Below, one piece after another: positions 1-64,000 of a DNA stretch of 64,000 nucleotides (position 1 is the first letter of the stretch; every line of letters starts with the position of its first letter). The notes under the pieces were generated by a model. That model was not told where the DNA came from. It made no database searches and worked only from the letters and a program-made list of their open reading frames with translations. The stretch comes from Limonium bicolor (Eukaryota > Streptophyta > Magnoliopsida > Caryophyllales > Plumbaginaceae): positions 142,592,982-142,656,981 of the forward strand of contig CM041781.1 in assembly GCA_023374045.1 (NCBI GenBank), written 5' to 3'. The position numbers were made by a program, and so were the translations under genes.

Positions 1-220
1 TGGTTCCTTCTATCTGATGGTTTCATTAGATATTATCTGCCTGGGGTTTACGCCTCTGCACTCTGTAGGACTGAGTGTTTTGGTATCGCTCTGGTGCAGT
101 TAATGATCTAGTGGAAATATGGGAAATGTCAATCTTGGTAAATGCTTCTTTTGACCCTGGATATTGTTTCATCCATGAGCTGAGTCTTGGTTGTGATGTG
201 CGCACATCTTCATCGGTAAA

Positions 221-349
221 CAGCGAGGGGTTGTATATCCCCTGTCCAATCGGACATTGTAAACAACGAGGGGCTGTATATCCCCTGTCCTATCGGACGT
301 AGTTAACAGCGAGGGGCTGTATATCCCATGTCCCAAAAGGGACGCAGTT
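221..349 (+). repeat. three-copy 43-bp tandem repeat with GTCC/GGAC dyads
   Basis: Units start at 221, 264 and 307 (period 43). Each reads GAGGGG..GTATATCCC(C/A)TGTCC, then a short loop and GGAC. The last dyad differs (GTCCC AAAA GGGAC) but still pairs, so the hairpin is kept while its sequence changes. Confidence 0.8.
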
Positions 350-716
350 GGCAGCAGGGCCATCTCTTCCAATTGGTTTTATTCCACTCTTGAGTTATGG
401 TTCTTGGATATCTTCTTTCATTCCCAGTCCTTGTGACTACTTGGGTCTTTCTAATCCTAATTGGAACTGAATCTAACTTAAGCAATGGATGTTCACTAAC
501 TTCTGGCGTGGTTTCTTTTATGTTGGCTCACTCTACCTTCACGTTATTTATCTCTATCCTTGACTTGTTATCTTTGACTTGGTGTTTTGGTGTGCCTTGT
601 TCTTCTGATTTGTTTTGAGCATTTGACTTCAAGTTATTGTTATTTTAAGAGTTATGTTTTTCTTTTAATACTGTTGTTTTGGAGAGTTGTACCAGTTCCA
701 TTCCAGGGAACTGACT

Positions 717-755
717 CACCCCTCCTGGGGTGGGCTGCTTGGTTTCATCTTGCAG
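717..755 (+). other. GC hairpin followed by splice-acceptor-like CAG
   Basis: CACCCC (717-722), loop TCCT, GGGGTG (727-732), then a T-rich run ending TTGCAG at 755 and GTACG. The same order is found near the 3' end of every chromovirus LTR in the window. Confidence 0.5.
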
Positions 756-1001
756 GTACGAATTGTTATACAGGTGGCCACGAAGAGTATGAGTGTATGG
801 GATGGGAATTAGGATTTTGGAGAGCTACAGTATTTTGTTATCATTACTTTTATACCATGTTTTCTCGAGTTCAGACCGTAGCATTTGTAATATCATAAGT
901 TGTAATTGGTGAGGTTGGGTGCCGGGTGTTTGGAACCCGATGATCTGTAATCGCCTTAGTATTTTATTTCCGCTGCATTTATGATAAGTAGGGGCGTTAC
1001 A

Positions 1002-1207
1002 TCCACTGGGTATCTAGACTGTTGGGAGAGAATGAATGTCAAATTCATAGGCAGAGTTAAGAGGAAGAGTAAGCCGTATCAATTCTGCATCTCCTGTTTC
1101 TGCAACACTGCAGCTGCTATATAAAGGATTTTTAGTGGTATTAATGACATGGTGTGGATTCATTTAGGGGATGGAAATATACTAAGACCCACAACTAAGG
1201 AGCTAAT
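1002..1207. other. pre-insertion flank of the Athila element, no gene
   Basis: Short non-coding stretch between the LTR end at 1001 and the Athila target site. It contains TTTCTGCAACACTG-like text resembling 25930-25960, so it probably belongs to the same diverged repeat that continues at 25661. Confidence 0.4.
1203..1207. repeat. target-site duplication CTAAT (left)
   Basis: CTAAT directly precedes the TGCAGACG LTR terminus and recurs at 25656-25660 directly after the other LTR. It fixes the outer limits of the Athila insertion. Confidence 0.9.
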
Positions 1208-1302
1208 TGCAGACGTGTAATCGTGAGTGGTTAGAACTGGTGAAATTAAAATAAAAGAAAAGAAATTAAAACTCAAAATAAACGTCGGGCTGCAAACAAA
1301 TC

Positions 1303-1352
1303 CCGGTCGTGGTAGTATAGTAAAGTGTAAGCGACCGGATATCGAACCGTGG
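1303..1352 (-). other. U5 hairpin and tRNA-Asp D-arm-like segment (copy 1)
   Basis: CCGGTCG (1303-1309) pairs with CGACCGG (1332-1338). The plus strand inside reads like the 5' part of plant tRNA-Asp, so the element RNA (minus strand) is complementary to the primer tRNA's 5' half. The second copy is at 24199-24248. Confidence 0.6.
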
Positions 1353-2111
1353 GACTAAGGTGAATTATTTAGTACCTAAGCGTGTCACAAAAGGGGGGAG
1401 TTAATTGACTTGTTTTTGAAAAGTAAATAACGGATAAGAAAAACTGAGTGAAGATGAATTAAATGGAACTCCGGGTTCAGGTTAATATGATCTGATTAAT
1501 TGTGCTATCTCCACCGGTTTAATAAAGTAATTTGACAAGATTCCTGTTATTATCTAAAGGTCCGATGAAAACTCATAAGAACTCGTTTACCTGAAAATGC
1601 AAGGTCCGATGAAAACTCAAGCAAAATGCGTGTAAATGGCAGAGGAGTGTGAGGAATTTTATTCTTGCAACTTGTACTAACTTATCCGATGAAAATAAGT
1701 TCCTACAGTTTTACGGCTTAATTAACCTATCTGTTTGTCACCGATCAGATTAGAAACAGATTTAGTAAGGCTTTTTAATAAATCGATGAAATTTATTAAA
1801 AAGGGAGAGAAACAAAACTTTAATCGTAACAAACTGAATTTATTTTAACTGGTACAAATATAGATTACACAACTAAACAAACCATAATTAAACCTTCGCC
1901 CGGAGTAAATCCTCCTTAGCCTGACATATTAACTGGTAATAAGTCAGACAAAGGGTGGACGTAATAATAATACGAGAGGTATGGATGGTGAATGGAGAAA
2001 TGAAGAGAAAGAAGAGTGGGGGCGTACGTAAGATTTCTGTATATGAAATGAGAGATTTGGAGTGTTGAGTTTTGGGGGTGGAACGTGTGTATTTGGTTGA
2101 AGGTGCAGTAT

Positions 2112-2120
2112 GTTTATATA
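2112..2120 (-). promoter_or_regulatory. TATA box in Athila 3' LTR
   Basis: Minus strand reads TATATAAAC, followed by ATACTGCACC, a usual plant TATA context. The copy in the 5' LTR (24968-24976) would drive the element. Confidence 0.55.
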
Positions 2121-2295
2121 GAGGAAGGGAAGAGGCAGATCTGGAGTGGAAGAGCATTGATTGCTCATTAATTGCAGGGGACAGAGCTGAAGACGCGTGA
2201 GGGAATTAAGGTAGACGCTGCGGAGTAGATGGATATGGCAGAAGCAAGTTGCAGACGACGGGCGAAGAAGAAAACTCGCGCATTGATTTTTAGTC

Positions 2296-2530
2296 ACGTC
2301 CGCGTGGCTGTCCGCCTGAAACCATGCGGACGTCTCATACTTCGCCCACGGTCTCTCTATCTCTTGTCCGCCTTGTTGTCCGCCTCATTTCATGCGGACA
2401 CAAGTGTTGTCCGCTACTTGTCGTTCACCTTGTGTGTGTCCGCCTTAATGTCCGCCTTAATCCATGCGGTCACCTTGTGTGTGTCTGCCTATCTGTCCAC
2501 CTCTCCCCATGCGGACACTCATGCGGTCCC
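2296..2530 (-). repeat. GTCCGC / GCGGAC inverted-repeat array in Athila LTR
   Basis: Many GTCCGCCT half sites alternate with CATGCGGAC half sites across 235 bp, able to form nested hairpins. It lies just upstream of the TATA box in element sense. The other LTR has it at 25150-25385. Confidence 0.8.
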
Positions 2531-2801
2531 TTGTTTTTGACTTATTTTCTTCTACGAACTTTGACCGGCTCTAGATTCTTCGTTTGGACTCCGTTTTCTG
2601 AGCCGTTTGCGTCTATGCGTTTGTCTCTTCGTCTATTTTACTCCCAGATTGGTTTTCCTCATGTTAAACCAATAAATTTGTGAGATAACCAATAAAACAA
2701 TAACTAGAGGAAAACTAACCGAAGTGGAGAAATGAGCAAGAAAAGTGTTAATATATTATATGAAATACACCTATAAAACATGCTCATTTGGACACTTATC
2801 A

Positions 2802-2816
2802 CACCCCCACACTTAT
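2802..2816 (-). other. Athila polypurine tract (PPT)
   Basis: Minus strand AAGTGTGGGGGTG abuts the LTR and follows GAGGACAAGCAAAAAG, the usual Athila plus-strand primer context. Confidence 0.8.
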
Positions 2817-3566
2817 CTTTTTGCTTGTCCTCAGGCAAAACCACGTACCCAAGCAAGTAGGAAATGCTCAATACTAACAAATATTATTATGAAGGGTAGG
2901 ATAAAGAGGTGAACAGTTCATGATCTTTTTAACTTATTGAGGAGTGTGATCCATCAACTGCTGGTGGCATAGGTGTGCTCAGGGTAAAAAAAAAATATAG
3001 AGTTTCGGGGTATGATCCAAGGTACTTCAATGTTTCTTTTGTTTAGGTGACTCTGAGAACTTTTACCATGGCCAACTTCTCTCAAGAATGGGCATTGAGG
3101 AGAAAACAAAAGGAGAAATAGATTTAAGCATTTGTTTCACTTTTGCATAAGGGATGAGAAAATGTAAGCATCACGCCTTTGTATTCAAGAACACTCAACT
3201 CTCTTTGTTGGTTACCAATGGTGTCTCGCAAGTCCCTTATTATTTTTTGTATCCTTCTTTCTTTTTTTTAACAGAGAAGCACCCCTTAGCAATCCCTAAG
3301 AGAGAAGACAGAAAGAAACCCTGAGCAATAAAATCCAACCATTTGCAGATTATTTGGTCACACCGCATAAGAAAAATGCTCCTCAAAAGTAATCAAATGA
3401 AATTTTTTTAAAAATTTGTACCATTTATCCCACAATTCATAATAGTATTTGTTTTTAAAGAGAACAACCTACATTAGCAGGGTACATAATTTTAATTTTT
3501 GAACAAATGCAAGATAAGCAGAGAGATTTAAACATTTTTAGCACAAAATGCCCTGAAAAGGCTCTT

Positions 3567-3580
3567 CCCCCACACTTAAG
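3567..3580 (-). other. internal PPT-like tract 1
   Basis: Minus strand CTTAAGTGTGGGGG, nearly the same as the terminal PPT core. Confidence 0.5.
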
Positions 3581-3682
3581 CTCAAGCAATGCCCTCATTG
3601 CGTAGATGGAATAAAATTAACAGGGCATGCACTTAATAAAGGAAAGAGTGTACTCCCCAGATTTCGTAGGGTGTGTAGAGCT

Positions 3683-3697
3683 CCCCCACACTTGAGT
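3683..3697 (-). other. internal PPT-like tract 2
   Basis: Minus strand CTCAAGTGTGGGGG, a third copy of the PPT core, 220 nt after the integrase stop. Confidence 0.5.
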
Positions 3698-3917
3698 GCA
3701 GCTGTGGAATGTCATGAAATGTACCCGGAAGGAAAATTCTACACAGCCAGAAGAACTCAAGTAAAACCTGCATTTTATTATAACATATAAAAGGGAAATA
3801 TAGTACAAAAAGGAAAACAACATTAAATTTAAAGGAAAGACAAAAGATAGATACTGGGTTGCCTCCCACCAAGCTGCCCGGGTTTAACGTCTCTAGCTAG
3901 ACGTATTTGACCAAGCT

Positions 3918-5222
3918 TTAGGTTGGAGAAGAGTTTGAGGGCGAGGTATCTGAACTGCTGGTGTTAGGAAGTTTGTACACTTTTGTAAACTTATGATGTA
4001 GAGGTGTTGTCTGCTGTTCCTTTGGGGTGGAGGCTTCCTCGTATTCTGGCAAGAAAGAAATTGTGAACAGAGCATTATTATTTTCAAGAATTCTGGCATA
4101 CCTTTTTAGACAGGATCCATTGACTTTGAAGCATTCTCCTTTTTGATTCTGGAGTTCGTAAACACCAAAAGGAGTGGTTCCAACGACTTGAAATGGGCCA
4201 GTCCAGTGAGATTTGAGTTTTCCAGGAAATATTCTCAATCTGGAATTATAAAGTAGCACCCCATCGCCAACCTTAAAGTCGCGTTTGTGGATCATTTGGT
4301 CATGATGTTTCTTGGTGCGTTCCTTGTATATTGTCGCACTACGGTATGCCTGATCTCTTAACTCCTCGAGTTCAGAGAGTTGAAACTTTCGCTTTTCTCC
4401 TGCGGTTTCTAGATCGAAGTTTAGGGCCTTGAGTGCCCAATATGCCTTATGTTCCAGCTCTACAGGCAGGTGACAAGATTTCCCATAAACAAGCTTAAAA
4501 GGAGACATCCCGATGGGAGTCTTGAATGCGGTGCGGTAAGCCCAAAGCGCATCATCTAACTTAAGTGCCCAATCCTTTCGTGATGAGTTAACCGTTTTCT
4601 GGAGAATCCATTTTAACTCACGGTTCGAAACTTCTGATTGGCCGTTTGTCTGGGGGTAATAAGGTAGAGCTACCTTATGACGTACCCCGTACTTACCCAT
4701 AAGCGCTTCAAATGAACGGTTGTAGAAGTGAGATCCTCCGTCACTGATAATAATTCTAGGCACGCCAAAACGCGTAAAGATGTGCTTCTTAAGGAATCTG
4801 GTTACTGTCTTTGCATCAGCATGATGACAGGGTATGGCTTCTACCCATTTCGACACGTAATCCACTACCACTAAAACATATTGGTGGCCCTGTGAGGAAG
4901 GGAACGGTCCCATAAAATCAATGCCCCAACATTCAAAGAGTTTCACTTCTAGTATTCCCTGTTGTGGTATTTCATGTCTCCTAGATGTGTTACCCATTCT
5001 CTGACAATTATCACATTGTTTGCAGAATTGGTAAACATTTTTGTGAAGGGTCGGCCAATAAAATCCTGAGGCCAGGATCTTAGCAGCGGTCCTTGTGGGT
5101 CCATGGTGACCTCCGGCTTCCCGTGAGTGACAAAAATGTATGACGCTGTAAACCTCATCTTCAGGGAGACACCGACGAAACAACCCATCAGCACAGACTC
5201 GGAACAATACGGATCTTCCCAA
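3918..5222 (-). CDS. Athila integrase (C-terminal part of pol)
   Basis: Open frame of 434 codons. It would join cDNA ends to host DNA. The N-terminal zinc-binding HHCC region is visible ([13 protein letters not shown] ... CKQCDNC), then the catalytic core with D in GIDFMGPF, D in IISDGGSHF and E in [14 protein letters not shown]-terminal part with [11 protein letters not shown] resembles the GPY/F module, followed by a Ser/Thr/Pro-rich tail. No chromodomain, as expected for Athila. The first residues are translated from an indel-shifted junction with the RNase H frame, so this is the end of a polyprotein and not a free gene. It is the least damaged ORF of the element. Confidence 0.92.
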
Positions 5223-5863
5223 AAATAATGCTTTGAATCAGAAAGAAATTTCTTCTTCTGGGAGTAAGATAGATCATATGGTATTGTTCCAGAGACTAGA
5301 TAATTGGCCAGGTCCGCATACCATGGCTCCTGTACCTTGGTGATTAAAAAGACAGTCTCATCGGGGAGGAATTCGTTGATAGGCACACTATCCGTAGGAG
5401 TTACCAATCTGGAGAGATGGTCAGCGACGGCATTTAATTTTCTGCTCTTGTCTTTGACTTCGATGTCAAACTCTTGCAGTAGAAGAATCCAGCGTAATAA
5501 GCGAGGCTTGGCTTCTTGATTTGCAAATAGGTATTTGAGAGCGGAGTGGTCTGTGTGCACTATGACTTTGCTTCCCCATAAGTACGACCTGAACTTATCA
5601 AGGGAGAATACTATATCCAGAAGCTCTTTTTCAGTGGTCGTATAGTTCTTCTGGGCGTCGTTTAGTGTCCTGCTGGCATAAGCAATCACTCTTAGAATCT
5701 TCTCTTTTTTCTGGAAAAGAGCTGCCCCCACTGCATAGTCACTCGCATCACACATGATCTCAAACGGGAGAGACCAGTCGGGTGATATGACAACAGGTGC
5801 AGATGCTAGTTTTTGTGTTATTGTTTTGAAAGCAGCTGAACACATCAAAATGAAACGGGGCAT
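5217..5863 (-). CDS. Athila RNase H and connection (pol segment)
   Basis: RNase H that would degrade the RNA strand of the hybrid during reverse transcription. Visible motifs: [13 protein letters not shown] (first Asp), [14 protein letters not shown] (Glu), [12 protein letters not shown] (Asp) and [10 protein letters not shown] near the end, giving the D-E-D-D pattern. The segment opens with [14 protein letters not shown], the typical RT-RNase H link. It is separated from RT by a frame change near 5850 and from integrase by one near 5220. The open frame runs on to 4949, but beyond ~5217 the real domain is in the integrase frame. Confidence 0.88.
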
Positions 5864-6276
5864 CCTTCTGTAGCAGGTCGGTCAATGGTTTACTGATTTT
5901 TGAGAAGTCTTGTATAAACCGCCGATAGAATCCTGCATGCCCGAGAAACGCTCGAATGTCTTTAACAGTAGCTGGTGCTGGTAATTTCTTGATAACCTCT
6001 ACCTTGGCTTTATCCACCTCTATTCCATCAGCTGATATTTTATGTCCAAGGACAATCCCGTCCTTGACCATAAAATGACATTTTTCCCAATTCAAAACGA
6101 GATTTGTATCCTCACACCATCCTAGGATCAAATCAAGTTGTGCCAAGCATTTATCAAAACTAGAGCCATAGACCGAGAAGTCATCCATAAAGACTACTAT
6201 GCTCTGTTCGATGAAATCAGCGAATATTGCTTGCATACATCTCTGGAAGGTAGCAGGGGCATTACATAGGGCATTC
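5850..6276 (-). CDS. Athila reverse transcriptase, palm/thumb part
   Basis: Second half of RT, read in a different frame from the first. It begins LCNAPATFQRCM, has the catalytic FMDDFSVYGSSF (the xxDD box), then LVLNWEKCHFMV, GIVLGHKIS, GIEVDKAKVEVI and FLGHAGFYRRFI, all standard for Athila RT thumb and connection. The shift from the upstream frame lies near 6270, within the MPFGLCNAP-like box, and looks like a one-base indel. Codons upstream of this point in the same frame (to 6491) are a shadow. Confidence 0.88.
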
Positions 6277-7435
6277 GTCTGTATGCAAAGGTACCGTATG
6301 GACAAGTGAAAGTGGTCTTGTCCTGGTCCTCTGGTGCGATTGGTATTTGGAAATACCCTGAGAACCCATCTAAAAAGCAGTAGTACTCTTGCCCTGCTAG
6401 TCTCTCTATCATCTGATCGATAAAGGGGAGAGGAAAGTGATCCTTCCTGGTCGCCAAGTTTAAGCGCCTGTAGTCGATACACATGCGCCATCCTGTGAAT
6501 TTTCTTTGAGGGATAGCCTCTCCCTTATCATTTATAACAGCTTCGATGCCCCCCTTTTTCGGGACAACTTGTACAGGGCTTACCCATGGACTGTCAGAGA
6601 TAGGATAAATGATGTTCGCATCTAGGAGTTTCAGAACCTCCTTTTTAACTACCTCCTTGAGGTTAAGGTTTAGCCGACATTGGGGTTGCCTGATAGACTT
6701 GTAGTTTTCCTCCATATAGATGTGATGCGTGCAGTAGGAGGGATCAATTCCTTTGATGTCAACAATAGTCCACCCGATCGCTGTTTTGTGTTTCTTCAAT
6801 ACCTCGAGTAGCCTCGTTTCCTCCCCGGAATTCAGAGAAGAGGAAATAATGACAGGCAAATGGTCATCTTCAGCTAAGAAGGCATACTTGAGTTTAGAAG
6901 GTAGCTCTTTAAGCTCGAGCTCTGGTGGTTGTTCTATTGATGGAATTGATTTTTGAGGTATGTCGAGTCTTTCGATTGGTGGCCGGTAGGCTTGATAACC
7001 AGTCTTTCCTTTTTCTACGTACGCCAGCATGGCGTTAACTTCTGGATCCTTCACCTTTTCTTCTAGAGAAGTAAGTAATACTTGCTCTAGCGATTCAGTT
7101 TCAGCTTTCGGGATGGAAGATAGGGAATACATGTCCTCATCTGTAGAAAAATCGCCTTCCTCCTCCTCATCATCTGTTAATCCCACTGTCTTTGCATGAG
7201 GAGAAAAGTTAGAGCTTTTCTTCATCATTTTCTGCATATCGAATTCGATCGTTTCGTCCTCGTACCGCAGAGTGATTTTCCCATCGTGGACGTCAATAAT
7301 GGCTTTGGCAGTACTCAGAAACGGTCGACCTAGAATCAGGGGAACCTCAACATCGTCATCCATTTCTAGAATGACGAAGTCAGCTGGAAAGATAAAGTGG
7401 GACACTCTAACTACCAGATCTCGGACTATTCCCAT
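6270..7435 (-). CDS. Athila protease-RT linker and RT fingers/palm
   Basis: Starts after the protease core (EVPLILGRPFLSTAKAIIDV, the C-terminal flap of the retropepsin) and continues through an acidic linker (DDEEEEGDFSTDEDMYS) to RT. RT motifs: CRLNLNLKEVVKKEVLKLL, SPWVSPVQVVPKKGG, GWRMCIDYRRLN, HFPLPFIDQM, CFLDGFSGYFQIPI (first catalytic Asp) and TTFTCPYGTFAYRRMP. The frame then runs off. The long insert between VVPKKGG and RMCIDYR is typical of Athila. Confidence 0.9.
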
Positions 7436-7483
7436 GGCCTTGATCTCTGATCTGTCTACTAGTTGGAGTTTGAAAGGAACCGG

Positions 7484-7801
7484 TTACATCTCTCCTCCTT
7501 TTACTTTCAAGAAGGTGGCGTAGGGCATGATATTAATGCTGGCTCCCAGGTCGCATAAACCGCTTCCACAGTCCACTCCACCAATAAAACACAGGATTAC
7601 AGGATTTCCCGGATCTGTTTGTTTGGGGGGAAGTGCTCGAAGAAGGGCCGTAGAGCATTCCTCCGTGAGGTGCACTGTTTCTTTTCCAGGTTTCTTCTTC
7701 TTCTTTGTTAAGAGATCCTTTAGGAATTTGGCGTAGTTAGGCATCTCTTGCAAGGCATCTATTAGAGGGATGTCGAGGGTCAGCTTCTTGAAAATACTCA
7801 A
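7484..7801 (-). CDS. Athila Gag-protease junction with retropepsin active site
   Basis: Aspartic protease region. The active site reads LCDLGASINIMP, the Athila variant of D-T/S-G (D-L-G-A-S). Upstream is TLDIPLIDALQEMPNYAKFLKDLL, the linker seen in Athila between Gag and PR. It ends by an indel near 7484; the flap continues in the next frame (from 7435). A single polyprotein is expected in an intact copy. Confidence 0.85.
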   Translation of the reverse strand: MSIFKKLTLDIPLIDALQEMPNYAKFLKDLLTKKKKKPGKETVHLTEECSTALLRALPPKQTDPGNPVILCFIGGVDCGSGLCDLGASINIMPYATFLKVKGGEM

Positions 7802-7819
7802 GAATTTGGAGAACTGCTC

Positions 7820-8658
7820 ATCTAGGTGTTTCTTTTTTATTCTGTTGGGAAATGGGAGTTCACTGTTTTTAGGAGATGAGGATGGAATGTCGATGGTAAC
7901 TCAAGATGGAGGTGGAGTTTCAGGAGTAGGAATTTGGATTTTTGAGGGAGGTGAGGCTGGATTGGTTGTGTCTTCATCATTGATGTAGGCCTCTTCATGA
8001 TTTTCTTTTTCTTTTCCTTTTCTGGTGGCAAGTTCCCTTCCACTCCTTAAGGAGACTGCACACAAGTTTGTTGATTGGAATGTGCCATCGTCTATAAGGA
8101 TTGAATTTGCTTTTTCTCTTGGATTAGGGTTTGTCTGTGAAGGGAATTGACCAGGTGGTCTTTGTTGGGTGAGTAACTGTTGAATCTGAGATTGAAAGGC
8201 TTTTTCGTCTTTGCACAGAGCTGCGACCTCTTCTTGCGTGTCTCGAGACTTACCCATCATCGCTTTAAACATCTCTTGCATGTGAGACATTTCAGACTCA
8301 GGAATCGAAGGAGGCTGAGTTGGTCGACTCGATGAAGCTTCATTGCCATAAGGCTGTTGTTGATATTGCCTTTGGCCTCCTTGGAAATTGGACTGAGGTC
8401 TGTAATTTTGAGATGGTTGAAGTGTATGTGGGTTTTGGATATTGTCGGTGTTTGAGTAGCGAAGGTTGGATTGCATGTTACGTTGCCAAGGTTGTCTGTA
8501 TCCTGAATTGTTGGTGAGATAGTTTGCCTCCTTTGCTGCTTTTTATTCTTGTAGCTGGGGGCATTGTTCATAATCATGAGGCCCACCACATTGCGTACAA
8601 GAAATAACGGGAGATGATTGGGACAGAGGAGCATAGCCTGGAGGGATTGTAGTTGATC
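7820..8658 (-). CDS. Athila Gag C-terminal part with zinc knuckle
   Basis: The nucleocapsid end of Gag. A CCHC knuckle (C-x2-C-x3-H-x4-C) lies at 8561-8599, in a frame that meets one in-frame stop soon after. The stretch 7901-8476 then reads as a Gln/Pro-rich linker (QPSQNYRPQSNFQGG), a coiled part (MQEMFKAMMG) and CAVSLRSGREL, a conserved Athila box. It continues upstream across the inserted element A: the other half of gag begins at 22679. Broken by the insertion and at least two frame changes. Confidence 0.85.
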
Positions 8659-8663
8659 GGGAA
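8659..8663. repeat. target-site duplication GGGAA (left) of element A
   Basis: GGGAA immediately before TGAAATACCCC and again at 22674-22678 immediately after the terminal TTACA, so element A inserted whole into the Athila gag. Confidence 0.93.
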
Positions 8664-9448
8664 TGAAATACCCCAAACCTTGATATGTTGTTAAACATTT
8701 AAACTATGGTATGTAAAGGCTAAAAAGTGCCTTAGAAACATCAGTGAACAATTTAAACCACAGTAAATGCAATAAAGCACTAAGATACAGTTTGAGCAAA
8801 AACATGCTCTAAGCTATGAGTGAACTTGGTTAGGACCCAAAGAGCCTACCAAGACTTAATAACATTTAATTATGATTTTATAAGGCTAATTAAGTCTTTA
8901 GGAAACCTTGGTAGACAATGAAACCAAACAAAACACAAATAAATACCTTAAAGTCAATAAGAGCAAAAATGTGCTCTAAGCTTGGGATAAATTTGTATAA
9001 GACCGAATGGTCATACCTATACCTTATAAATATGTTAATGAACATATTAAATCAATTACCAAAGAAAACCAAGCTTGAAAACAAGTTAAAACACAAAAAG
9101 TGCTTTAAGGAGTCTTAAAGCACGTTTTTGAAAAATTGTCTTGTAAATGAGTTTTGAATGGCTAAATGACCATCATTACTCTTTAATTAACATGTGTACT
9201 ATATAGTATCACATTTGGAAGTCTATATCAATGGGAAATCAAAAATTTCACTTCTATGTGCCGTGTTTTATGAATAGTAACCTTTTTGAGCTAGTTTGTA
9301 ACATATGTTGTTATAAGTAATTAAGTTGGTCAACAAAGACTATTATACCCTCCTAAGTATATGGGGGCCGGTTTTTCATGGTGTGAGTCACCAACATGTA
9401 AAAGAAATCAAATAAGTAAAGTAAAGCTTAAAGTAAAGTACTATTTTG

Positions 9449-9457
9449 CTTTATAAC
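9449..9457 (+). promoter_or_regulatory. candidate TATA box in element A LTR
   Basis: CTTTATAAC is followed about 30 nt later by a CT-rich leader (TTCTTCATCTTCTCC). The aligned place in the C LTRs reads CTTTTATAAAGC and in B CTTTTAAAC. No transcript evidence. Confidence 0.35.
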
Positions 9458-9762
9458 ATAAATATCTCCAAAAGCAAACTTACCTTCTCATTTCCTTCTC
9501 TTCTTTCATTTCACACGGTTTCTTCATCTTCTCCTTTCCTCCATTTACGATTTGCTACAGCTCCTCTCTTCTCCATCTTCATTTCTTTGCCAAATCCAAC
9601 TCCATGCTCCAAATCAAATTCTAAGACCATATTTGTCTAGTTAGGTCATGCTCTACCTACCTTTTCAAATCTTCAAGAGCTCAATTTTGGTGCCATGGAG
9701 AATCACCATTGATGGAGCTTGAGCTTGTGTTTCTACACATTATTATTCTCCTTTGCTTCTAG

Positions 9763-10257
9763 GTAAGGAATCTCAAAGAAAAATCAAGTTTCCTCTCCTT
9801 TTAGTACATGGCCGAAAATTCACCTCACCATGGTGTCTTTACCTTGCTTGTTTTAGCTTCATTTGAGTCTTCCAAGGGCTTGGTGGATTCCTCTTGATAC
9901 TTATTCAAGCTCTCTTTCCATTCCAAGGTAAAACAATCATTTTAGTACCTTAAGATAATATATGTAAACCTAGGGTTTACAATGAGATGAAGCATAAAGC
10001 TTATATACTCATTTCAATGTTGGTATATTGTTGTAGTTGACAAGGAATGAAATGCCTTACCGGTTTTAAGAGGAAACAAGAAAGAAGTTTGTGTGGAAAA
10101 GAGGTAAACATACTATCTCAATGTGGTTTAATGCCTTAGGAGAAATGAGCTTATAATGCTTGTTAAAACTACCTAAAGAGCAAATGGTGAATGACTTAGT
10201 AAAGTGTTCTCAAGGAGACTAGTAAAAGAACATATGTCTTGGTGTATGGATTTGCAG
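9763..10257 (+). other. candidate leader intron in element A 5' LTR
   Basis: Donor CTTCTAG|GTAAGGAAT and acceptor GGATTTGCAG|GTC, 495 nt. The same pair occurs in the other A LTR (19142-19639), in B (44323-44819 and 54599-55089), and in diverged form in C (32748-33339) and T (28493-29086). Confidence 0.45.
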
Positions 10258-11070
10258 GTCAAAGGCATTATTTATGTGGGAAATTCAGTGTTTAAGGTTT
10301 ATGCAATTTAAGGGCCTAAGAGCCATGTTATTTAAGGGCCTAAGTGCCAAGCAATTTAAGTTATGCACTATATTGTGATGTAGTGCTAAATGTGTGAAGT
10401 TTGTGTATAAAATGTGTTTGATGGATTTTAGGTGTTCTTGAATGAAATAAGGTAAAAAAACCTAAGTGTATGGATGTGAGTAAATACAAGAGAAGCTATG
10501 GCCAAATTTGGGAAAAATGTGTAAGAAGTTCTAAGTGTTTTAAGTGAGTTTTGGTGAACTAGGAAGTGTTAAAGGTGAATAAATGTTTACTTGAGAAGAA
10601 AACATGTATTAAGGTGATTTAGAGTGATGCAAGGATTTAGGTGTTATCTTGGGAGTTCTAGGAATTCAATGTGTGTTTTTGAGAATGTACTAAAGTCATG
10701 GAGAAGCTTGTTTAAGGTTTAGGAATGTTGATGTACAAGGAAGGAATGATGTTTAGGTAAGATGTCAAAAAGGAGATTTAGTTAGTAAGAAAAGAAGTTG
10801 AGAGATGATGTTAAGGTGTAGAGGAAACACCTTGGTGTAGTGGTCATTATTGGTGAAATACCACTTAGAAATCTTAAGGAGAAGACATTCCAAGTGCTAG
10901 GAATTTTGTAAGAAATTTGTGAATGATAAAATGGTTTTGGTGTGTGATTTAAAGAGTTTAGTACATGGCTAAAGATGTGTTTGAAGTGCCCAAATGAGGT
11001 TAGGACATATTAGGATATATGAGGTGAAGTTTGGAGTTAAATGGGCAATGGAAAACAAAGGTCTGAAGCC

Positions 11071-11400
11071 GACCGACCTTGCGACCGAACTTGTCAAGGT
11101 CGGTCGAGCTCAGTTTACACTGCTGGAAGGAGTTTCTGGAATGGACCGACCTTGGGGACCGGACTTGCAAGGTCGGTCGGGCTTGTATTTTGTGTACGGA
11201 TTAAGTTTCTGGAACCGACCGAACATGGGACCGGACTTTGCAAGTTCGGTCGGGCCTGAATTTTCAAGGGGAAGAAACTCTCGGGAATAGACCGAACATG
11301 CGACCGAACTTACAAGGTCGGTCGGAGTAGAAAATTTTGACGGAAATGTGTTCTGGAATGGACCGAACTTGGACAAGTTCGGTCGGTAAGGTCGGTCGGA
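11071..11400 (+). repeat. GACCGAC / GTCGGTC inverted-repeat array (A, 5' LTR)
   Basis: Five units of about 66 bp. Each has GACCGAmCTTG half sites followed by CAAGnTCGGTCGG and a spacer with TTCTGGAAT. The 3' LTR copy is 20446-20768. A frame ATGAGGTTAGG... (10994) runs through it; its protein has no known fold. Confidence 0.88.
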
Positions 11401-12644
11401 CCAAAAATGTTGTTAGGTTATGAAGATATGTAATGAGGGGATTGCTTAGTAATGATGTTATAAAGCTGTTAAGGACATTTAGGTAGAGTTTTTATGGCAA
11501 TTAGGTGGTGAGAAGTGTTCAAAATGTAAAAGTAAACAGTTAAAATGTAAATTTATGTAACTAAGTTAACGGGGAAAGTTGTAAGCATTAGACATTAAAT
11601 AATCAAGCACCCAGATGTTAATAAAAAACACATGTGATGTTATCAGTTGTTCGAGAATTGGCTCGAGGAACATAAGTGGACGTGGTAGAGTGGACTCCGG
11701 TGACAGGTATGGTTTTCTTGCAACCTGTGTCCTACCGGATTACACCGGCTTGTATGCCAATGTGTTTTTCTGTATGTTTGCCACGTTATGAGATAAATCA
11801 TGAAACGAGTTTACAGTCGTTATTGTTATTGTATGTTTACGTGCCGATACCGGTAACCTCGAATGCGCTTGAAGGGCTAGTTAACCACTATTAGGTAAAC
11901 GTAGGAGAACGGTATCCGGTGATAACGTTTCCGACCTAAGGAACGTTCTAACCACGGCTATGCGTGAGTTAGTTATGTAATGTTTTGTGGTGATGTGGTG
12001 TATGAATGTATGACTCTCCCTTCCCTTGTTGTGTCTAACAAGACTTAACCCATGTTGTGATTGTTTAACTAAGTTCAATGATGAACTTCGACAAGTGCTA
12101 ACGGGGGGAGTGAGGAGTCGGTCTGTTTCCGGCCACGCGTGTGAGTATGGGGGTCGTTGTCATAGCAGGTTCGATCCTCTCCGTATGTTTATGGTTGTTT
12201 TCCAATTTGGTTCCCAACCTTCCCTTTAGCTTAACAAGGCTATTACTGACTCACGTCGGGCCACAGGGGCATACTATTGTTAGTTTGTTCGGTGTGCTTG
12301 GATCACTATATCCGAGACACCTTTGTTAAGTTATCCGTCCATTTAACGAGACGGTAACGAGTTATGTAACGAGCTTATCATGAGACTGGCAACATTCTCT
12401 AGGCTCACCAGTGTTAATAGCAATGTTTGGGTCGGTTCCTAAGAGGACCATTCCCGTTATGTTTGTATCTTTGTTGTGATGCAATGTCTATTGCGGTGTT
12501 ACGTTGTGCACGTGGAAACGTGCAAAGTGTTGTTAAGTGTTGTTATGTAGTGTATGTTATATGTTGTAAAATGTGGAGTATGTGGATCATGGATATGAAT
12601 CCCAGTTGGAGAAAAGAGGCGTTTAAGGTTAACCCGATTTAAGG

Positions 12645-12936
12645 GTAAGTGTCGTCTGTTAAGGAAGTAGCTCCATTAGAGGAGAACACTCTAGGGATAT
12701 TGAATACCTTGAGTGACTTATTAAGTAAGGATGTTTATCCGTTTGTTGAGCCGTTGAGGCGAAATGATTATGTGTTGTGTGTTTACAGTTGCATGCATGA
12801 TTTAAAAATAATCAACCGCATGCTAAGACGACAATTAGTTGTGCGTGGCCCGGTAGCATGTGGGCTGCGGATTACCATACCAGCAAAGGTGCTGAGCCCC
12901 TTGGGGGCCACCCTTTCTCTTCTTTTCCTATTTCAG
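12645..12936 (+). other. candidate second LTR intron with paired hairpins
   Basis: Donor AAGG|GTAAGTGT is a full consensus, and the acceptor CTCTTCTTTTCCTATTTCAG has a strong pyrimidine tract. Just upstream of the acceptor lie CAGCA..TGCTG and CCCC..GGGG hairpins (12881-12908). In the 3' LTR the same sites are 22024 and 22318. Confidence 0.45.
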
Positions 12937-13293
12937 GTACGAAGTGCTGGAAGCCATTCGAGAGTAGGATGGGTAGTCGTTGTACATGGGTAATCATTTA
13001 AGTGTATGTATACAGTAGGTGTAGTAAGACCGAAATTGTTGTCGGCATCAGTTTATAAATACTCGGTATAGTTGAAAGGTGTATTTGTTGTTGTGTTAAT
13101 GGAAAGGGATAGTAATGTGTAGTCGCTCGGGAATTTAGCCCATCAGACCGGTACAATGTGTATGTATTAGCCTTGTTAGCCACGTGGGTGGCTAACGGCG
13201 TGTAACACCAACAGGTTAAGTAATGTGATGAGGTTGTTTTTCCGCTGCAGTTTATTGTAAGTGTGTTAAAGTTGGATGGGGTGTTACAAAAAG

Positions 13294-13305
13294 TGGTATC
13301 AGAGC
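13294..13305 (+). other. PBS of element A (initiator tRNA-Met) within a hairpin
   Basis: TGGTATCAGAGC is complementary to the 3' end of plant initiator tRNA-Met. TCAGAGCGA is followed after AGTA by TCGCTCTGA, a perfect 9-bp stem that buries half of the PBS. Confidence 0.9.
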
Positions 13306-16209
13306 GAAGTATCGCTCTGATGACTGAATTACCGAGCTTAGGAAGTACCGAGTTAGAATTTAAGTACTTTGGGTAAGGGTTGAGTGATAGCGTGAGAGAT
13401 ACGCTAGATAGGAACTACCAGTGAGTACTGGAAACCTACAGTATCCATCCCACCCTCCACAATCCCTTTATATAACTTGGGGAAACAACGCCAGAGAGAT
13501 GAAGTCCACTCTTACTCGGGAATACCCGATCTGGCTGTTATTAAATACCTTTAAAGTACGGAGAACCTGTCATACGGTGGATCCCGAAAACTGGGAATCC
13601 CGGAGACGGTCTCCATCTGAACAATGTTAACCGCATTTAATAGCGAAGAATGAAGAATCTTGTGTATAGAAGAATAGAATTTCCAGCAACCTGGGTCGAC
13701 ATGCCGAGCAGTCGAGGATAACCAGCTTGCAACGCACCACCGTGCAACAGGCAAGAAGTGGATTCATGAAACCAGAGACGAGTGTCTACGGAACCACAGT
13801 TGATAAATAATACACCAACGGTATACCAACCGACAAGGGAGACTACAAGGTAGTGCCCAAATACGTGGAACGGGCTACAAAGTGAATACAATACTATGAA
13901 AAAGGGGTCTCCCAGAATGGGAAACACCCTAGTTGATGATCGTCATGTGAAGACAGTGAGAAGTCACATAGAAGAGTTATTGACAAGGCAGTAAGATCAG
14001 TGAGGGCCAACAAGGCCACTGATGACAGTATGGGTAAAAACAATACCGCAACCGGTATGTGTTAAACCGATAGCCAGTTAGCATGGCGCACTTGCCATAG
14101 CAAGTGCTGCTATAACGGGGCTGTTCGGGAAATTTATAACAAATATGAAGTACTTGGTAAAGTTCCACGAAGTTAAGTGTGGAAGGGCTTAACAGCCTAA
14201 CCCCTGTAATTGTAGTACACACCAGTCAGCAAGAAGCTAGACTTGGCTAAGGTAGGAGATGTTGTGAAACTGTGAAATTTTCTTTCAAACCCAGATTTAT
14301 TCAAACCCTTTTCTTTTCAAAACCAGACTTTCTTTCAAACCAACACTTCTTTCTAACCTTTTTTTAAACCAAACCAGTAAAACCAAGGACAGTTGACGAG
14401 GATACAACAATGGATAAACTTTCCCTCGATTAAGTTCGGAAGCATGGAATGAATATTGTCAAGGGACAATATAAGGAAGTTGACAACAGAATACTTCACC
14501 TAGGCGTGTGACGGACACTACGAGTGTACCAACTGAATTGTGGGACGACCGCACTCCGATAGGAGCTTGTGGGCCTGACAGACCTACTTATGGTTAGTTG
14601 GGTAAGTAGCAATGTATCAGTATGGTACCCCACATATGTATACGAGTGGAGTCCGAAACACGGGAAGTAGTCAACTCCGTCTACGGTCAGCAGTATAAAT
14701 CAAAGAAGAACTAAGATTACCATGAATGGTTGAAGTTAAGGAACTCAGTCAAGTTAACGAGACTAAATGAATTAGTGAATTCATTTCAAGGAAATGCTTT
14801 AAGAGTCAGGAAGTGCGAAGTGCACTGACTGTTATGTAAACATCGTATATATCTTAAGGATCCTCAGGGATAAACATGATAGCTGGAACGGAGACCCCGC
14901 CTATGCATGGCAGGGCAGATGCCTGATGTGGACACATTAACGTGCAATGAACGGGATGAAACTCCCAGAATGAGTACCTACACTATCAGGAGCAAAGGCG
15001 TGGCTAACTGAATGTACCAATAAGTGTGAACCTGATGTAAGGGCATAACTTAGTAACACCCAGGAGCAATCCTTAAAGGGTGTTCGCATCAGTAATTGTT
15101 GCACGAAATAACATGACAGAAACACAAGGGTTGAAACTAAAACCCAGTTTAGACATAAGTTGTCAGGAGACGGACTGACAAACCTAAGGGGCATCCCATG
15201 AAAGGAAACGGAATGCAACGACCTTGTCACGGAGCTCAGTATAATATCCAAACCATATAATGTTGTACAGAGAGTACATGTGTTGACAGCCTACAATGAG
15301 CCCAGCTCAAGGCAAATAAGGCTTATAAGCCATAAGCAAGATATGTTATATAAATTAGATTGATTGCAGAAGTTTATGTTGTATAAGTGAATAGAGTGGT
15401 AAACGAACCACTGCATTAAGAGTGGGGATACCTCTCGATATTGTGAGACCGCAGGAGCGGTAGTTATGTGTATCAAGCCCAAGAAATATGTTAAGGATTG
15501 ACCATTTGTTATTGAAAGAGATCAGTTAGCTTAGTAACATGTGTGTATAAAGTGAAACACCGAGCTGAATAATGCCGGCTTATGACTCGAATGATCGATG
15601 CTCAAGGAGCACTCAGTAGCCATCCAAATGAGTGATGAACCATAATACGAATGATGTAAGTATATGTGTGGAAGTTAATGTGACAATAAATACCATGTAA
15701 GTTAGTGTTATACAATAACACGTGCGCAGTAAGCGACCGTTGTATAAGTGTTGTTGAATAATGATGTGGCAGATAAGACCAGTTATGAGTTAAACTCAAT
15801 GGACATGCAAGCAAGTGATGATACACAGACTGGGCAATAAGCCAATGGTCGGTACTATGTGATAAGGAAACTCAGTGTGAATTCCATGGCGAATCACATA
15901 AGGGATTTACTGTCAAGCGTTTACGCCTCTGCACTCTGTATGACTGAGTGTTTTGGTATTGCACTTGCGCAGTAATGATCGAGTGGGATAGCTAGGAATT
16001 GGAAACATGTTAATTATGGAGGAATAATGTTATAATGGCCGATGCATAGGAAATGCAAGGCCGAACCTATAGAAAGTACTTGTACAAGACCAAATGTGGA
16101 GGCATGATTAACAGTAAGTGACTACAGTAGCACTAACTGTCAAATATCGGTATGGAATATACCCCAAATGTTGGAAATAGCTGAGAGAGCACTACACACT
16201 AGGTAGTAG
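13306..16209 (+). pseudogene. element A decayed gag-pol interior
   Basis: About 2.9 kb with no supported ORF. It shares scattered conserved blocks with element C: 14088-14107 hairpin, ~14400-14880, ~15423, ~15721. Its position between PBS and integrase remnant implies former gag, protease and RT, but I cannot align these domains by eye. Confidence 0.5.
14088..14107 (+). other. perfect 8-bp hairpin conserved in A and C
   Basis: GCACTTGC, loop CATA, GCAAGTGC, preceded by GCATGGC. The same 27 or so bases occur in element C at 37375-37394 although flanks differ. Confidence 0.6.
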
Positions 16210-16375
16210 CTCAATCTCAACCGACAGTAAGTCGGAAGGGAACAAGTCAATCATTGTGAAATACATAGTGGTATACACAGTAAATTGTTATGGAAGTGGA
16301 TAGAAAGTGTATAACTCACCGAATTCGCTAACGGTAAGAGATACCATGCGTCGATTGAGAAACCATTGTTACCAA
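16210..16375 (+). pseudogene. element A integrase remnant
   Basis: One frame reads WIESV, stop, LTEFANGKRYHASIEKP, which aligns with [24 protein letters not shown] of the element B integrase core. Stops and substitutions show it is long dead. It lies at the expected distance before the chromodomain remnant. Confidence 0.6.
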
Positions 16376-16579
16376 GATGAAGGTGACAATTGGGGATGTA
16401 CAATACAGTAAGAATAACAAAAGGGAGCAATTAAGCTCTACAGTTATTAGAGTTTCGCAGCAGAAACTAGTGAGCCAGTGATCAAGTGTTGAATGTACAT
16501 GGTGAACATGAGTGAATGGCTAATTATTAACGCCTAGAAGCCTAACAGGCCAGAATCGAAACCAACTAAGAGTTTAAAC

Positions 16580-16675
16580 AAACTCCAATGAGAATTCTTG
16601 GTTTAGGAACTAAACCGCCAATATGGTTAAGATCCTCTAATCAGAATCCATTGTGTAATAGACCGCGTGGAAGTT
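16580..16675 (+). pseudogene. element A chromodomain remnant
   Basis: Reads TPMRILGLGTK ... SSNQN, matching [10 protein letters not shown] ... SNQD of the chromodomain in element B. It is followed after about 70 nt by the first PPT-like tract, as in B and C, which supports the homology. Confidence 0.55.
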
Positions 16676-16741
16676 AAAACACTTCACGACGGCAGAACAT
16701 TATAAGCCAATGTTTAGTGTGATTGATTACGTGGGCATAAT

Positions 16742-16760
16742 CCCTTTTAAGGGGGGTAGA
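16742..16760 (+). other. first (post-pol) PPT-like tract of element A
   Basis: CCCTTTTAAGGGGGGTAGAGC, almost the terminal PPT (18021-18038), placed just after the pol remnant. B and C have the same second copy. Confidence 0.6.
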
Positions 16761-18002
16761 GCGCAAAACACTTAGTGTATATTACCGTACAAGTGTACGT
16801 AGTGTATGTGACTTATATTGTGCATAGCACACAAATTATATTATTGTTTGATGATTGGTGTGTGTGTGTTACGTAAACATACACATTCATTCATGGTTTA
16901 ATTGTGGTAATTGCGCACAGAAGATGCGAATACCATCGTGATAAGTTTGTGTATTTGTTAACAGATGTGTGTGATAGTACAAGTGTGGGGAGTAGAGAAA
17001 CTCCTGGGGGAACAAAAGCCCCGACAGTGTATAAATGTGAAATGGTGTGTTGTATTTTGATAAATATTATGTATATATATATACTATATAGTGATTCATG
17101 AAAGAATACGAAACTGACATAGAACCTAGTGAGAATAATTTCCCTAGGTAACAACATTAAAGTGCATGGGAATAACTGATAGACGAAGTTCTATCCCTTG
17201 GAGATGTTATGATCATGACTAGAATGATTTAAAAGATAGAAAATTGGAAATGAGTGATTTAATTGATGCTTGAAAATGAAGTGGGAGGTGGAACTTGATT
17301 TGCATGTGATCAAGGGAAGCCGAACACAAATTGGGGTGGAAGGATAGTTCAACACTGATGCTGATCACATCAGGGTTGGATGACTCTTGAAACTCCCTAT
17401 AAGTGGTCACAAATAACCACGCTAAGAAAAGAAGCAAAGAGCTTAAGTTGGACTTGGAGTTGTGTGTGTTTTCAAAAGGATTTTCAATTGGTATTTATAA
17501 GACGTTGATAGATACTTTACATAATTAAAGTCTTTTACTTAACCTCACAAGGAAAAATTTTAAATTTAAGTGATTGTTTTGATCTCCCAAAGGCACGGGG
17601 ACGGAAGGTGTCCATCGCGACCGGGTTCTGCGGGATCATAGTGTATATCAAGGATATTTTTGATTGTTATACATGCTATGACATGTTATGTGGTATGTGT
17701 AATAAATATTATTTTGACCTTGAGTTCCTAAAGTGTATGCTATCAAGACCTATGGGTCTAAATGTTGTTATGTTACCCAAGACCAGTGAGTCAAAGGGGT
17801 TGTTATGTATGTGTAAGTGTTGTTAAGATACCCGGACCATTGAGTCCGAGGTTATCATGTGAATATGTTATGTTATGTGTGGATGTGAATGTGTTGCCCG
17901 GACCATTAAGACCGAGGTTGTGATGTAAAGTGTGTTTGGTTATGGAAGTTTTATGGCTATAAGTAATCCCCGTATTCAAATCTAATGATGTGTGAAATGT
18001 AT
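16761..18002 (+). other. element A 3' spacer between the two PPTs
   Basis: No gene. It contains the 61-nt block identical to element C (17323-17383) within ~200 nt of strong similarity (17200-17400), and small GGACC..GTCC hairpins at ~17830-17920. Confidence 0.6.
17323..17383 (+). other. 61-nt block identical in elements A and C
   Basis: Every base matches 41038-41098. It includes CTGATG, 7 nt, CATCAG, a small hairpin. The surrounding LTRs and interiors of A and C are far more diverged. Confidence 0.85.
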
Positions 18003-18038
18003 GAACTTCGAGGACGAAGTTCTTTTAAGGGGGGTAGA
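18003..18038 (+). other. pre-PPT hairpin and PPT of element A
   Basis: GAACTTCG, loop AGGA, CGAAGTTC (18003-18022), then TTTTAAGGGGGGTAGA before the LTR. The seventh stem pair is C-G here and T-A in B and C. Confidence 0.85.
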
Positions 18039-18039
18039 T

Positions 18040-21000
18040 TGAAATACCCCAAACCTTGATATGTTGTTAAACATTAAACTATGGTATGTAAAGGCTAAAA
18101 AGTGCCTTAGAAACATCAGTGAACAATTTAAACCACAGTAAATGCAATAAAGCACTAAGATACAGTTTGAGCAAAAACATGCTCTAAGCTATGAGTGAAC
18201 TTGGTTAGGACCCAAAGAGCCTACCAAGACTTAATAACATTTAATTATGATTTATAAGGCTAATTAAGTCTTTATGAAACCTTGGTAGACAATGAAACCA
18301 AACAAAACACAAATAAATACCTTAAAGTCAATAAGAGCAAAAATGTGCTCTAAGCTTGGGATAAATTTGTATAAGACCTAATGGTCATACCTATACCTTA
18401 TAAATATGTTAATTAACATATTAAATCAATTACCAAATAAAACCAAGCTTGAAAACAAGTTAAAACACAAAAGTGCTTTAAGGAGTCTTAAAGCACGTTT
18501 TTGAAAAATTGTCTTGTAAATGAGTTTTGAATGGCTAAATGACCATCATTACTCTTTAATTAACATGTGTACTATATAGTATCACATTTGGAAGTCTATA
18601 TCAATGGGAAATAAAAATTTCACTTCTATGTGCCTTGTTTTATGAATAGTAACCTTTTTGAGCTAGTTTGTAACATATGTTGTTATAAGTAATTAAGTTG
18701 GTCAACAAAGACTATTATACCCTCCTAAGTATATGGGGGCCGGTTTTTCATGGTGTGAGTCACCAACATGTAAAAGAAATCAAATAAGTAAAGTAAAGCT
18801 TAAAGTAAAGTACTATTTTGCTTTATAACATAAATATCTCCAAAAGCAAACTTACCTTCTCATTTCTTCTCTTCTTTCATTTCACACGGTCTCTTCATCT
18901 TCTCCTTTCCTCCTTTCCTCATTTCAATTTGCTACAGCTCCTCTCTCTCCATCTTCATTTCCTTGCCAAATCCAACTCCATGCTCCAAATCAAATTCTAA
19001 GACCATATTTGTCTAGTTAGGTCAAGCTCTACACTTCTACCTTTTCAAATCTTCAAGAGCTCATTTTGGTGCCATGGAGAATCACCATTGATGGAGCTTG
19101 AGCTTGTGTTTCTACACATTATTATTCTCCTTTGCTTCTAGGTAAGGAATCTCAAAGAAAAATCAAGTTTCCTCTCCTTTTAGTACATGGCCGAAAATTC
19201 ACCTCACCATGGTGTCTTTACCTTGCTTGTTTTAGCTTCATTTGAGTCTTCCAAGGGCTTGGTGGAGTCCTCTCTTGATACTTATTCAAGCTCTCTTTCC
19301 ATTCCAAGGTAAAACAATCATTTTAGTACCTTAAGATAATATATGTAAACCTAGGGTTTACAATGAGATGAAGCATAAAGCTTATATACTCATTTCAATG
19401 TTGGTATATTGTTTAGTAGTTGACAAGGAATGAAATGCCTTACCGGTTTTAAGAGGAAACAAGAAAGAAGTTTGTGTGGAAAAGAGGTAAACATACTATC
19501 TCAATGTGGTTTAATGCCTTAGGAGAAATGAGCTTATAATGCTTGTTAAAACTACCTAAAGAGCAAATGGTGAATGACTTAGTAAAGTGTCTCAAGGAGA
19601 CTAGTAAAAGAACATATGTCTTGGTGTATGGATTTGCAGGTCAAAGGCATTATTTATGTGGGAAATTCAGTGTTTAAGGTTTATGCAATTTAAGGGCCTA
19701 AGAGCCATGTTATTTAAGGGCCTAAGTGCCAAGCAATTTAAGTTATGCACTATATTGTGATGTAGTGCTAAATGTGTGAAGTTTGTGTATAAAATGTGTT
19801 TGATGGATTTTAGGTGTTCTTGAATGAAATAAGGTAAAAAAACCTAAGTGTATGGATGTGAGTAAATACAAGAGAAGCTATGGCCAAATTTGGGAAAAAT
19901 GTGTAAGAAGTTCTAAGTGTTTTAAGTGAGTTTTGGTGAACTAGGAAGTGTTAAAGGTGAATAAATGTTTACTTGAGAAGAAAACATGTATTAAGGTGAT
20001 TTAGAGTGATGCAAGGATTTAGGTGTTATCTTGGGAGTTCTAGGAATTCAATGTGTGTTTTTGAGAATGTACTAAAGTCATGGAGAAGCTTGTTTAAGGT
20101 TTAGGAATGTTGATGTACAAGGAAGGAATGATGTTTAGGTAGATGTCAAAAAGGAGATTTAGTTAGTAAGAAAAGAAGTTGAGAGATGATGTTAAGGTGT
20201 AGAGGAAACACCTTGGTGTAGTGGTCATTATTGGTGAAATACCACTTAGAAATTAAGGAGAAGACATTCCAAGTGCTAGGAATTTTGTAAGAAATTTGTG
20301 AATGATAAAATGGTTTTGGTGTGTGATTTAAAGAGTTTAGTACATGGCTAAAGATGTGTTTGAAGTGCCCAAATGAGGTTAGGACATATTAGGTATGAGG
20401 TGAAGTTTGGAGTTAAATGGGCAATGGAAAACAAAGGTCTGGAGCCGGCCGACCTTGCGACCGAACTTGTCAAGGTCGGTCGAGCTCAGTTTACACTGCC
20501 GGAAGGAGTTCTGGAATGGACCGACCTTGGGACCGGACTTGCAAGGTCGGTCGGGCTTGTATTTTGTGTACGGATTAAGTTTCTGGAACCGACCGAACAT
20601 GGGACCGGACTTGGCAAGTTCGGTCGGGCCTGAATTTTCAAGGGAAGAAACTCAGGAATAGACCGAACATGCGACCGAACTTACAAGGTCGGTCGGAGTA
20701 GAATTTTGACGGAAATGTTTCTGGAATGGACCGAACTTGGACAAGTTCGGTCGGTAAGGTCGGTCGGACCAAAAATGTTGTTTAAGGTTATGAAATGATA
20801 TGTAATGATGGGGATTGATTAGTAATGATGTTATAAAGCTGTTAAGGACATGTTAGGTGAGTTTTAATGGCAATTAAGTGGGTGAGAAGTTGTATCAAAA
20901 TGTAAAAGTAAAACAAGTTAAAATGTAAAGTTATGTAACTAAGTTAACGGGGAAAGTTGTAAGCATTAGACATAAAAAATCAAGCAACCCAGATGTTAAT

Positions 21001-22673
21001 AAAACACATGTGATGTTAACAGTTGTTCGAGAATTGCTCGAGGAACATAAGTGGACGTGGTAGAGTGGACTCCGGTGACAGGTATGGTTTTCTTGCAACC
21101 TGTGTCCTACCGGATTACACCGGCTTGTATGCCAATGTGTTTTTCTGTATGTTTGCCACGTTATGAGATAAATCATGAAACGAGTTTACAGTCGTTATTG
21201 TTATTGTATGTTTACGTGCCGATACCAGTAACCTCGAATGCGCTTGAAGGGCTAGTTAACCACTATTAGGTAAACGTAGGAGAACGGTATCCGGTGATAA
21301 CGTTTCCGACCTAAGGAACGTTCTAACCACGGCTATGCGTGAGTTAGTTATGTAATGTTTGTGTGTGATGTTGTGTATGAATGTATGACTCTCCCTTCCC
21401 TTGTGTGTGTCTAACAAGACTTAACCCAATGTTGTGATTGTTTAACTAAGTTCAATGATGAACTTCTGACAAGTGCTAACGGGGGGAGTGAGGAGTCCGG
21501 TCTGTTCCGGCCACACGTGTGAGTATGGGGGTCGTTGTCATAGCAGGTTCGATCCTCTCCGTATGTTATGGTTGTTTTCCAATTTGGTTCCCAACCTTCC
21601 CTTTAGCTTAACCAAGGCTATTACTGACTCACGTCGGGCCACAGGGGCATACTATTGTTATGTTTGTTCGGTGTGCTTGGATCACTATATCCGAGACACC
21701 TTGTGTTAAGTTATCTGTCCATTTAACGAGACGGTAACGAGTTATGTAACGAGCTTATCATGAGACTGGCAACATTCTCTAGGCTCACCAGTGTTAATAG
21801 CAATGTTTGGGTCGGTTCCTAAGAGGACCATTCCCGTTATGTTATGTATCTTTGTTGTGATGCAATGTCTATTGCGGTGTTACGTTGTGCACGTGGAAAC
21901 GTGCAAAGTGTTGTTAAGTGGTGTTATGTAGTGTATGTTATATGTTGTAAAATGTGGAGTATGTGGATCATGGATATGAATCCCAGTTGGAGAAAGAGCG
22001 TTTAAGGTTAACCCGATTTAAGGGTAAGTGTCGTCTGTTAAGGAAGTAGCTCCATTAGAGGAGGAACACTCTAGGGATATTGAATACCTTGAGTGACTTA
22101 TTAAGTAAGGATGTATTATCCGTTTGTTGAGCCGTTGAGGTGAAATGATTATGTGTTGTGTGTTTACAGTTGCATGCATGATTTAAAAATAATCAACCGC
22201 ATGCTAAGATGACAATTAGTTGTGCGTGGCCCGGTAGCATGTGGGCTGCGGGATTACCATACCAGCAAAGGTGCTGAGCCCCTTGGGGGCCACCCTTTCT
22301 CTTCTTTTCCTATTTCAGGTACGAAGTGCTGGAAGCCGTTCGAGAGTAGGATGGGTAGTCGTTGTACATGGGTAATCATTTAGTGTGTATGTATACAGTA
22401 GGTGTAGTAAGACCGAAATTGTTGTCGGCATCAGTTTATAAATACTCGGTATAGTTGAAAGGTGTATGTTGTTGTTGTGTTAATGGAAAGGGATAGTAAT
22501 GTGTAGTCGCTCGGGAATTTAGCCCATCAGACCGGTACAATGTGTATGTATTAGCCTTGTTAGCCACGTGGGTGGCTAACGGCGTGTAACACCAATGGGT
22601 TAAGTAATGTGATGAGGTGTTTTTTTTTTCCGCTGCAGTTGGTAAGTGTGGTAAAGTTGGATGGGGTGTTACA
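18040..22673 (+). repeat. element A 3' LTR
   Basis: 4634 bp, the same order of parts as 8664-13288: candidate introns 19142-19639 and 22024-22318, array 20446-20768, hairpins 22263-22289. It differs from the 5' LTR mainly by one- to few-base indels. Confidence 0.93.
20446..20768 (+). repeat. GACCGAC / GTCGGTC inverted-repeat array (A, 3' LTR)
   Basis: Second copy of the five-unit array at 11071-11400 with a few base changes and indels; half sites are kept. Confidence 0.88.
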
Positions 22674-22678
22674 GGGAA
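22674..22678. repeat. target-site duplication GGGAA (right) of element A
   Basis: Matches 8659-8663. Confidence 0.93.
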
Positions 22679-22890
22679 ATCATCGACTTAGCTTGTGGGG
22701 ATAGGAGTTCATAGCCATCTGCTCAACCACTTTTTGCAGAGTACTGACTTTTGTTGCCTACTGAGCATTGCTTTCCATGAGTTGCTCATGGCTTTTCATC
22801 AGCTGGTCAAACTTGTTATCACTTTCCCCAACATGATATAAACCTCGAGTACCACTCCTTGATCCACCGGAGGCCCAGTCTCTGATTTCT
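22679..22890 (-). pseudogene. Athila Gag middle part, frame-broken
   Basis: Continues gag toward the insertion point: the minus strand reads EEIRDWASGGSRSGTRGL ... DNKFDQLMKSHEQLMESNAQ, then a stop. The frame differs from the capsid part upstream, so an indel lies near 22890. This linker joins the capsid region to the zinc-knuckle half now at 7820-8658. Confidence 0.65.
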
Positions 22891-23427
22891 TCACAGAGAC
22901 TCCATGCTTTTCAGAAATTGTGCTCCTGGCTTCTTCAGAATGTCGGCCCCTAAGGAAGATAATACCATTGTTCTGCATGGACCGATCAAGCCTTTGTAGA
23001 ACAATTGTGATACTTGTTCTTTTGTCAGACCATGGTGAGGACAAGTAAGTAGTAGTCCTTTGAAACGGTCCCAAGTTTCACAAATATTCTCCGACCCAGG
23101 TTGCTTGAAATTATAGATTTCAGCAATCATTTCCAACGTTCGGCTCGGGGGTAGGAATTTGTCGTAGAACTTGGTGGCCATGTCATCCCAAGTACCGATG
23201 GTACTTGGTGTTAGGCTATGATACCACTTGCTCGCACTTCCCGTCAGGCTGTGAGGGAATAATGACAGTCTTGCGTACTGGAGTACTGCGTCGGTTGCAG
23301 TAAGACTGTTGACATGTTGCAAGAACTTTGTAACATGTAACTGGGCTTCGTCTGGACTGGAACCATCAAACATGCCCAGTTCCTTTACACATCTGATTGA
23401 TGATATGGCTTCAGCTTCTGCACTCAT
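22891..23427 (-). CDS. Athila Gag capsid region
   Basis: Retrotransposon Gag domain that would form the particle shell. Visible: CVKELGMFDGSSPDEAQLHV, YARLSLFPHSLTGSASKWYHSLTP, TWDDMATKFYDKFLPPSRT and ETWDRFKGLLLTCPHHGL, the usual plant retrotrans_gag pattern with W-Y and F-L-P boxes. The N-terminal piece continues in another frame at 23411-23686; the C-terminal end is cut by an indel and stop near 22890. Damaged, but the domain itself is intact. Confidence 0.88.
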   Translation of the reverse strand: MSAEAEAISSIRCVKELGMFDGSSPDEAQLHVTKFLQHVNSLTATDAVLQYARLSLFPHSLTGSASKWYHSLTPSTIGTWDDMATKFYDKFLPPSRTLEMIAEIYNFKQPGSENICETWDRFKGLLLTCPHHGLTKEQVSQLFYKGLIGPCRTMVLSSLGADILKKPGAQFLKSMESL

Positions 23428-23686
23428 CGTATTCGGATGGGCTAAGGTGAGGAAGGATGATAGCAGGCTGTTGTCCTTGGTTAGACGGCCTGTTGATATT
23501 TCGAACTGTCGCTGGTGTAGATGCCATGTCAGCTTCCGGGTCAGATTCTATCACTATGGTGGTAATGTTTTGTTGAGTTCGTCTCTGCCTTAGGGTGCGC
23601 AGAAAGGTTCTCTCGATCTCTGGAATGTAACCAACCGTGTGATTATTAATATTTTCTGGGAGGCTGTTTGACCTGGTAAAAGGCAT
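23411..23686 (-). CDS. Athila Gag N-terminus
   Basis: Begins with ATG at 23686 (MPFTRSNSLPEN). Polar 91-codon frame without a known domain, ending in SPSEYDECRS; the reading then passes, by a frame change around 23411-23427, into the capsid region. It is the first ATG with a long frame after the PBS leader, which makes it the likely gag start. Confidence 0.75.
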   Translation of the reverse strand: MPFTRSNSLPENINNHTVGYIPEIERTFLRTLRQRRTQQNITTIVIESDPEADMASTPATVRNINRPSNQGQQPAIILPHLSPSEYDECRS

Positions 23687-24082
23687 TCACCACTCAAAAC
23701 AGAGAAATAAACTCGTTATGTGTTAGAATAAATAAAAATGTTAGGAATTAGTTGACAGAAATTATAAGTTAGTAGTTAGAGACAATGGAAATTAAAATGA
23801 CAGAAAATTAAATGACAGAAATATAAGTTAGTAGTTAGAGACAATGGAAATTAAAAGTTAGTAGTTAGTATACTGGAAAATTAAAGGACAGTGGAAATTA
23901 AATGACAGAAATAAATGACAATAATATTAAGATGTTTAGATGTCCAAAGTTAGAAGTCCGAAGTCCAAAGTCAAATGTCCGAGGTCAGATGTCCGAAATT
24001 AGATTAACAACAAAATAATATTAACAGATTATTATAATATAACAGGTGAATTAACCGGGCTTAGGGACTAGAATAAATCAAG
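23687..24082 (-). other. Athila leader with short tandem repeats
   Basis: Non-coding leader between PBS and gag. 23750-23920 has repeats of AAGTTAGTAGTTAGAGAC and AATGACAGAAA; 23940-24000 has a run of GTCCGAAGTCCAAAGTC-like direct repeats. Confidence 0.65.
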
Positions 24083-24100
24083 TCCCCGGCAACGGCGCCA
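24083..24100 (-). other. Athila PBS (tRNA-Asp)
   Basis: Plus strand TCCCCGGCAACGGCGCCA equals the 3' end of plant tRNA-Asp including CCA, so the element RNA is its complement. It lies 3 nt from the LTR end. Confidence 0.92.
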
Positions 24101-24198
24101 TTTTGTAGACGTGTAATCGTGAGTGGTTAGAACTGGTGAAATTAAAATAAAAGAAAAGAAATTAAAACTCAAAATAAACGTCGGGCTGCAAACAAATC

Positions 24199-24248
24199 CC
24201 GGTCGTGGTAGTATAGTAAAGTGTAAGCGACCGGATATCGAACTGTGG
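24199..24248 (-). other. U5 hairpin and tRNA-Asp D-arm-like segment (copy 2)
   Basis: Same as 1303-1352; here it lies about 100 nt 5' of the PBS in the element RNA, in U5. Confidence 0.6.
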
Positions 24249-24967
24249 GACTAAGGTGGATTATTTAGTACCTAAGCGTGTCACAAAAGGGGGGAGTTAA
24301 TTGACTTGCTTTCGAAAAGTAAATAACAGATAAGAAAAACTGAATGAAGATGAATTAAATGGAACTCCGGGTTCAGGTTAATATCTGATTAATTGTGCTA
24401 TCTCCACCGTTTAATAAAGTAATTTGGCAAGATTCCTGTTATTATCTTAAGGTCCGATGAAAACTCATAAGAACTCGTTTACCTGAAAATGCAAGGTCCG
24501 ATGAAAACTCAAGCAAAATGCGTGTAAACGGCAGAGGAGTGTGAGGAATTTTATTCTTGCAACTTGTACTAACTTATCCTATGAAAATAAGTTCCTACAG
24601 TTTTACGGCTTAATTAACCATAAGGCTTTTTAATAAATCGATGAATTTTTTAAAAAGGAGAGATAAAAAAACAAAACTTTAATCGTAACAAACTGAATTT
24701 ATTTTAACCGGTAGAAATATAGATTGCACAACTAAACAAACCATAATTAAACCTTCGCCCGGAGTAAATCCTCCTTAGCCTGACATATTAACTGGTAATA
24801 AGTCAGACAGAGGGTGGACGTAATAATAATACGAGAGGTATGGATGGTGAATGGAGAAATGAAGAGAAGAAGAGTGGGGGCGTACGTAAGATTTCTGTAT
24901 CTGAAATGAGAGATTTGGAGTGTTTGAGTTTTGCGGTGGAACGTGTGTATTTGGTTGAAGGCAGTAT

Positions 24968-24976
24968 GTTTATATA
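24968..24976 (-). promoter_or_regulatory. TATA box in Athila 5' LTR
   Basis: Minus strand TATATAAAC; the start of transcription would lie some 30 nt further along the minus strand, in the LTR. Confidence 0.55.
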
Positions 24977-25149
24977 GAGGAAGGGAAGAGGCAGATCTGG
25001 AGTGGAAGAGCATTGATTGCTCATTAATTGCAGGGGACAGAGCTGAAGACGCGTGAGGGAATTAAGGTAGGCGCTGCGGAGTAGATGGATATGGCAGAAG
25101 CAAGTTGCAGACGACGGGCGAAGAAGAAAACTCGCGGTTGATTTTTAGT

Positions 25150-25385
25150 CACGTCCGCGTGGCTGTCCGCCTGAAACCATGCGGACGTCTCATACTTCGC
25201 CCGTGGTCTCTCCATCTCTTGTCCGCCTTGTTGTCCGCCTCATTTCATGCGGACACAAGTGTTGTCCGGTACTTGTCGGTCACCTTGTGTGTGTCCGCCT
25301 TAATGTCCGCTTTAATCCATGCGGTCACCTTGTGTGTGTCCGCCTATCTGTCCGCCTCTCCCCATGCGGACACTCATGCGGTCCC
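25150..25385 (-). repeat. GTCCGC / GCGGAC inverted-repeat array, 5' LTR copy
   Basis: Second copy of 2296-2530. Several half sites that are imperfect there (GTCCACC, GTCTGCC) are perfect here. Confidence 0.8.
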
Positions 25386-25655
25386 TTGTTTTTGACTTAT
25401 TTTCTTCTACGAACTTTGACCGGCTCTAGATTCTCGTTTGGACTCCGTTTTCTGAGCCGTTTGTGTCTATGCGTTCGTCTCTTCGTCTATTTTACTCCCA
25501 GCTTTGTTTTCCTCATGTTAAACCAATAAATTTGTGAGATAACCAATAAAACAATAACTAGAGGAAAACTAACCGAAGTGGAGAAATGAGCAAGAAAAGT
25601 GTTAATATAATATATGAAATACACCCATAAAACATGCTCATTTGGACACTTATCA

Positions 25656-25660
25656 CTAAT
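25656..25660. repeat. target-site duplication CTAAT (right)
   Basis: Matches 1203-1207. Confidence 0.9.
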
Positions 25661-26225
25661 AAACTTGGGGAATAGGAAATAAGATTGGTATCAAGAGAAG
25701 AGACATACAAAGAGTGTAACAGTTTCAGGTCTTGGTTTGCCAACCCCTGTTTCGGTTCTGTATAACGATTTACAGAGGGCACAAAAAGAGTTGTGCTGTG
25801 TGGCTAATGAACCTAAAACATACCTAATACACTTAAGTAAAGTTATAAACACTTTGGGTAAGATTAGAAGCCAGATAACTAACCAAAAGGAAAGTTTGAA
25901 TTAGAGTCATACAGAATGCGGTTACAGTTTCTGCAATTCTGTCTTCTGTAAAACCAACTTCCAGAGATACCAACAGACTTGTTTCGAGTTATCTTAAAGC
26001 TCAAATCCTTCCTAAGGCATTTATCCAGTGGTGTAAAAGTTCTGAGAAGTTTTGAAAACCGATCAACAAACTAAATAAAGAACCAAGAAGGGATGTGTAG
26101 TTGTTATTTCAGATTTCAATTATATGTTGCTTATGTGTAGCTGAGTTGCAATGGAGATTAAGATACAGTATAGTTGTAAATTTTATAGTGTATGATGAAT
26201 ACAATATGATATAAAGTAAGTGTGG
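25661..26225. repeat. diverged repeat, old flank of the Athila insertion
   Basis: No gene. Its reverse complement shares short stretches (for example AAGTGTATTA..GGTT) with the diverged tandem repeat at 60345-61100. Confidence 0.35.
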
Positions 26226-28467
26226 TGAAATTGGGGTATTGAGAGTATGGGATTTGATAAGGAATGGAACCAAAATATATGCATATCCAGTAATTATAAC
26301 AAGTGTTATAAAACCTTGGGTTATATCCTATTGAAAAGTCTTGATGTTATGGGATTAGGTACCTACAACATATTATAGGTATGTGGTTATATTATAATCA
26401 ATGAGAATTATATAAATAAAGAGCACAAGTGTATCATATGTGTACATTATTTCCAGTACGTACACATAGTTACCAAAACTATATGTTACTAAGTTAAAAG
26501 ACACATAAAATATCATACTATGTGACATTATGAAACAAGTGTAACACTAAACAACGTTACGTGGTCCAAACCATAGGTTATTTAAACTTTCACACTGAGC
26601 GCAAGTGTATATATACAAGTACATGTCAGGAATAAAGATGTAAACTGTAGTATACTATGACATAAAAATACTAGAGCTAATATACAATTTTGGTTGGGTA
26701 AACAAACCTTGAATGAAAAATAACAAGTGTATAATGTGAGGTTCCATACTCCATTCTAAACCGAGTATTAGATCACACTACGAGAAAGGAGCTTAAAAAT
26801 AACGATACACGACTCATAATAGTAGTATTACCGGGGTTACTGATATTATTCGGAAATACCGAATCATACTGTCATGTGGATTGACACTTAGCGTTCCTTG
26901 TATTCCTAGATCACCCTTCAAACGTACGCGTTCGGAAGCTTAAGTGGTCTGCACTGCGCGAACCTAGACACGGTGTACGGTATGTAAAGGGGTTTGATCC
27001 GAGTTGTCCTAAGGAATTCCTCGGGCTCGGATTTGTTTGATAAATAACTTGTGTGAATGTATGTATGTGATTTATGTGTGTGATGTGTAGTTATGTTCAC
27101 TGCATTATTTATTTATGCACGGATGTCCTACGGGACTAATACTACGTCGACTATAGATCGACTTATACAAAACTACATATGCAAAATGTGTGATTGTGAC
27201 CACTGTTGCTTGACCTAATACGCTAAGTATTACAAGTATGTAGTTATAACCTAAGTAAAATACTAAGGAACGGGACACGACATTGTCGGTCTCTAGAGCT
27301 TTGACTCGAACGTGAATACTACCTAGAATAATTTTAGGCATGCGTAAGACCCATAGGGCAGACAACAAATTAAGTGATGTTCTCCATAACTAAAACTGTA
27401 ACTTACTATCTAACTAACAACGTTAATAGTGGAGTGTCAATGAATGTGATGATGTACCTTAATCCAGACAGTCACTGGCTGCTGGTCGCGCGTAGAGATC
27501 TCTTGGGTTATCCCGTATCGGGTTTTCCCTAGTTAATCCTGATCGAGCCTAGATAGATTGTCAGGCGGAGTGTGCTACCGTTGGCACCAGGCCCTTGGCC
27601 ACCTAAATGGACGCCTTTACAAAGGCAAAGTGAATAAGTCCCAGAGTCTTCGGATGATCAGGGCAGTGAGCACCTTTGTGTGTACGTGGGACTACTGTCC
27701 AAGTGAGTATATTTCTTGTTGTCCTAACTGACGCCCGACTGTGCTAACTAAAACAAACGATATGCGAAGGCCCGGAGGGCCGAGTGATGTATTACGTGAT
27801 GATGTTAACATACGATGAATGAGTTCTCAATGCTATTGTATTGTATGATGTATGACAATACTGTGTATATTCATATATGACTGTTTGGATTGGATGAATG
27901 ATTATATAATCATGCATGCTGTTACAGTATCTATTATATCTGTAAAATGGTAAAGCATGAAATCAACCTAATATCAAGACGGTTAAAATGACAAGTGACC
28001 AATAGGGTCCAGATCCGGCATACTCAGCGTCTATCGCTGAGACTACACTTATTGTGCAGGTTGCTGATCAACGTGAAGCCGAAGTGCGGGTACCGGTAGT
28101 CAGGGTGAATTTAATTACTGTACACAAAATTTATTTGTATAACACTGTTAGTTACGGGTGTAGAACGGTATGGTTGTATTTATTTGGGACTTGGGTAGAT
28201 GCTCACTTGTCGTTAAAGTCCCTTGCATAGAATGATGTATAGGATGCGGACTTAGTATGATATATAGTATATCTCGTTGTCACAGCGGTTTAGTATTGTT
28301 GTTGTTTTAGTGTTGGATTTAGTTTCTGCATTGTTATTCGCATGGGCGAGTAATGACAGGTGACACCCGAGTGAGTTTTAATGATGTTGTTTATTCTTCC
28401 GCTGTAAGACGCCTTATTTTTCTGTTAACGTGAGGACTATTACGTGTTTTTTAAGAGGGGTGTTACA
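26226..28467 (+). mobile_element. LTR-like fragment ending GGGGTGTTACA
   Basis: The end is clear: TTCCGCTGT (28396-28404) and GGGGTGTTACA at 28467, as in the other LTRs. A CTCAGCG..CGCTGAG hairpin and GTGCAG|GTTG at 28059 fit the hairpin-acceptor module. The start is a guess (TGAAATTGGGG at 26226). No ORF with a recognisable product, and no inner domain or partner LTR is seen, so it may be a solo or truncated LTR. Confidence 0.45.
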
Positions 28468-31400
28468 TCATTAGCTTCTCCATCCTCTTAAGGTAAAGAA
28501 AATGTAAGAAAAATCTTGTTTCCACCATCACTTCCTCACCATGACCGAAAATTACCTTCTCATGGAGCCTTGTTTTATCCATTGTTCTAGCTTGATTCTA
28601 TTCTCCAAGGGCTAGAGGAGGTCCTTCTTGATTCATATCCAAGCCTATCTTAAGACTCCAAGGTAAAACATTCATTTCAATAGCTTAGAACACATTTTTA
28701 ACCTAGGGTTTACTCCTTAAGGTTAATGTATTATTTAGCACTCATGAGAGCCAATGTATATTGATTAGAACATTGGCAAGGGAAATTTAAATGGTGGCCG
28801 AGATTTCCAAGGGAAGAAGCCTAAGGAGAAAGTTGAGAGAAACTTGAGAAAAACAAGGTAAATTGCTTACCTAAGGGTGGTTTAAGTTTTAAGGGGTGGT
28901 ATTTAGATAAGTACTAATGTAACTTAAAGCTTACATTTAGTAATGGGTTATATAACCTAGGAAAAAAATTTAAACAAGCTTATGAACTTGTGACTAAGGA
29001 GCCAATGGGAATGAGTTAGTAATATAAGTTTAAGAGGGATTTTAAGAGCATTAAAACTACTATGAGATTGATGGGTGTATTTGCAGGTTGAAAGCTTATA
29101 TATGTGGGAAATTTAGTGTTTAAGTATAAGTCATTTAGGGCCTAAGAGCCATGTCATTTAAGAGCCTTGGTGCTATGCAATTTAAGATTATTGCACTATA
29201 TTGAGTTTGTTGTGAATAAGTTGATTTGGGTGAGAAATAAGACGAGAATGGACTTGATGTGTGTGAGTTGGTTGAATGAGGAAAACAATGCATTTGGGCA
29301 TGATAAAATAATAGAGAAGCTATGGTGAAATTTGAATAGAAAACAGAGCGTTTAAGTGGTGGTGGTGAGTTAATGTGCCCTAGGGTTTACTAGGGAGCAT
29401 GAAGAGGAATTTGAGTGGAAATGAGTTAACTAAGTAGGTCTTGAGGTTTAGGATGACCCAGAGTTGTCTAGGAAGAATTAGAGTTTAGATGGGTGTATTG
29501 AAGACACCAAAGTCATGGCAAGAGGAATGGTAAGACTTGTGCTAATTTGGAGGAGAAGGTGTATAATGCTTTAAGATAATTTAGGTATGAACTAGGGAAT
29601 ATAACAATGAGAGTTTTGAGAAGCTTGTGTAAGTGTGATGATGCTAGTAGTGGACTAATGAGTAGAAAAAGGAAAAGAAGGAATTGTGCATGGACATGCA
29701 AGATAACCTTGGAAGGTTTAGCAAGCAAAGAGGGGATGCAATAATGCTTAGGGGGAAGTTTATTGATTGGGAAGGAAACACTTTGGATAGTTAGAGTTTT
29801 AGACAAAAATTACATGTTTGAAAAATAAGGAAATAAGTAACAAGTGTTAGAAATTCTTGTAAGGATTGAGAAAATGGTTAAGGAGGTTTAAAGGATGTTC
29901 CAAGGTGAGTTTAAGTGCCTATATGGTATTAAGACATAATGGGACACTTGTGGAAGAGTTGGGCATGTTTGCAAGAAAGAAGATAAGTGTTTAAGGGTGT
30001 AGAAGATGAGTATTCTGGCCTGTCCGAACTTCCGTCCAAATTTGGAAGCTCGGACATGCCCTGTTGCGATTAGCATTTTTGAGTCTCGACCAGAGTCCGA
30101 ACTACCGTCCGGACTTAGATGTTCGAACACTTGAAATTCTTCCTTTGATTTTTCCTCGACCTATGTCCGAACTGGGAAGTTCGGACACATGTTCGGACAC
30201 ACGTCTGGTTGCACCCTTTTGAGTCTCGACTTGCGTCCGAACTTGGTAAGCTCGGACACAAGTTCGGACGCGGTGCTTTTTGACCAAAACTTTGTTTAAG
30301 GTTAGGAAATGATATCCAATGGAGGGGATTGATATGTAATGATAATATAAGGTTGTTTAAGACATGTTTGGTGGTAAAAGTGATAATTAAGTGGGTGAAT
30401 AAGTATAAGTTATGAGGAGAAGTGATTCACTTAAGATTAAGTTTATAAGAACTTAAGTGGTGTTAGATGGGATCATTAGTGACTAAGTGAGTTAAGTAAG
30501 TTAGCTTTATTGGAAAAGTAATTAACAACCTAAAATTGAATGAATGTTTTAGGGTTTGAGAATTTGGACTCCAGAGGAGAGTAGGCAACCGAACGACCAA
30601 CGGTGAACGGTACAGTTCTTCTTGTGACCTGCTTGCTAACAAGGTGTCCCTCGGCTTGTGTGCTATTTGTTTTTGTGTGCTCACTAAACAAGATAAAGCA
30701 TGCAACCGAACATTATGTTTATTGTATTGTTGTGTGATGTTTGAAAACTAACGCAACATACCGTGAGAACTTACTAACCAACGTTTAGTAAGGAATTGAG
30801 TGAGACTAAGGAACGCTCCCTAATATTAGTTTGTTATAAACCGAAAGAGGTTAACCAACGAACATTGTCTTGAGACTTCTACTAACTAGAACTTAAGGGG
30901 GGTGAGGAACCCGGGACTGACTCCGGTCATGCATGCTAAGGAAAAAGGGGGTCGTTATCTATAGCAGATCCGACTTCCAGTTAAGGACTTGTCTTCGGAC
31001 TTGTAGCCTAAGGTCGGTTGTCGGCTCAGCTACGTTGGACATACAGTCCAAGGTAGGTGGCATTAAGATGGTGCGGTAGGATCACCTAAATCCTAAATTA
31101 TAAGATAAGTTGTTTATTCAACCAATGGAGTTAATAGCTCATTGGCTAGGGTTGCTTTTGACCCGACAAAAATAAACATTGAGATAAGATACAATCATTT
31201 CTATTTAAAGAGTGGTTTGTATTCTAAGATTAAGATAAGGGTTGAGATAAGTTGCAACCATTCCTTTTTAAAGGATGGTTTGTATTAAAGACTAAGATAA
31301 GCTACATCCATTCGTTTTTAAAGGATGGTTGTTTCTAAGACTAAAATAAGACTAAGATTGAGGTAAGATAAGGATGGACTAAGATTAGAGGAAATATAAC

Positions 31401-31932
31401 TTAAGGAGTTAAATAATTAACTCTCTAATTAAGGGAACGCATTTAGTCGTTCATTATGTTTGAACTTTGATTGTTCATATTTGGATTGTTGTTCACTGCA
31501 CTTTCTATTATGTTATGCATCTAATCAACCTCCATGCTATCGACAATTAGTCGTCGTAGCCACGTTAGCTTGGGGCCATGAGAGGATCGTACCAGCATTC
31601 GTGCTGACCCCCTTTGGGGCTGTTTTTTACTACACAGTGAACGTCAGGAGGCGGCCGTCGCGAGGTAAGAAGGGGTACAAGCGTTACGGGTTAAGTGTGG
31701 CCTACGAGTTGTGAATGTACACCATATGGCAATTTGAGTTAGTAAGATGTATAGGATGTGAGGGGATTGTAAGAAGGATATGTATTTGGTTAAGATTTGT
31801 ATGTACTAATGTTCGGTATATTCTGTCAATCAGACCGTGGCAAGGTCCTGGAGTGTATTGAATTCCGCTACGACATTTGTATATATGTTGTTAAGTTGCG
31901 AACCCACATTTGGATTGAGATGGGGTGTTACA
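28468..31932 (+). mobile_element. copy T: 5'-truncated LTR related to element C
   Basis: Parallels the element C LTR from 32723 to 36447 (leader donor GTAAAG, the ATTTAAGGGCCTAAGAGCC segment, ACATACAGTCCAAGG, hairpin module, TGTTACA end). About 790 bp of its 5' end is missing, replaced by the fragment ending at 28467. Its inverted-repeat array (30022-30269) has a different core (GTCCGAACT / AGTTCGGAC), so it is a separate subfamily. Confidence 0.8.
30022..30269 (+). repeat. GTCCGAACT / AGTTCGGAC array (copy T)
   Basis: About eight half sites such as GTCCGAACTT and AAGTTCGGACAC, separated by repeats of TTGAGTCTCGAC. Confidence 0.82.
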
Positions 31933-32747
31933 CTGAAAACCCCAAACCTAAGTATGCTAAGTAAACATCAAATTATGATGTAGTAAGTCCAGGATATGCC
32001 TTAGAAAGATTGGTAGACAATTTAAACAAGGAAACACAAGAAAATGTCTTAAGGGCAATTTGGGCAAAAACGTGCTCTAAGCTTGGAGTGACTTTGATTA
32101 GCACCCAAACCCATTGTCTTAGAAATGAGTTTTGAGTGGCTAAATGCCCATGATTACACCTTAATCAACATGTTTAATAATTAGTATCACATTAGGAAGC
32201 CTAAATCAATGGGAAACCAAAAATTTCACGAATATGTGCACTAATTAGTGAATAGTGCTCAAATAGTGCTAGTTTTGACTTAAGTCAACCTTAATTAGTT
32301 AAATGGCCAAACAAGGCCTTATGTATGTTAATTAGTAAGGGGGGACGGTTTTAAGGGGATGAGTCACCATAGACTTCATCAAATAAGAAAATAAGAAGAG
32401 ATAAAGTAAAGAAAGTTACTATTTACTTTTATAAAGCAAAATATCCTTTATTAGCCTACCTCTCTCCTCTCTTCTTCATTTCTCTTCTTCACCAACGAGT
32501 TCCTCTTCTTCTTCTCTGTTCTAAACTGTTCCCAACCAGCTCCATACTTGCTCCACCTTGCTTTGTCCATAACTTGCTCATTTTAGCTCCAAATCAAAAA
32601 CTAAGCATAGATTTCTCTTAGTTAGACCAAGGCCTTGCTTCCTATCTTTTCAAAATTTGAAAAGCCTCATTTTGGAGCCATGGGAAATCGCCATTTAAGG
32701 GGGAAAAATAAGCTTGGAGGGTGCATTAGCTTCTCCATTCTCTTAAG

Positions 32748-33339
32748 GTAAAGAATATGTAAGAAAAGTTAGGTTTCCACCATTTCTCCACATTACCGAA
32801 AATTAATACTCATGGGGCTTCATTTTTATCCATTGTTCTAGCTTGATTCTATTCTGCAAGGGCTAGAGGAGGTCCTTCTTGATTCATATCCAAGCCTACC
32901 TTAAGACTTTAAGGTAAAATATTCATTATAAGACCTTAAAACACATTTTTAACCTAGGTTTTCATTCCTTAAGGTTAGTGTATTGTTTAGCACTCATGTG
33001 AGTCATTGAATATTGATTAGAACATTGGCAAAGGAAATTTAATGAGTGGCCAAGATTCATTCAAGAAGAAGGTCTAAGGAGGAAGTAAAGATAAGCTTGG
33101 AAAAACAAGGTAAAATGCTTACCTAATGGTGGTTTAAGTTTTAAGGGGTGGTATTTAGATAAGTACTAATGTAGTTTAAAGCTTACATTATGTAATGGGA
33201 TATATAACCTAGGAAAAAGAATTTAAACAAGCTTATGAACTTGGGATTAAGGAGCCAATGGGAATGAGTTAGTAAGATAAGTTTAAGGTGGATTTTAAGA
33301 GCATTATAACTACTATGAGATTGATGGGTGTAATTGCAG
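32748..33339 (+). other. candidate leader intron in element C 5' LTR
   Basis: Donor TTAAG|GTAAAGAA and acceptor GTAATTGCAG|GTTG, 592 nt; aligned with the A and B leader introns. The copy in the right LTR is 42562-43153. Confidence 0.4.
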
Positions 33340-34411
33340 GTTGAAAGCTATTACATGTGGGAAATTCAGTGTTTTAATTTATGTCATTTAAGGGCCTAAG
33401 AGCCATGTCATTTAAGGGCCTAAGAGCCATGTCATTTAAGAGCCTTAGTGTTATGCAATTTAAGATTATTGCACTATATTGAGTTTATTATGAATGAGTT
33501 GATTTGGGTGAGAAAATATGATGAGAAAGGACTCGATGTGTGTGAGATGATTGTATGAGAAAAACCATGCATTTGGGCATGATAATATACTAGAGGAGCT
33601 ATGGTAAAATTTGAGTGGAAATGAGTTAGCCAAGTTGTTCTCTAGGTTTAGAATGGCCTGGAGTTGTCTAGGAGGAGTTAGAGGTTAGGAGGGTGTAAAT
33701 TGTGTGCTAAGATTGTGTACTAAGGGTTAGAGTGTTCATGATTGTATTAAGGGTGAAAAAAACTAAATGTTGGGTGTAGTAATATACTAAGAAAGCCATG
33801 TCAAAATTTGGAGAGAATTTTAAATGTTTAAGGTGTTCTAAGGAGATTTAATGCCTAAGGATGTTCTAGTGATCACTAAGGGTTGTTTTGGTGAAAATGG
33901 ATAAACCATGGAGTCCTTGAGTACTAGGAAGACCTAGGGATGTCTAAGAGGGACTAGGGGTTATAATGGTGAGTTTTATGCACCAAAACCATGGTTAAGG
34001 AAGCTAGGAAACTCGTACAAGGTTGGAAGGAAAAATAAGGTATAATGACTTGAAAGGATGTAAGCATGTGCTAGATTATATATAGCTTTGAGAAGTTTGA
34101 GTAAAGCAAATGGGTGTGCAAAATGATGCTTGAGGAGTAGTTAAGATGGTGGTAAAGAAACATAATGATTAGTTGAGGTCTTAGGCAAAGTCACAAGAGG
34201 GAAGTGTAAGGAATCAAGTGTTAAGTGTAAGAATTTTGTAAGAAATTGAGTGTCAAGTTTGGTGATTTTTGAGGAAGGTTTAGTGCATGTTTTAAGGTTT
34301 TTAAACATGTAGGAAACATGTGGAAAGATTGTGGAATGAGTGGGAAAAGATTGGGGTGAATTTGGAGTTCAAAATGAGTAGAAAAGCACTTTGGAAAATA
34401 GGTTCTACTGT

Positions 34412-34516
34412 GGACCGCCCCTAGGGACCGCCCCTGTGGGGAGGTCCAGGCAAATCGTGTAGGAAATTAGCTTCTGGTTGGGACCGCCCCTGGGGACCGC
34501 CCCAGAGGGGCGGTCC
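34412..34516 (+). repeat. GGACCGCCCC / GGGGCGGTCC array (C, 5' LTR)
   Basis: Two units, each with GGACCGCCCC half sites and an inverted GGGGaGGTCC or GGGGCGGTCC. The right copy is 58349-58440, lacking one half site. Confidence 0.85.
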
Positions 34517-36103
34517 AGTGCAGAGAAAAAGAAAAAAATTTGTTTTGGCTTCTAATGATGGGGGATTGAATGGTAATGGTTTTAGATGATGTTTAGGCCT
34601 TGTTTGGTGACATGTAAAGGTCTTAAGAGGTGTAAACAAGTATGAGGTGTAATGAGAAGTGATTAACTTATATGATTAAGTTTAAATTACAATGACTTAG
34701 TGGTCCAACATTAGGGAGTGATGATGATTAGAAAGATAAGCATATAATGACTTAAGAGATTAGGGTAAGTAAATGATTTTAAGTGTTCAAGATTAAGTTT
34801 ATAAGAATTTAAGAGGTGCTAAATGGGGATTGATATGTAATGATAATATAAGGTTGTTTAAAACATGTTTGGTGAGTAACAATGATAATTAAGTGGGTGA
34901 ATAAGTATAAGGTATGAGGAGAAGTGATTCACTTAAGATTAAGTTTATAAGAACTTAAGTGGTGTTAGATGGGGATCATTAGTGACCAAGTGAGTTAAGT
35001 AAGTTAGCTTTACTGGAAAAGTAATTAACAACCTAGAATTGAATAAATGTTTTAGGGTTTGAGAATTTGGACTCCGGAGGAGAGTAAGCAACCGAAACGA
35101 CCAACGGTGAACGGTACAGTTCTTCTTGTGACCTGCTTCCTAACGAGGTGTCCCTCGGCTTGTGTGCTATTTGTTTTTGTGTGCTCACTAAACAAGATAA
35201 AGCATGTAACCGGAACATTAAGTTTATTGTATTGTTGTGTGATGTTTGAAAACTAACACAACTTACTGTGAGAACTTACTAACCAACGTTTAGTAAGGAA
35301 TTGAGTGAGATTAAGGAACGCTCCCGAATATTAGTTTGTTATAAACCGAAAGAGGTTAACCAACAAACATTGTCTTGAGACTTCTACTAACTGGAACTTA
35401 ACGGGGGAGTGAGGAACCCGGGACTGACTCCGGTCATGCATGCTAAGGAATAAGGGGGTCGGTATCTAAAGCAGATCCGACTTCCGCTTAAGGACTTGTC
35501 TTCGGACTTGTTGCCTAGGGTCGGTTGCCGGCTCAGCTACATTGGACATACAGTCCAAGGTAGGAGGCATTAAGATGGTGCGGTAGGATCACCTAAATCC
35601 TAAATTATAAGATAAGTTGTTTATTCAACCAATGGAGTTAATAGCTCATTGGCTAGGGTTGCTTTTGACCCGACAAAAATAAACAATGAGGTAAGATACA
35701 ATCATTTCAATTTAAAGAGTGGTTTGTATTCTAAGATTAAGATAAGGTTTGAGATAAGTTGCAACCATTCCTATTTAAAGGATGGTTTGTATTATAAGAC
35801 TGAGGTAAGCTACATCCATTCCTTTTTAAAGGATGGTTGTTTTCTAAGACTAAGATAAGACTAAGATTGAGGTAAGATAAGGATGGACTAAGATTAAGAG
35901 GAAACGTAACTTAAGGAGTGAAGTAATTGACTCACTAATTAAGGGAACGCATTTAAGTCGTTCATTGTGTTTGAACTTGATTGTTCATAATTGGTTTATT
36001 GTTTATTGCACCTTCTATTATGTTGTGCATCTAATCAACCTCCATGCTTTCGACAATTAGTCATCGTAGCCACGTTAACTTGGGGGCCATGAGAGGATCG
36101 TAC

Positions 36104-36148
36104 CAGCATTCGTGCTGACCCCCTTTGGGGGCTGTTTTTACTACACAG
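36104..36148 (+). other. paired hairpins plus splice-acceptor-like site (C)
   Basis: CAGCA TTCG TGCTG, then CCCCC TTT GGGGG, then a T-rich run ending CTACACAG|GTT. The same module is in A (12881-12936), B (46825-46875), T and D. Confidence 0.6.
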
Positions 36149-36452
36149 GTTAACGTCAGGAGGCGGCCGTCACGAGAGTAAGATGGGGTACAAGTGTTAC
36201 GGGTTAAGTGTGGCCTACGAGTTGTGCATGTACACTCGTATGACAATTTGAGTTAGTAAAGATGTATAGGATGTGAGGGGACTGTAAGAAGGATATGTAC
36301 ATGGTTAAGATGTGTATGTACTAATGTTCGGTATATTCTGTCAATCAGACCGTGGCAAGGTCCTGGAGTGTATTGAATTCCGCTGTGACATTTATATATA
36401 TGTTGTTAAGTTGCAAAACCACATTTGGATTGAGATGGGGTGTTACAAAAAG

Positions 36453-36464
36453 TGGTATCAGAGC
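36453..36464 (+). other. PBS of element C (initiator tRNA-Met)
   Basis: TGGTATCAGAGC, 5 nt after the LTR. TCAGAGC pairs with GCTCTGA further on (7-bp stem), a weaker form of the hairpin in A and B. Confidence 0.9.
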
Positions 36465-39400
36465 ATAGTTACGCTCTGAAGACAAGAAATACCGAACTTA
36501 GGTGAATACTGAGGTTGAGTTTGAGTTATGGGTTAAGGGTTTAGTGATATAGTGAGAGGTGCGTTAGCTAGGACTTCCCGTGTTTACCGGATATCCTAGT
36601 ACCTAAGCCCCCCTCCACAATCCCTAACCCTAACGTGGAACACACCAGAGAGAAGAAACCTTCTCTTACTCGGGAAAACCCGATCTGGCAGGTAGTTAAC
36701 AGTAAGCAATACGAGAAACATCTTGTTGAACAACAGTTCACGGGAACTTGAACTTTTTAATTGGAGCGCAACTTGGTAGATGCTGCAACAGAATTTTACA
36801 AGTAAGAAACGGTAATTACCGGCAACATGGGTCGACATGCTACGCAGTCGAGTTACACCCATAATACCATGATAAGAAAAGCACTACTAGTGCAATGGAT
36901 AGGAATGATAAGCGACATGAGTGCCAGACAGTGGTCTGAATGAGCATAATAGTGGGATAATACCAAATATAGTTAAGATTACTGGAAGGACTAGCTAGAA
37001 ACGGGAACTCCAAACCCCATACAATGAGGAAGGTTATAAAACTTGGCCGACAGCGCAGGCGACAATAAGAACATGTACAACTGTATACCGAATAGACTAC
37101 AAAGTAGTGCCTAAAGGAGAATCACTACTTAAGTAGCCACGACAAAATGTGTGGAAACGGGAGCGAGTCAAGACATGAGTAATAACGGGTTTCCCCGCGG
37201 AAAGGGAGCGCCCTGATGAGTGACAGTACTGTCAAATGAAAAAAAAACTGTCGGATGGCTAGTTTATCCGAAATAAGAGAACCATCCAAGGAGTCCTTAG
37301 ACGACCAATTACATGGAGATTAGTGGAAGTACCACTACAGACCGCACAGTACCGGAAGTCCCATCTTGCATGGCGCACTTGCCATAGCAAGTGCTACCAC
37401 GATTAAGCTACACAAGAGCCATCATGGCGAGGTAACAGAACGCTACAATTGTAGTACACACTAATACCCGGATTGTAAATCTATAAGAACGGGAGAATGA
37501 GACCTTGGAAGGGCCTGACGGCCCGACCATGATGAGTGAGTGGATACACCAGTCACAGGGAGCTGAACTTGGATAGAATACTAACTATATAAATATTAGC
37601 AAACGGTATACCTACTACCACAACACACGACAGTACGGTAGAGCACCAATCCCGAACTCCAAGAGGAAACCCTAAGAGATCGCTCAGTAATGCGAGAAAA
37701 ACACTACATAATGATAACGTACAAGGAATGCATTACGGAATACAATGGAGACCGTGACATAAAAACTTTCAACAAGAATGGGATAAGACTCCTAGATTGA
37801 TCAATAAATACCAGTAATAAGCATTCTTCAATGAAGATGTGGAAAACCCAGAAAACAAGGATAAAGAAATGAACGTAAGCTATACCTACTAAGGATTAAG
37901 ACGTACAACCCTGGAAAAAGGAAGCTCAGAGGACTACCCCCACAGAGCGGGCATAGTCGAGCCGAACGAACTGATGAATGACAGTTAATACTGTTTGTCT
38001 AACTCATTAACACCCAAGTATTATTGATCATCAACGGGTGGCGTAGTCAACGGAAGTTGAACGAAGCATTGAGATGGAAGTATAAGATGACAGGATGATA
38101 TCCAACTTGGACACCGTAAGGCAAACGCCTAATACGAACCTAACCTTGATTGCTAAAAGACATAAGTCTAGTAAAATGATAGTATTTTCGAGGACACTAA
38201 GTAACCTCAGATCACCTGAATAAACTTCCATAGCAGGATGCAGTAACTTACCATGAAACCCGATACTACATTTAATATGAAACAAAAACCTATAAGGATG
38301 ACCTACAGATGAATAAGAGTACAAGTAATGAACTGAGGCATTAAGCACTAAGAGCCTACGAGCCAAGGAAGTTAACCACATCAGAGCCCGAGGCGTAGTA
38401 AGTTGTAAAAGAGCTTATTCAAGCCATGAAGGAACTACAATGTGTAGATGTGAACGGTTACCAAACCTATAACTTAGATTGTGGAAAATGTTGCCAGGAA
38501 AAGGCACCAATGAGAATAATGAGATAGTACATTGGCAGGGGTGGAGAACGAACCATGCCTTTTAGGGTGGGGATACCTCTCCTTGTTTTGAGGCCAAGAG
38601 TGGGAATAACCCCTCAAAAAGGGCTTTCACTTATTAGAGAAATATACGTTTGTTAGAGAATGAAAACTATAAACCTTGAAATTACCTTAGAACATACCAG
38701 ATACACTTGAGTAATAAGGAAGGCTACAGAGACAGACCTCATATCCTACACCCAGGATTTAAGAATCAGTAATCGTCAGAGATAACAATAGTGAGTGCGC
38801 AAAATGGCACGTCAAGTGACCACGCTCAAAGAGCTTGTGAGTAAATGGATGACTTCTTCAGTAACCGGTTAGATTACATGGTAAATAACATCATAAAGGA
38901 TGAAAGAATGTGTGAAAAATTAGCCTACTTATGAACCTGAAATTGAAGTATAACACCTTCATATTAAGAGATGACCATTTTACAACACGATACGGCAACC
39001 CCACACACCGAAATGAGAGAACCCCAGTGTGTTTACACCAAGAAGGGATTGAATGTAAGATAAGATGTTAGAGTAAATGAGTAAGTAGTTGCGCCATCAA
39101 TGGGCAACATGTTTAAAGGCCAGCTACCACGGTAGTAGTGGTCGTGAGTACAATATTTATATAAGGGGATTAAGTCATGGTGCGCGGTAAGCGACCGTTA
39201 TGTATAAGCCGTCAAATATTGACACTGAGGCAATTAAATTATAAGCTAAGACCGATATAAGTAAGGGAATAAGATGGTAGACGAACTGTGCATTGATGCC
39301 AGTAGTCTGGACCTGGTTAGGTAAGATTTCACAGGAAGCACACTACTCATTCCTTAAGGAACTTGAAGTGCATTCCTAGTAGAACAAATATGAGAAAGAA

Positions 39401-39989
39401 GATAAGAGGCTCTATGGAAAGAGACCTCAGTTACTAGAGACCGAATCAGTACGGGATATAGAAAGAACTAGCATAACCATACTTAAGAACACAGTAAATA
39501 AATTTCCCTTGATTAAGTTCAAGAAGACAATAAATGTTATCATGGAACGATGAAGAGGAGATCGACAACAGAATACTTCATAATTAGCAATAGCTAAACG
39601 TGTGACGGACACTATGAGTTTACTAAACGAGACGTGGGACGACTGCACCCACAGGGGCTTGTAGGCCTAACACGCTCATTTATGAGTTAGTTGGGTAAGT
39701 AGTAATGTACCAGTAAGGTACCCCATGCATGTAGACGAGTGGTGTAAGGAACACGGGAAGTAGTCAACTCCGTACCACGGACAACGACGCAAGATCAGAC
39801 AAGAGCAGCTACTACCGCAAACAGTCGAAGAGAAGAATTCAGTTGAACCAACAACACAAAGGAATCAGAGAACAAATAATTAAAGACTATGAAGTGCGAA
39901 GAGCACGGATTGTTAAGCACAGACATTGGACATGTCTTAAAGTGTTAAGGATAAGACTGTAAAGCGCAATAAGCACTAAACAACAGTTT
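36465..39989 (+). pseudogene. element C decayed gag-pol interior
   Basis: 3.5 kb with no supported ORF. Contains the hairpin shared with A (37375-37394), a block shared with A at ~39490-39970, and short shared text at ~38572 and ~39180. 38176-38200 might be a worn FIDD-box of RT, but this is weak. Confidence 0.45.
37375..37394 (+). other. perfect 8-bp hairpin, element C copy
   Basis: Same GCACTTGC / CATA / GCAAGTGC as 14088-14107. Confidence 0.6.
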
Positions 39990-40175
39990 CAGATTAAGGG
40001 TCATCCTCAGACCAAAGGTCAGTTGGAGAGAATAATTTAGACATTCGAGAAAACACTAAGAGTATGAACATAAGATCTTCAGAAAGGAGAATGGATAGAC
40101 GAGGTACAACTTATTAAGGTCGTGTATATAAAATATAACATGTCCACTGAGAGACCAATATTCCTACACTGTAAG
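39990..40175 (+). pseudogene. element C integrase remnant
   Basis: Reads GHPQTKGQLERII, stop, TFEKTLRV ... WIDEVQLIKVVY, aligning with [20 protein letters not shown] ... [12 protein letters not shown] of element B. The catalytic Glu is still recognisable (QLER), but stops break the frame. Confidence 0.7.
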
Positions 40176-40308
40176 GAGGCAGAATGATATAAATACTATG
40201 AACGATTTGAAAGGCAGTTAAGCCTAAGATTATCAGAGTCGCGCAGCTGAAGCTAGCAGAACACTACCTTTGAGATTAGACCAAACTAAGTTAAGAAAAT
40301 GGTATAAG

Positions 40309-40396
40309 TACCGTTAAGAATCCTCGATACGAGACTAAGCCATTAACATAGTTATGACCCTCTGATCCAATAATAATGAGATAGATGACATGGAAG
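40309..40396 (+). pseudogene. element C chromodomain remnant
   Basis: Reads TVKNPRYETKP, then PSDPIIM, a stop and MTWK, aligning with [11 protein letters not shown] ... [11 protein letters not shown]. It is followed by the post-pol PPT-like tract at 40471. Confidence 0.5.
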
Positions 40397-40470
40397 CTAG
40401 AATGCTTGGTAATTAGACATCTTGAACTTATGTTCAAGGATGATATAATGTTGATTAAGTGGGCGTAATC

Positions 40471-40487
40471 CATTTTAAGGGGGTAGA
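40471..40487 (+). other. first (post-pol) PPT-like tract of element C
   Basis: CATTTTAAGGGGGTAGAGC; compare 16742-16760 and 53361-53378. Confidence 0.55.
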
Positions 40488-41583
40488 GCGAAAACCGCTT
40501 AACGTATGTTACATAAACTACGGTGTGCATAGCACAAAAGAATTTGAGAATATGTTTTACATAAACATTTTGAGATAAATCATGGTTATTGCACACAGAA
40601 GATGTGAATACCATACATATTAAGTACCTATCTTGTTAACTCCGGCGTGAGTACAAGTTAAGAGATTAAGGAAGAGGATTAAGGAGACTTAAGGAATATG
40701 GAATATGTGAGATATGGTCGATATGAGAGTATGTGGAGATAAGAATAAGACAACACTATGAGATATTATTTGATATGGAGTATGAGTTAGAAAATAGTAA
40801 TGCTATGAATATAAGATGGTAAGAGTTGGTAGAGACTGATTAGAACTTGTAGGAATTTAAGTCTGGAGGCAAGTATTAAGAGATATTGGGAATGTTTGAT
40901 GGACTGAGTCCACACCTGGAGATGTAATGATTACGACTAGGAAGACTAAAAGATAGAAATTGGAAATGAGTGCATTATTGATGTTTGAAAATGACGTGGG
41001 TGGTGGAACTTTATTTTCTAGGGATCAAGGGAAACCAAACACAAATTGGGGTGGAAGGATAGTTCAACACTGATGCTGATCACATCAGGGTTGGATGATT
41101 CCTAAAACTCCCTACCAGTGGTCACAATTAAATCACACTATGGATAGAGGCTTTAGGATAAAACGAAATCGGAGTTGATTGTATTTTCAAATAGAGGGGA
41201 CTATCCCTCACTTGACCTCGTAAAAAGGATTTCCTTTTTACTGAGTCTCGCCCATGAAGTCAAGGACGCATGAGCCTTTGTCTTTGGACCGGTGACATGG
41301 GGAGAACAGAGTGTTTTGTATTCTGGCCCATGGTTGCGTGGACGAATGTGCCTTTGTCTACGGACCGGTGACATGGGAGAATACGATAAAAATTATGTGA
41401 TTGTTTTAATCATCAAAAAGGAACAAAGAGAATTTTGAGTGCTATACATGCTTAAGCATGTTTGTGATATTAGAGTATAAGCATATGGCGGATCTAATGA
41501 TTCAATGAGTTAAAGTATACTAAGTATGATCTATGTCTATGGAATGAGGTAAGACATGTATTCTAATAAGATAAGATGCATGG
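40488..41583 (+). other. element C 3' spacer between the two PPTs
   Basis: No gene. 40915-41130 is strongly similar to 17200-17400 of element A, with the 61-nt identical block at 41038-41098. Confidence 0.6.
41038..41098 (+). other. 61-nt identical block, element C copy
   Basis: Matches 17323-17383 base for base. Confidence 0.85.
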
Positions 41584-41619
41584 GAACTTTGGGGACAAAG
41601 TTCTTTTAAGGGGGGAAGA
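41584..41619 (+). other. pre-PPT hairpin and PPT of element C
   Basis: GAACTTTG, loop GGGA, CAAAGTTC, then TTTTAAGGGGGGAAGA before the right LTR. Confidence 0.82.
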
Positions 41620-41620
41620 T

Positions 41621-43373
41621 TGAAATACCCCAAACCTAAGTATGCAAAGTAAACATCAAATTATGATGTAGTAAGGCCAAGATATGCGTTAGAAAGATTG
41701 GTAGACAATTTAAACCAAGGAAAACACAAGAAAATGCCTTAACGGCAATTTGGGCAAAAACATGCTCTAAGCTTGGAGTGACTTTGATTACCACCCAAAT
41801 ACCATTATAAAACTTTATTAAGATGCTAATGGGCATTTTAAATCAATTACCAAAGAAAACCAAGCTCAAAAAAAGCTTAAACACAAAATGTGCTTTAAGA
41901 CTCCTTAAAGCACCTTTTTGAGAAATTGTCTTAGAAATGAGTTTTGAGTGGCTAAATGCCCATGATTACACCTTAATCAACATGTGTACTAATTAGTATC
42001 ACATTAGGAAGCCTAAATCAATGGGAAACCAAAAATTTCACGAATATGTGCACTAATTAGTGAATAGTGCTCAATAGTCCTAGTTTTTGACTTAAGTCAA
42101 CCTTAATTAGTTAAATGGCCAAACAAGGCCTTATGTATGTTAATTAGTAAGGGGGACACGGTTTTAAGGGGATGAGTCACCATAGACTTCATCAAATAAG
42201 AAAATAAGAAGAGATAAAGTAAATAAAGTTACTATTTGCTTTTATAAAGCAAAATATCCTTTATTAGCCTACCTCTCTCCTCTCTTCTTCTTCATTTCTC
42301 TTCTTCACCAACGAGTTCCTCTTCTTCTTCTTGTTATAACCGTTCCCAACCAGCTTCATACTTGCTCCACCTTGCTTTGTCTATAACTTGCCCTTTTAAG
42401 CTCCAAATCAAAAACTAAGCATAGATTTCTCTTAGTTAGACCAAGGCCTTGCTTCCTATCTTTTCAATATTTGAAAAGCCTCATTTTGGAGCCATGGTAA
42501 ATCACCATTGAAGGGGGAAAAATAAGCTTGTAGGGTGCATTAGCTTCTCCATTCTCTTAAGGTAAAGAATATGTAAGAAAAGTTAGGTTTCCACCATTTC
42601 TCCACATTACCGAAAATTAATACTCATGGGGCTTCATTTTTATCCATTGTTCTAGCTTGATTCTATTCTCCAAGGGCTAGAGGAGGTCCTTCTTGATTCA
42701 TATCCAAGCCTACCTTGAGACTTCAAGGTAAAATATTCATTATAAGACCTTAAAACACATTTTTAACCTAGGTTTTCATTCCTTAAGGTAAGTGTATTGT
42801 TTAGCACTCATGTGAGTCATTGAATATTGATTAGAACATTGGCAAAGGAAATTTAATGAGTGTTCGAGATTCATTCAAGAAGAAGGTCTAAGGAGGAAGT
42901 AAAGATAAGCTTGGAAAAACAAGGTAAAATGCTTACCTAATGGTGGTTTAAGTTTTAAGGGGTGGTATTTAGATAAGTACTAATTTAGCTTAAAGCTTGC
43001 ATTATGTAATGGGTCATATAACCTTGGAAAAATAATTTAAACAAGCTTATGAACTTGGGATTAAGGAGCCAATGGGAATGAGTTAGTAAGATAAGTTTAA
43101 GGTGGATTTTAAGAGCATTATAACTACTATGAGATTGATGGGTGTAATTGCAGGTTGACAGCTATTACATGTGGGAAATTCAGTGTTTTAATTTATGTCA
43201 TTTAAGGGCCTAAGAGCCATGTCATTTAAGGGCCTAAGAGCCATGTCATTTAAGAGCCTTAGTGCTATGCAATTTAAGATTATTGCACTATATTGAGTTT
43301 ATTATGAATGAGTTGATTTGGGTGAGAAAATATGATGAGAAAGGACTCGATGAGTGTGAGATGATTGTATGAG
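41621..43373 (+). repeat. element C 3' LTR, left part
   Basis: First 1753 bp of the right LTR, broken by the start of element B at 43374, after GATGATTGTATGAG. Candidate leader intron 42562-43153. Confidence 0.9.
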
Positions 43374-44322
43374 TGAAATACCCCAAACCTTAATATATTG
43401 TTTAAACACTTAAACATGGTGTATCAAGACTAAAAAGAGTCTTAGAAACATTAGTAAACAAGTTTAAACAAAAGAAACACAAAATGTGCTTTAAAGTCAA
43501 TAAGAGCCAAAATGTGCTCTAAGCTTGGGATAAACTTGGTTAAGACCTAATGAACTTACCAAGACCTCATTTATACACTAATGAACATATTAAATCAATT
43601 ACCAAAGAAAACCAAGCTTGAAAACAAGTTTAAACACAAAATGTGCTTTAAGGAGTCTTAAAGCACATTTTTGAAAAATTGTCTTGTAAATGAGTTTTGA
43701 ATGGCTAGATGTCCATCATTACTCTTAAATATATATGTGTACTATATAATATCACATTTGGGTGTCTATATTAGTGGGAAATCAAAAATTTCACTTCTAT
43801 GTGCCTTGTTTTATGAATAGTAACTTTTATAAGCTATTTTGTAACATATGTTTGTATAAGTAATTAAATTGACAAACAAAGACTATATTACCCTCATTAT
43901 ATTAGGGGGCCGGTTTTCTAAGGCTTGGTGACTCACCACCCTCTTGTTAATTTTTAAGTAAATAATGATGACTAAGAAAGTACTATTTGCTTTTAAACTA
44001 CAAATATCTTCTAAAGTAAAACCAATCTTCATTCTCTCATTTCCTTTCCTTGCTCACACGGTTTCCCACCTCTCTTCTTCCTTCCTTCTTTGTTCTCTCA
44101 CGATAGAACCACTATCACCATTAGAACACAAGCTTCACCTCTTGTAAAACCTTGCTCACTTGTCCAAATCAAAAACAAACACCACCATCTTCTTCCTCTC
44201 ATCAAGCTCTTCATTCCTATCTTTTCAAAAGTCCAAGACAACCATTTCGGTGCCATGGAGTTTCTCCATTGAAGGAGCTTGAGCTTGTATTTTTACATAT
44301 TGTTACTCTCCTTGACTTCTAG

Positions 44323-44819
44323 GTAAGGAATCTCAAATAAAAACTTCATTTCCTCCTTGTTTTTGTCATGTCCGAAAATATGTATTGAAGGAGCTTTTTA
44401 TGTGACTTTGTTCTAGCTTCATTCCAACTCTTCATGGACTAGGTGGAGTCCTCTCTTGCTAGATATTCAAACTCTCTTCAAAGAGCAAGGTAAAACAACT
44501 ACATTAATGTTTTTGAAACAATGTAAAACTAGGGTTTACAATGAGATGGAGCTTATAGCTTGAATACTCATTATAATGTTTGTATATTGTTTAGAGCTTG
44601 TCAAAGAATCAAGTACTCTATCGGTTTTCTAAAGGAAACAAGAAAGAAGTTATTTTGCAAAAGAGGTAAATCTACTAACCTAATGTTGTTTTAATGCCTT
44701 AGGAGAAATGAGCTTATAAATGCTTATTAAAACTACCTAAAGAGCCAATGGTGAATGACTTAGTAAAGTGTTCTCAAGAGCTTAGTAAAAGGCATATGTG
44801 TTGTTGAGTGTATTTGCAG
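44323..44819 (+). other. candidate leader intron in element B 5' LTR
   Basis: Donor CTTCTAG|GTAAGGAAT and acceptor GTATTTGCAG|GTT, 497 nt; donor identical to that of element A. Right LTR: 54599-55089. Confidence 0.45.
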
Positions 44820-45566
44820 GTTAAAGGCAAATATATTGTGGAAATTCAGTGTTTATGATTTGTGCATTTTAAGGGCCTAAGAGCCATGTCATTTAAGGGC
44901 CTAAGTGCCATGCAATTTAAATTGTGCACTATATTGTGATGTAGTGCTTGTAGTGAAGTTTGTGTATAATAAGTACTTGATGGATTTTTAGTGTTCTTGG
45001 TTGTTTATTGGTAAAAACAATGTGTTTTGGTTTAGTAATGTTCTAGGAGAACCTATGTCGAAATTTGGTAACAAATGTGAAGTTCTAAGTGTTAAAATGG
45101 TTTGATAAGTTAAGGAGTATTTAAAATGGTTAAGTGTTGTTCTTGTGTAGGAAACATGCATTAAGGTGATTTGGATGTAACAAGGACTTAGGCATGAGCT
45201 TGAGATTTGTATGTACCAAAGTCATTTTGGGACTTAGTAAAGACTTAGGCAAACTTTGGTAAATAAGGAGAAAGTGTGAACTTGGAAAAAGAATCAAGAG
45301 TGACATAAGGAGTTGGTTGGAGAAATATTTGGATAGTAGTTATAGGTGAGAAACACCATTTAGAAACCTAGTGTAAAATGTTGTAAGTGTTAGGAATTTT
45401 GTGAAGAGATAAGTAAAGGTTTAAGGAATTAGAAAAAGAGTGTTTGTGAGTGTTTTAAGGATGGTTTAAGTTGTGTTTGAAGTGCCCAAATGAGGTTAGG
45501 GGGTACTAGGTTATATGGGGTAAAGTTTGGAGTTGAATGTGAAAAGGAAAATAAGGATTTGGGGCA

Positions 45567-45890
45567 GACCGGACTTGCGACCGGACTTGCAAGCCCGGTC
45601 GGGCCCTGTTACACTACCGAGAAATGTTTCTGGAATCGACCGGACTTGGGGGACCGGACCTACAAGTCCGGTCGGGCTTGTTTTGTGAGAGGGAAAATGT
45701 TTCTGGAATGGACCGGACATGGGACCGGACTTACAAGTCCGGTCGGTCAGTAGAAAATTTTGTACGGATTGAGTTCTGGAATCGACCGGACATGGGACCG
45801 GACCTGACAAGTCCGGTCGGGTGAATTTCCAAGGGAAAACTCTCTGGAATCGACCGGACATGGACAAGTCCGGTCGGCAAGTCCGGTCGG
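45567..45890 (+). repeat. GACCGGAC / GTCCGGTC array (B, 5' LTR)
   Basis: Five units like those of element A but with core GACCGGACnTG and CAAGTCCGGTCGG; spacers keep TTCTGGAAT. A-family GACCGAAC has become GACCGGAC on both arms. Right copy 55853-56182. Confidence 0.88.
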
Positions 45891-46824
45891 ACCAAAACTT
45901 GTAAAAAAAAAAAAAAGAAAAGAATGTGACTTATGTAGTTAACCCTAGGGTGTATAATGAAGGTAACCTAGGGTAAGATAGACATTAAAACATGTCATAC
46001 AATTATGTTAAACACTTAGTAAATTTGGAGGTTAAGTAAGTTAATTAACCGACGTTCTTGAATATGTATAGGAGTGACCTACGGAGGAAACCAAACGAGG
46101 CAAGGACCAAGGTATGGTTTTCTTGCAGTCTGTTGTCTAGCGGTTTACACCGGTTTGTGTGTTGTATGTTTTTCTGTGTGTTTACAACGTTATAAGATTT
46201 AAACATGTAATGAGTTTACAGTTGTTCATTATTGTATGTGTTGTTGTGACTCATTTCCCTTGTGTGTGTCTAACATGACTTACCACCTATTGTGTGTTGG
46301 TTGTTAAGTTCCACTATGAACTTCTAACAAGTGTTAACTGGGAAGTGAGGAATCCGGTATCCGGTCATGCATGTAAGTTAAGAGTAGATATCTGAATCAG
46401 ATTCGACTCTTATGTTGTTAAGATTGTTCTCCTTAATTTGGCGTTCGATCTCCCGCTAGCTTCTTCCAAAGCTTACCTATTCTGACTTATGATCGGTTTA
46501 GTGGGAACCTGTGTTTGTGTGGTGTGTTCGGGTCACTAAATCCGAACCATCTGTGACTTAAGTTACTCGTTCGTCTAACAGAACGGTAATGAGTGTGTTT
46601 AACGAGCTTGACATGAGAGTGAATCACTCTCTAGGCTCTTATGTTATTTGACCCTTGTGGTTTGTTATCGTGGAGTGAAAATCCACTGTGTATGTGTTGT
46701 TGAGCTATGCACATTGATGCCATGCTCCATGTTATGTTATGCTATGTATATAATTGAATGCCATGTTATAATGACAAGTAGCTGCGCGTATCCCGGTAGC
46801 CGATGGGCTGCGCGTTAGCCATAC

Positions 46825-46875
46825 CAGCCAAGGGTTGCTGACCCCCTCGGGGGATCCATATTTCTTATACTGCAG
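46825..46875 (+). other. paired hairpins plus acceptor-like site (B)
   Basis: CAGC..GCTG followed by CCCCC TC GGGGG (46842-46853) and TTTCTTATACTGCAG|GAT. Confidence 0.55.
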
Positions 46876-47227
46876 GATGAGGATCGAAGAAGCGGAGTGG
46901 CTTTAGATCCTAGGATGTGATACTTTTGTATACTTTTGGATGTTGGCCCGGGATGCGCCTGTGCTCCGTGGCGTTATATATTTGGTTGTTGATACAGTAT
47001 TACAGTGAAGGATGTTATGTAAACACTCGGTATTGTATATAATGTATTTATGGTTTAGTTTATGCTCGGGAGTCTGATCATCAGACCGGTACAATTGTTT
47101 ATTCTGCCTTGTCAACCACGTGGGTGGTTGACGGCGTTGTAGCACCGAAGCGTTAGTTACTGTTTAGTTGTTTATTCCGCTGCGATTTCATTTAGTATCA
47201 TGTGCGTATTAGGGGTGTTACAAAAAG

Positions 47228-47239
47228 TGGTATCAGAGC
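47228..47239 (+). other. PBS of element B within a 9-bp hairpin
   Basis: TGGTATCAGAGC, the initiator tRNA-Met complement. TCAGAGCGA / AGTA / TCGCTCTGA forms a perfect stem, identical to that of element A. Confidence 0.92.
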
Positions 47240-47439
47240 GAAGTATCGCTCTGATGACTAGAATACCGAGCTTAGGAATATACCGAGTTAGGAAACCTAA
47301 CTACAGTTACCTAAGTGATCAGTTATGGAAAGGTTAACCACTAACTAAGTGTGGAAATACCTTATTGTCGGGAAGCGTTACGATCGTTGGACCGATAAGT
47401 GTGTAAGCATATTGCTAATGAATACTCATGTGAATACAG

Positions 47440-48112
47440 ATGTCAGGTAGACCACGCGGTAGAGGCCGCGGAAGTGGTACTAGTACTGGGGGTGACCAGG
47501 GCGAGAACACTACGGCTCAGGTTATGGCTGAGGCTGTAGCAGCCGCTGTGGCCCAGATGGTACCCCAGCTTGTAGCTGCGATCCAGCAGGGGCAGATGCC
47601 CGGAGTTCAGCCACCACCGCCACCGCCACGAGAGACCAACTGGGTCAAGGCATTGGCAGACTTGAGACCCCCTTCATTTCATGGGGAGACCGACCCACGT
47701 AAGCTGGAGGCGTACATCTCCGAGTTGGAGACCGCCTACGAGACCTTGGCTGTGCCCGCAGAGGCTAAGGTCCGTCTTGCCGCTTACTATCTGAAGGGTT
47801 CGGCACAGAATGGTGGAAGCTAGTGAGAGAGGACCGGATGGCGGATCCTCAGTTTGGTTGGAGGGAGTACACGGCTCTGCTGCGAGCCAAATACTACCCC
47901 GTGCACGTTCAGGAGGCCAAGCGCCTCGAGCTGGATAGTCTGAGGCAGGGGGACAAGGTGTCGGTTGATGAGTACTACACGCCTTCACCGGCCTTGTCCA
48001 CCTGTTACCGGACCTGGGATACTCGAACCGGGTGCTGGTAAACCGTTTCTACAACGGTCTCAGCCACCGTCTTCGCTATGGGATGGGGCCAGCTGAGTAT
48101 ACTACCTTGCAG
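47440..48112 (+). pseudogene. element B Gag, exon 1 (capsid)
   Basis: ATG at 47440 starts an Arg/Gly-rich tail (MSGRPRGRGRG), an Ala-rich stretch, a Pro run, then the capsid: NWVKALADLRPPSFHGETDP, YYLKGSAQ, EYTALLRAKYYPVHVQ, EAKRLELDSLRQGDKVSVDEYY and HLLPDLGYSN..VNRFYNGL, a normal chromovirus Gag. Two frame changes (~47812 and ~47975) interrupt it, each a small indel. It ends ...AEYTTLQ at a splice-donor consensus, and the next residues (ECYHAAAKVE) resume after a 105-nt gap. Confidence 0.85.
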
Positions 48113-48217
48113 GTAATTTAAGTAAAGAGTGATGTGAATATGTGTAGTCTACAAGTGAGTATTAATGTGAGTTTGTGAGTATGTATTGCGGGGCATGACT
48201 GATCATCCTAAATACAG
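48113..48217 (+). other. candidate intron 1 in element B gag
   Basis: CTTGCAG|GTAATTTAAG ... CTAAATACAG|GAGTGC, 105 nt, phase 0. Removing it joins TTLQ to ECYHAAAKVE, a junction typical of this Gag. CTGAT about 20 nt before the acceptor could be the branch point. Confidence 0.6.
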
Positions 48218-48478
48218 GAGTGCTATCATGCCGCTGCTAAGGTGGAGATCACCGTCCGTCTGAGGGACGAGGAGAATGCGCACAAGCGCAAGGCCACGAG
48301 CGAGGGCCAGAGTTCGCAGGGGTACGGGGGAGGAAAGAAGAAGAAGAAACCTTATCCCCAGCCCCAGAAGAGTCAGCACCAGGGTGACAAGGGCCAAGCC
48401 CAAACCACCACGCTGAGGAGCCACTGAAGCTCACATATGCTTATGCGGCGAAGCCCCTACGCTCTTACCCACCAAAGG
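48218..48478 (+). pseudogene. element B Gag, exon 2 (linker)
   Basis: ECYHAAAKVEITVRLRDEE, then a Lys-rich stretch with KKKKK and a Gln/Pro linker. A one-base frame change near 48410 moves it into LKLTYAYAAKPLRSYPPK, which ends one base before a GT donor. The charged linker lies between capsid and nucleocapsid. Confidence 0.75.
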
Positions 48479-48560
48479 GTAATTGTTTAATCTGTGTAAT
48501 AAGTTGATGTGTATGTTGATAAGTTGTGAAACAAGTACTGAGTGTGTATTGTGTTAGCAG
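48479..48560 (+). other. candidate intron 2 in element B gag
   Basis: CAAAGG|GTAATTGTTT ... GTGTTAGCAG|CTAGC, 82 nt, phase 1: the split codon G+CT restores KASTGSGPERHYYCKWC. Confidence 0.55.
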
Positions 48561-48901
48561 CTAGCACGGGCTCTGGACCGGAGCGCCACTATTACTGTAA
48601 GTGGTGCAATGGAGACCACCCCGGCAAGGACTGCAAGGGAATGAGGTGCAGTGTCGATACTGCGAGAAGTGGGGCCACCGTGACCACGAGTGTTACCGGA
48701 ACCCCAACAGCAGAGTCAACAAGCCCAAGGGGCAGTGGAAGGGTAAGGCCACAGCAGCTATTGATGGCCCGAAGACGGCTAACCAGCCACCCACCGATCA
48801 GAGGCATACTGATTCCCAGAAGGGGAAAGGGTCGGGACCTAGCAAGGCCACCCTGAATGTGGTGGACCGGTCTGAGGCGCCAGGGCCCTCTTCTAGACCA
48901 G
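48561..48901 (+). pseudogene. element B Gag, exon 3 (two zinc knuckles)
   Basis: Nucleocapsid end. Knuckle 1 (48596-48634) is C-x2-C-x3-H-x4-C (YCKWCNGDHPGKDC). Knuckle 2 (48652-48693) is C-x2-C-x4-H-x4-C (CRYCEKWGHRDHEC), reached after a one-base frame change near 48640. A polar, Lys/Pro-rich tail follows, ending SSRPGTA and a stop at 48910-48912; a GT donor two codons earlier (48902) would bypass the stop. Confidence 0.85.
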
Positions 48902-49125
48902 GTACCGCCTAAACTGTTGAATGTAATAAGTGATTGCATACCGCATTTCATGCTTATGTGTGTTAGTGAGTTCAAGTGTATTATCATGTGAGTAAGGAGT
49001 TAAAGTATAGTGTGAAAGACACCTAATTAGATAATTCTAAACTGAAAGGAACCTTCAATATATGTTATCCAATCCCACCCACACCAAACCCTGAAGAGAC
49101 CACCATCAACATCACCGACTTTCCA

Positions 49126-49787
49126 ATGGAGCAATGTCAGGTTATCCAGCCAGGTATGATACTCTTAAGTGGATACCTGACACCGGAAGCACAAGTCCAT
49201 ATCATCAGACGATGCGACGAACTTGGAGCTAAACCTGGAGGTTTCTACACACCTGAATATCCGAACGGATCAAGAATGCAATTGAAGATGATGTGCATGG
49301 GTAAGGACTGGAACCCTTACACCAAGTCATATCAAGAAGTGCGAGCGAAGATGGAGCAACGGTACCAAGTATACCTGAGGAGTTCCGTGCGGTCGTTAAT
49401 CACGCCGTGGGAATTGCTCAACAAGTTGAAACGGAATCAATTCCAAGTGTGGAAGCAGATTTGTGTATTGTGAACTTCTACCAGAAAGGTGGACGGTTAG
49501 GTTTACACCAAGATAAGGACGAGTCACCCGAGTCTCTAAGTAAGGGAGTACCCGTGGTGTCTTGGTCCATTGGTGATACCGCAGTATTTGTGTATGGCGA
49601 GCAGAAGCGTGCTGATCTCGCAAGGAAGTTAATGTTAAAGTCAGGAGACGTACTAATCATGGGTGGGCAGTCAAGGATGCTATATCATGGCATCAGGAAG
49701 ATCAAACTGAATACCGCACCGTCGGCAGTGATCAATGCCACACACATGAAACCCGGACGTTTGAATTTGACCTTCAGACAATTCTAA
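49126..49787 (+). CDS. AlkB-like 2-oxoglutarate/Fe(II) dioxygenase within the retrotransposon
   Basis: AlkB proteins remove methyl groups from nucleic acid bases by oxidation. The first part (ATG at 49126, VIQPGMILLSGYLTPEAQ, GGFYTPEY, LKMMCMGKDWNP) is the substrate-lid region seen in plant AlkB homologues of the ALKBH1 type. After a one-base frame change near 49345 comes PSIPEEFRAVVNHAV and the core: CIVNFYQKGGRLGLHQDKDE with H (49506) and D (49512), SWSIGDTAVFVYG, KSGDVLIMGGQSRMLYHG (distal H at 49686) and GRLNLTFRQF with the 2-oxoglutarate-binding Arg, stop at 49785. All iron and cosubstrate ligands are present. It lies between Gag and protease, same strand, base composition less GC-rich than gag. 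No peptide signals. The frame break may be a sequencing error. The family is well supported; the substrate is unknown. Confidence 0.9.
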
Positions 49788-49967
49788 CCTTGTATACTTT
49801 GTAATGTGTTAAGCCAGTATATGTTAAGGAGTTATGTATGTGTTAAGTTATATCAACCATGTAAACCAACAATGTTGTAAAGAGGAAGTGTTAATGAATA
49901 AAGTGGAGTTATTGAAGTATATCAACCGTGTTGTTACCCAGTACTTATTAGTTTGCCAATGAATTAG
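49788..49967 (+). other. spacer between AlkB ORF and protease
   Basis: AT-rich non-coding 180 nt ending in the acceptor-like ATTAG at 49967. Confidence 0.5.
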
Positions 49968-50242
49968 GCTGTGCACTCGGAACGGGAGGTACATTGAGTG
50001 TCTGCAATGAGGCAGAAGCCGGCAAGAGCGGCACAATCCTCACCGGTACCTTTCCAGTGAATGGCGTGGATGCATCGATCCTGTTCGACTCTGGAGCCTC
50101 ACACATTTGTTTCGCTATCTTTTGCGAAGAGGCTGGGGTTAGATGGAGAGGAGATGCCAGACTTCTTGGTCACTCTCCCATCGAAAGAGCGGATCAGGTG
50201 TACCCGCTACCACCGAGATGTCATTGTACGAATCAGAGGTGA
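49968..50242 (+). pseudogene. element B aspartic protease, N-terminal half
   Basis: Retropepsin that would cut the polyprotein. [21 protein letters not shown] carries the D-S-G active site (Asp at 50087). No ATG is needed if read from the spliced gag-pol frame. A one-base frame change near 50105 ends the useful reading, and [15 protein letters not shown] continues in the next frame. Confidence 0.85.
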
Positions 50243-51035
50243 AGAGTTCCCGATCGACCTGATAGAGTTCGACGGACTTGGATTTGATGTGATTGTCGGG
50301 ATGAACTGGTTGGAGCGGTACAAGGGCAGAATCCTGTGTGCCGAGCATCGACTGCTTCTTCGGAGTCCATCTGGGGTTACCATATCTTACCGCCAGAGGC
50401 CCAGGGAGCCTTCGACTCAGATCATCACCGCCATGGCCATGTATCGTGAGTTACGACGAGGGAGTGATGTATACCTCTGCTATGTCCAGGACATAGAGAG
50501 AGACCCTGAGTTTAGCCCAGATGTGCCGGTAGTGTCGGAGTTTCCTGATGTTCCTAAGGAACTGCCGGGCATGCCGCCAGCACGAGAGGTTGAGTTTGAG
50601 ATCGACTTAGTACCGGGCACTGGACCCATTGCGAAAGCACCTTATCGTATGGCTCCAGCAGAGATGACAGAGCTCAAGGAGCAGCTGAGAGACCTACTCG
50701 ACAAGGGCTTCATCCGCCCTAGTGTGTCACCATGGGGAGCGCCAGTCCTCTTCGTGAAGAAGAAGGACGGTAGCCTCCGCCTGTGTATTGATTATCGGGA
50801 GCTGAATGCTGTTACGGTGAAAAACCGTTACCCTTTACCACGCATCGACGATCTATTTGATCAGCTGAGGGGTGCATCAGTATTCTCCAAGATAGACTTA
50901 CGTTCCGGATACCATCAGATTGCCATCCGTGACAGTGATATCGAGAAGACAGCTTTCAGAACGAGGTATGGGCATTATGAGTTCACAGTTATGCCATTTG
51001 GCTTATCGAATGCACCAGCAAGTTCATGGACTTAA
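50100..51035 (+). CDS. element B protease C-terminus and reverse transcriptase
   Basis: Continues the protease ([30 protein letters not shown]), then the linker [17 protein letters not shown] and [74 protein letters not shown] (first catalytic Asp), [20 protein letters not shown] and SNAPA. It ends at an indel just after SNAPA. These are chromovirus RT motifs, with about 300 continuous codons. Confidence 0.92.
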
Positions 51036-51450
51036 TGAACCGCTTGTTCCAAGATCAGTTGGACAAGTCAGTGGTAGTCTTCATCGATGACATTCTTGTG
51101 TATTCTAAATCGAGGTGAGCACGAAAGCCACCTGAGAGATGTGTTACAAACTCTGAGGAGAAACCAGTTGTATGCAAAGTTTTCGAAATGTGAATTTTGG
51201 TTGAACCAAGTATCTTTCCTTGGCATGTGATTTCTGATGCCGGGATCGCTGTTGATCCGGCAAAGATAGATGCAGTGCGCACCTGGCCTAGGCCGAAGAC
51301 AGTCACTGATATCAGGAGCTTCCTCGGTCTGGCAGGATATTATAGGAGGTTTGTGAAGGACTTCTCCAGTATCTCGAAGCCGATGACTTCCTTGATGAAG
51401 AAGGATGCACCATTCGAGTGGACAGTTGACTGTGAGAGTTCTTTCGCGAG
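51020..51450 (+). pseudogene. element B RT palm/thumb
   Basis: [20 protein letters not shown] leads to the catalytic [10 protein letters not shown] box near 51085, then a frame change (a stop follows at ~51116), then FLGHVI-like text and [45 protein letters not shown]. At least three small indels lie between 51015 and 51230; the residues between them are conserved. Confidence 0.85.
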
Positions 51451-51860
51451 TCTCAAGGATGCTCTGACATCTGCACCAGTCCTGACTATACCAGACGGTC
51501 CAGATGGTTTTGAGGTCTACTGCGACGCATCAGGCAGAGGTATGGGTTGTGTATTGATGCACACGGGAAGGTCGTAGCATACGCCTCCCGTCAGCTGAAG
51601 AAGCATGAGGAGAACTACCCTACCCACGACTTAGAATTGGGTGCCATTGTCTTCGCATTGAAGATATGGCGACATTATTTGTATGGGGTAAGTGTGACAA
51701 TCTATTCTGATCATAAAAGCTTAAAGTACTTGTTCACTCAGAAAGAGTTGAACATGAGGCAAAGAAGGTGGGTTGAGTTTCTGAATGACTGATATTAATC
51801 TGCAATACAAAGAGGGTAAGGCAAATGTGGTAGCTGACGCACTGAGTCGCCGAGCACACT
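51440..51860 (+). pseudogene. element B RNase H
   Basis: [16 protein letters not shown] (Asp), [21 protein letters not shown] (Glu), [16 protein letters not shown] (Asp) and, after an indel at ~51790, YKEGKANVVADALSRRA (last Asp). One-base shifts near 51555 and 51790. Standard gypsy RNase H without an archaeal-type second domain. Confidence 0.88.
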
Positions 51861-52055
51861 CTCTCCATTCGCTAGTCTCATACTGGCTTGGTTGAAGAGG
51901 TGCGGAGTGCTCAGATGACGGATCAGTACATGCTGGAGATCCGGCAGAAGCTTATTGATGGCACATTCGAGGGTCAGAAGTACGACTTCAGACGACTCCG
52001 ATGATGACCTGATTAGGCTGAATGGCCGCTTGTGTATACCTAGGGTAGCGCTGAG
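51861..52055 (+). pseudogene. element B RNase H-integrase linker
   Basis: Frame-broken linker: LVEEVRSAQMTDQYMLEI, then KYDFRRLR and LNGRLCIPR-like text, as usual before the integrase zinc domain. Confidence 0.6.
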
Positions 52056-53038
52056 TTGAAGGAGCGCATATTGAGTGAATCCCATTGTTCTACTACTTCG
52101 ATTCACCCCGGAGCTTCAAAGATGTATAAAGGTATGAAGAGGTATTTTTGGTGGACTGGAATGAAGAAAGATGTTAGTGATTATGTATTGAGGTGTCTCA
52201 CTTGCCAGAAGGTAAGTTTGAGCACCGACGGCCTGGTGGTATGGTACAGCCAATGCCAGTGCCTGAGTGGAAGTTCCATGATATCTCCATGGACTTTGTA
52301 GTAGGGCTTCCGCCTACAAGGGGAGGTCTGAATATGATATGGGTGATAGTTGACCGACTGACCAAGGTGGCCCGATTCATTCCGATGAAGGACACTTGGA
52401 AAGTGGCAAGATTGGCAGAACTGTTTGATAAAGAGATTGTAAGACATCATGGTGTACCGAAAACGATTGTATCTGACAGAGACACCAGATTCTTATCCAG
52501 ATATTGGAAGTCCACACGAGAGGCATTGGGTACTGAATTGAAATTGAGTACAGCGTTTCACCCACAGACCGATGGTCAGAGTGAGCGCACTATTCAGACA
52601 CTTGAGGATATGCTACGTGCTTGTGCACTTGACTTTCAGACCAGCTGGATTGATAAGTTACATCTGATCGAGTTTAGTTACAACAACAGTTATCATGCTT
52701 CGATCAAGATGTCTCCCTTCCAGGCCTTGTACGGTAGACCATGCCGCACGCCATTATGCTGGGATGAGTCGAGTGAGACGGTCATTATAGGACCAGAGTA
52801 TCTTGAGCAAGTTCAGGCAGAAGTTCGCCAGATCAGGGCTAATATGAAAGCAGCTCAGGATAGACAGAAGTCGTACGCAGATGTGCGCCGACGTGACCTG
52901 GAGTTCGCCGTGGGCGATCAGGTATTTTTGAGAGTATCCCCCATGAAGGGAGTTTCGTTTTGGCCAGAAGGGCAAGTTGAGCCCAAAGTATGTGGGGCCT
53001 TATGTTGTGACGGAGCGGATCGGCCCGGTAGCCTATAG
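52056..53038 (+). CDS. element B integrase
   Basis: Zinc-binding domain [13 protein letters not shown] ... [10 protein letters not shown] (HHCC), then, after a frame change near 52200, the catalytic core: [15 protein letters not shown] (Asp), [16 protein letters not shown] (Asp) and [19 protein letters not shown] (Glu). It continues through [19 protein letters not shown] and an [20 protein letters not shown] helix to [13 protein letters not shown]. The GPY/F module ([22 protein letters not shown]) follows in another frame from 52977. The best-preserved long block is 52193-52970. Confidence 0.92.
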
Positions 53039-53329
53039 ACTAGACCTACCCGCCGAGCTGGGCAAGGTACATGATGTATTTCATGTGTCCCAGTTGAAGA
53101 AGTATATGTCTCATCCGTCTCATGTGCTTCAGCCTGAAAGGCTAACCTTAGAGCCGACCATGCGATCAGTGGAGACTCCGGTACGGATTCTGGATGCTAA
53201 GACTCGAGACACTCGCCATAAGTCCGTGAGACTGGTGAAGGTTCTTGGTCTAACCAGGACGTTGAGGAGGCCACTTGGGAGCTGGAAGACAAGATGAAGG
53301 CGAAGTACCCGTCATTGTTTACTTCTTAG
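52977..53329 (+). CDS. element B GPY/F module and C-terminal chromodomain
   Basis: [22 protein letters not shown], then [18 protein letters not shown], the usual linker, then [24 protein letters not shown] and, after a one-base change near 53245, [21 protein letters not shown] with a stop at 53327-53329. The chromodomain would direct integration to marked chromatin. The conserved aromatic place after KVL is lost at the indel. It assigns the element to chromoviruses. Confidence 0.88.
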
Positions 53330-53360
53330 TACTTATGTGTATAGGGTACGGGGCGTACCC

Positions 53361-53378
53361 CTTTTAAGGGGGGTAGAG
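53361..53378 (+). other. first (post-pol) PPT-like tract of element B
   Basis: CTTTTAAGGGGGGTAGAGCC, 31 nt after the pol stop and 272 nt before the terminal PPT. The preceding GGTACGGGGCGTACC forms a hairpin. Confidence 0.6.
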
Positions 53379-53614
53379 CCGTTTCGGTTATGTGTGTACG
53401 ACGTGTATTTGAATACATCGTCTATGTTATGTTGTTATGTTACAGACCGTTGTGTCTGAATGATGTGGATAATGTTGTATGGACCTTGTGTCCAATGTTA
53501 TGTTATGTTGTATGGACCTGGAGTCCAATGTTATGTAAGTGTGTTGTTAGTAATATATGGAAGTATTGTTTATAAGTGTTCCCGTGTTCTAATATTTAGG
53601 ATATGTGGAAGTAT
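53379..53614 (+). other. element B 3' spacer between the two PPTs
   Basis: No gene; two GGACC..GTCC mini-hairpins at ~53482-53494 and ~53515-53532, and TATGTTATGTTGT repeats. It lacks the 61-nt block of A and C. Confidence 0.55.
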
Positions 53615-53650
53615 GAACTTTGAGGACAAAGTTCTTTTAAGGGGGGTAGA
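53615..53650 (+). other. pre-PPT hairpin and PPT of element B
   Basis: GAACTTTG, loop AGGA, CAAAGTTC (53615-53634), then TTTTAAGGGGGGTAGA before the right LTR. Confidence 0.88.
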
Positions 53651-53651
53651 T

Positions 53652-56600
53652 TGAAATACCCCAAACCTTAATATATTGTTTAAACACTTAAACATGGTGT
53701 ATTAAGACTAAAAAGAGTCTTAGAAACATTAGTAAACAAATTTAAACAAAAGAAAACACAAAATGTGCTTTAAAGTCAATAAGAGCCAAAATGTGCTCTA
53801 AGCTTGGGATAAACTTGGTTAAGACCTAATGAACTTACCAAGACCTCATTTATACTAATGAACATATTAAATCAATTACCAAAGAAAACCAAGCTTGAAA
53901 ACAAGTTTAAACACAAAATGTGCTTTAAGGAGTCTTAAAGCACATTTTTGAAAAATTGTCTTGTAAATGAGTTTTGAATGGCTAGATGTCCATCATTACT
54001 CTTAAATATATATGTGTACTATATAATATCACATTTGGGTGTCTATATTAGTGGGAAATCAAAAATTTCACTTCTATGTGCCTTGTTTTATGAATAGTAA
54101 CTTTTATAAGCTATTTTGTAACATATGTTTGTATAAGTAATTAAATTGACAAACAAAGACTATATTACCCTCATTATAATTAGGGGGCCGGTTTCTAAGG
54201 CTTGGTGACTCACACCCTCTGTGTTAATTTGTTAAGTAAATAATGATGACTAAGAAAGTACTATTTGCTTTAAACTACAAATATCTTCTAAAGTAAAACC
54301 AATCTTCATTCTCTCATTTCCTTTCCTTGCTCACACGGTTTCCCACCTCTCTCTTCCTTCCTTCTTTGTTCTCTCACGATAGAACCACTATCACCATTAG
54401 AACACAAGCTTCAACCTCTTGTAAAACCTTGTTCACTTGTCCAAATCAAAAACAAACACCACCATCTTCTTCCTCTCATCAAGCTCTTCATTCCTATCTT
54501 TTCAAAAGTCCAAGACAACCATTTCGGTGCCATGGAGTTTCTCCATGAAGGAGCTTGAGCTTGTATTTTTACATATTGTTACTCTCCTTGACTTCTAGGT
54601 AAGGAATCTCAAATAAAAACTTCATTTCCTCCTTGTTTTTGTCATGTCCGAAAATATGTATTGAAGGAGCTTTTTATGTGACTTTGTTCTAGCTTCATTC
54701 CAACTCTTCATGGACTAGGTGGAGTCCTCTCTTGCTAGATATTCAAACTCTCTTCAAAGAGCAAGGTAAAACAACTACATTAATGTTTTGAAACAATGTA
54801 AAACTAGGGTTTACAATGAGATGGAGCTTATAGCTTGAATACTCATTATAATGTTTGTATATTGTTTAGAACTTGTCAAAGAATCAAGTACTCTATTGGT
54901 TTTCTAAAGGAAACAAGAAAGAAGTTATTTTGCAAAAGAGGTAAATCTACTAACCTAATGTTGTTTTAATGCCTTAGGAGAAATGAGCTTATAAATGCTT
55001 TTAAAACTACCTAAAGAGCCAATGGGAATGACTTAGTAAAGTGTTCTCAAGAGTTAGTAAAGCATATGTGTTGTTGAGTGTATTTGCAGGTTAAAGGCAA
55101 ATATATTGTGGAAATTCAGTGTTTATGATTTGTGCATTTTAAGGGCCTAAGAGCCATGTCATTTAAGGGCCTAAGTGCCATGCAATTTAAATTGTGCACT
55201 ATATTGTGATGTAGTGCCTTGTGAGTGAAGTTTGTGTATAATAAGTGCTTGATGGATTTTTAGTGTTCTTGGTTGTTTTATTGGTAAAAACAATGTGTGT
55301 TGGTTTAGTAATGTTCTAGGAGAACCTATGTCGAAATTCGGGTAACAAATGTGAAGTTCTAAGTGTTAAAATGGATTTGATAAGTTAAGGAGTATTTAAA
55401 ATGGTTAAGTGTTGTTCTTGTGTAGGAAACATGCATTAAGGTGATTTGGGGATGTAACAAGGACTTAGGCATGAGCTTGAGATTGTGGTATGTACCAAAG
55501 TCATTTTGGGATTTAGTAAAGACTTAGGCAAACTTTGGTAGATAAGGAGAAAGTGTGAACTTGGGAAAAAGAACTTCAAGAGTGACATAAGGAGTTGGTT
55601 GTGAGAAATAATGCTTAAGAGATGGTGTTAAGATAAGGAGAAACACCATTTAGAAACCTAGTGTAAAATGTTGTAAGTGTTAGGAATTTTGTGAAGAGAT
55701 AAGTAAAGGTTTAAGGAATTAGAAAAAGAGTTTGTGAGTGTTTTAAGGATGGGTTAAGTTGTGTTTGAAGTGCCCAAATGAGGTAGGGGGTACTAGGTTA
55801 TATGGGGAGAAGTTTGGAGTTGAATGTGAAAGGAAAATAAGGATTTGGGGCAGACCGGACTTGCGACCGGACTTGCAAGCCCGGTCGGGCCCTGTTACAC
55901 TACCGAGAAATGTTTCTGGAATCGACCGGACTTGGGGGACCGGACCTACAAGTCCGGTCGGGCTTGTTTTGTGAGAGGGAAAATGTTTCTGGAATGGACC
56001 GGACATAGGACCGGACTTACAAGTCCGGTCGGAGTAGTAGAAAATTTTGTACGGATTGAGTTACTGGAATCGACCGGACATGGGACCGGACCTGACAAGT
56101 CCGGTCGGGCTGAATTTCCGAAGGGGAGAAACTCTCTGGAATCGACCGGACATGGACAAGTCCGGTCGGCAAGTCCGGTCGGACCAAAACTTGTAAAAAA
56201 AAAAAAAAGAAAAGAATGTGACTTATGTAGTTAACCCTAGGGTGTATAATGAAGGTAACCTAGGGTAAGATAGACATTAAAACATGTCACACAATTATGT
56301 TAAACACTTAGTAAATTTGGAGGTTAAGTAAGTTAATTAACCGACATTCTTGAATATTGTATAGGAGTGACTTACGGAGGGAACCAAACGGGCAAGGACC
56401 AAGGTATGGTTTTTCTTGCAGTCTGTTGCCTAGCGGTTTACACCGGTTTGTGTGTTGTATGTTTTTCTGTGTGTTTACAACGTTATAAGATTTAAACATG
56501 TAATGAGTTTACAGTTGTTCATATTATTGTGATGTGTTGTTGTGACTCAATTCCCTCGTGTGTGTCTAACATGACTTACCACCTATTGTGTGTTGGGTGT

Positions 56601-57507
56601 TAAGTTCCACTATGAACTTCTAACAAGTGTTAACTGGGAAGTGAGGAATCCGGTTATCCGGTCATGCATGTAAGTTAAGAGTAGATATCTGAATCAGATT
56701 CGACTCTTATGTTGTTAAGATTGTTCTCCTTGATTTGGCGTTCGATCTCCCGCTAGCTTCTTCCAAAGCTTACCTATTCTGACTTATGATCGGTTTAGTG
56801 GGAACCTGTGTTTGTGTGGTTGTGTTCGGGTCACTAAATCCGAACCATCTGTGACTTAAGTTACTCGTTCGCCTAACAGAACGGTAATGAGTGTGTTAAC
56901 GAGCTTGACATGAGAGTGAATCACTCTCTAGGCTCTTATGTTATTTGACCCTTGTGGTTTGTTATCGTGGAGTAAAAATCCACTGTGTATGTGTTGTTGA
57001 GCTATGCACCATTGATGCCATGCTCCATGTTATGTTATGCCATGTATATAATTGAATACCATGTTATAATGACAAGTAGCTGCGCGTATCCCGGTAGCCG
57101 ATGGGCTGCGCGTTAGCCATACCAGCCAAGGGTTGCTGACCCCCTCGGGGGATCCATTTTTTTATACTGCAGGATGAGGATCGAAGAAGCGGAGTGGCTT
57201 TAGATCCTAGGATGTGATACCTTTTGTATACTTTGGATGTTGGCCCGGGATGCGCCTGTGCTCCTGTGGCGTTATATACTTTTGGTTGTTGCGCATACAG
57301 TGTTATTATGCAGTGAAGGATGTTTGTAAACACTCGGTATTGTATATAATGTATTTATGGATTAGTTTCATGCTCGGGAGTCTGATCATCAGACCGGTAC
57401 AATTGTATTTATTCTGCCTTGTCAACCACGTGGGTGGTTGACGGCGTTGTAGCACCGAAGCGTTAGTTACTGTTTAGTTGATTTATTCCGCTACGATTTC
57501 ATTTAGT
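53652..57507 (+). repeat. element B 3' LTR (last 26 bp missing)
   Basis: Near identical to 43374-47222 and breaks off at TTTAGT, where the left LTR continues ATCATGTGCG to TGTTACA. The loss also took 10 bp of the element C LTR. Confidence 0.92.
55853..56182 (+). repeat. GACCGGAC / GTCCGGTC array (B, 3' LTR)
   Basis: Five units as at 45567-45890. Confidence 0.88.
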
Positions 57508-60329
57508 CATTTGGGCATGATAATATACTAGAGGAGCTATGGCAAAATTTGAGTGGAAATAAGTTAACCAAGTTGTTCTCGAGGTTTAAAATGGCCTGGA
57601 GTTGTCTAGGATGAGCTAGAGGTTAGGAGGGTGTAAATTGTGTGCTAAGATTGTGTACTAAGGGTTAGAGTGTTCATGATTGTATTAAGGGTGAAAAAAC
57701 TAAATGTTGGGTGTAGTAATATACTAAGAAAGCCATGTCAAAATTTGGAGAGAAAACTAAATGTTTAAGGTGTTCTAAGGAGATTTAATGACTAAGGATG
57801 TTCTAGTGATCACTAAGGGTTGTTTTGGTGAAAATGGATAAACCATGGAGTCCTTGAGTACTAGGAAGACCTAGGGATGTCTAAGAGGGACTAGGGGTTA
57901 TAATGGTGAGTTTTATGCACCAAAACCATGGTTAAGGAAGCTAGAAAACTTGTACAAGGTTTGAAGGAAAAATAAGGTATAATGACTTGTAAGGATGTAA
58001 GCATGTGCTAGATTATATATAGCTTTGAGAAGTTTGAGTAAAGAAAATGGGTGTGCAAAATGATGCTTGAGGAGTAGTTAAGAAGGTGGTGAAGAAACAT
58101 AATGATTAGTTGAGGTCTTAGGCAAAGTCACAAGAGGGAAGTGTAAGGAATCAAGTGTTGAGTGTAAGAATTTTGTAAGAAATTGAGTGTCAAGTTTGGT
58201 GATTTTTGAGGAAGGTTTAGTGCATGTTTTAAGGTGTTTAAACATGTAGGAAACATGTGGAAAGATTGTGGAATGAGTGGGAAAAGATTGGGGTGAATTT
58301 GGAGTTCAAAATGAGTAGAAAAGCACTTTGGAAAATAGGTTCTGCTGTGGACCGCCCCTAGGGACCGCCCCTGTGGGGAGGTCCAGGCAAATCCTGTAGG
58401 AAATTAGCTTCTGGTTGGGACCGCCCAAGAGGGGCGGTCCAGTGCAGAGAAAAAGAAAAAAAATTGTTTTGGCTTCTAATGATGGGGGATTGAATGGTAA
58501 TGGTTTTAGATGATGTTTAGGCCTTGTTTGGTGACATGTAAAGGTCTTAAGAGGTGTAAACAAGTATGAGGTGTAATGAGAAATGATTAACTTATATGAT
58601 TAAGTTTAAATTACAATGACTTAGTGGTCCAACATTAGGGAGTGATGATGATTAGAAAGATAAGCATATAATGACTTAAGAGATTAGGGTAAGTAAATGA
58701 TTTTAAGTGTTCAAGATTAAGTTTATAAGAATTTAAGAGGTGCTAAATGGGGATTGATATGTAATGATAATATAAGGTTGTTTAAGACATGTTTGGTGAG
58801 TAACAATGATAATTAAGTGGGTGAATAAGTATAAGGTATGAGGAGAAGTGATTCACTTAAGATTAAGTTTATAAGAACTTAAGTGGTGTTAGATGGGGAT
58901 CATTAGTGACCAAGTGAGTTAAGTAAGTTAGCTTTACTGGAAAAGTAATTAACAACCTAAAATTGAATGAGTGTTTTAGGGTTTGAGAATTTGGACACCG
59001 GAGGAGAGTAAGCAACCGAAACGACCAACGGTGAACGGTACAGTTCTTCTTGTGACCTGCTTGCTAACGAGGTGTCCCTCGGCTTGTGTGCTATTTGTTT
59101 TTGTGTGCTCACTAAACAAGATAAAGCATGCAACCGGAACATTAAGTTTATTGTATTGTTGTGTGATGTTAGAAAACTAACACAACTTACTGTGAGAACT
59201 TACTAACCAACGTTTAGTAAGGAATTGAGTGAAAGAGGTTAACCAACAAACATTGTCTTGAGACTTCTACTAACTGGAACTTAACGGGGGAGTGAGGAAC
59301 ACGGGACTGACTCCGGTCATGCATGCTAAGGAATAAGGGGGTCGGTATCTAAAGCAGATCCGACTTCCGCTTAAAGACTTGTCTTCGGACTTGTTGCCTA
59401 GGGTCGGTTGCTGGCTCAGCTACATTGGACATACAGTCCAAGGTATGAGGCATTAAGATGGTGCGGTAGGATCACCTAAATCCTAAATTATAAGATAAGT
59501 TGTTTATTCAACCAATGGAGTTAATAGCTCATTGGCTAGGGTTGCTTTTGACCTGACAAAAATAAACATTGAGGTAAGATACAATCATTTCTATTTAAAG
59601 AGTGGTTTGTATTCTAAGATTAAGATAAGGTCTGAGATAAGTTGCAACCATTCCTATTTAAAGGATGGTTTGTATTATAAGACTGAGGTAAGCTACATCC
59701 ATTCCTTTTTAAAGGATGGTTGTTTTCTAAGACTAAGATAAGACTAAGATTGAGGTAAGATAAGGATGGACTAAGATTAAGAGGAAACGTAACTTAAGGA
59801 GTGAAGTAATTGACTCACTAATTAAGGGAACGCATTTAAGTCGTTCATTGTGTTTGAACTTGATTGTTCATAATTGGTTTGTTGTTTATTGCACCTTCAA
59901 TTATGTTGTGCATCTAATCAACCTCCATGCTATCGACAATTAGTCGCCGTAGCCACGTTAGCTTGGGGGCCATGAGAGGATCATACCAGCATTCGTGCTG
60001 ACCCCCTTTGGGGGCTGTTTTTACTACACAGGTGAACGTCAGGAGGCAGCCGTCACGAGAGTAAGATGGGGTACAAGCGTTACGGGTTAAGTGTGGCCTA
60101 AGAGTTGTGCATGTACACTCGTATGACAATTTGAGTTAGTAAAGATGTATAGGATGTGCGGGGACTGTAAGAAGGATATGTACATGGTTAAGATGTGTAT
60201 GAACTAATGTTCGGTATATTCTGTCAATCAGACAGTGGCAAGGTCCTGGAGTGTATTGAATTCCGCTGTGACATTTATATATATGTTGTTAAGTTGCGAA
60301 ACCATATTTGGATTGAGATGGGTGTTACA
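57508..60329 (+). repeat. element C 3' LTR, right part
   Basis: Continues the LTR interrupted at 43373; aligns with 33560-36447. Array 58349-58440, hairpin module ~59989-60031, end GGGTGTTACA. Confidence 0.9.
58349..58440 (+). repeat. GGACCGCCCC / GGGGCGGTCC array (C, 3' LTR)
   Basis: Same as 34412-34516 minus one direct half site (a 13-bp loss). Confidence 0.85.
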
Positions 60330-61926
60330 TATCCTCCCTGTTATTTACACCTACTGTGTTAGTGTTTACTTGAGATTCTAAACCCACAACACGTCAGAAT
60401 CACATGGACAATGCCTTTGGAAATACCTACACGGAAGTTGTCCAGAAGAATAAACTGCTACATCGTTGCTACCGCTTTTCTTTGTTTATAGGTTGACTTT
60501 CAAGTTTCACCAATTTGCTTTAGTTACATAGTTGAGCGTTTGAGTAAGTTTTAAACTTTAACAACCTAAGCAACCCGATTAAACCCACTGATGTATCTCA
60601 TATACTGAAACAGAATAAGACAGAAGTCATGAGTTGTTGCCTTTCTTTTCTGTTGGTTACTTTCTGCTTAACAGCGTGACTTCCAATTCTTTTCCCCCAT
60701 TACTCACTCACGTAGTTTAGTGTATAATCTAGCTTTTAAGTTCCAAACATATCCAAATGACACAGACCATATCCCCGATACTCCTTTACACAAACTTGTA
60801 AAACTGAAGAAAAACTGAAGCACTGAGACTTAAGACCTGAATACTTCTCTTTGATTCCTTTTGTATATTCACAAATCTGTCTTTGAATTTCCCCACAACT
60901 TGATTACCCACCTAACTAAGTGTATTATCAGGTTCTTAATTTCCAAATAGACCCAAAATCACATGGGCAAAATCCTTGAACATTCTTTATATAGAAGGCC
61001 GCAATCCGTAAAAACTGAAACCATGAACTTTCAGAAATTGGAACCCACACCTGCCCACTTCTATTGCTAACTTCCCTGTAATAAGTTAATTGCTATCTTC
61101 AATATTCCCAACTTATTTACACGCAGTATAATGTATTCGAAGGTTTTTAAGCTTAACGTTTCACCAACACCACCATTATATTGCTTCTGGTACTTAGTTT
61201 CAGGAATGTAGGAGTTGCAGAATTGAAACTACTTCCTGCTCTAGTTTTTTTTAACTGTTTTGTGTAGGGTCTCCTTTCCTCTGAACCAGTTTAATCTGCT
61301 GTTTAACTCTCAGGCAACTGGCATTTTTGTAAGACAACGCATCAGACTTCTATAGTTCCAAATTAGTTCATTAAGGAACCTCCCCCTCAGGGCATCCCAG
61401 TATGTACAATTATTTATCACAGCAGGCTTTGAAATCAGTAGACGGAACAGTTGGTTAGTTTACTACCTTGAGTTTCTTTTTTTTTCTTTCTTTTTTGAAG
61501 CAGATCGGCACAGTGTAGATCTCTCTGGCCCCTTTAAACTCTCGACCACACTGGGGTGATAGCTCAAGTGTTAGGCCTTGGCAAAACAGCAACATAAAAT
61601 GGAATGGAGCAGCCTGAAATTTATTGTGTAAGGCTTTACCTTCTGGTTATGTTTCAGCAGTGTGTTGAGCAGCTTCCTATCCCTGTTAACTTCATTAAAT
61701 CCAACAAGGCTGCATAAATGATTAATGCATGACAGGAAACAAAAGTGGAATGGGTTGAGTAATGTTCAACTGACTTGAGCATAGAAGAGTAGACAAGGTA
61801 CGGGCCTGTTATGGTTTACCTGCAACTCCTATTCAAATCAGGGTGTTGGTTATCCATCAGTTTTTTTCTTTGAATGAGAATTCAGCAGTTTGCAAGGGAC
61901 ATGGCCTCACGAATGAGCAGAGTAAC
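60330..61926. repeat. diverged tandem-repeat-like spacer, no gene
   Basis: Right flank of element C. Related segments seem to recur at ~60400, ~60570, ~60755 and ~60957 (for example AATCACATGGaCAAtgCC and AATCACATGGGCAAAATCC), spacing about 170-200 bp. Beyond ~61200 I see nothing regular. No ORF of note. Confidence 0.4.
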
Positions 61927-64000
61927 TGTAACACCCCAACATACAACAACATACTTAACATTAAACTGCAGCGGAAAATACACACCATCACATAACTTAA
62001 CTCATCGGTGTTACACGCCGTTAACCACCCACGTGGCTAACAAGGCTAACATTTACACAACTGTATCGGTCTGATGGACTAGATCCCCGAGCAACTACAC
62101 ATTACTGTCCCCTTTATCAACACCAACATTCACTATACAGAAACCTTCCAACTGTATCGAGTATTTACAACTAATGCCGAGAACAAATTCGGTCTTACTA
62201 CACCTACAGATTACAAGTAATTGCATCAATTACCCGTACACAATAACTACCCCGTCCTACTCTCGAACGGCTCCAGCTCCTTGTACCTGAAACAGAAAAA
62301 GGAAAGAAAGGGTGGCCCCCCAGGGTCTCAGCACCTTTGCTGGTATGGTAATCCCGCAGCCCATATGCTACCGGGCCACGCACAACTATTTGTCGTCTTA
62401 GCATGCAGTTGATTACATTTAAATTGAGCATGCGAAACATAAACTAACGACACAATATATTTCACCCCAATGGGCTTAACAAAAATAACTCATCCATACT
62501 TAACCAATCACTCTTTGAGTTCTTCCACCCTACAGTATTTCTCCCCTAACGGAGCTATTTCCTCAACAGACGACACTTACCCACTATCGGGTTTCCACAA
62601 ACGTCTCTTTTACATACTAGGAATCATATCCATGATCCTCATATTTCACTTCTAAGCGACATATAACATCACATCACAATAACTTTGCAACATACAAATA
62701 ACACATACATAACGGGTACGGATCTCTTAGGAACCGGCCCAAACATAGTTAATACACTGGTGAGCCTAGAGAATGATATCACCCCATGTTAAGCTCGTTA
62801 TAACAAAACTCATTACCGCCCTAATAGTCGGACGAGTAACTTACCTAAAGATGGATCGGATTTAGTGACCCGAACACACCACACAAACACATGTTCCCCC
62901 TAAACCGATCGTAAGTCAGAATAGCTAAGCTTTGGGATAAGCTAATGGGAGATCATAACCCGTGAGGGGAACAACCATAACAGAGAGAAGGGTAAAGCTA
63001 AAAAGGATACCCACTCCCAAACAACGCGCGACCGGCCAAACCGGATTCCTCACTACTGTTAGTACATACTTACTTTTAATTTTTCGTTAGAACCCCACTA
63101 CGGAGTCTATCATACCTACACACCATACAGTATTACTTTTGGGTTAAACATACAAGGGAGATCCCTACATTCACATACACATACCACACATTTAACTCAC
63201 GCATAGCCGTGGTTAGAACGCCCCATGGTTCGGGTCGTTTAATCCGAATACCAAACTCCCATGTGATCCTAGACTCAGTTAGTTAAGGTTTAACACTTTC
63301 GAGGTTAAATGGTATTGGGAACTAAACACGCCTCATATATGAATTACTGTAAACTCATTACATGTTTTATCTTACAACGTGGCAAACATACAGAAAAACA
63401 CATTGGCATACAAGCCGGTGTAATCCGGTTGGACACAGGTTGCAAGAAAACCATACCTGTCACCATCATCCACTCTAACGTGTCGTCTTAAGTTCCTTGA
63501 ACAGTTCTTGAACAACTGGCAACATTACATTTACTTTTATCAACATCGGGGTAGCATGTTTGTTTAAAGTCTAATGCTCATAACTTACCCTCGTTAACTA
63601 GTTAAACAACTTGACATTTTTTAACTTGTTTTACTTTCACATTTTATTACAACTTTCCACCCACTTGGTTGTCTTTATATCACATCTAACATGTCCTTAA
63701 CATCCTTACAACATCATTACTTATCAATCCCCATCTTTACACATCATTTTTATACCTTAAACAACATCTTTAGAGTGGTCCGGGACTTGGTCCTTACCTT
63801 AAGTCCCGGATCAACACTTACACAAACTCACGGTATGTTTTGATAGGGTGGTCCGGGACCTTGTACTCACCCTAAGTCCCGGACCAAGACAGTCTTGTAC
63901 TCTCGGCTACATTTAACAGGGTGGTCCGGGACTTCATACAGGTCCTAAGTCCCGGACCAGTCTAGGCAAAAACTCTCGGGTGATTTAAGGAGGGTGGTCC
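61927..64000 (-). mobile_element. LTR D, 3' part of a minus-strand chromovirus LTR
   Basis: Reads TGTAACACCCC at 61927, the reverse complement of the LTR ends of A, B and C. On the minus strand it follows the element A LTR in order: GGTGGTTAACGGCGTGTAACACC, CAGCA..TGCTG hairpin (~62320-62345), acceptor CTGTTTCAG|GTACA (~62287), and an array starting at 63777. It continues past the window, so the partner LTR is not seen. Confidence 0.85.
63777..64000 (-). repeat. GGTCCGGGACT / AGTCCCGGACC array (LTR D)
   Basis: Three complete units and a cut one, each GGTCCGGGACTT ... AAGTCCCGGACC; same position in the LTR as the arrays of A, B, C and T but another core. Confidence 0.88.

What the first reader, a model, noticed from the sequence alone, without database searches (positions are those of the whole stretch)
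48902..49967. AlkB-type dioxygenase carried by a Ty3/gypsy chromovirus between Gag and protease
The ORF has the complete set of AlkB ligands (HxD at 49506-49514, distal H at 49686, RxNxTxR ending at 49776) and the N-terminal lid region, on the same strand and between gag and pol of element B. AlkB domains are established in several plant RNA viruses, where they oppose RNA base methylation; I do not know of one described in an LTR retrotransposon. Inference: the element may strip m6A or m1A from its RNA (or methyl marks from its DNA) to avoid host silencing. The domain is conserved while the rest of the spacer is not, which suggests it served the element.
Basis: partly seen in the sequence, partly recalled or inferred. 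Interest (0 to 1): 0.96.

Follow-up and report, generated by a model that had tools for sequence, protein, structure and literature searches.

The report
Plant chromovirus carrying an AlkB demethylase
A jumping element in what is likely a plant genome carries, between its capsid and polymerase genes, a gene for an AlkB-type enzyme (broken in this copy) that would likely strip methyl marks from the element's own RNA or DNA copy; orchids have one such case already, but in another element lineage and with another type of AlkB.

Summary
The AlkB domain is real: Pfam 2OG-FeII_Oxy_2, E 3.6e-36 for the C-terminal piece and 3.9e-6 for the N-terminal piece. It lies on the gag-pol strand of a 14.1-kb Ty3/gypsy element (LTRs 43374-47222 and 53652-57507). 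It is not one ORF here: a frame break splits it, and gag and pol are broken too. It is not the first AlkB in an LTR retrotransposon: PMC9289625 (2022) describes an active ALKBH5-type AlkB in Phalaenopsis Ogre/Tat elements. This case differs: an ALKBH1C/D-like AlkB, a chromovirus-type element, and a place in the gag-pol junction. It appears to belong to an element lineage: the nearest full-coverage pol relative, P0266 (69%), and an intact AlkB relative, P0121, both list a contig of 26,561 bp, so probably the same one. Seven AlkB sequences group apart from 58 other plant-side rows. Inference: 48902-49967 may be a GT-AG intron whose removal joins gag and protease in frame; an upstream acceptor would join gag to AlkB in frame. 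Splicing would then choose between Gag-AlkB (or Gag) and Gag-Pol. Activity and splicing are untested. Verdict: new variant of a known kind.

The parts
43374..47222 (+). 5' LTR of element B (TGAAATACCCC...GGGGTGTTACA)
   Evidence: 96.9% identical to the 3' LTR
47228..47239 (+). primer binding site, TGGTATCAGAGC (tRNA-Met type, recalled)
   Evidence: sequence read
47440..48901 (+). gag, with at least 3 frame switches; zinc knuckles near its end
   Evidence: tblastn of relatives such as P0327, P0330, P0337, P0320; only weak Pfam matches
48113..48217 (+). predicted intron 1 in gag (105 nt, GTAATT...ATACAG, 64.8% AT)
   Evidence: with it removed, P0337 aligns without gap over 77 residues (E 1.8e-6) against 45 residues (E 0.008) unspliced
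48479..48560 (+). possible intron 2 in gag (82 nt, GTAATT...TAGCAG, 68.3% AT)
   Evidence: not tested against relatives
48902..49967 (+). predicted intron 3 (1066 nt, GTACCG...AATTAG) that holds the AlkB gene; its removal joins gag and protease in frame
   Evidence: in phase; the only possible pair under the strictest homology limits, one of several under looser ones; protease homology starts at 49979
49049..49787 (+). AlkB coding stretch from the possible acceptor at 49047-49048; first ATG 49126; one frame break between the two pieces
49506..49514 (+). Fe(II) ligands HxD (HQD)
49686..49688 (+). distal Fe(II) ligand His (of YHG at 49683-49691)
49758..49778 (+). 2-oxoglutarate motif RxNxTxR (RLNLTFR)
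49968..53320 (+). protease-RT-RNase H-integrase-SH3/chromodomain-like pol, about 8 frame switches
53640..53651 (+). polypurine tract AGGGGGGTAGAT
   Evidence: sequence read
53652..57507 (+). 3' LTR; lacks about the last 26 bases of the 5' LTR

Best explanation
Element B is a Ty3/gypsy chromovirus-type element that carries an AlkB dioxygenase gene of the plant ALKBH1C/D kind in its gag-pol junction, and the enzyme would likely remove methyl groups from adenines in the element's own RNA or single-stranded cDNA, protecting it from methyl-dependent silencing or damage. The gene appears to be a lasting part of an element lineage, because a relative very likely carries both an intact AlkB and an intact pol on one contig. 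Its expression is predicted to go through splicing. The AlkB gene lies in a GT-AG segment (48902-49967). When this segment is removed, gag runs into protease in frame and Gag-Pol would be made. When it stays, Gag ends at the stop codon at 48910. When the upstream acceptor at 49047-49048 is used, gag runs into AlkB in frame. One donor site would thus set the ratio of Gag or Gag-AlkB to Gag-Pol. Shown: the domain, its ligands, its place, the broken frames, the AlkB grouping and the phase of the junctions. Inferred: the linkage on the relative's contig, splicing, enzyme activity, substrate and benefit.
For: Domain and ligands. Element: LTR pair, PBS, and nesting in an LTR whose unoccupied copy is 32113-36447 (flanks joined match it at 95.9% over 611 columns). 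Lineage: P0266 (1095-aa pol, 69% over 95% of the protease-RT query; the 33 other rows of the 120 listed with 94% coverage or more reach 41-61%) and P0121 (273-aa AlkB) are both single ENA proteins with contig length 26,561. In that comparison the AlkB C-terminal piece is 67% identical, its N-terminal piece 49%, the main pol pieces 64%. P0001 stands for 4 member sequences. Seven AlkB sequences (the window's included) are one side of a branch in the 210-column tree, 97/86. In a neutral simulation on random codons, 1.6% of 3000 196-codon frames stayed free of stops at 65% identity, so the long open AlkB relatives point to selection. Intron: in-phase GT-AG, gag intron 1 supported by relatives. Intron 1 and the stretches on either side of AlkB are 64.8% and 67.3% AT, gag exons 40.6%.
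Against: Only one copy was seen in DNA, and it is broken. The relatives' DNA could not be fetched, so the shared contig rests on equal contig length, and no dN/dS was possible; a protein database also favours open frames. The N-terminal AlkB piece is less conserved (49%) than pol. The donor of intron 3 (CAG|GTACCG) is weak by the consensus that I recall. The phase argument is weak alone: gag homology to 48894 rests on one row (P0320) of the 8 relatives tested; with looser limits 2 of 7, 4 of 14 or 9 of 28 GT-AG pairs are in phase, about the one-third expected by chance, and another in-phase donor, AGG|GTAAGG at 48743, looks stronger. No RNA data. Dropping two long rows lowers the support of the AlkB group to 88/70, and with 126 columns it is 83/41. 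No activity test; the substrate is read from family resemblance only. The Pfam Chromo match in P0266 is weak (E 0.0031, under the cut-off).
Confidence: 0.6

Rival explanations
1. A chance retrocopy: a host ALKBH1 transcript was copied into this one element, like gene transduction, and has decayed since without serving the element.
For: Only one DNA copy seen, with a frame break. [quoted passage not shown]
Against: The AlkB group lies outside the sampled host genes, and P0005, P0121 and P0003 are open over 184-273 residues at 63-78% identity to P0001. P0001 has 4 member sequences.
Confidence: 0.12
2. Repair rather than evasion: the enzyme removes alkylation damage (1-methyladenine, 3-methylcytosine) from the element's RNA genome or cDNA, as proposed for plant RNA viruses, with no link to host silencing.
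For: AlkB chains (E. coli, recalled) match better than ALKBH1 chains: 82.5 against 46.8 bits for P0001. HQDKDE is identical in the AlkB chain 2fd8. PMC9289625 (discussion) mentions the repair idea for viral AlkBs.
Against: Nothing here separates damage repair from removal of regulatory marks.
Confidence: 0.25
3. The enzyme acts on chromatin: like rice ALKBH1 it removes 6mA or keeps Polycomb off, and so keeps integrated copies transcribed.
For: The nearest solved structure is 5xeg (rice ALKBH1, recalled). The abstract of PMC10469495 reports rice ALKBH1 acting on 6mA in R-loop regions and against PRC2 binding.
Against: An element's protein is made after transcription, so it would have to work on other copies or later rounds; nothing here shows that it enters the nucleus.
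Confidence: 0.15
4. The 48902-49967 segment is not an intron: AlkB is an independent third gene between gag and pol, read by internal initiation or from its own promoter.
For: The donor GTACCG is weak by recalled consensus, and the phase match is near what chance gives under loose limits. The first ATG of AlkB (49126) is followed by an open frame. The orchid AlkB is a separate ORF2 (PMC9289625).
Against: Under the strictest limits the only GT and AG are in phase; the flanks of AlkB are AT-rich; a shorter intron-like gap in gag fits relatives only when removed.
Confidence: 0.35

Closest known systems
Phalaenopsis Ogre/Tat-type Gypsy_Pa_2799 elements with paALKBH5-like ORF2 (PMC9289625; methods, results and discussion read)
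   Same: A Ty3/gypsy plant element with an extra AlkB (PF13532) ORF, proposed to demethylate its own or cellular RNA; the orchid protein is active in vitro.
   Different: There the RT is Tat/Ogre with dual RNase H, the PBS is tRNA-Arg type, the element is 25.5 kb, gag and pol are one ORF with AlkB in a separate ORF2, and the enzyme is ALKBH5-type. Here it is chromovirus-type, tRNA-Met-type PBS (recalled), 14.1 kb, AlkB in the gag-pol junction, ALKBH1C/D-like.
Plant ALKBH1C/ALKBH1D genes and 5xeg (rice ALKBH1, recalled)
   Same: About 55% identity over the catalytic half to the Arabidopsis and Oryza rows P0187 and P0145; same FDIC-like start region, same HxD...H and RLNLTFR motifs.
   Different: The element-type proteins group apart from 58 other rows. 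In the alignment all 7 have KR(M/A)D and 6 of 7 have YHG (P0004 has HHG), where the four plant rows shown have FHG and other letters.
Intron-bearing plant LTR elements: Ogre and EVADE (PMC12786077, passages)
   Same: A spliceable intron used to make subgenomic RNAs.
   Different: No extra enzyme gene inside the intron is mentioned in the passages seen.
Fungal DNA transposons with TET/JBP dioxygenases (PMC12730594, abstract)
   Same: A 2-oxoglutarate dioxygenase captured by a mobile element, proposed to counter methylation silencing.
   Different: TET/JBP on 5-methylcytosine, DNA transposons, fungi.
AlkB domains of Alpha- and Betaflexiviridae and Closteroviridae (mentioned in PMC9289625)
   Same: AlkB carried by a parasite with an RNA stage.
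   Different: RNA viruses; AlkB inside the replicase (recalled).

Membership tests
AlkB / 2OG-FeII_Oxy_2 (PF13532) | significant profile match over the domain | tested here: met
   E 3.6e-36 (profile 82-194) and 3.9e-6 (profile 1-71, under the curated cut-off)
AlkB / 2OG-FeII_Oxy_2 (PF13532) | HxD...H and RxNxTxR | tested here: met
AlkB / 2OG-FeII_Oxy_2 (PF13532) | one open reading frame in this copy | tested here: not met
   intact relatives P0001, P0121 exist
AlkB / 2OG-FeII_Oxy_2 (PF13532) | demethylase activity | not testable with these tools
   needs an enzyme assay
plant ALKBH1C/D | nearest named and solved relatives are of ALKBH1 type | tested here: met
   rows named ALKBH1C, ALKBH1D, abh1, 6mA demethylase; 5xeg
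plant ALKBH1C/D | nested inside the host gene tree | tested here: inconclusive
   outside; but holding it with the land-plant rows is not rejected (p-AU 0.41 with all, 0.208 without P0008 and P0020)
orchid Gypsy_Pa_2799 AlkB elements | ALKBH5-type AlkB | tested here: not met
   none of the 21 PDB matches (E 0.001 or better) is named ALKBH5; AlkB and ALKBH1 chains are. That ALKBH5 chains are in the PDB is recalled
orchid Gypsy_Pa_2799 AlkB elements | Tat/Ogre pol with dual RNase H | tested here: not met
   on the relative P0266, not the window: one RNase H region (458-582)
orchid Gypsy_Pa_2799 AlkB elements | gag-pol as one ORF, with AlkB in a separate ORF2 | tested here: not met
   AlkB at 49126-49787 lies between gag and protease
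Ty3/gypsy chromovirus | order protease-RT-RNase H-integrase, LTRs, PBS | tested here: met
Ty3/gypsy chromovirus | chromodomain after integrase | tested here: inconclusive
   P0266: Chromo E 0.0031, 17.8 bits, cut-off 25.1; in the window the frame switches there
intron-bearing LTR element | GT-AG segment whose removal restores the frame | tested here: met
   intron 1; intron 3; phase match not rare by chance under loose limits
intron-bearing LTR element | spliced transcripts | not testable with these tools
   no RNA data

The most novel reading that the evidence does not exclude
A chromovirus lineage independently captured a deep-branching AlkB of the ALKBH1 kind and built it into an intron at the gag-pol boundary, so that alternative splicing from one donor toggles between a Gag-linked demethylase, which would go into the particle with Gag and clean the packaged RNA, and Gag-Pol: a retroelement with its own splicing-controlled eraser.
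Probability: 0.27. Interest if true: 0.82.

Novelty: new variant of a known kind. Interest (0 to 1): 0.6.

Why it matters
If true, plant Ty3/gypsy elements have taken up AlkB erasers at least twice, in separate lineages and from separate AlkB subfamilies. That is what one expects if methyl marks on nucleic acid really restrain retrotransposons. The differing enzyme types make the question of which mark matters (m6A on RNA, 1-methyladenine, 6mA on single-stranded DNA) directly testable. An eraser placed in a gag-pol intron would also be a new way to tie an accessory enzyme to the Gag/Pol ratio.

Tried and rejected
Rejected: that AlkB in an LTR retrotransposon is unprecedented (one search found PMC9289625). 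Rejected: a chance profile match. Disfavoured: a lone retrocopy of a host gene. Rejected as an argument: few lesions in AlkB as a sign of selection in this copy; AlkB has 1 frame break in about 0.66 kb, pol about 8 in 3.35 kb, gag at least 3 in about 1.3 kb, which does not separate them. Led nowhere: tblastn of the AlkB piece in phages (no match); P0001 in viral contigs (no relative); AlkB, gag and pol pieces against the rest of the window (no second AlkB; only another element's pol on the minus strand); the internal region of element A (shares only the PBS end, a short 3' stretch and a 21-base match). No structure was predicted, because a solved relative aligns over the whole of P0001 (5xeg, E 2.5e-71). 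Placement of the AlkB group below or above the algal rows is undecided. Nothing on an ALKBH1-type AlkB in a chromovirus turned up in the searches (open-licence PMC papers only; listings and abstract starts seen; the papers opened are named in the full report).

Full report
Observation. The stretch 48902-49967 holds an AlkB domain in two frames. The piece 49407-49784 matches Pfam 2OG-FeII_Oxy_2 with E 3.6e-36 over profile positions 82-194, and 49126-49470 matches positions 1-71 with E 3.9e-6. The ligands are at 49506-49514 (HQD), 49686-49688 (His) and 49758-49778 (RLNLTFR). The two ORFs are 49126-49473 and 49407-49787, so the domain is complete in letters but not in frame.

The element. LTRs lie at 43374-47222 and 53652-57507; BLAST gives 96.9% identity and K80 is 0.019 over 3806 sites. 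TGGTATCAGAGC follows the 5' LTR at 47228, and a polypurine tract precedes the 3' LTR. The 3' LTR lacks about its last 26 bases. Element B sits inside an LTR of another element: the two 300-base flanks joined match 33260-33870 at 95.9% over 611 columns, so B, AlkB included, is one discrete insertion. Gag pieces are weak by Pfam and clear by tblastn with relatives; protease-RT, RNase H, integrase and SH3_Tf2-1 pieces were found by Pfam. Of the 120 pol relatives listed, I gave 8 to tblastn.

Broken frames. Against these relatives pol switches frame about 8 times and gag at least 3 times; AlkB is broken once. The LTR pair of B has 49 indels and 71 substitutions over 3803 sites, that of element A 44 and 67. 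Three other repeat pairs in the window have 4 and 57, 3 and 48, 8 and 45. The indel excess is thus limited to A and B among the five pairs compared; faulty polishing of a high-copy repeat is possible, and the broken state should not be over-read.

Relatives of the AlkB. The first protein search gave 357 proteins, best 120 listed; the second, with P0001, gave 2557, best 120 listed. Nearest to the window piece are unnamed proteins: P0001 (75%, 210 aa, 4 members, contig 26,621), P0002, P0003, P0004, P0005; P0121 (273 aa, contig 26,561) came with the second search. Named plant proteins follow at 60% or less. The PDB searches gave 21 chains each: 5xeg first (rice ALKBH1, recalled), then AlkB chains (E. 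coli, recalled), then ALKBH1 chains; none named ALKBH5.

Trees. I chose 70 of the 224 listed proteins plus the window's C-terminal piece. Six rows served as outgroup; one of them (P0071) is named, an Acidobacteria record. With 126 columns the seven element-type sequences are one side of a branch, 83/41; with 210 columns 97/86; with two long rows dropped 88/70, bootstrap not settled. The other 58 rows, of which the named ones are plants and two green algae, are set apart from them with 97/90 and, as 56 rows, 98/98. AU tests do not reject the group as kin of the land-plant rows alone (p 0.41) or of these without P0008, a fern, and P0020, taken as ginkgo from its label (p 0.208). So the group is distinct, but the date and donor of the capture are open. 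Mosses and lycophytes were not knowingly sampled.

Linkage in a relative. The third protein search used protease-RT (7972 candidates scored, 120 listed). P0266 has 69% identity over 95% of the query. The 33 other listed rows with 94% coverage or more have 41-61%; some rows are higher over shorter parts, up to 83% over 30%. By E-value P0266 is only 41st; I take it that long proteins with repeated domains sum to more. P0266 and P0121 each stand for one sequence on one ENA contig of 26,561 bp. I infer, and did not see, that it is the same contig. No listed pol row has the contig lengths of P0001 (26,621), P0004 (23,054) or P0005 (9,956), so their linkage to pol is not shown. P0266 starts at the protease, whereas relatives such as P0327 and P0337 have gag and pol in one protein, which fits an interrupted gag-pol junction there too. 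Between window and P0121/P0266 the AlkB C-terminal piece is 67% identical, its N-terminal piece 49%, the three main pol pieces 64% and the other pol pieces 50-80%.

Selection. No DNA of relatives was available, so no dN/dS. In 3000 neutral runs on random 196-codon frames brought to 65% identity, 1.6% had no stop, counting substitutions only. That P0001, P0121 and P0003 are all open argues for selection, with the caveat that a protein database favours open frames.

The intron reading. The gag stop is at 48910; the last stop upstream in the protease frame is at 49949. Protease homology starts at 49979 in 2 of the 8 relatives (P0330, P0320) and later in others. Gag homology reaches 48894 in one of them (P0320, weak) and 48732-48751 in P0337 and P0327. 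With the strictest limits there is one GT (48902) and one AG (49966), and they are in phase. With gag limits of 48751 or 48732 the pair is 1 of 5 or one of 2 of 7 in phase; with still looser protease limits 4 of 14 and 9 of 28 are in phase, near the one-third of chance, and 48743 (AGG|GTAAGG) is an in-phase donor with a stronger look. Two AGs (49029, 49047) would join gag to the AlkB frame, both in phase with the donor 48902; the second falls just before the TFNICYP start that matches P0121's PFDICYP. In gag, removing 48113-48217 lets P0337 align without gap over 77 residues (E 1.8e-6) where the unspliced sequence gives 45 (E 0.008). Of 120 relatives 11 gave a hit to the spliced piece at an E limit of 10, and 6 of them crossed the junction, two of these with E under 1e-5. 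For intron 3, at the same limit, 26 of 120 relatives match the gag tail, 59 the protease head and 20 both; only P0337, P0320 and P0327 have both matches at E 0.017 or better, in order, with 44, 54 and 42 residues between them. Introns 1 and 2 are 64.8% and 68.3% AT, the stretches around AlkB 67.3%, gag exons 40.6%. All this is sequence evidence; no transcript was seen.

Mechanism. The family (Fe(II)/2-oxoglutarate, HxD...H, RxNxTxR) removes methyl groups by oxidation (established knowledge). ALKBH1 is said to act on 6mA preferentially in single-stranded or unpaired DNA (abstract of PMC10469495). For an element whose life cycle runs through RNA and single-stranded cDNA, these are the natural substrates (inference). 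I commit to removal of methyl groups from adenines of the element's own RNA or first-strand cDNA, made from an unspliced or alternatively spliced transcript; damage repair and chromatin action remain rivals.

Known work. PMC9289625 (parts 2-4 of 7 and the discussion read) is the direct precedent; it screened 121 angiosperm genomes and found the domain only in two Phalaenopsis species. A review (PMC12786077, passages) repeats the orchid case and names Ogre and EVADE as notable intron-bearing plant elements. PMC7264820 (passages) says that extra ORFs lie most often between pol and the 3' LTR. PMC11963269 (passages) holds 'demethylase' only in its reference list, which cites the orchid paper. PMC6317226 (passages) gives the chromovirus and PBS background. 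PMC12730594 (abstract) is a parallel in fungal DNA transposons. The label tRNA-Met for the PBS and a likeness to the Tekay/Del lineage are recalled, not tested.

Host. Named matches to the AlkB and pol pieces are mostly plants, so a plant host is inferred.

Noticed in passing
8664-22673: Element A: LTRs 97.5% alike, about 74-77% alike to B's LTR over the main pieces, PBS region 93% alike, internal 4.7 kb without gag, pol or AlkB match: a likely non-autonomous relative of B.
   Followed up: partly
43374-47222 and 53652-57507; 8664-13288 and 18040-22673: The LTR pairs of A and B have about 0.7 indels per substitution, three other repeat pairs in the window 0.06-0.18: faulty polishing of a high-copy repeat or a real indel bias.
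   Followed up: partly
48113-48217 and 48479-48560: Two further short GT-AG, AT-rich gaps in gag; an LTR retrotransposon with three introns would itself be unusual.
   Followed up: partly
outside the window: proteins P0036, P0142, P0136, P0021, P0048, P0146, P0026, P0032, P0034: A clade (100/100) of 183-256-residue ALKBH1-type proteins beside grass rows, some clusters with 42, 28 and 15 members (the three named rows are from Paspalum): possibly a second mobile or amplified ALKBH1. Context not seen.
   Followed up: no
32113-36447 and 41925-43373 + 57508-60329: Two copies of the LTR of another element; B is nested in the second, and about 10 bases at the junction are missing with the end of B's 3' LTR.
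   Followed up: partly
3918-8476, minus strand: Another Ty3/gypsy-like element with long open pol pieces.
   Followed up: no
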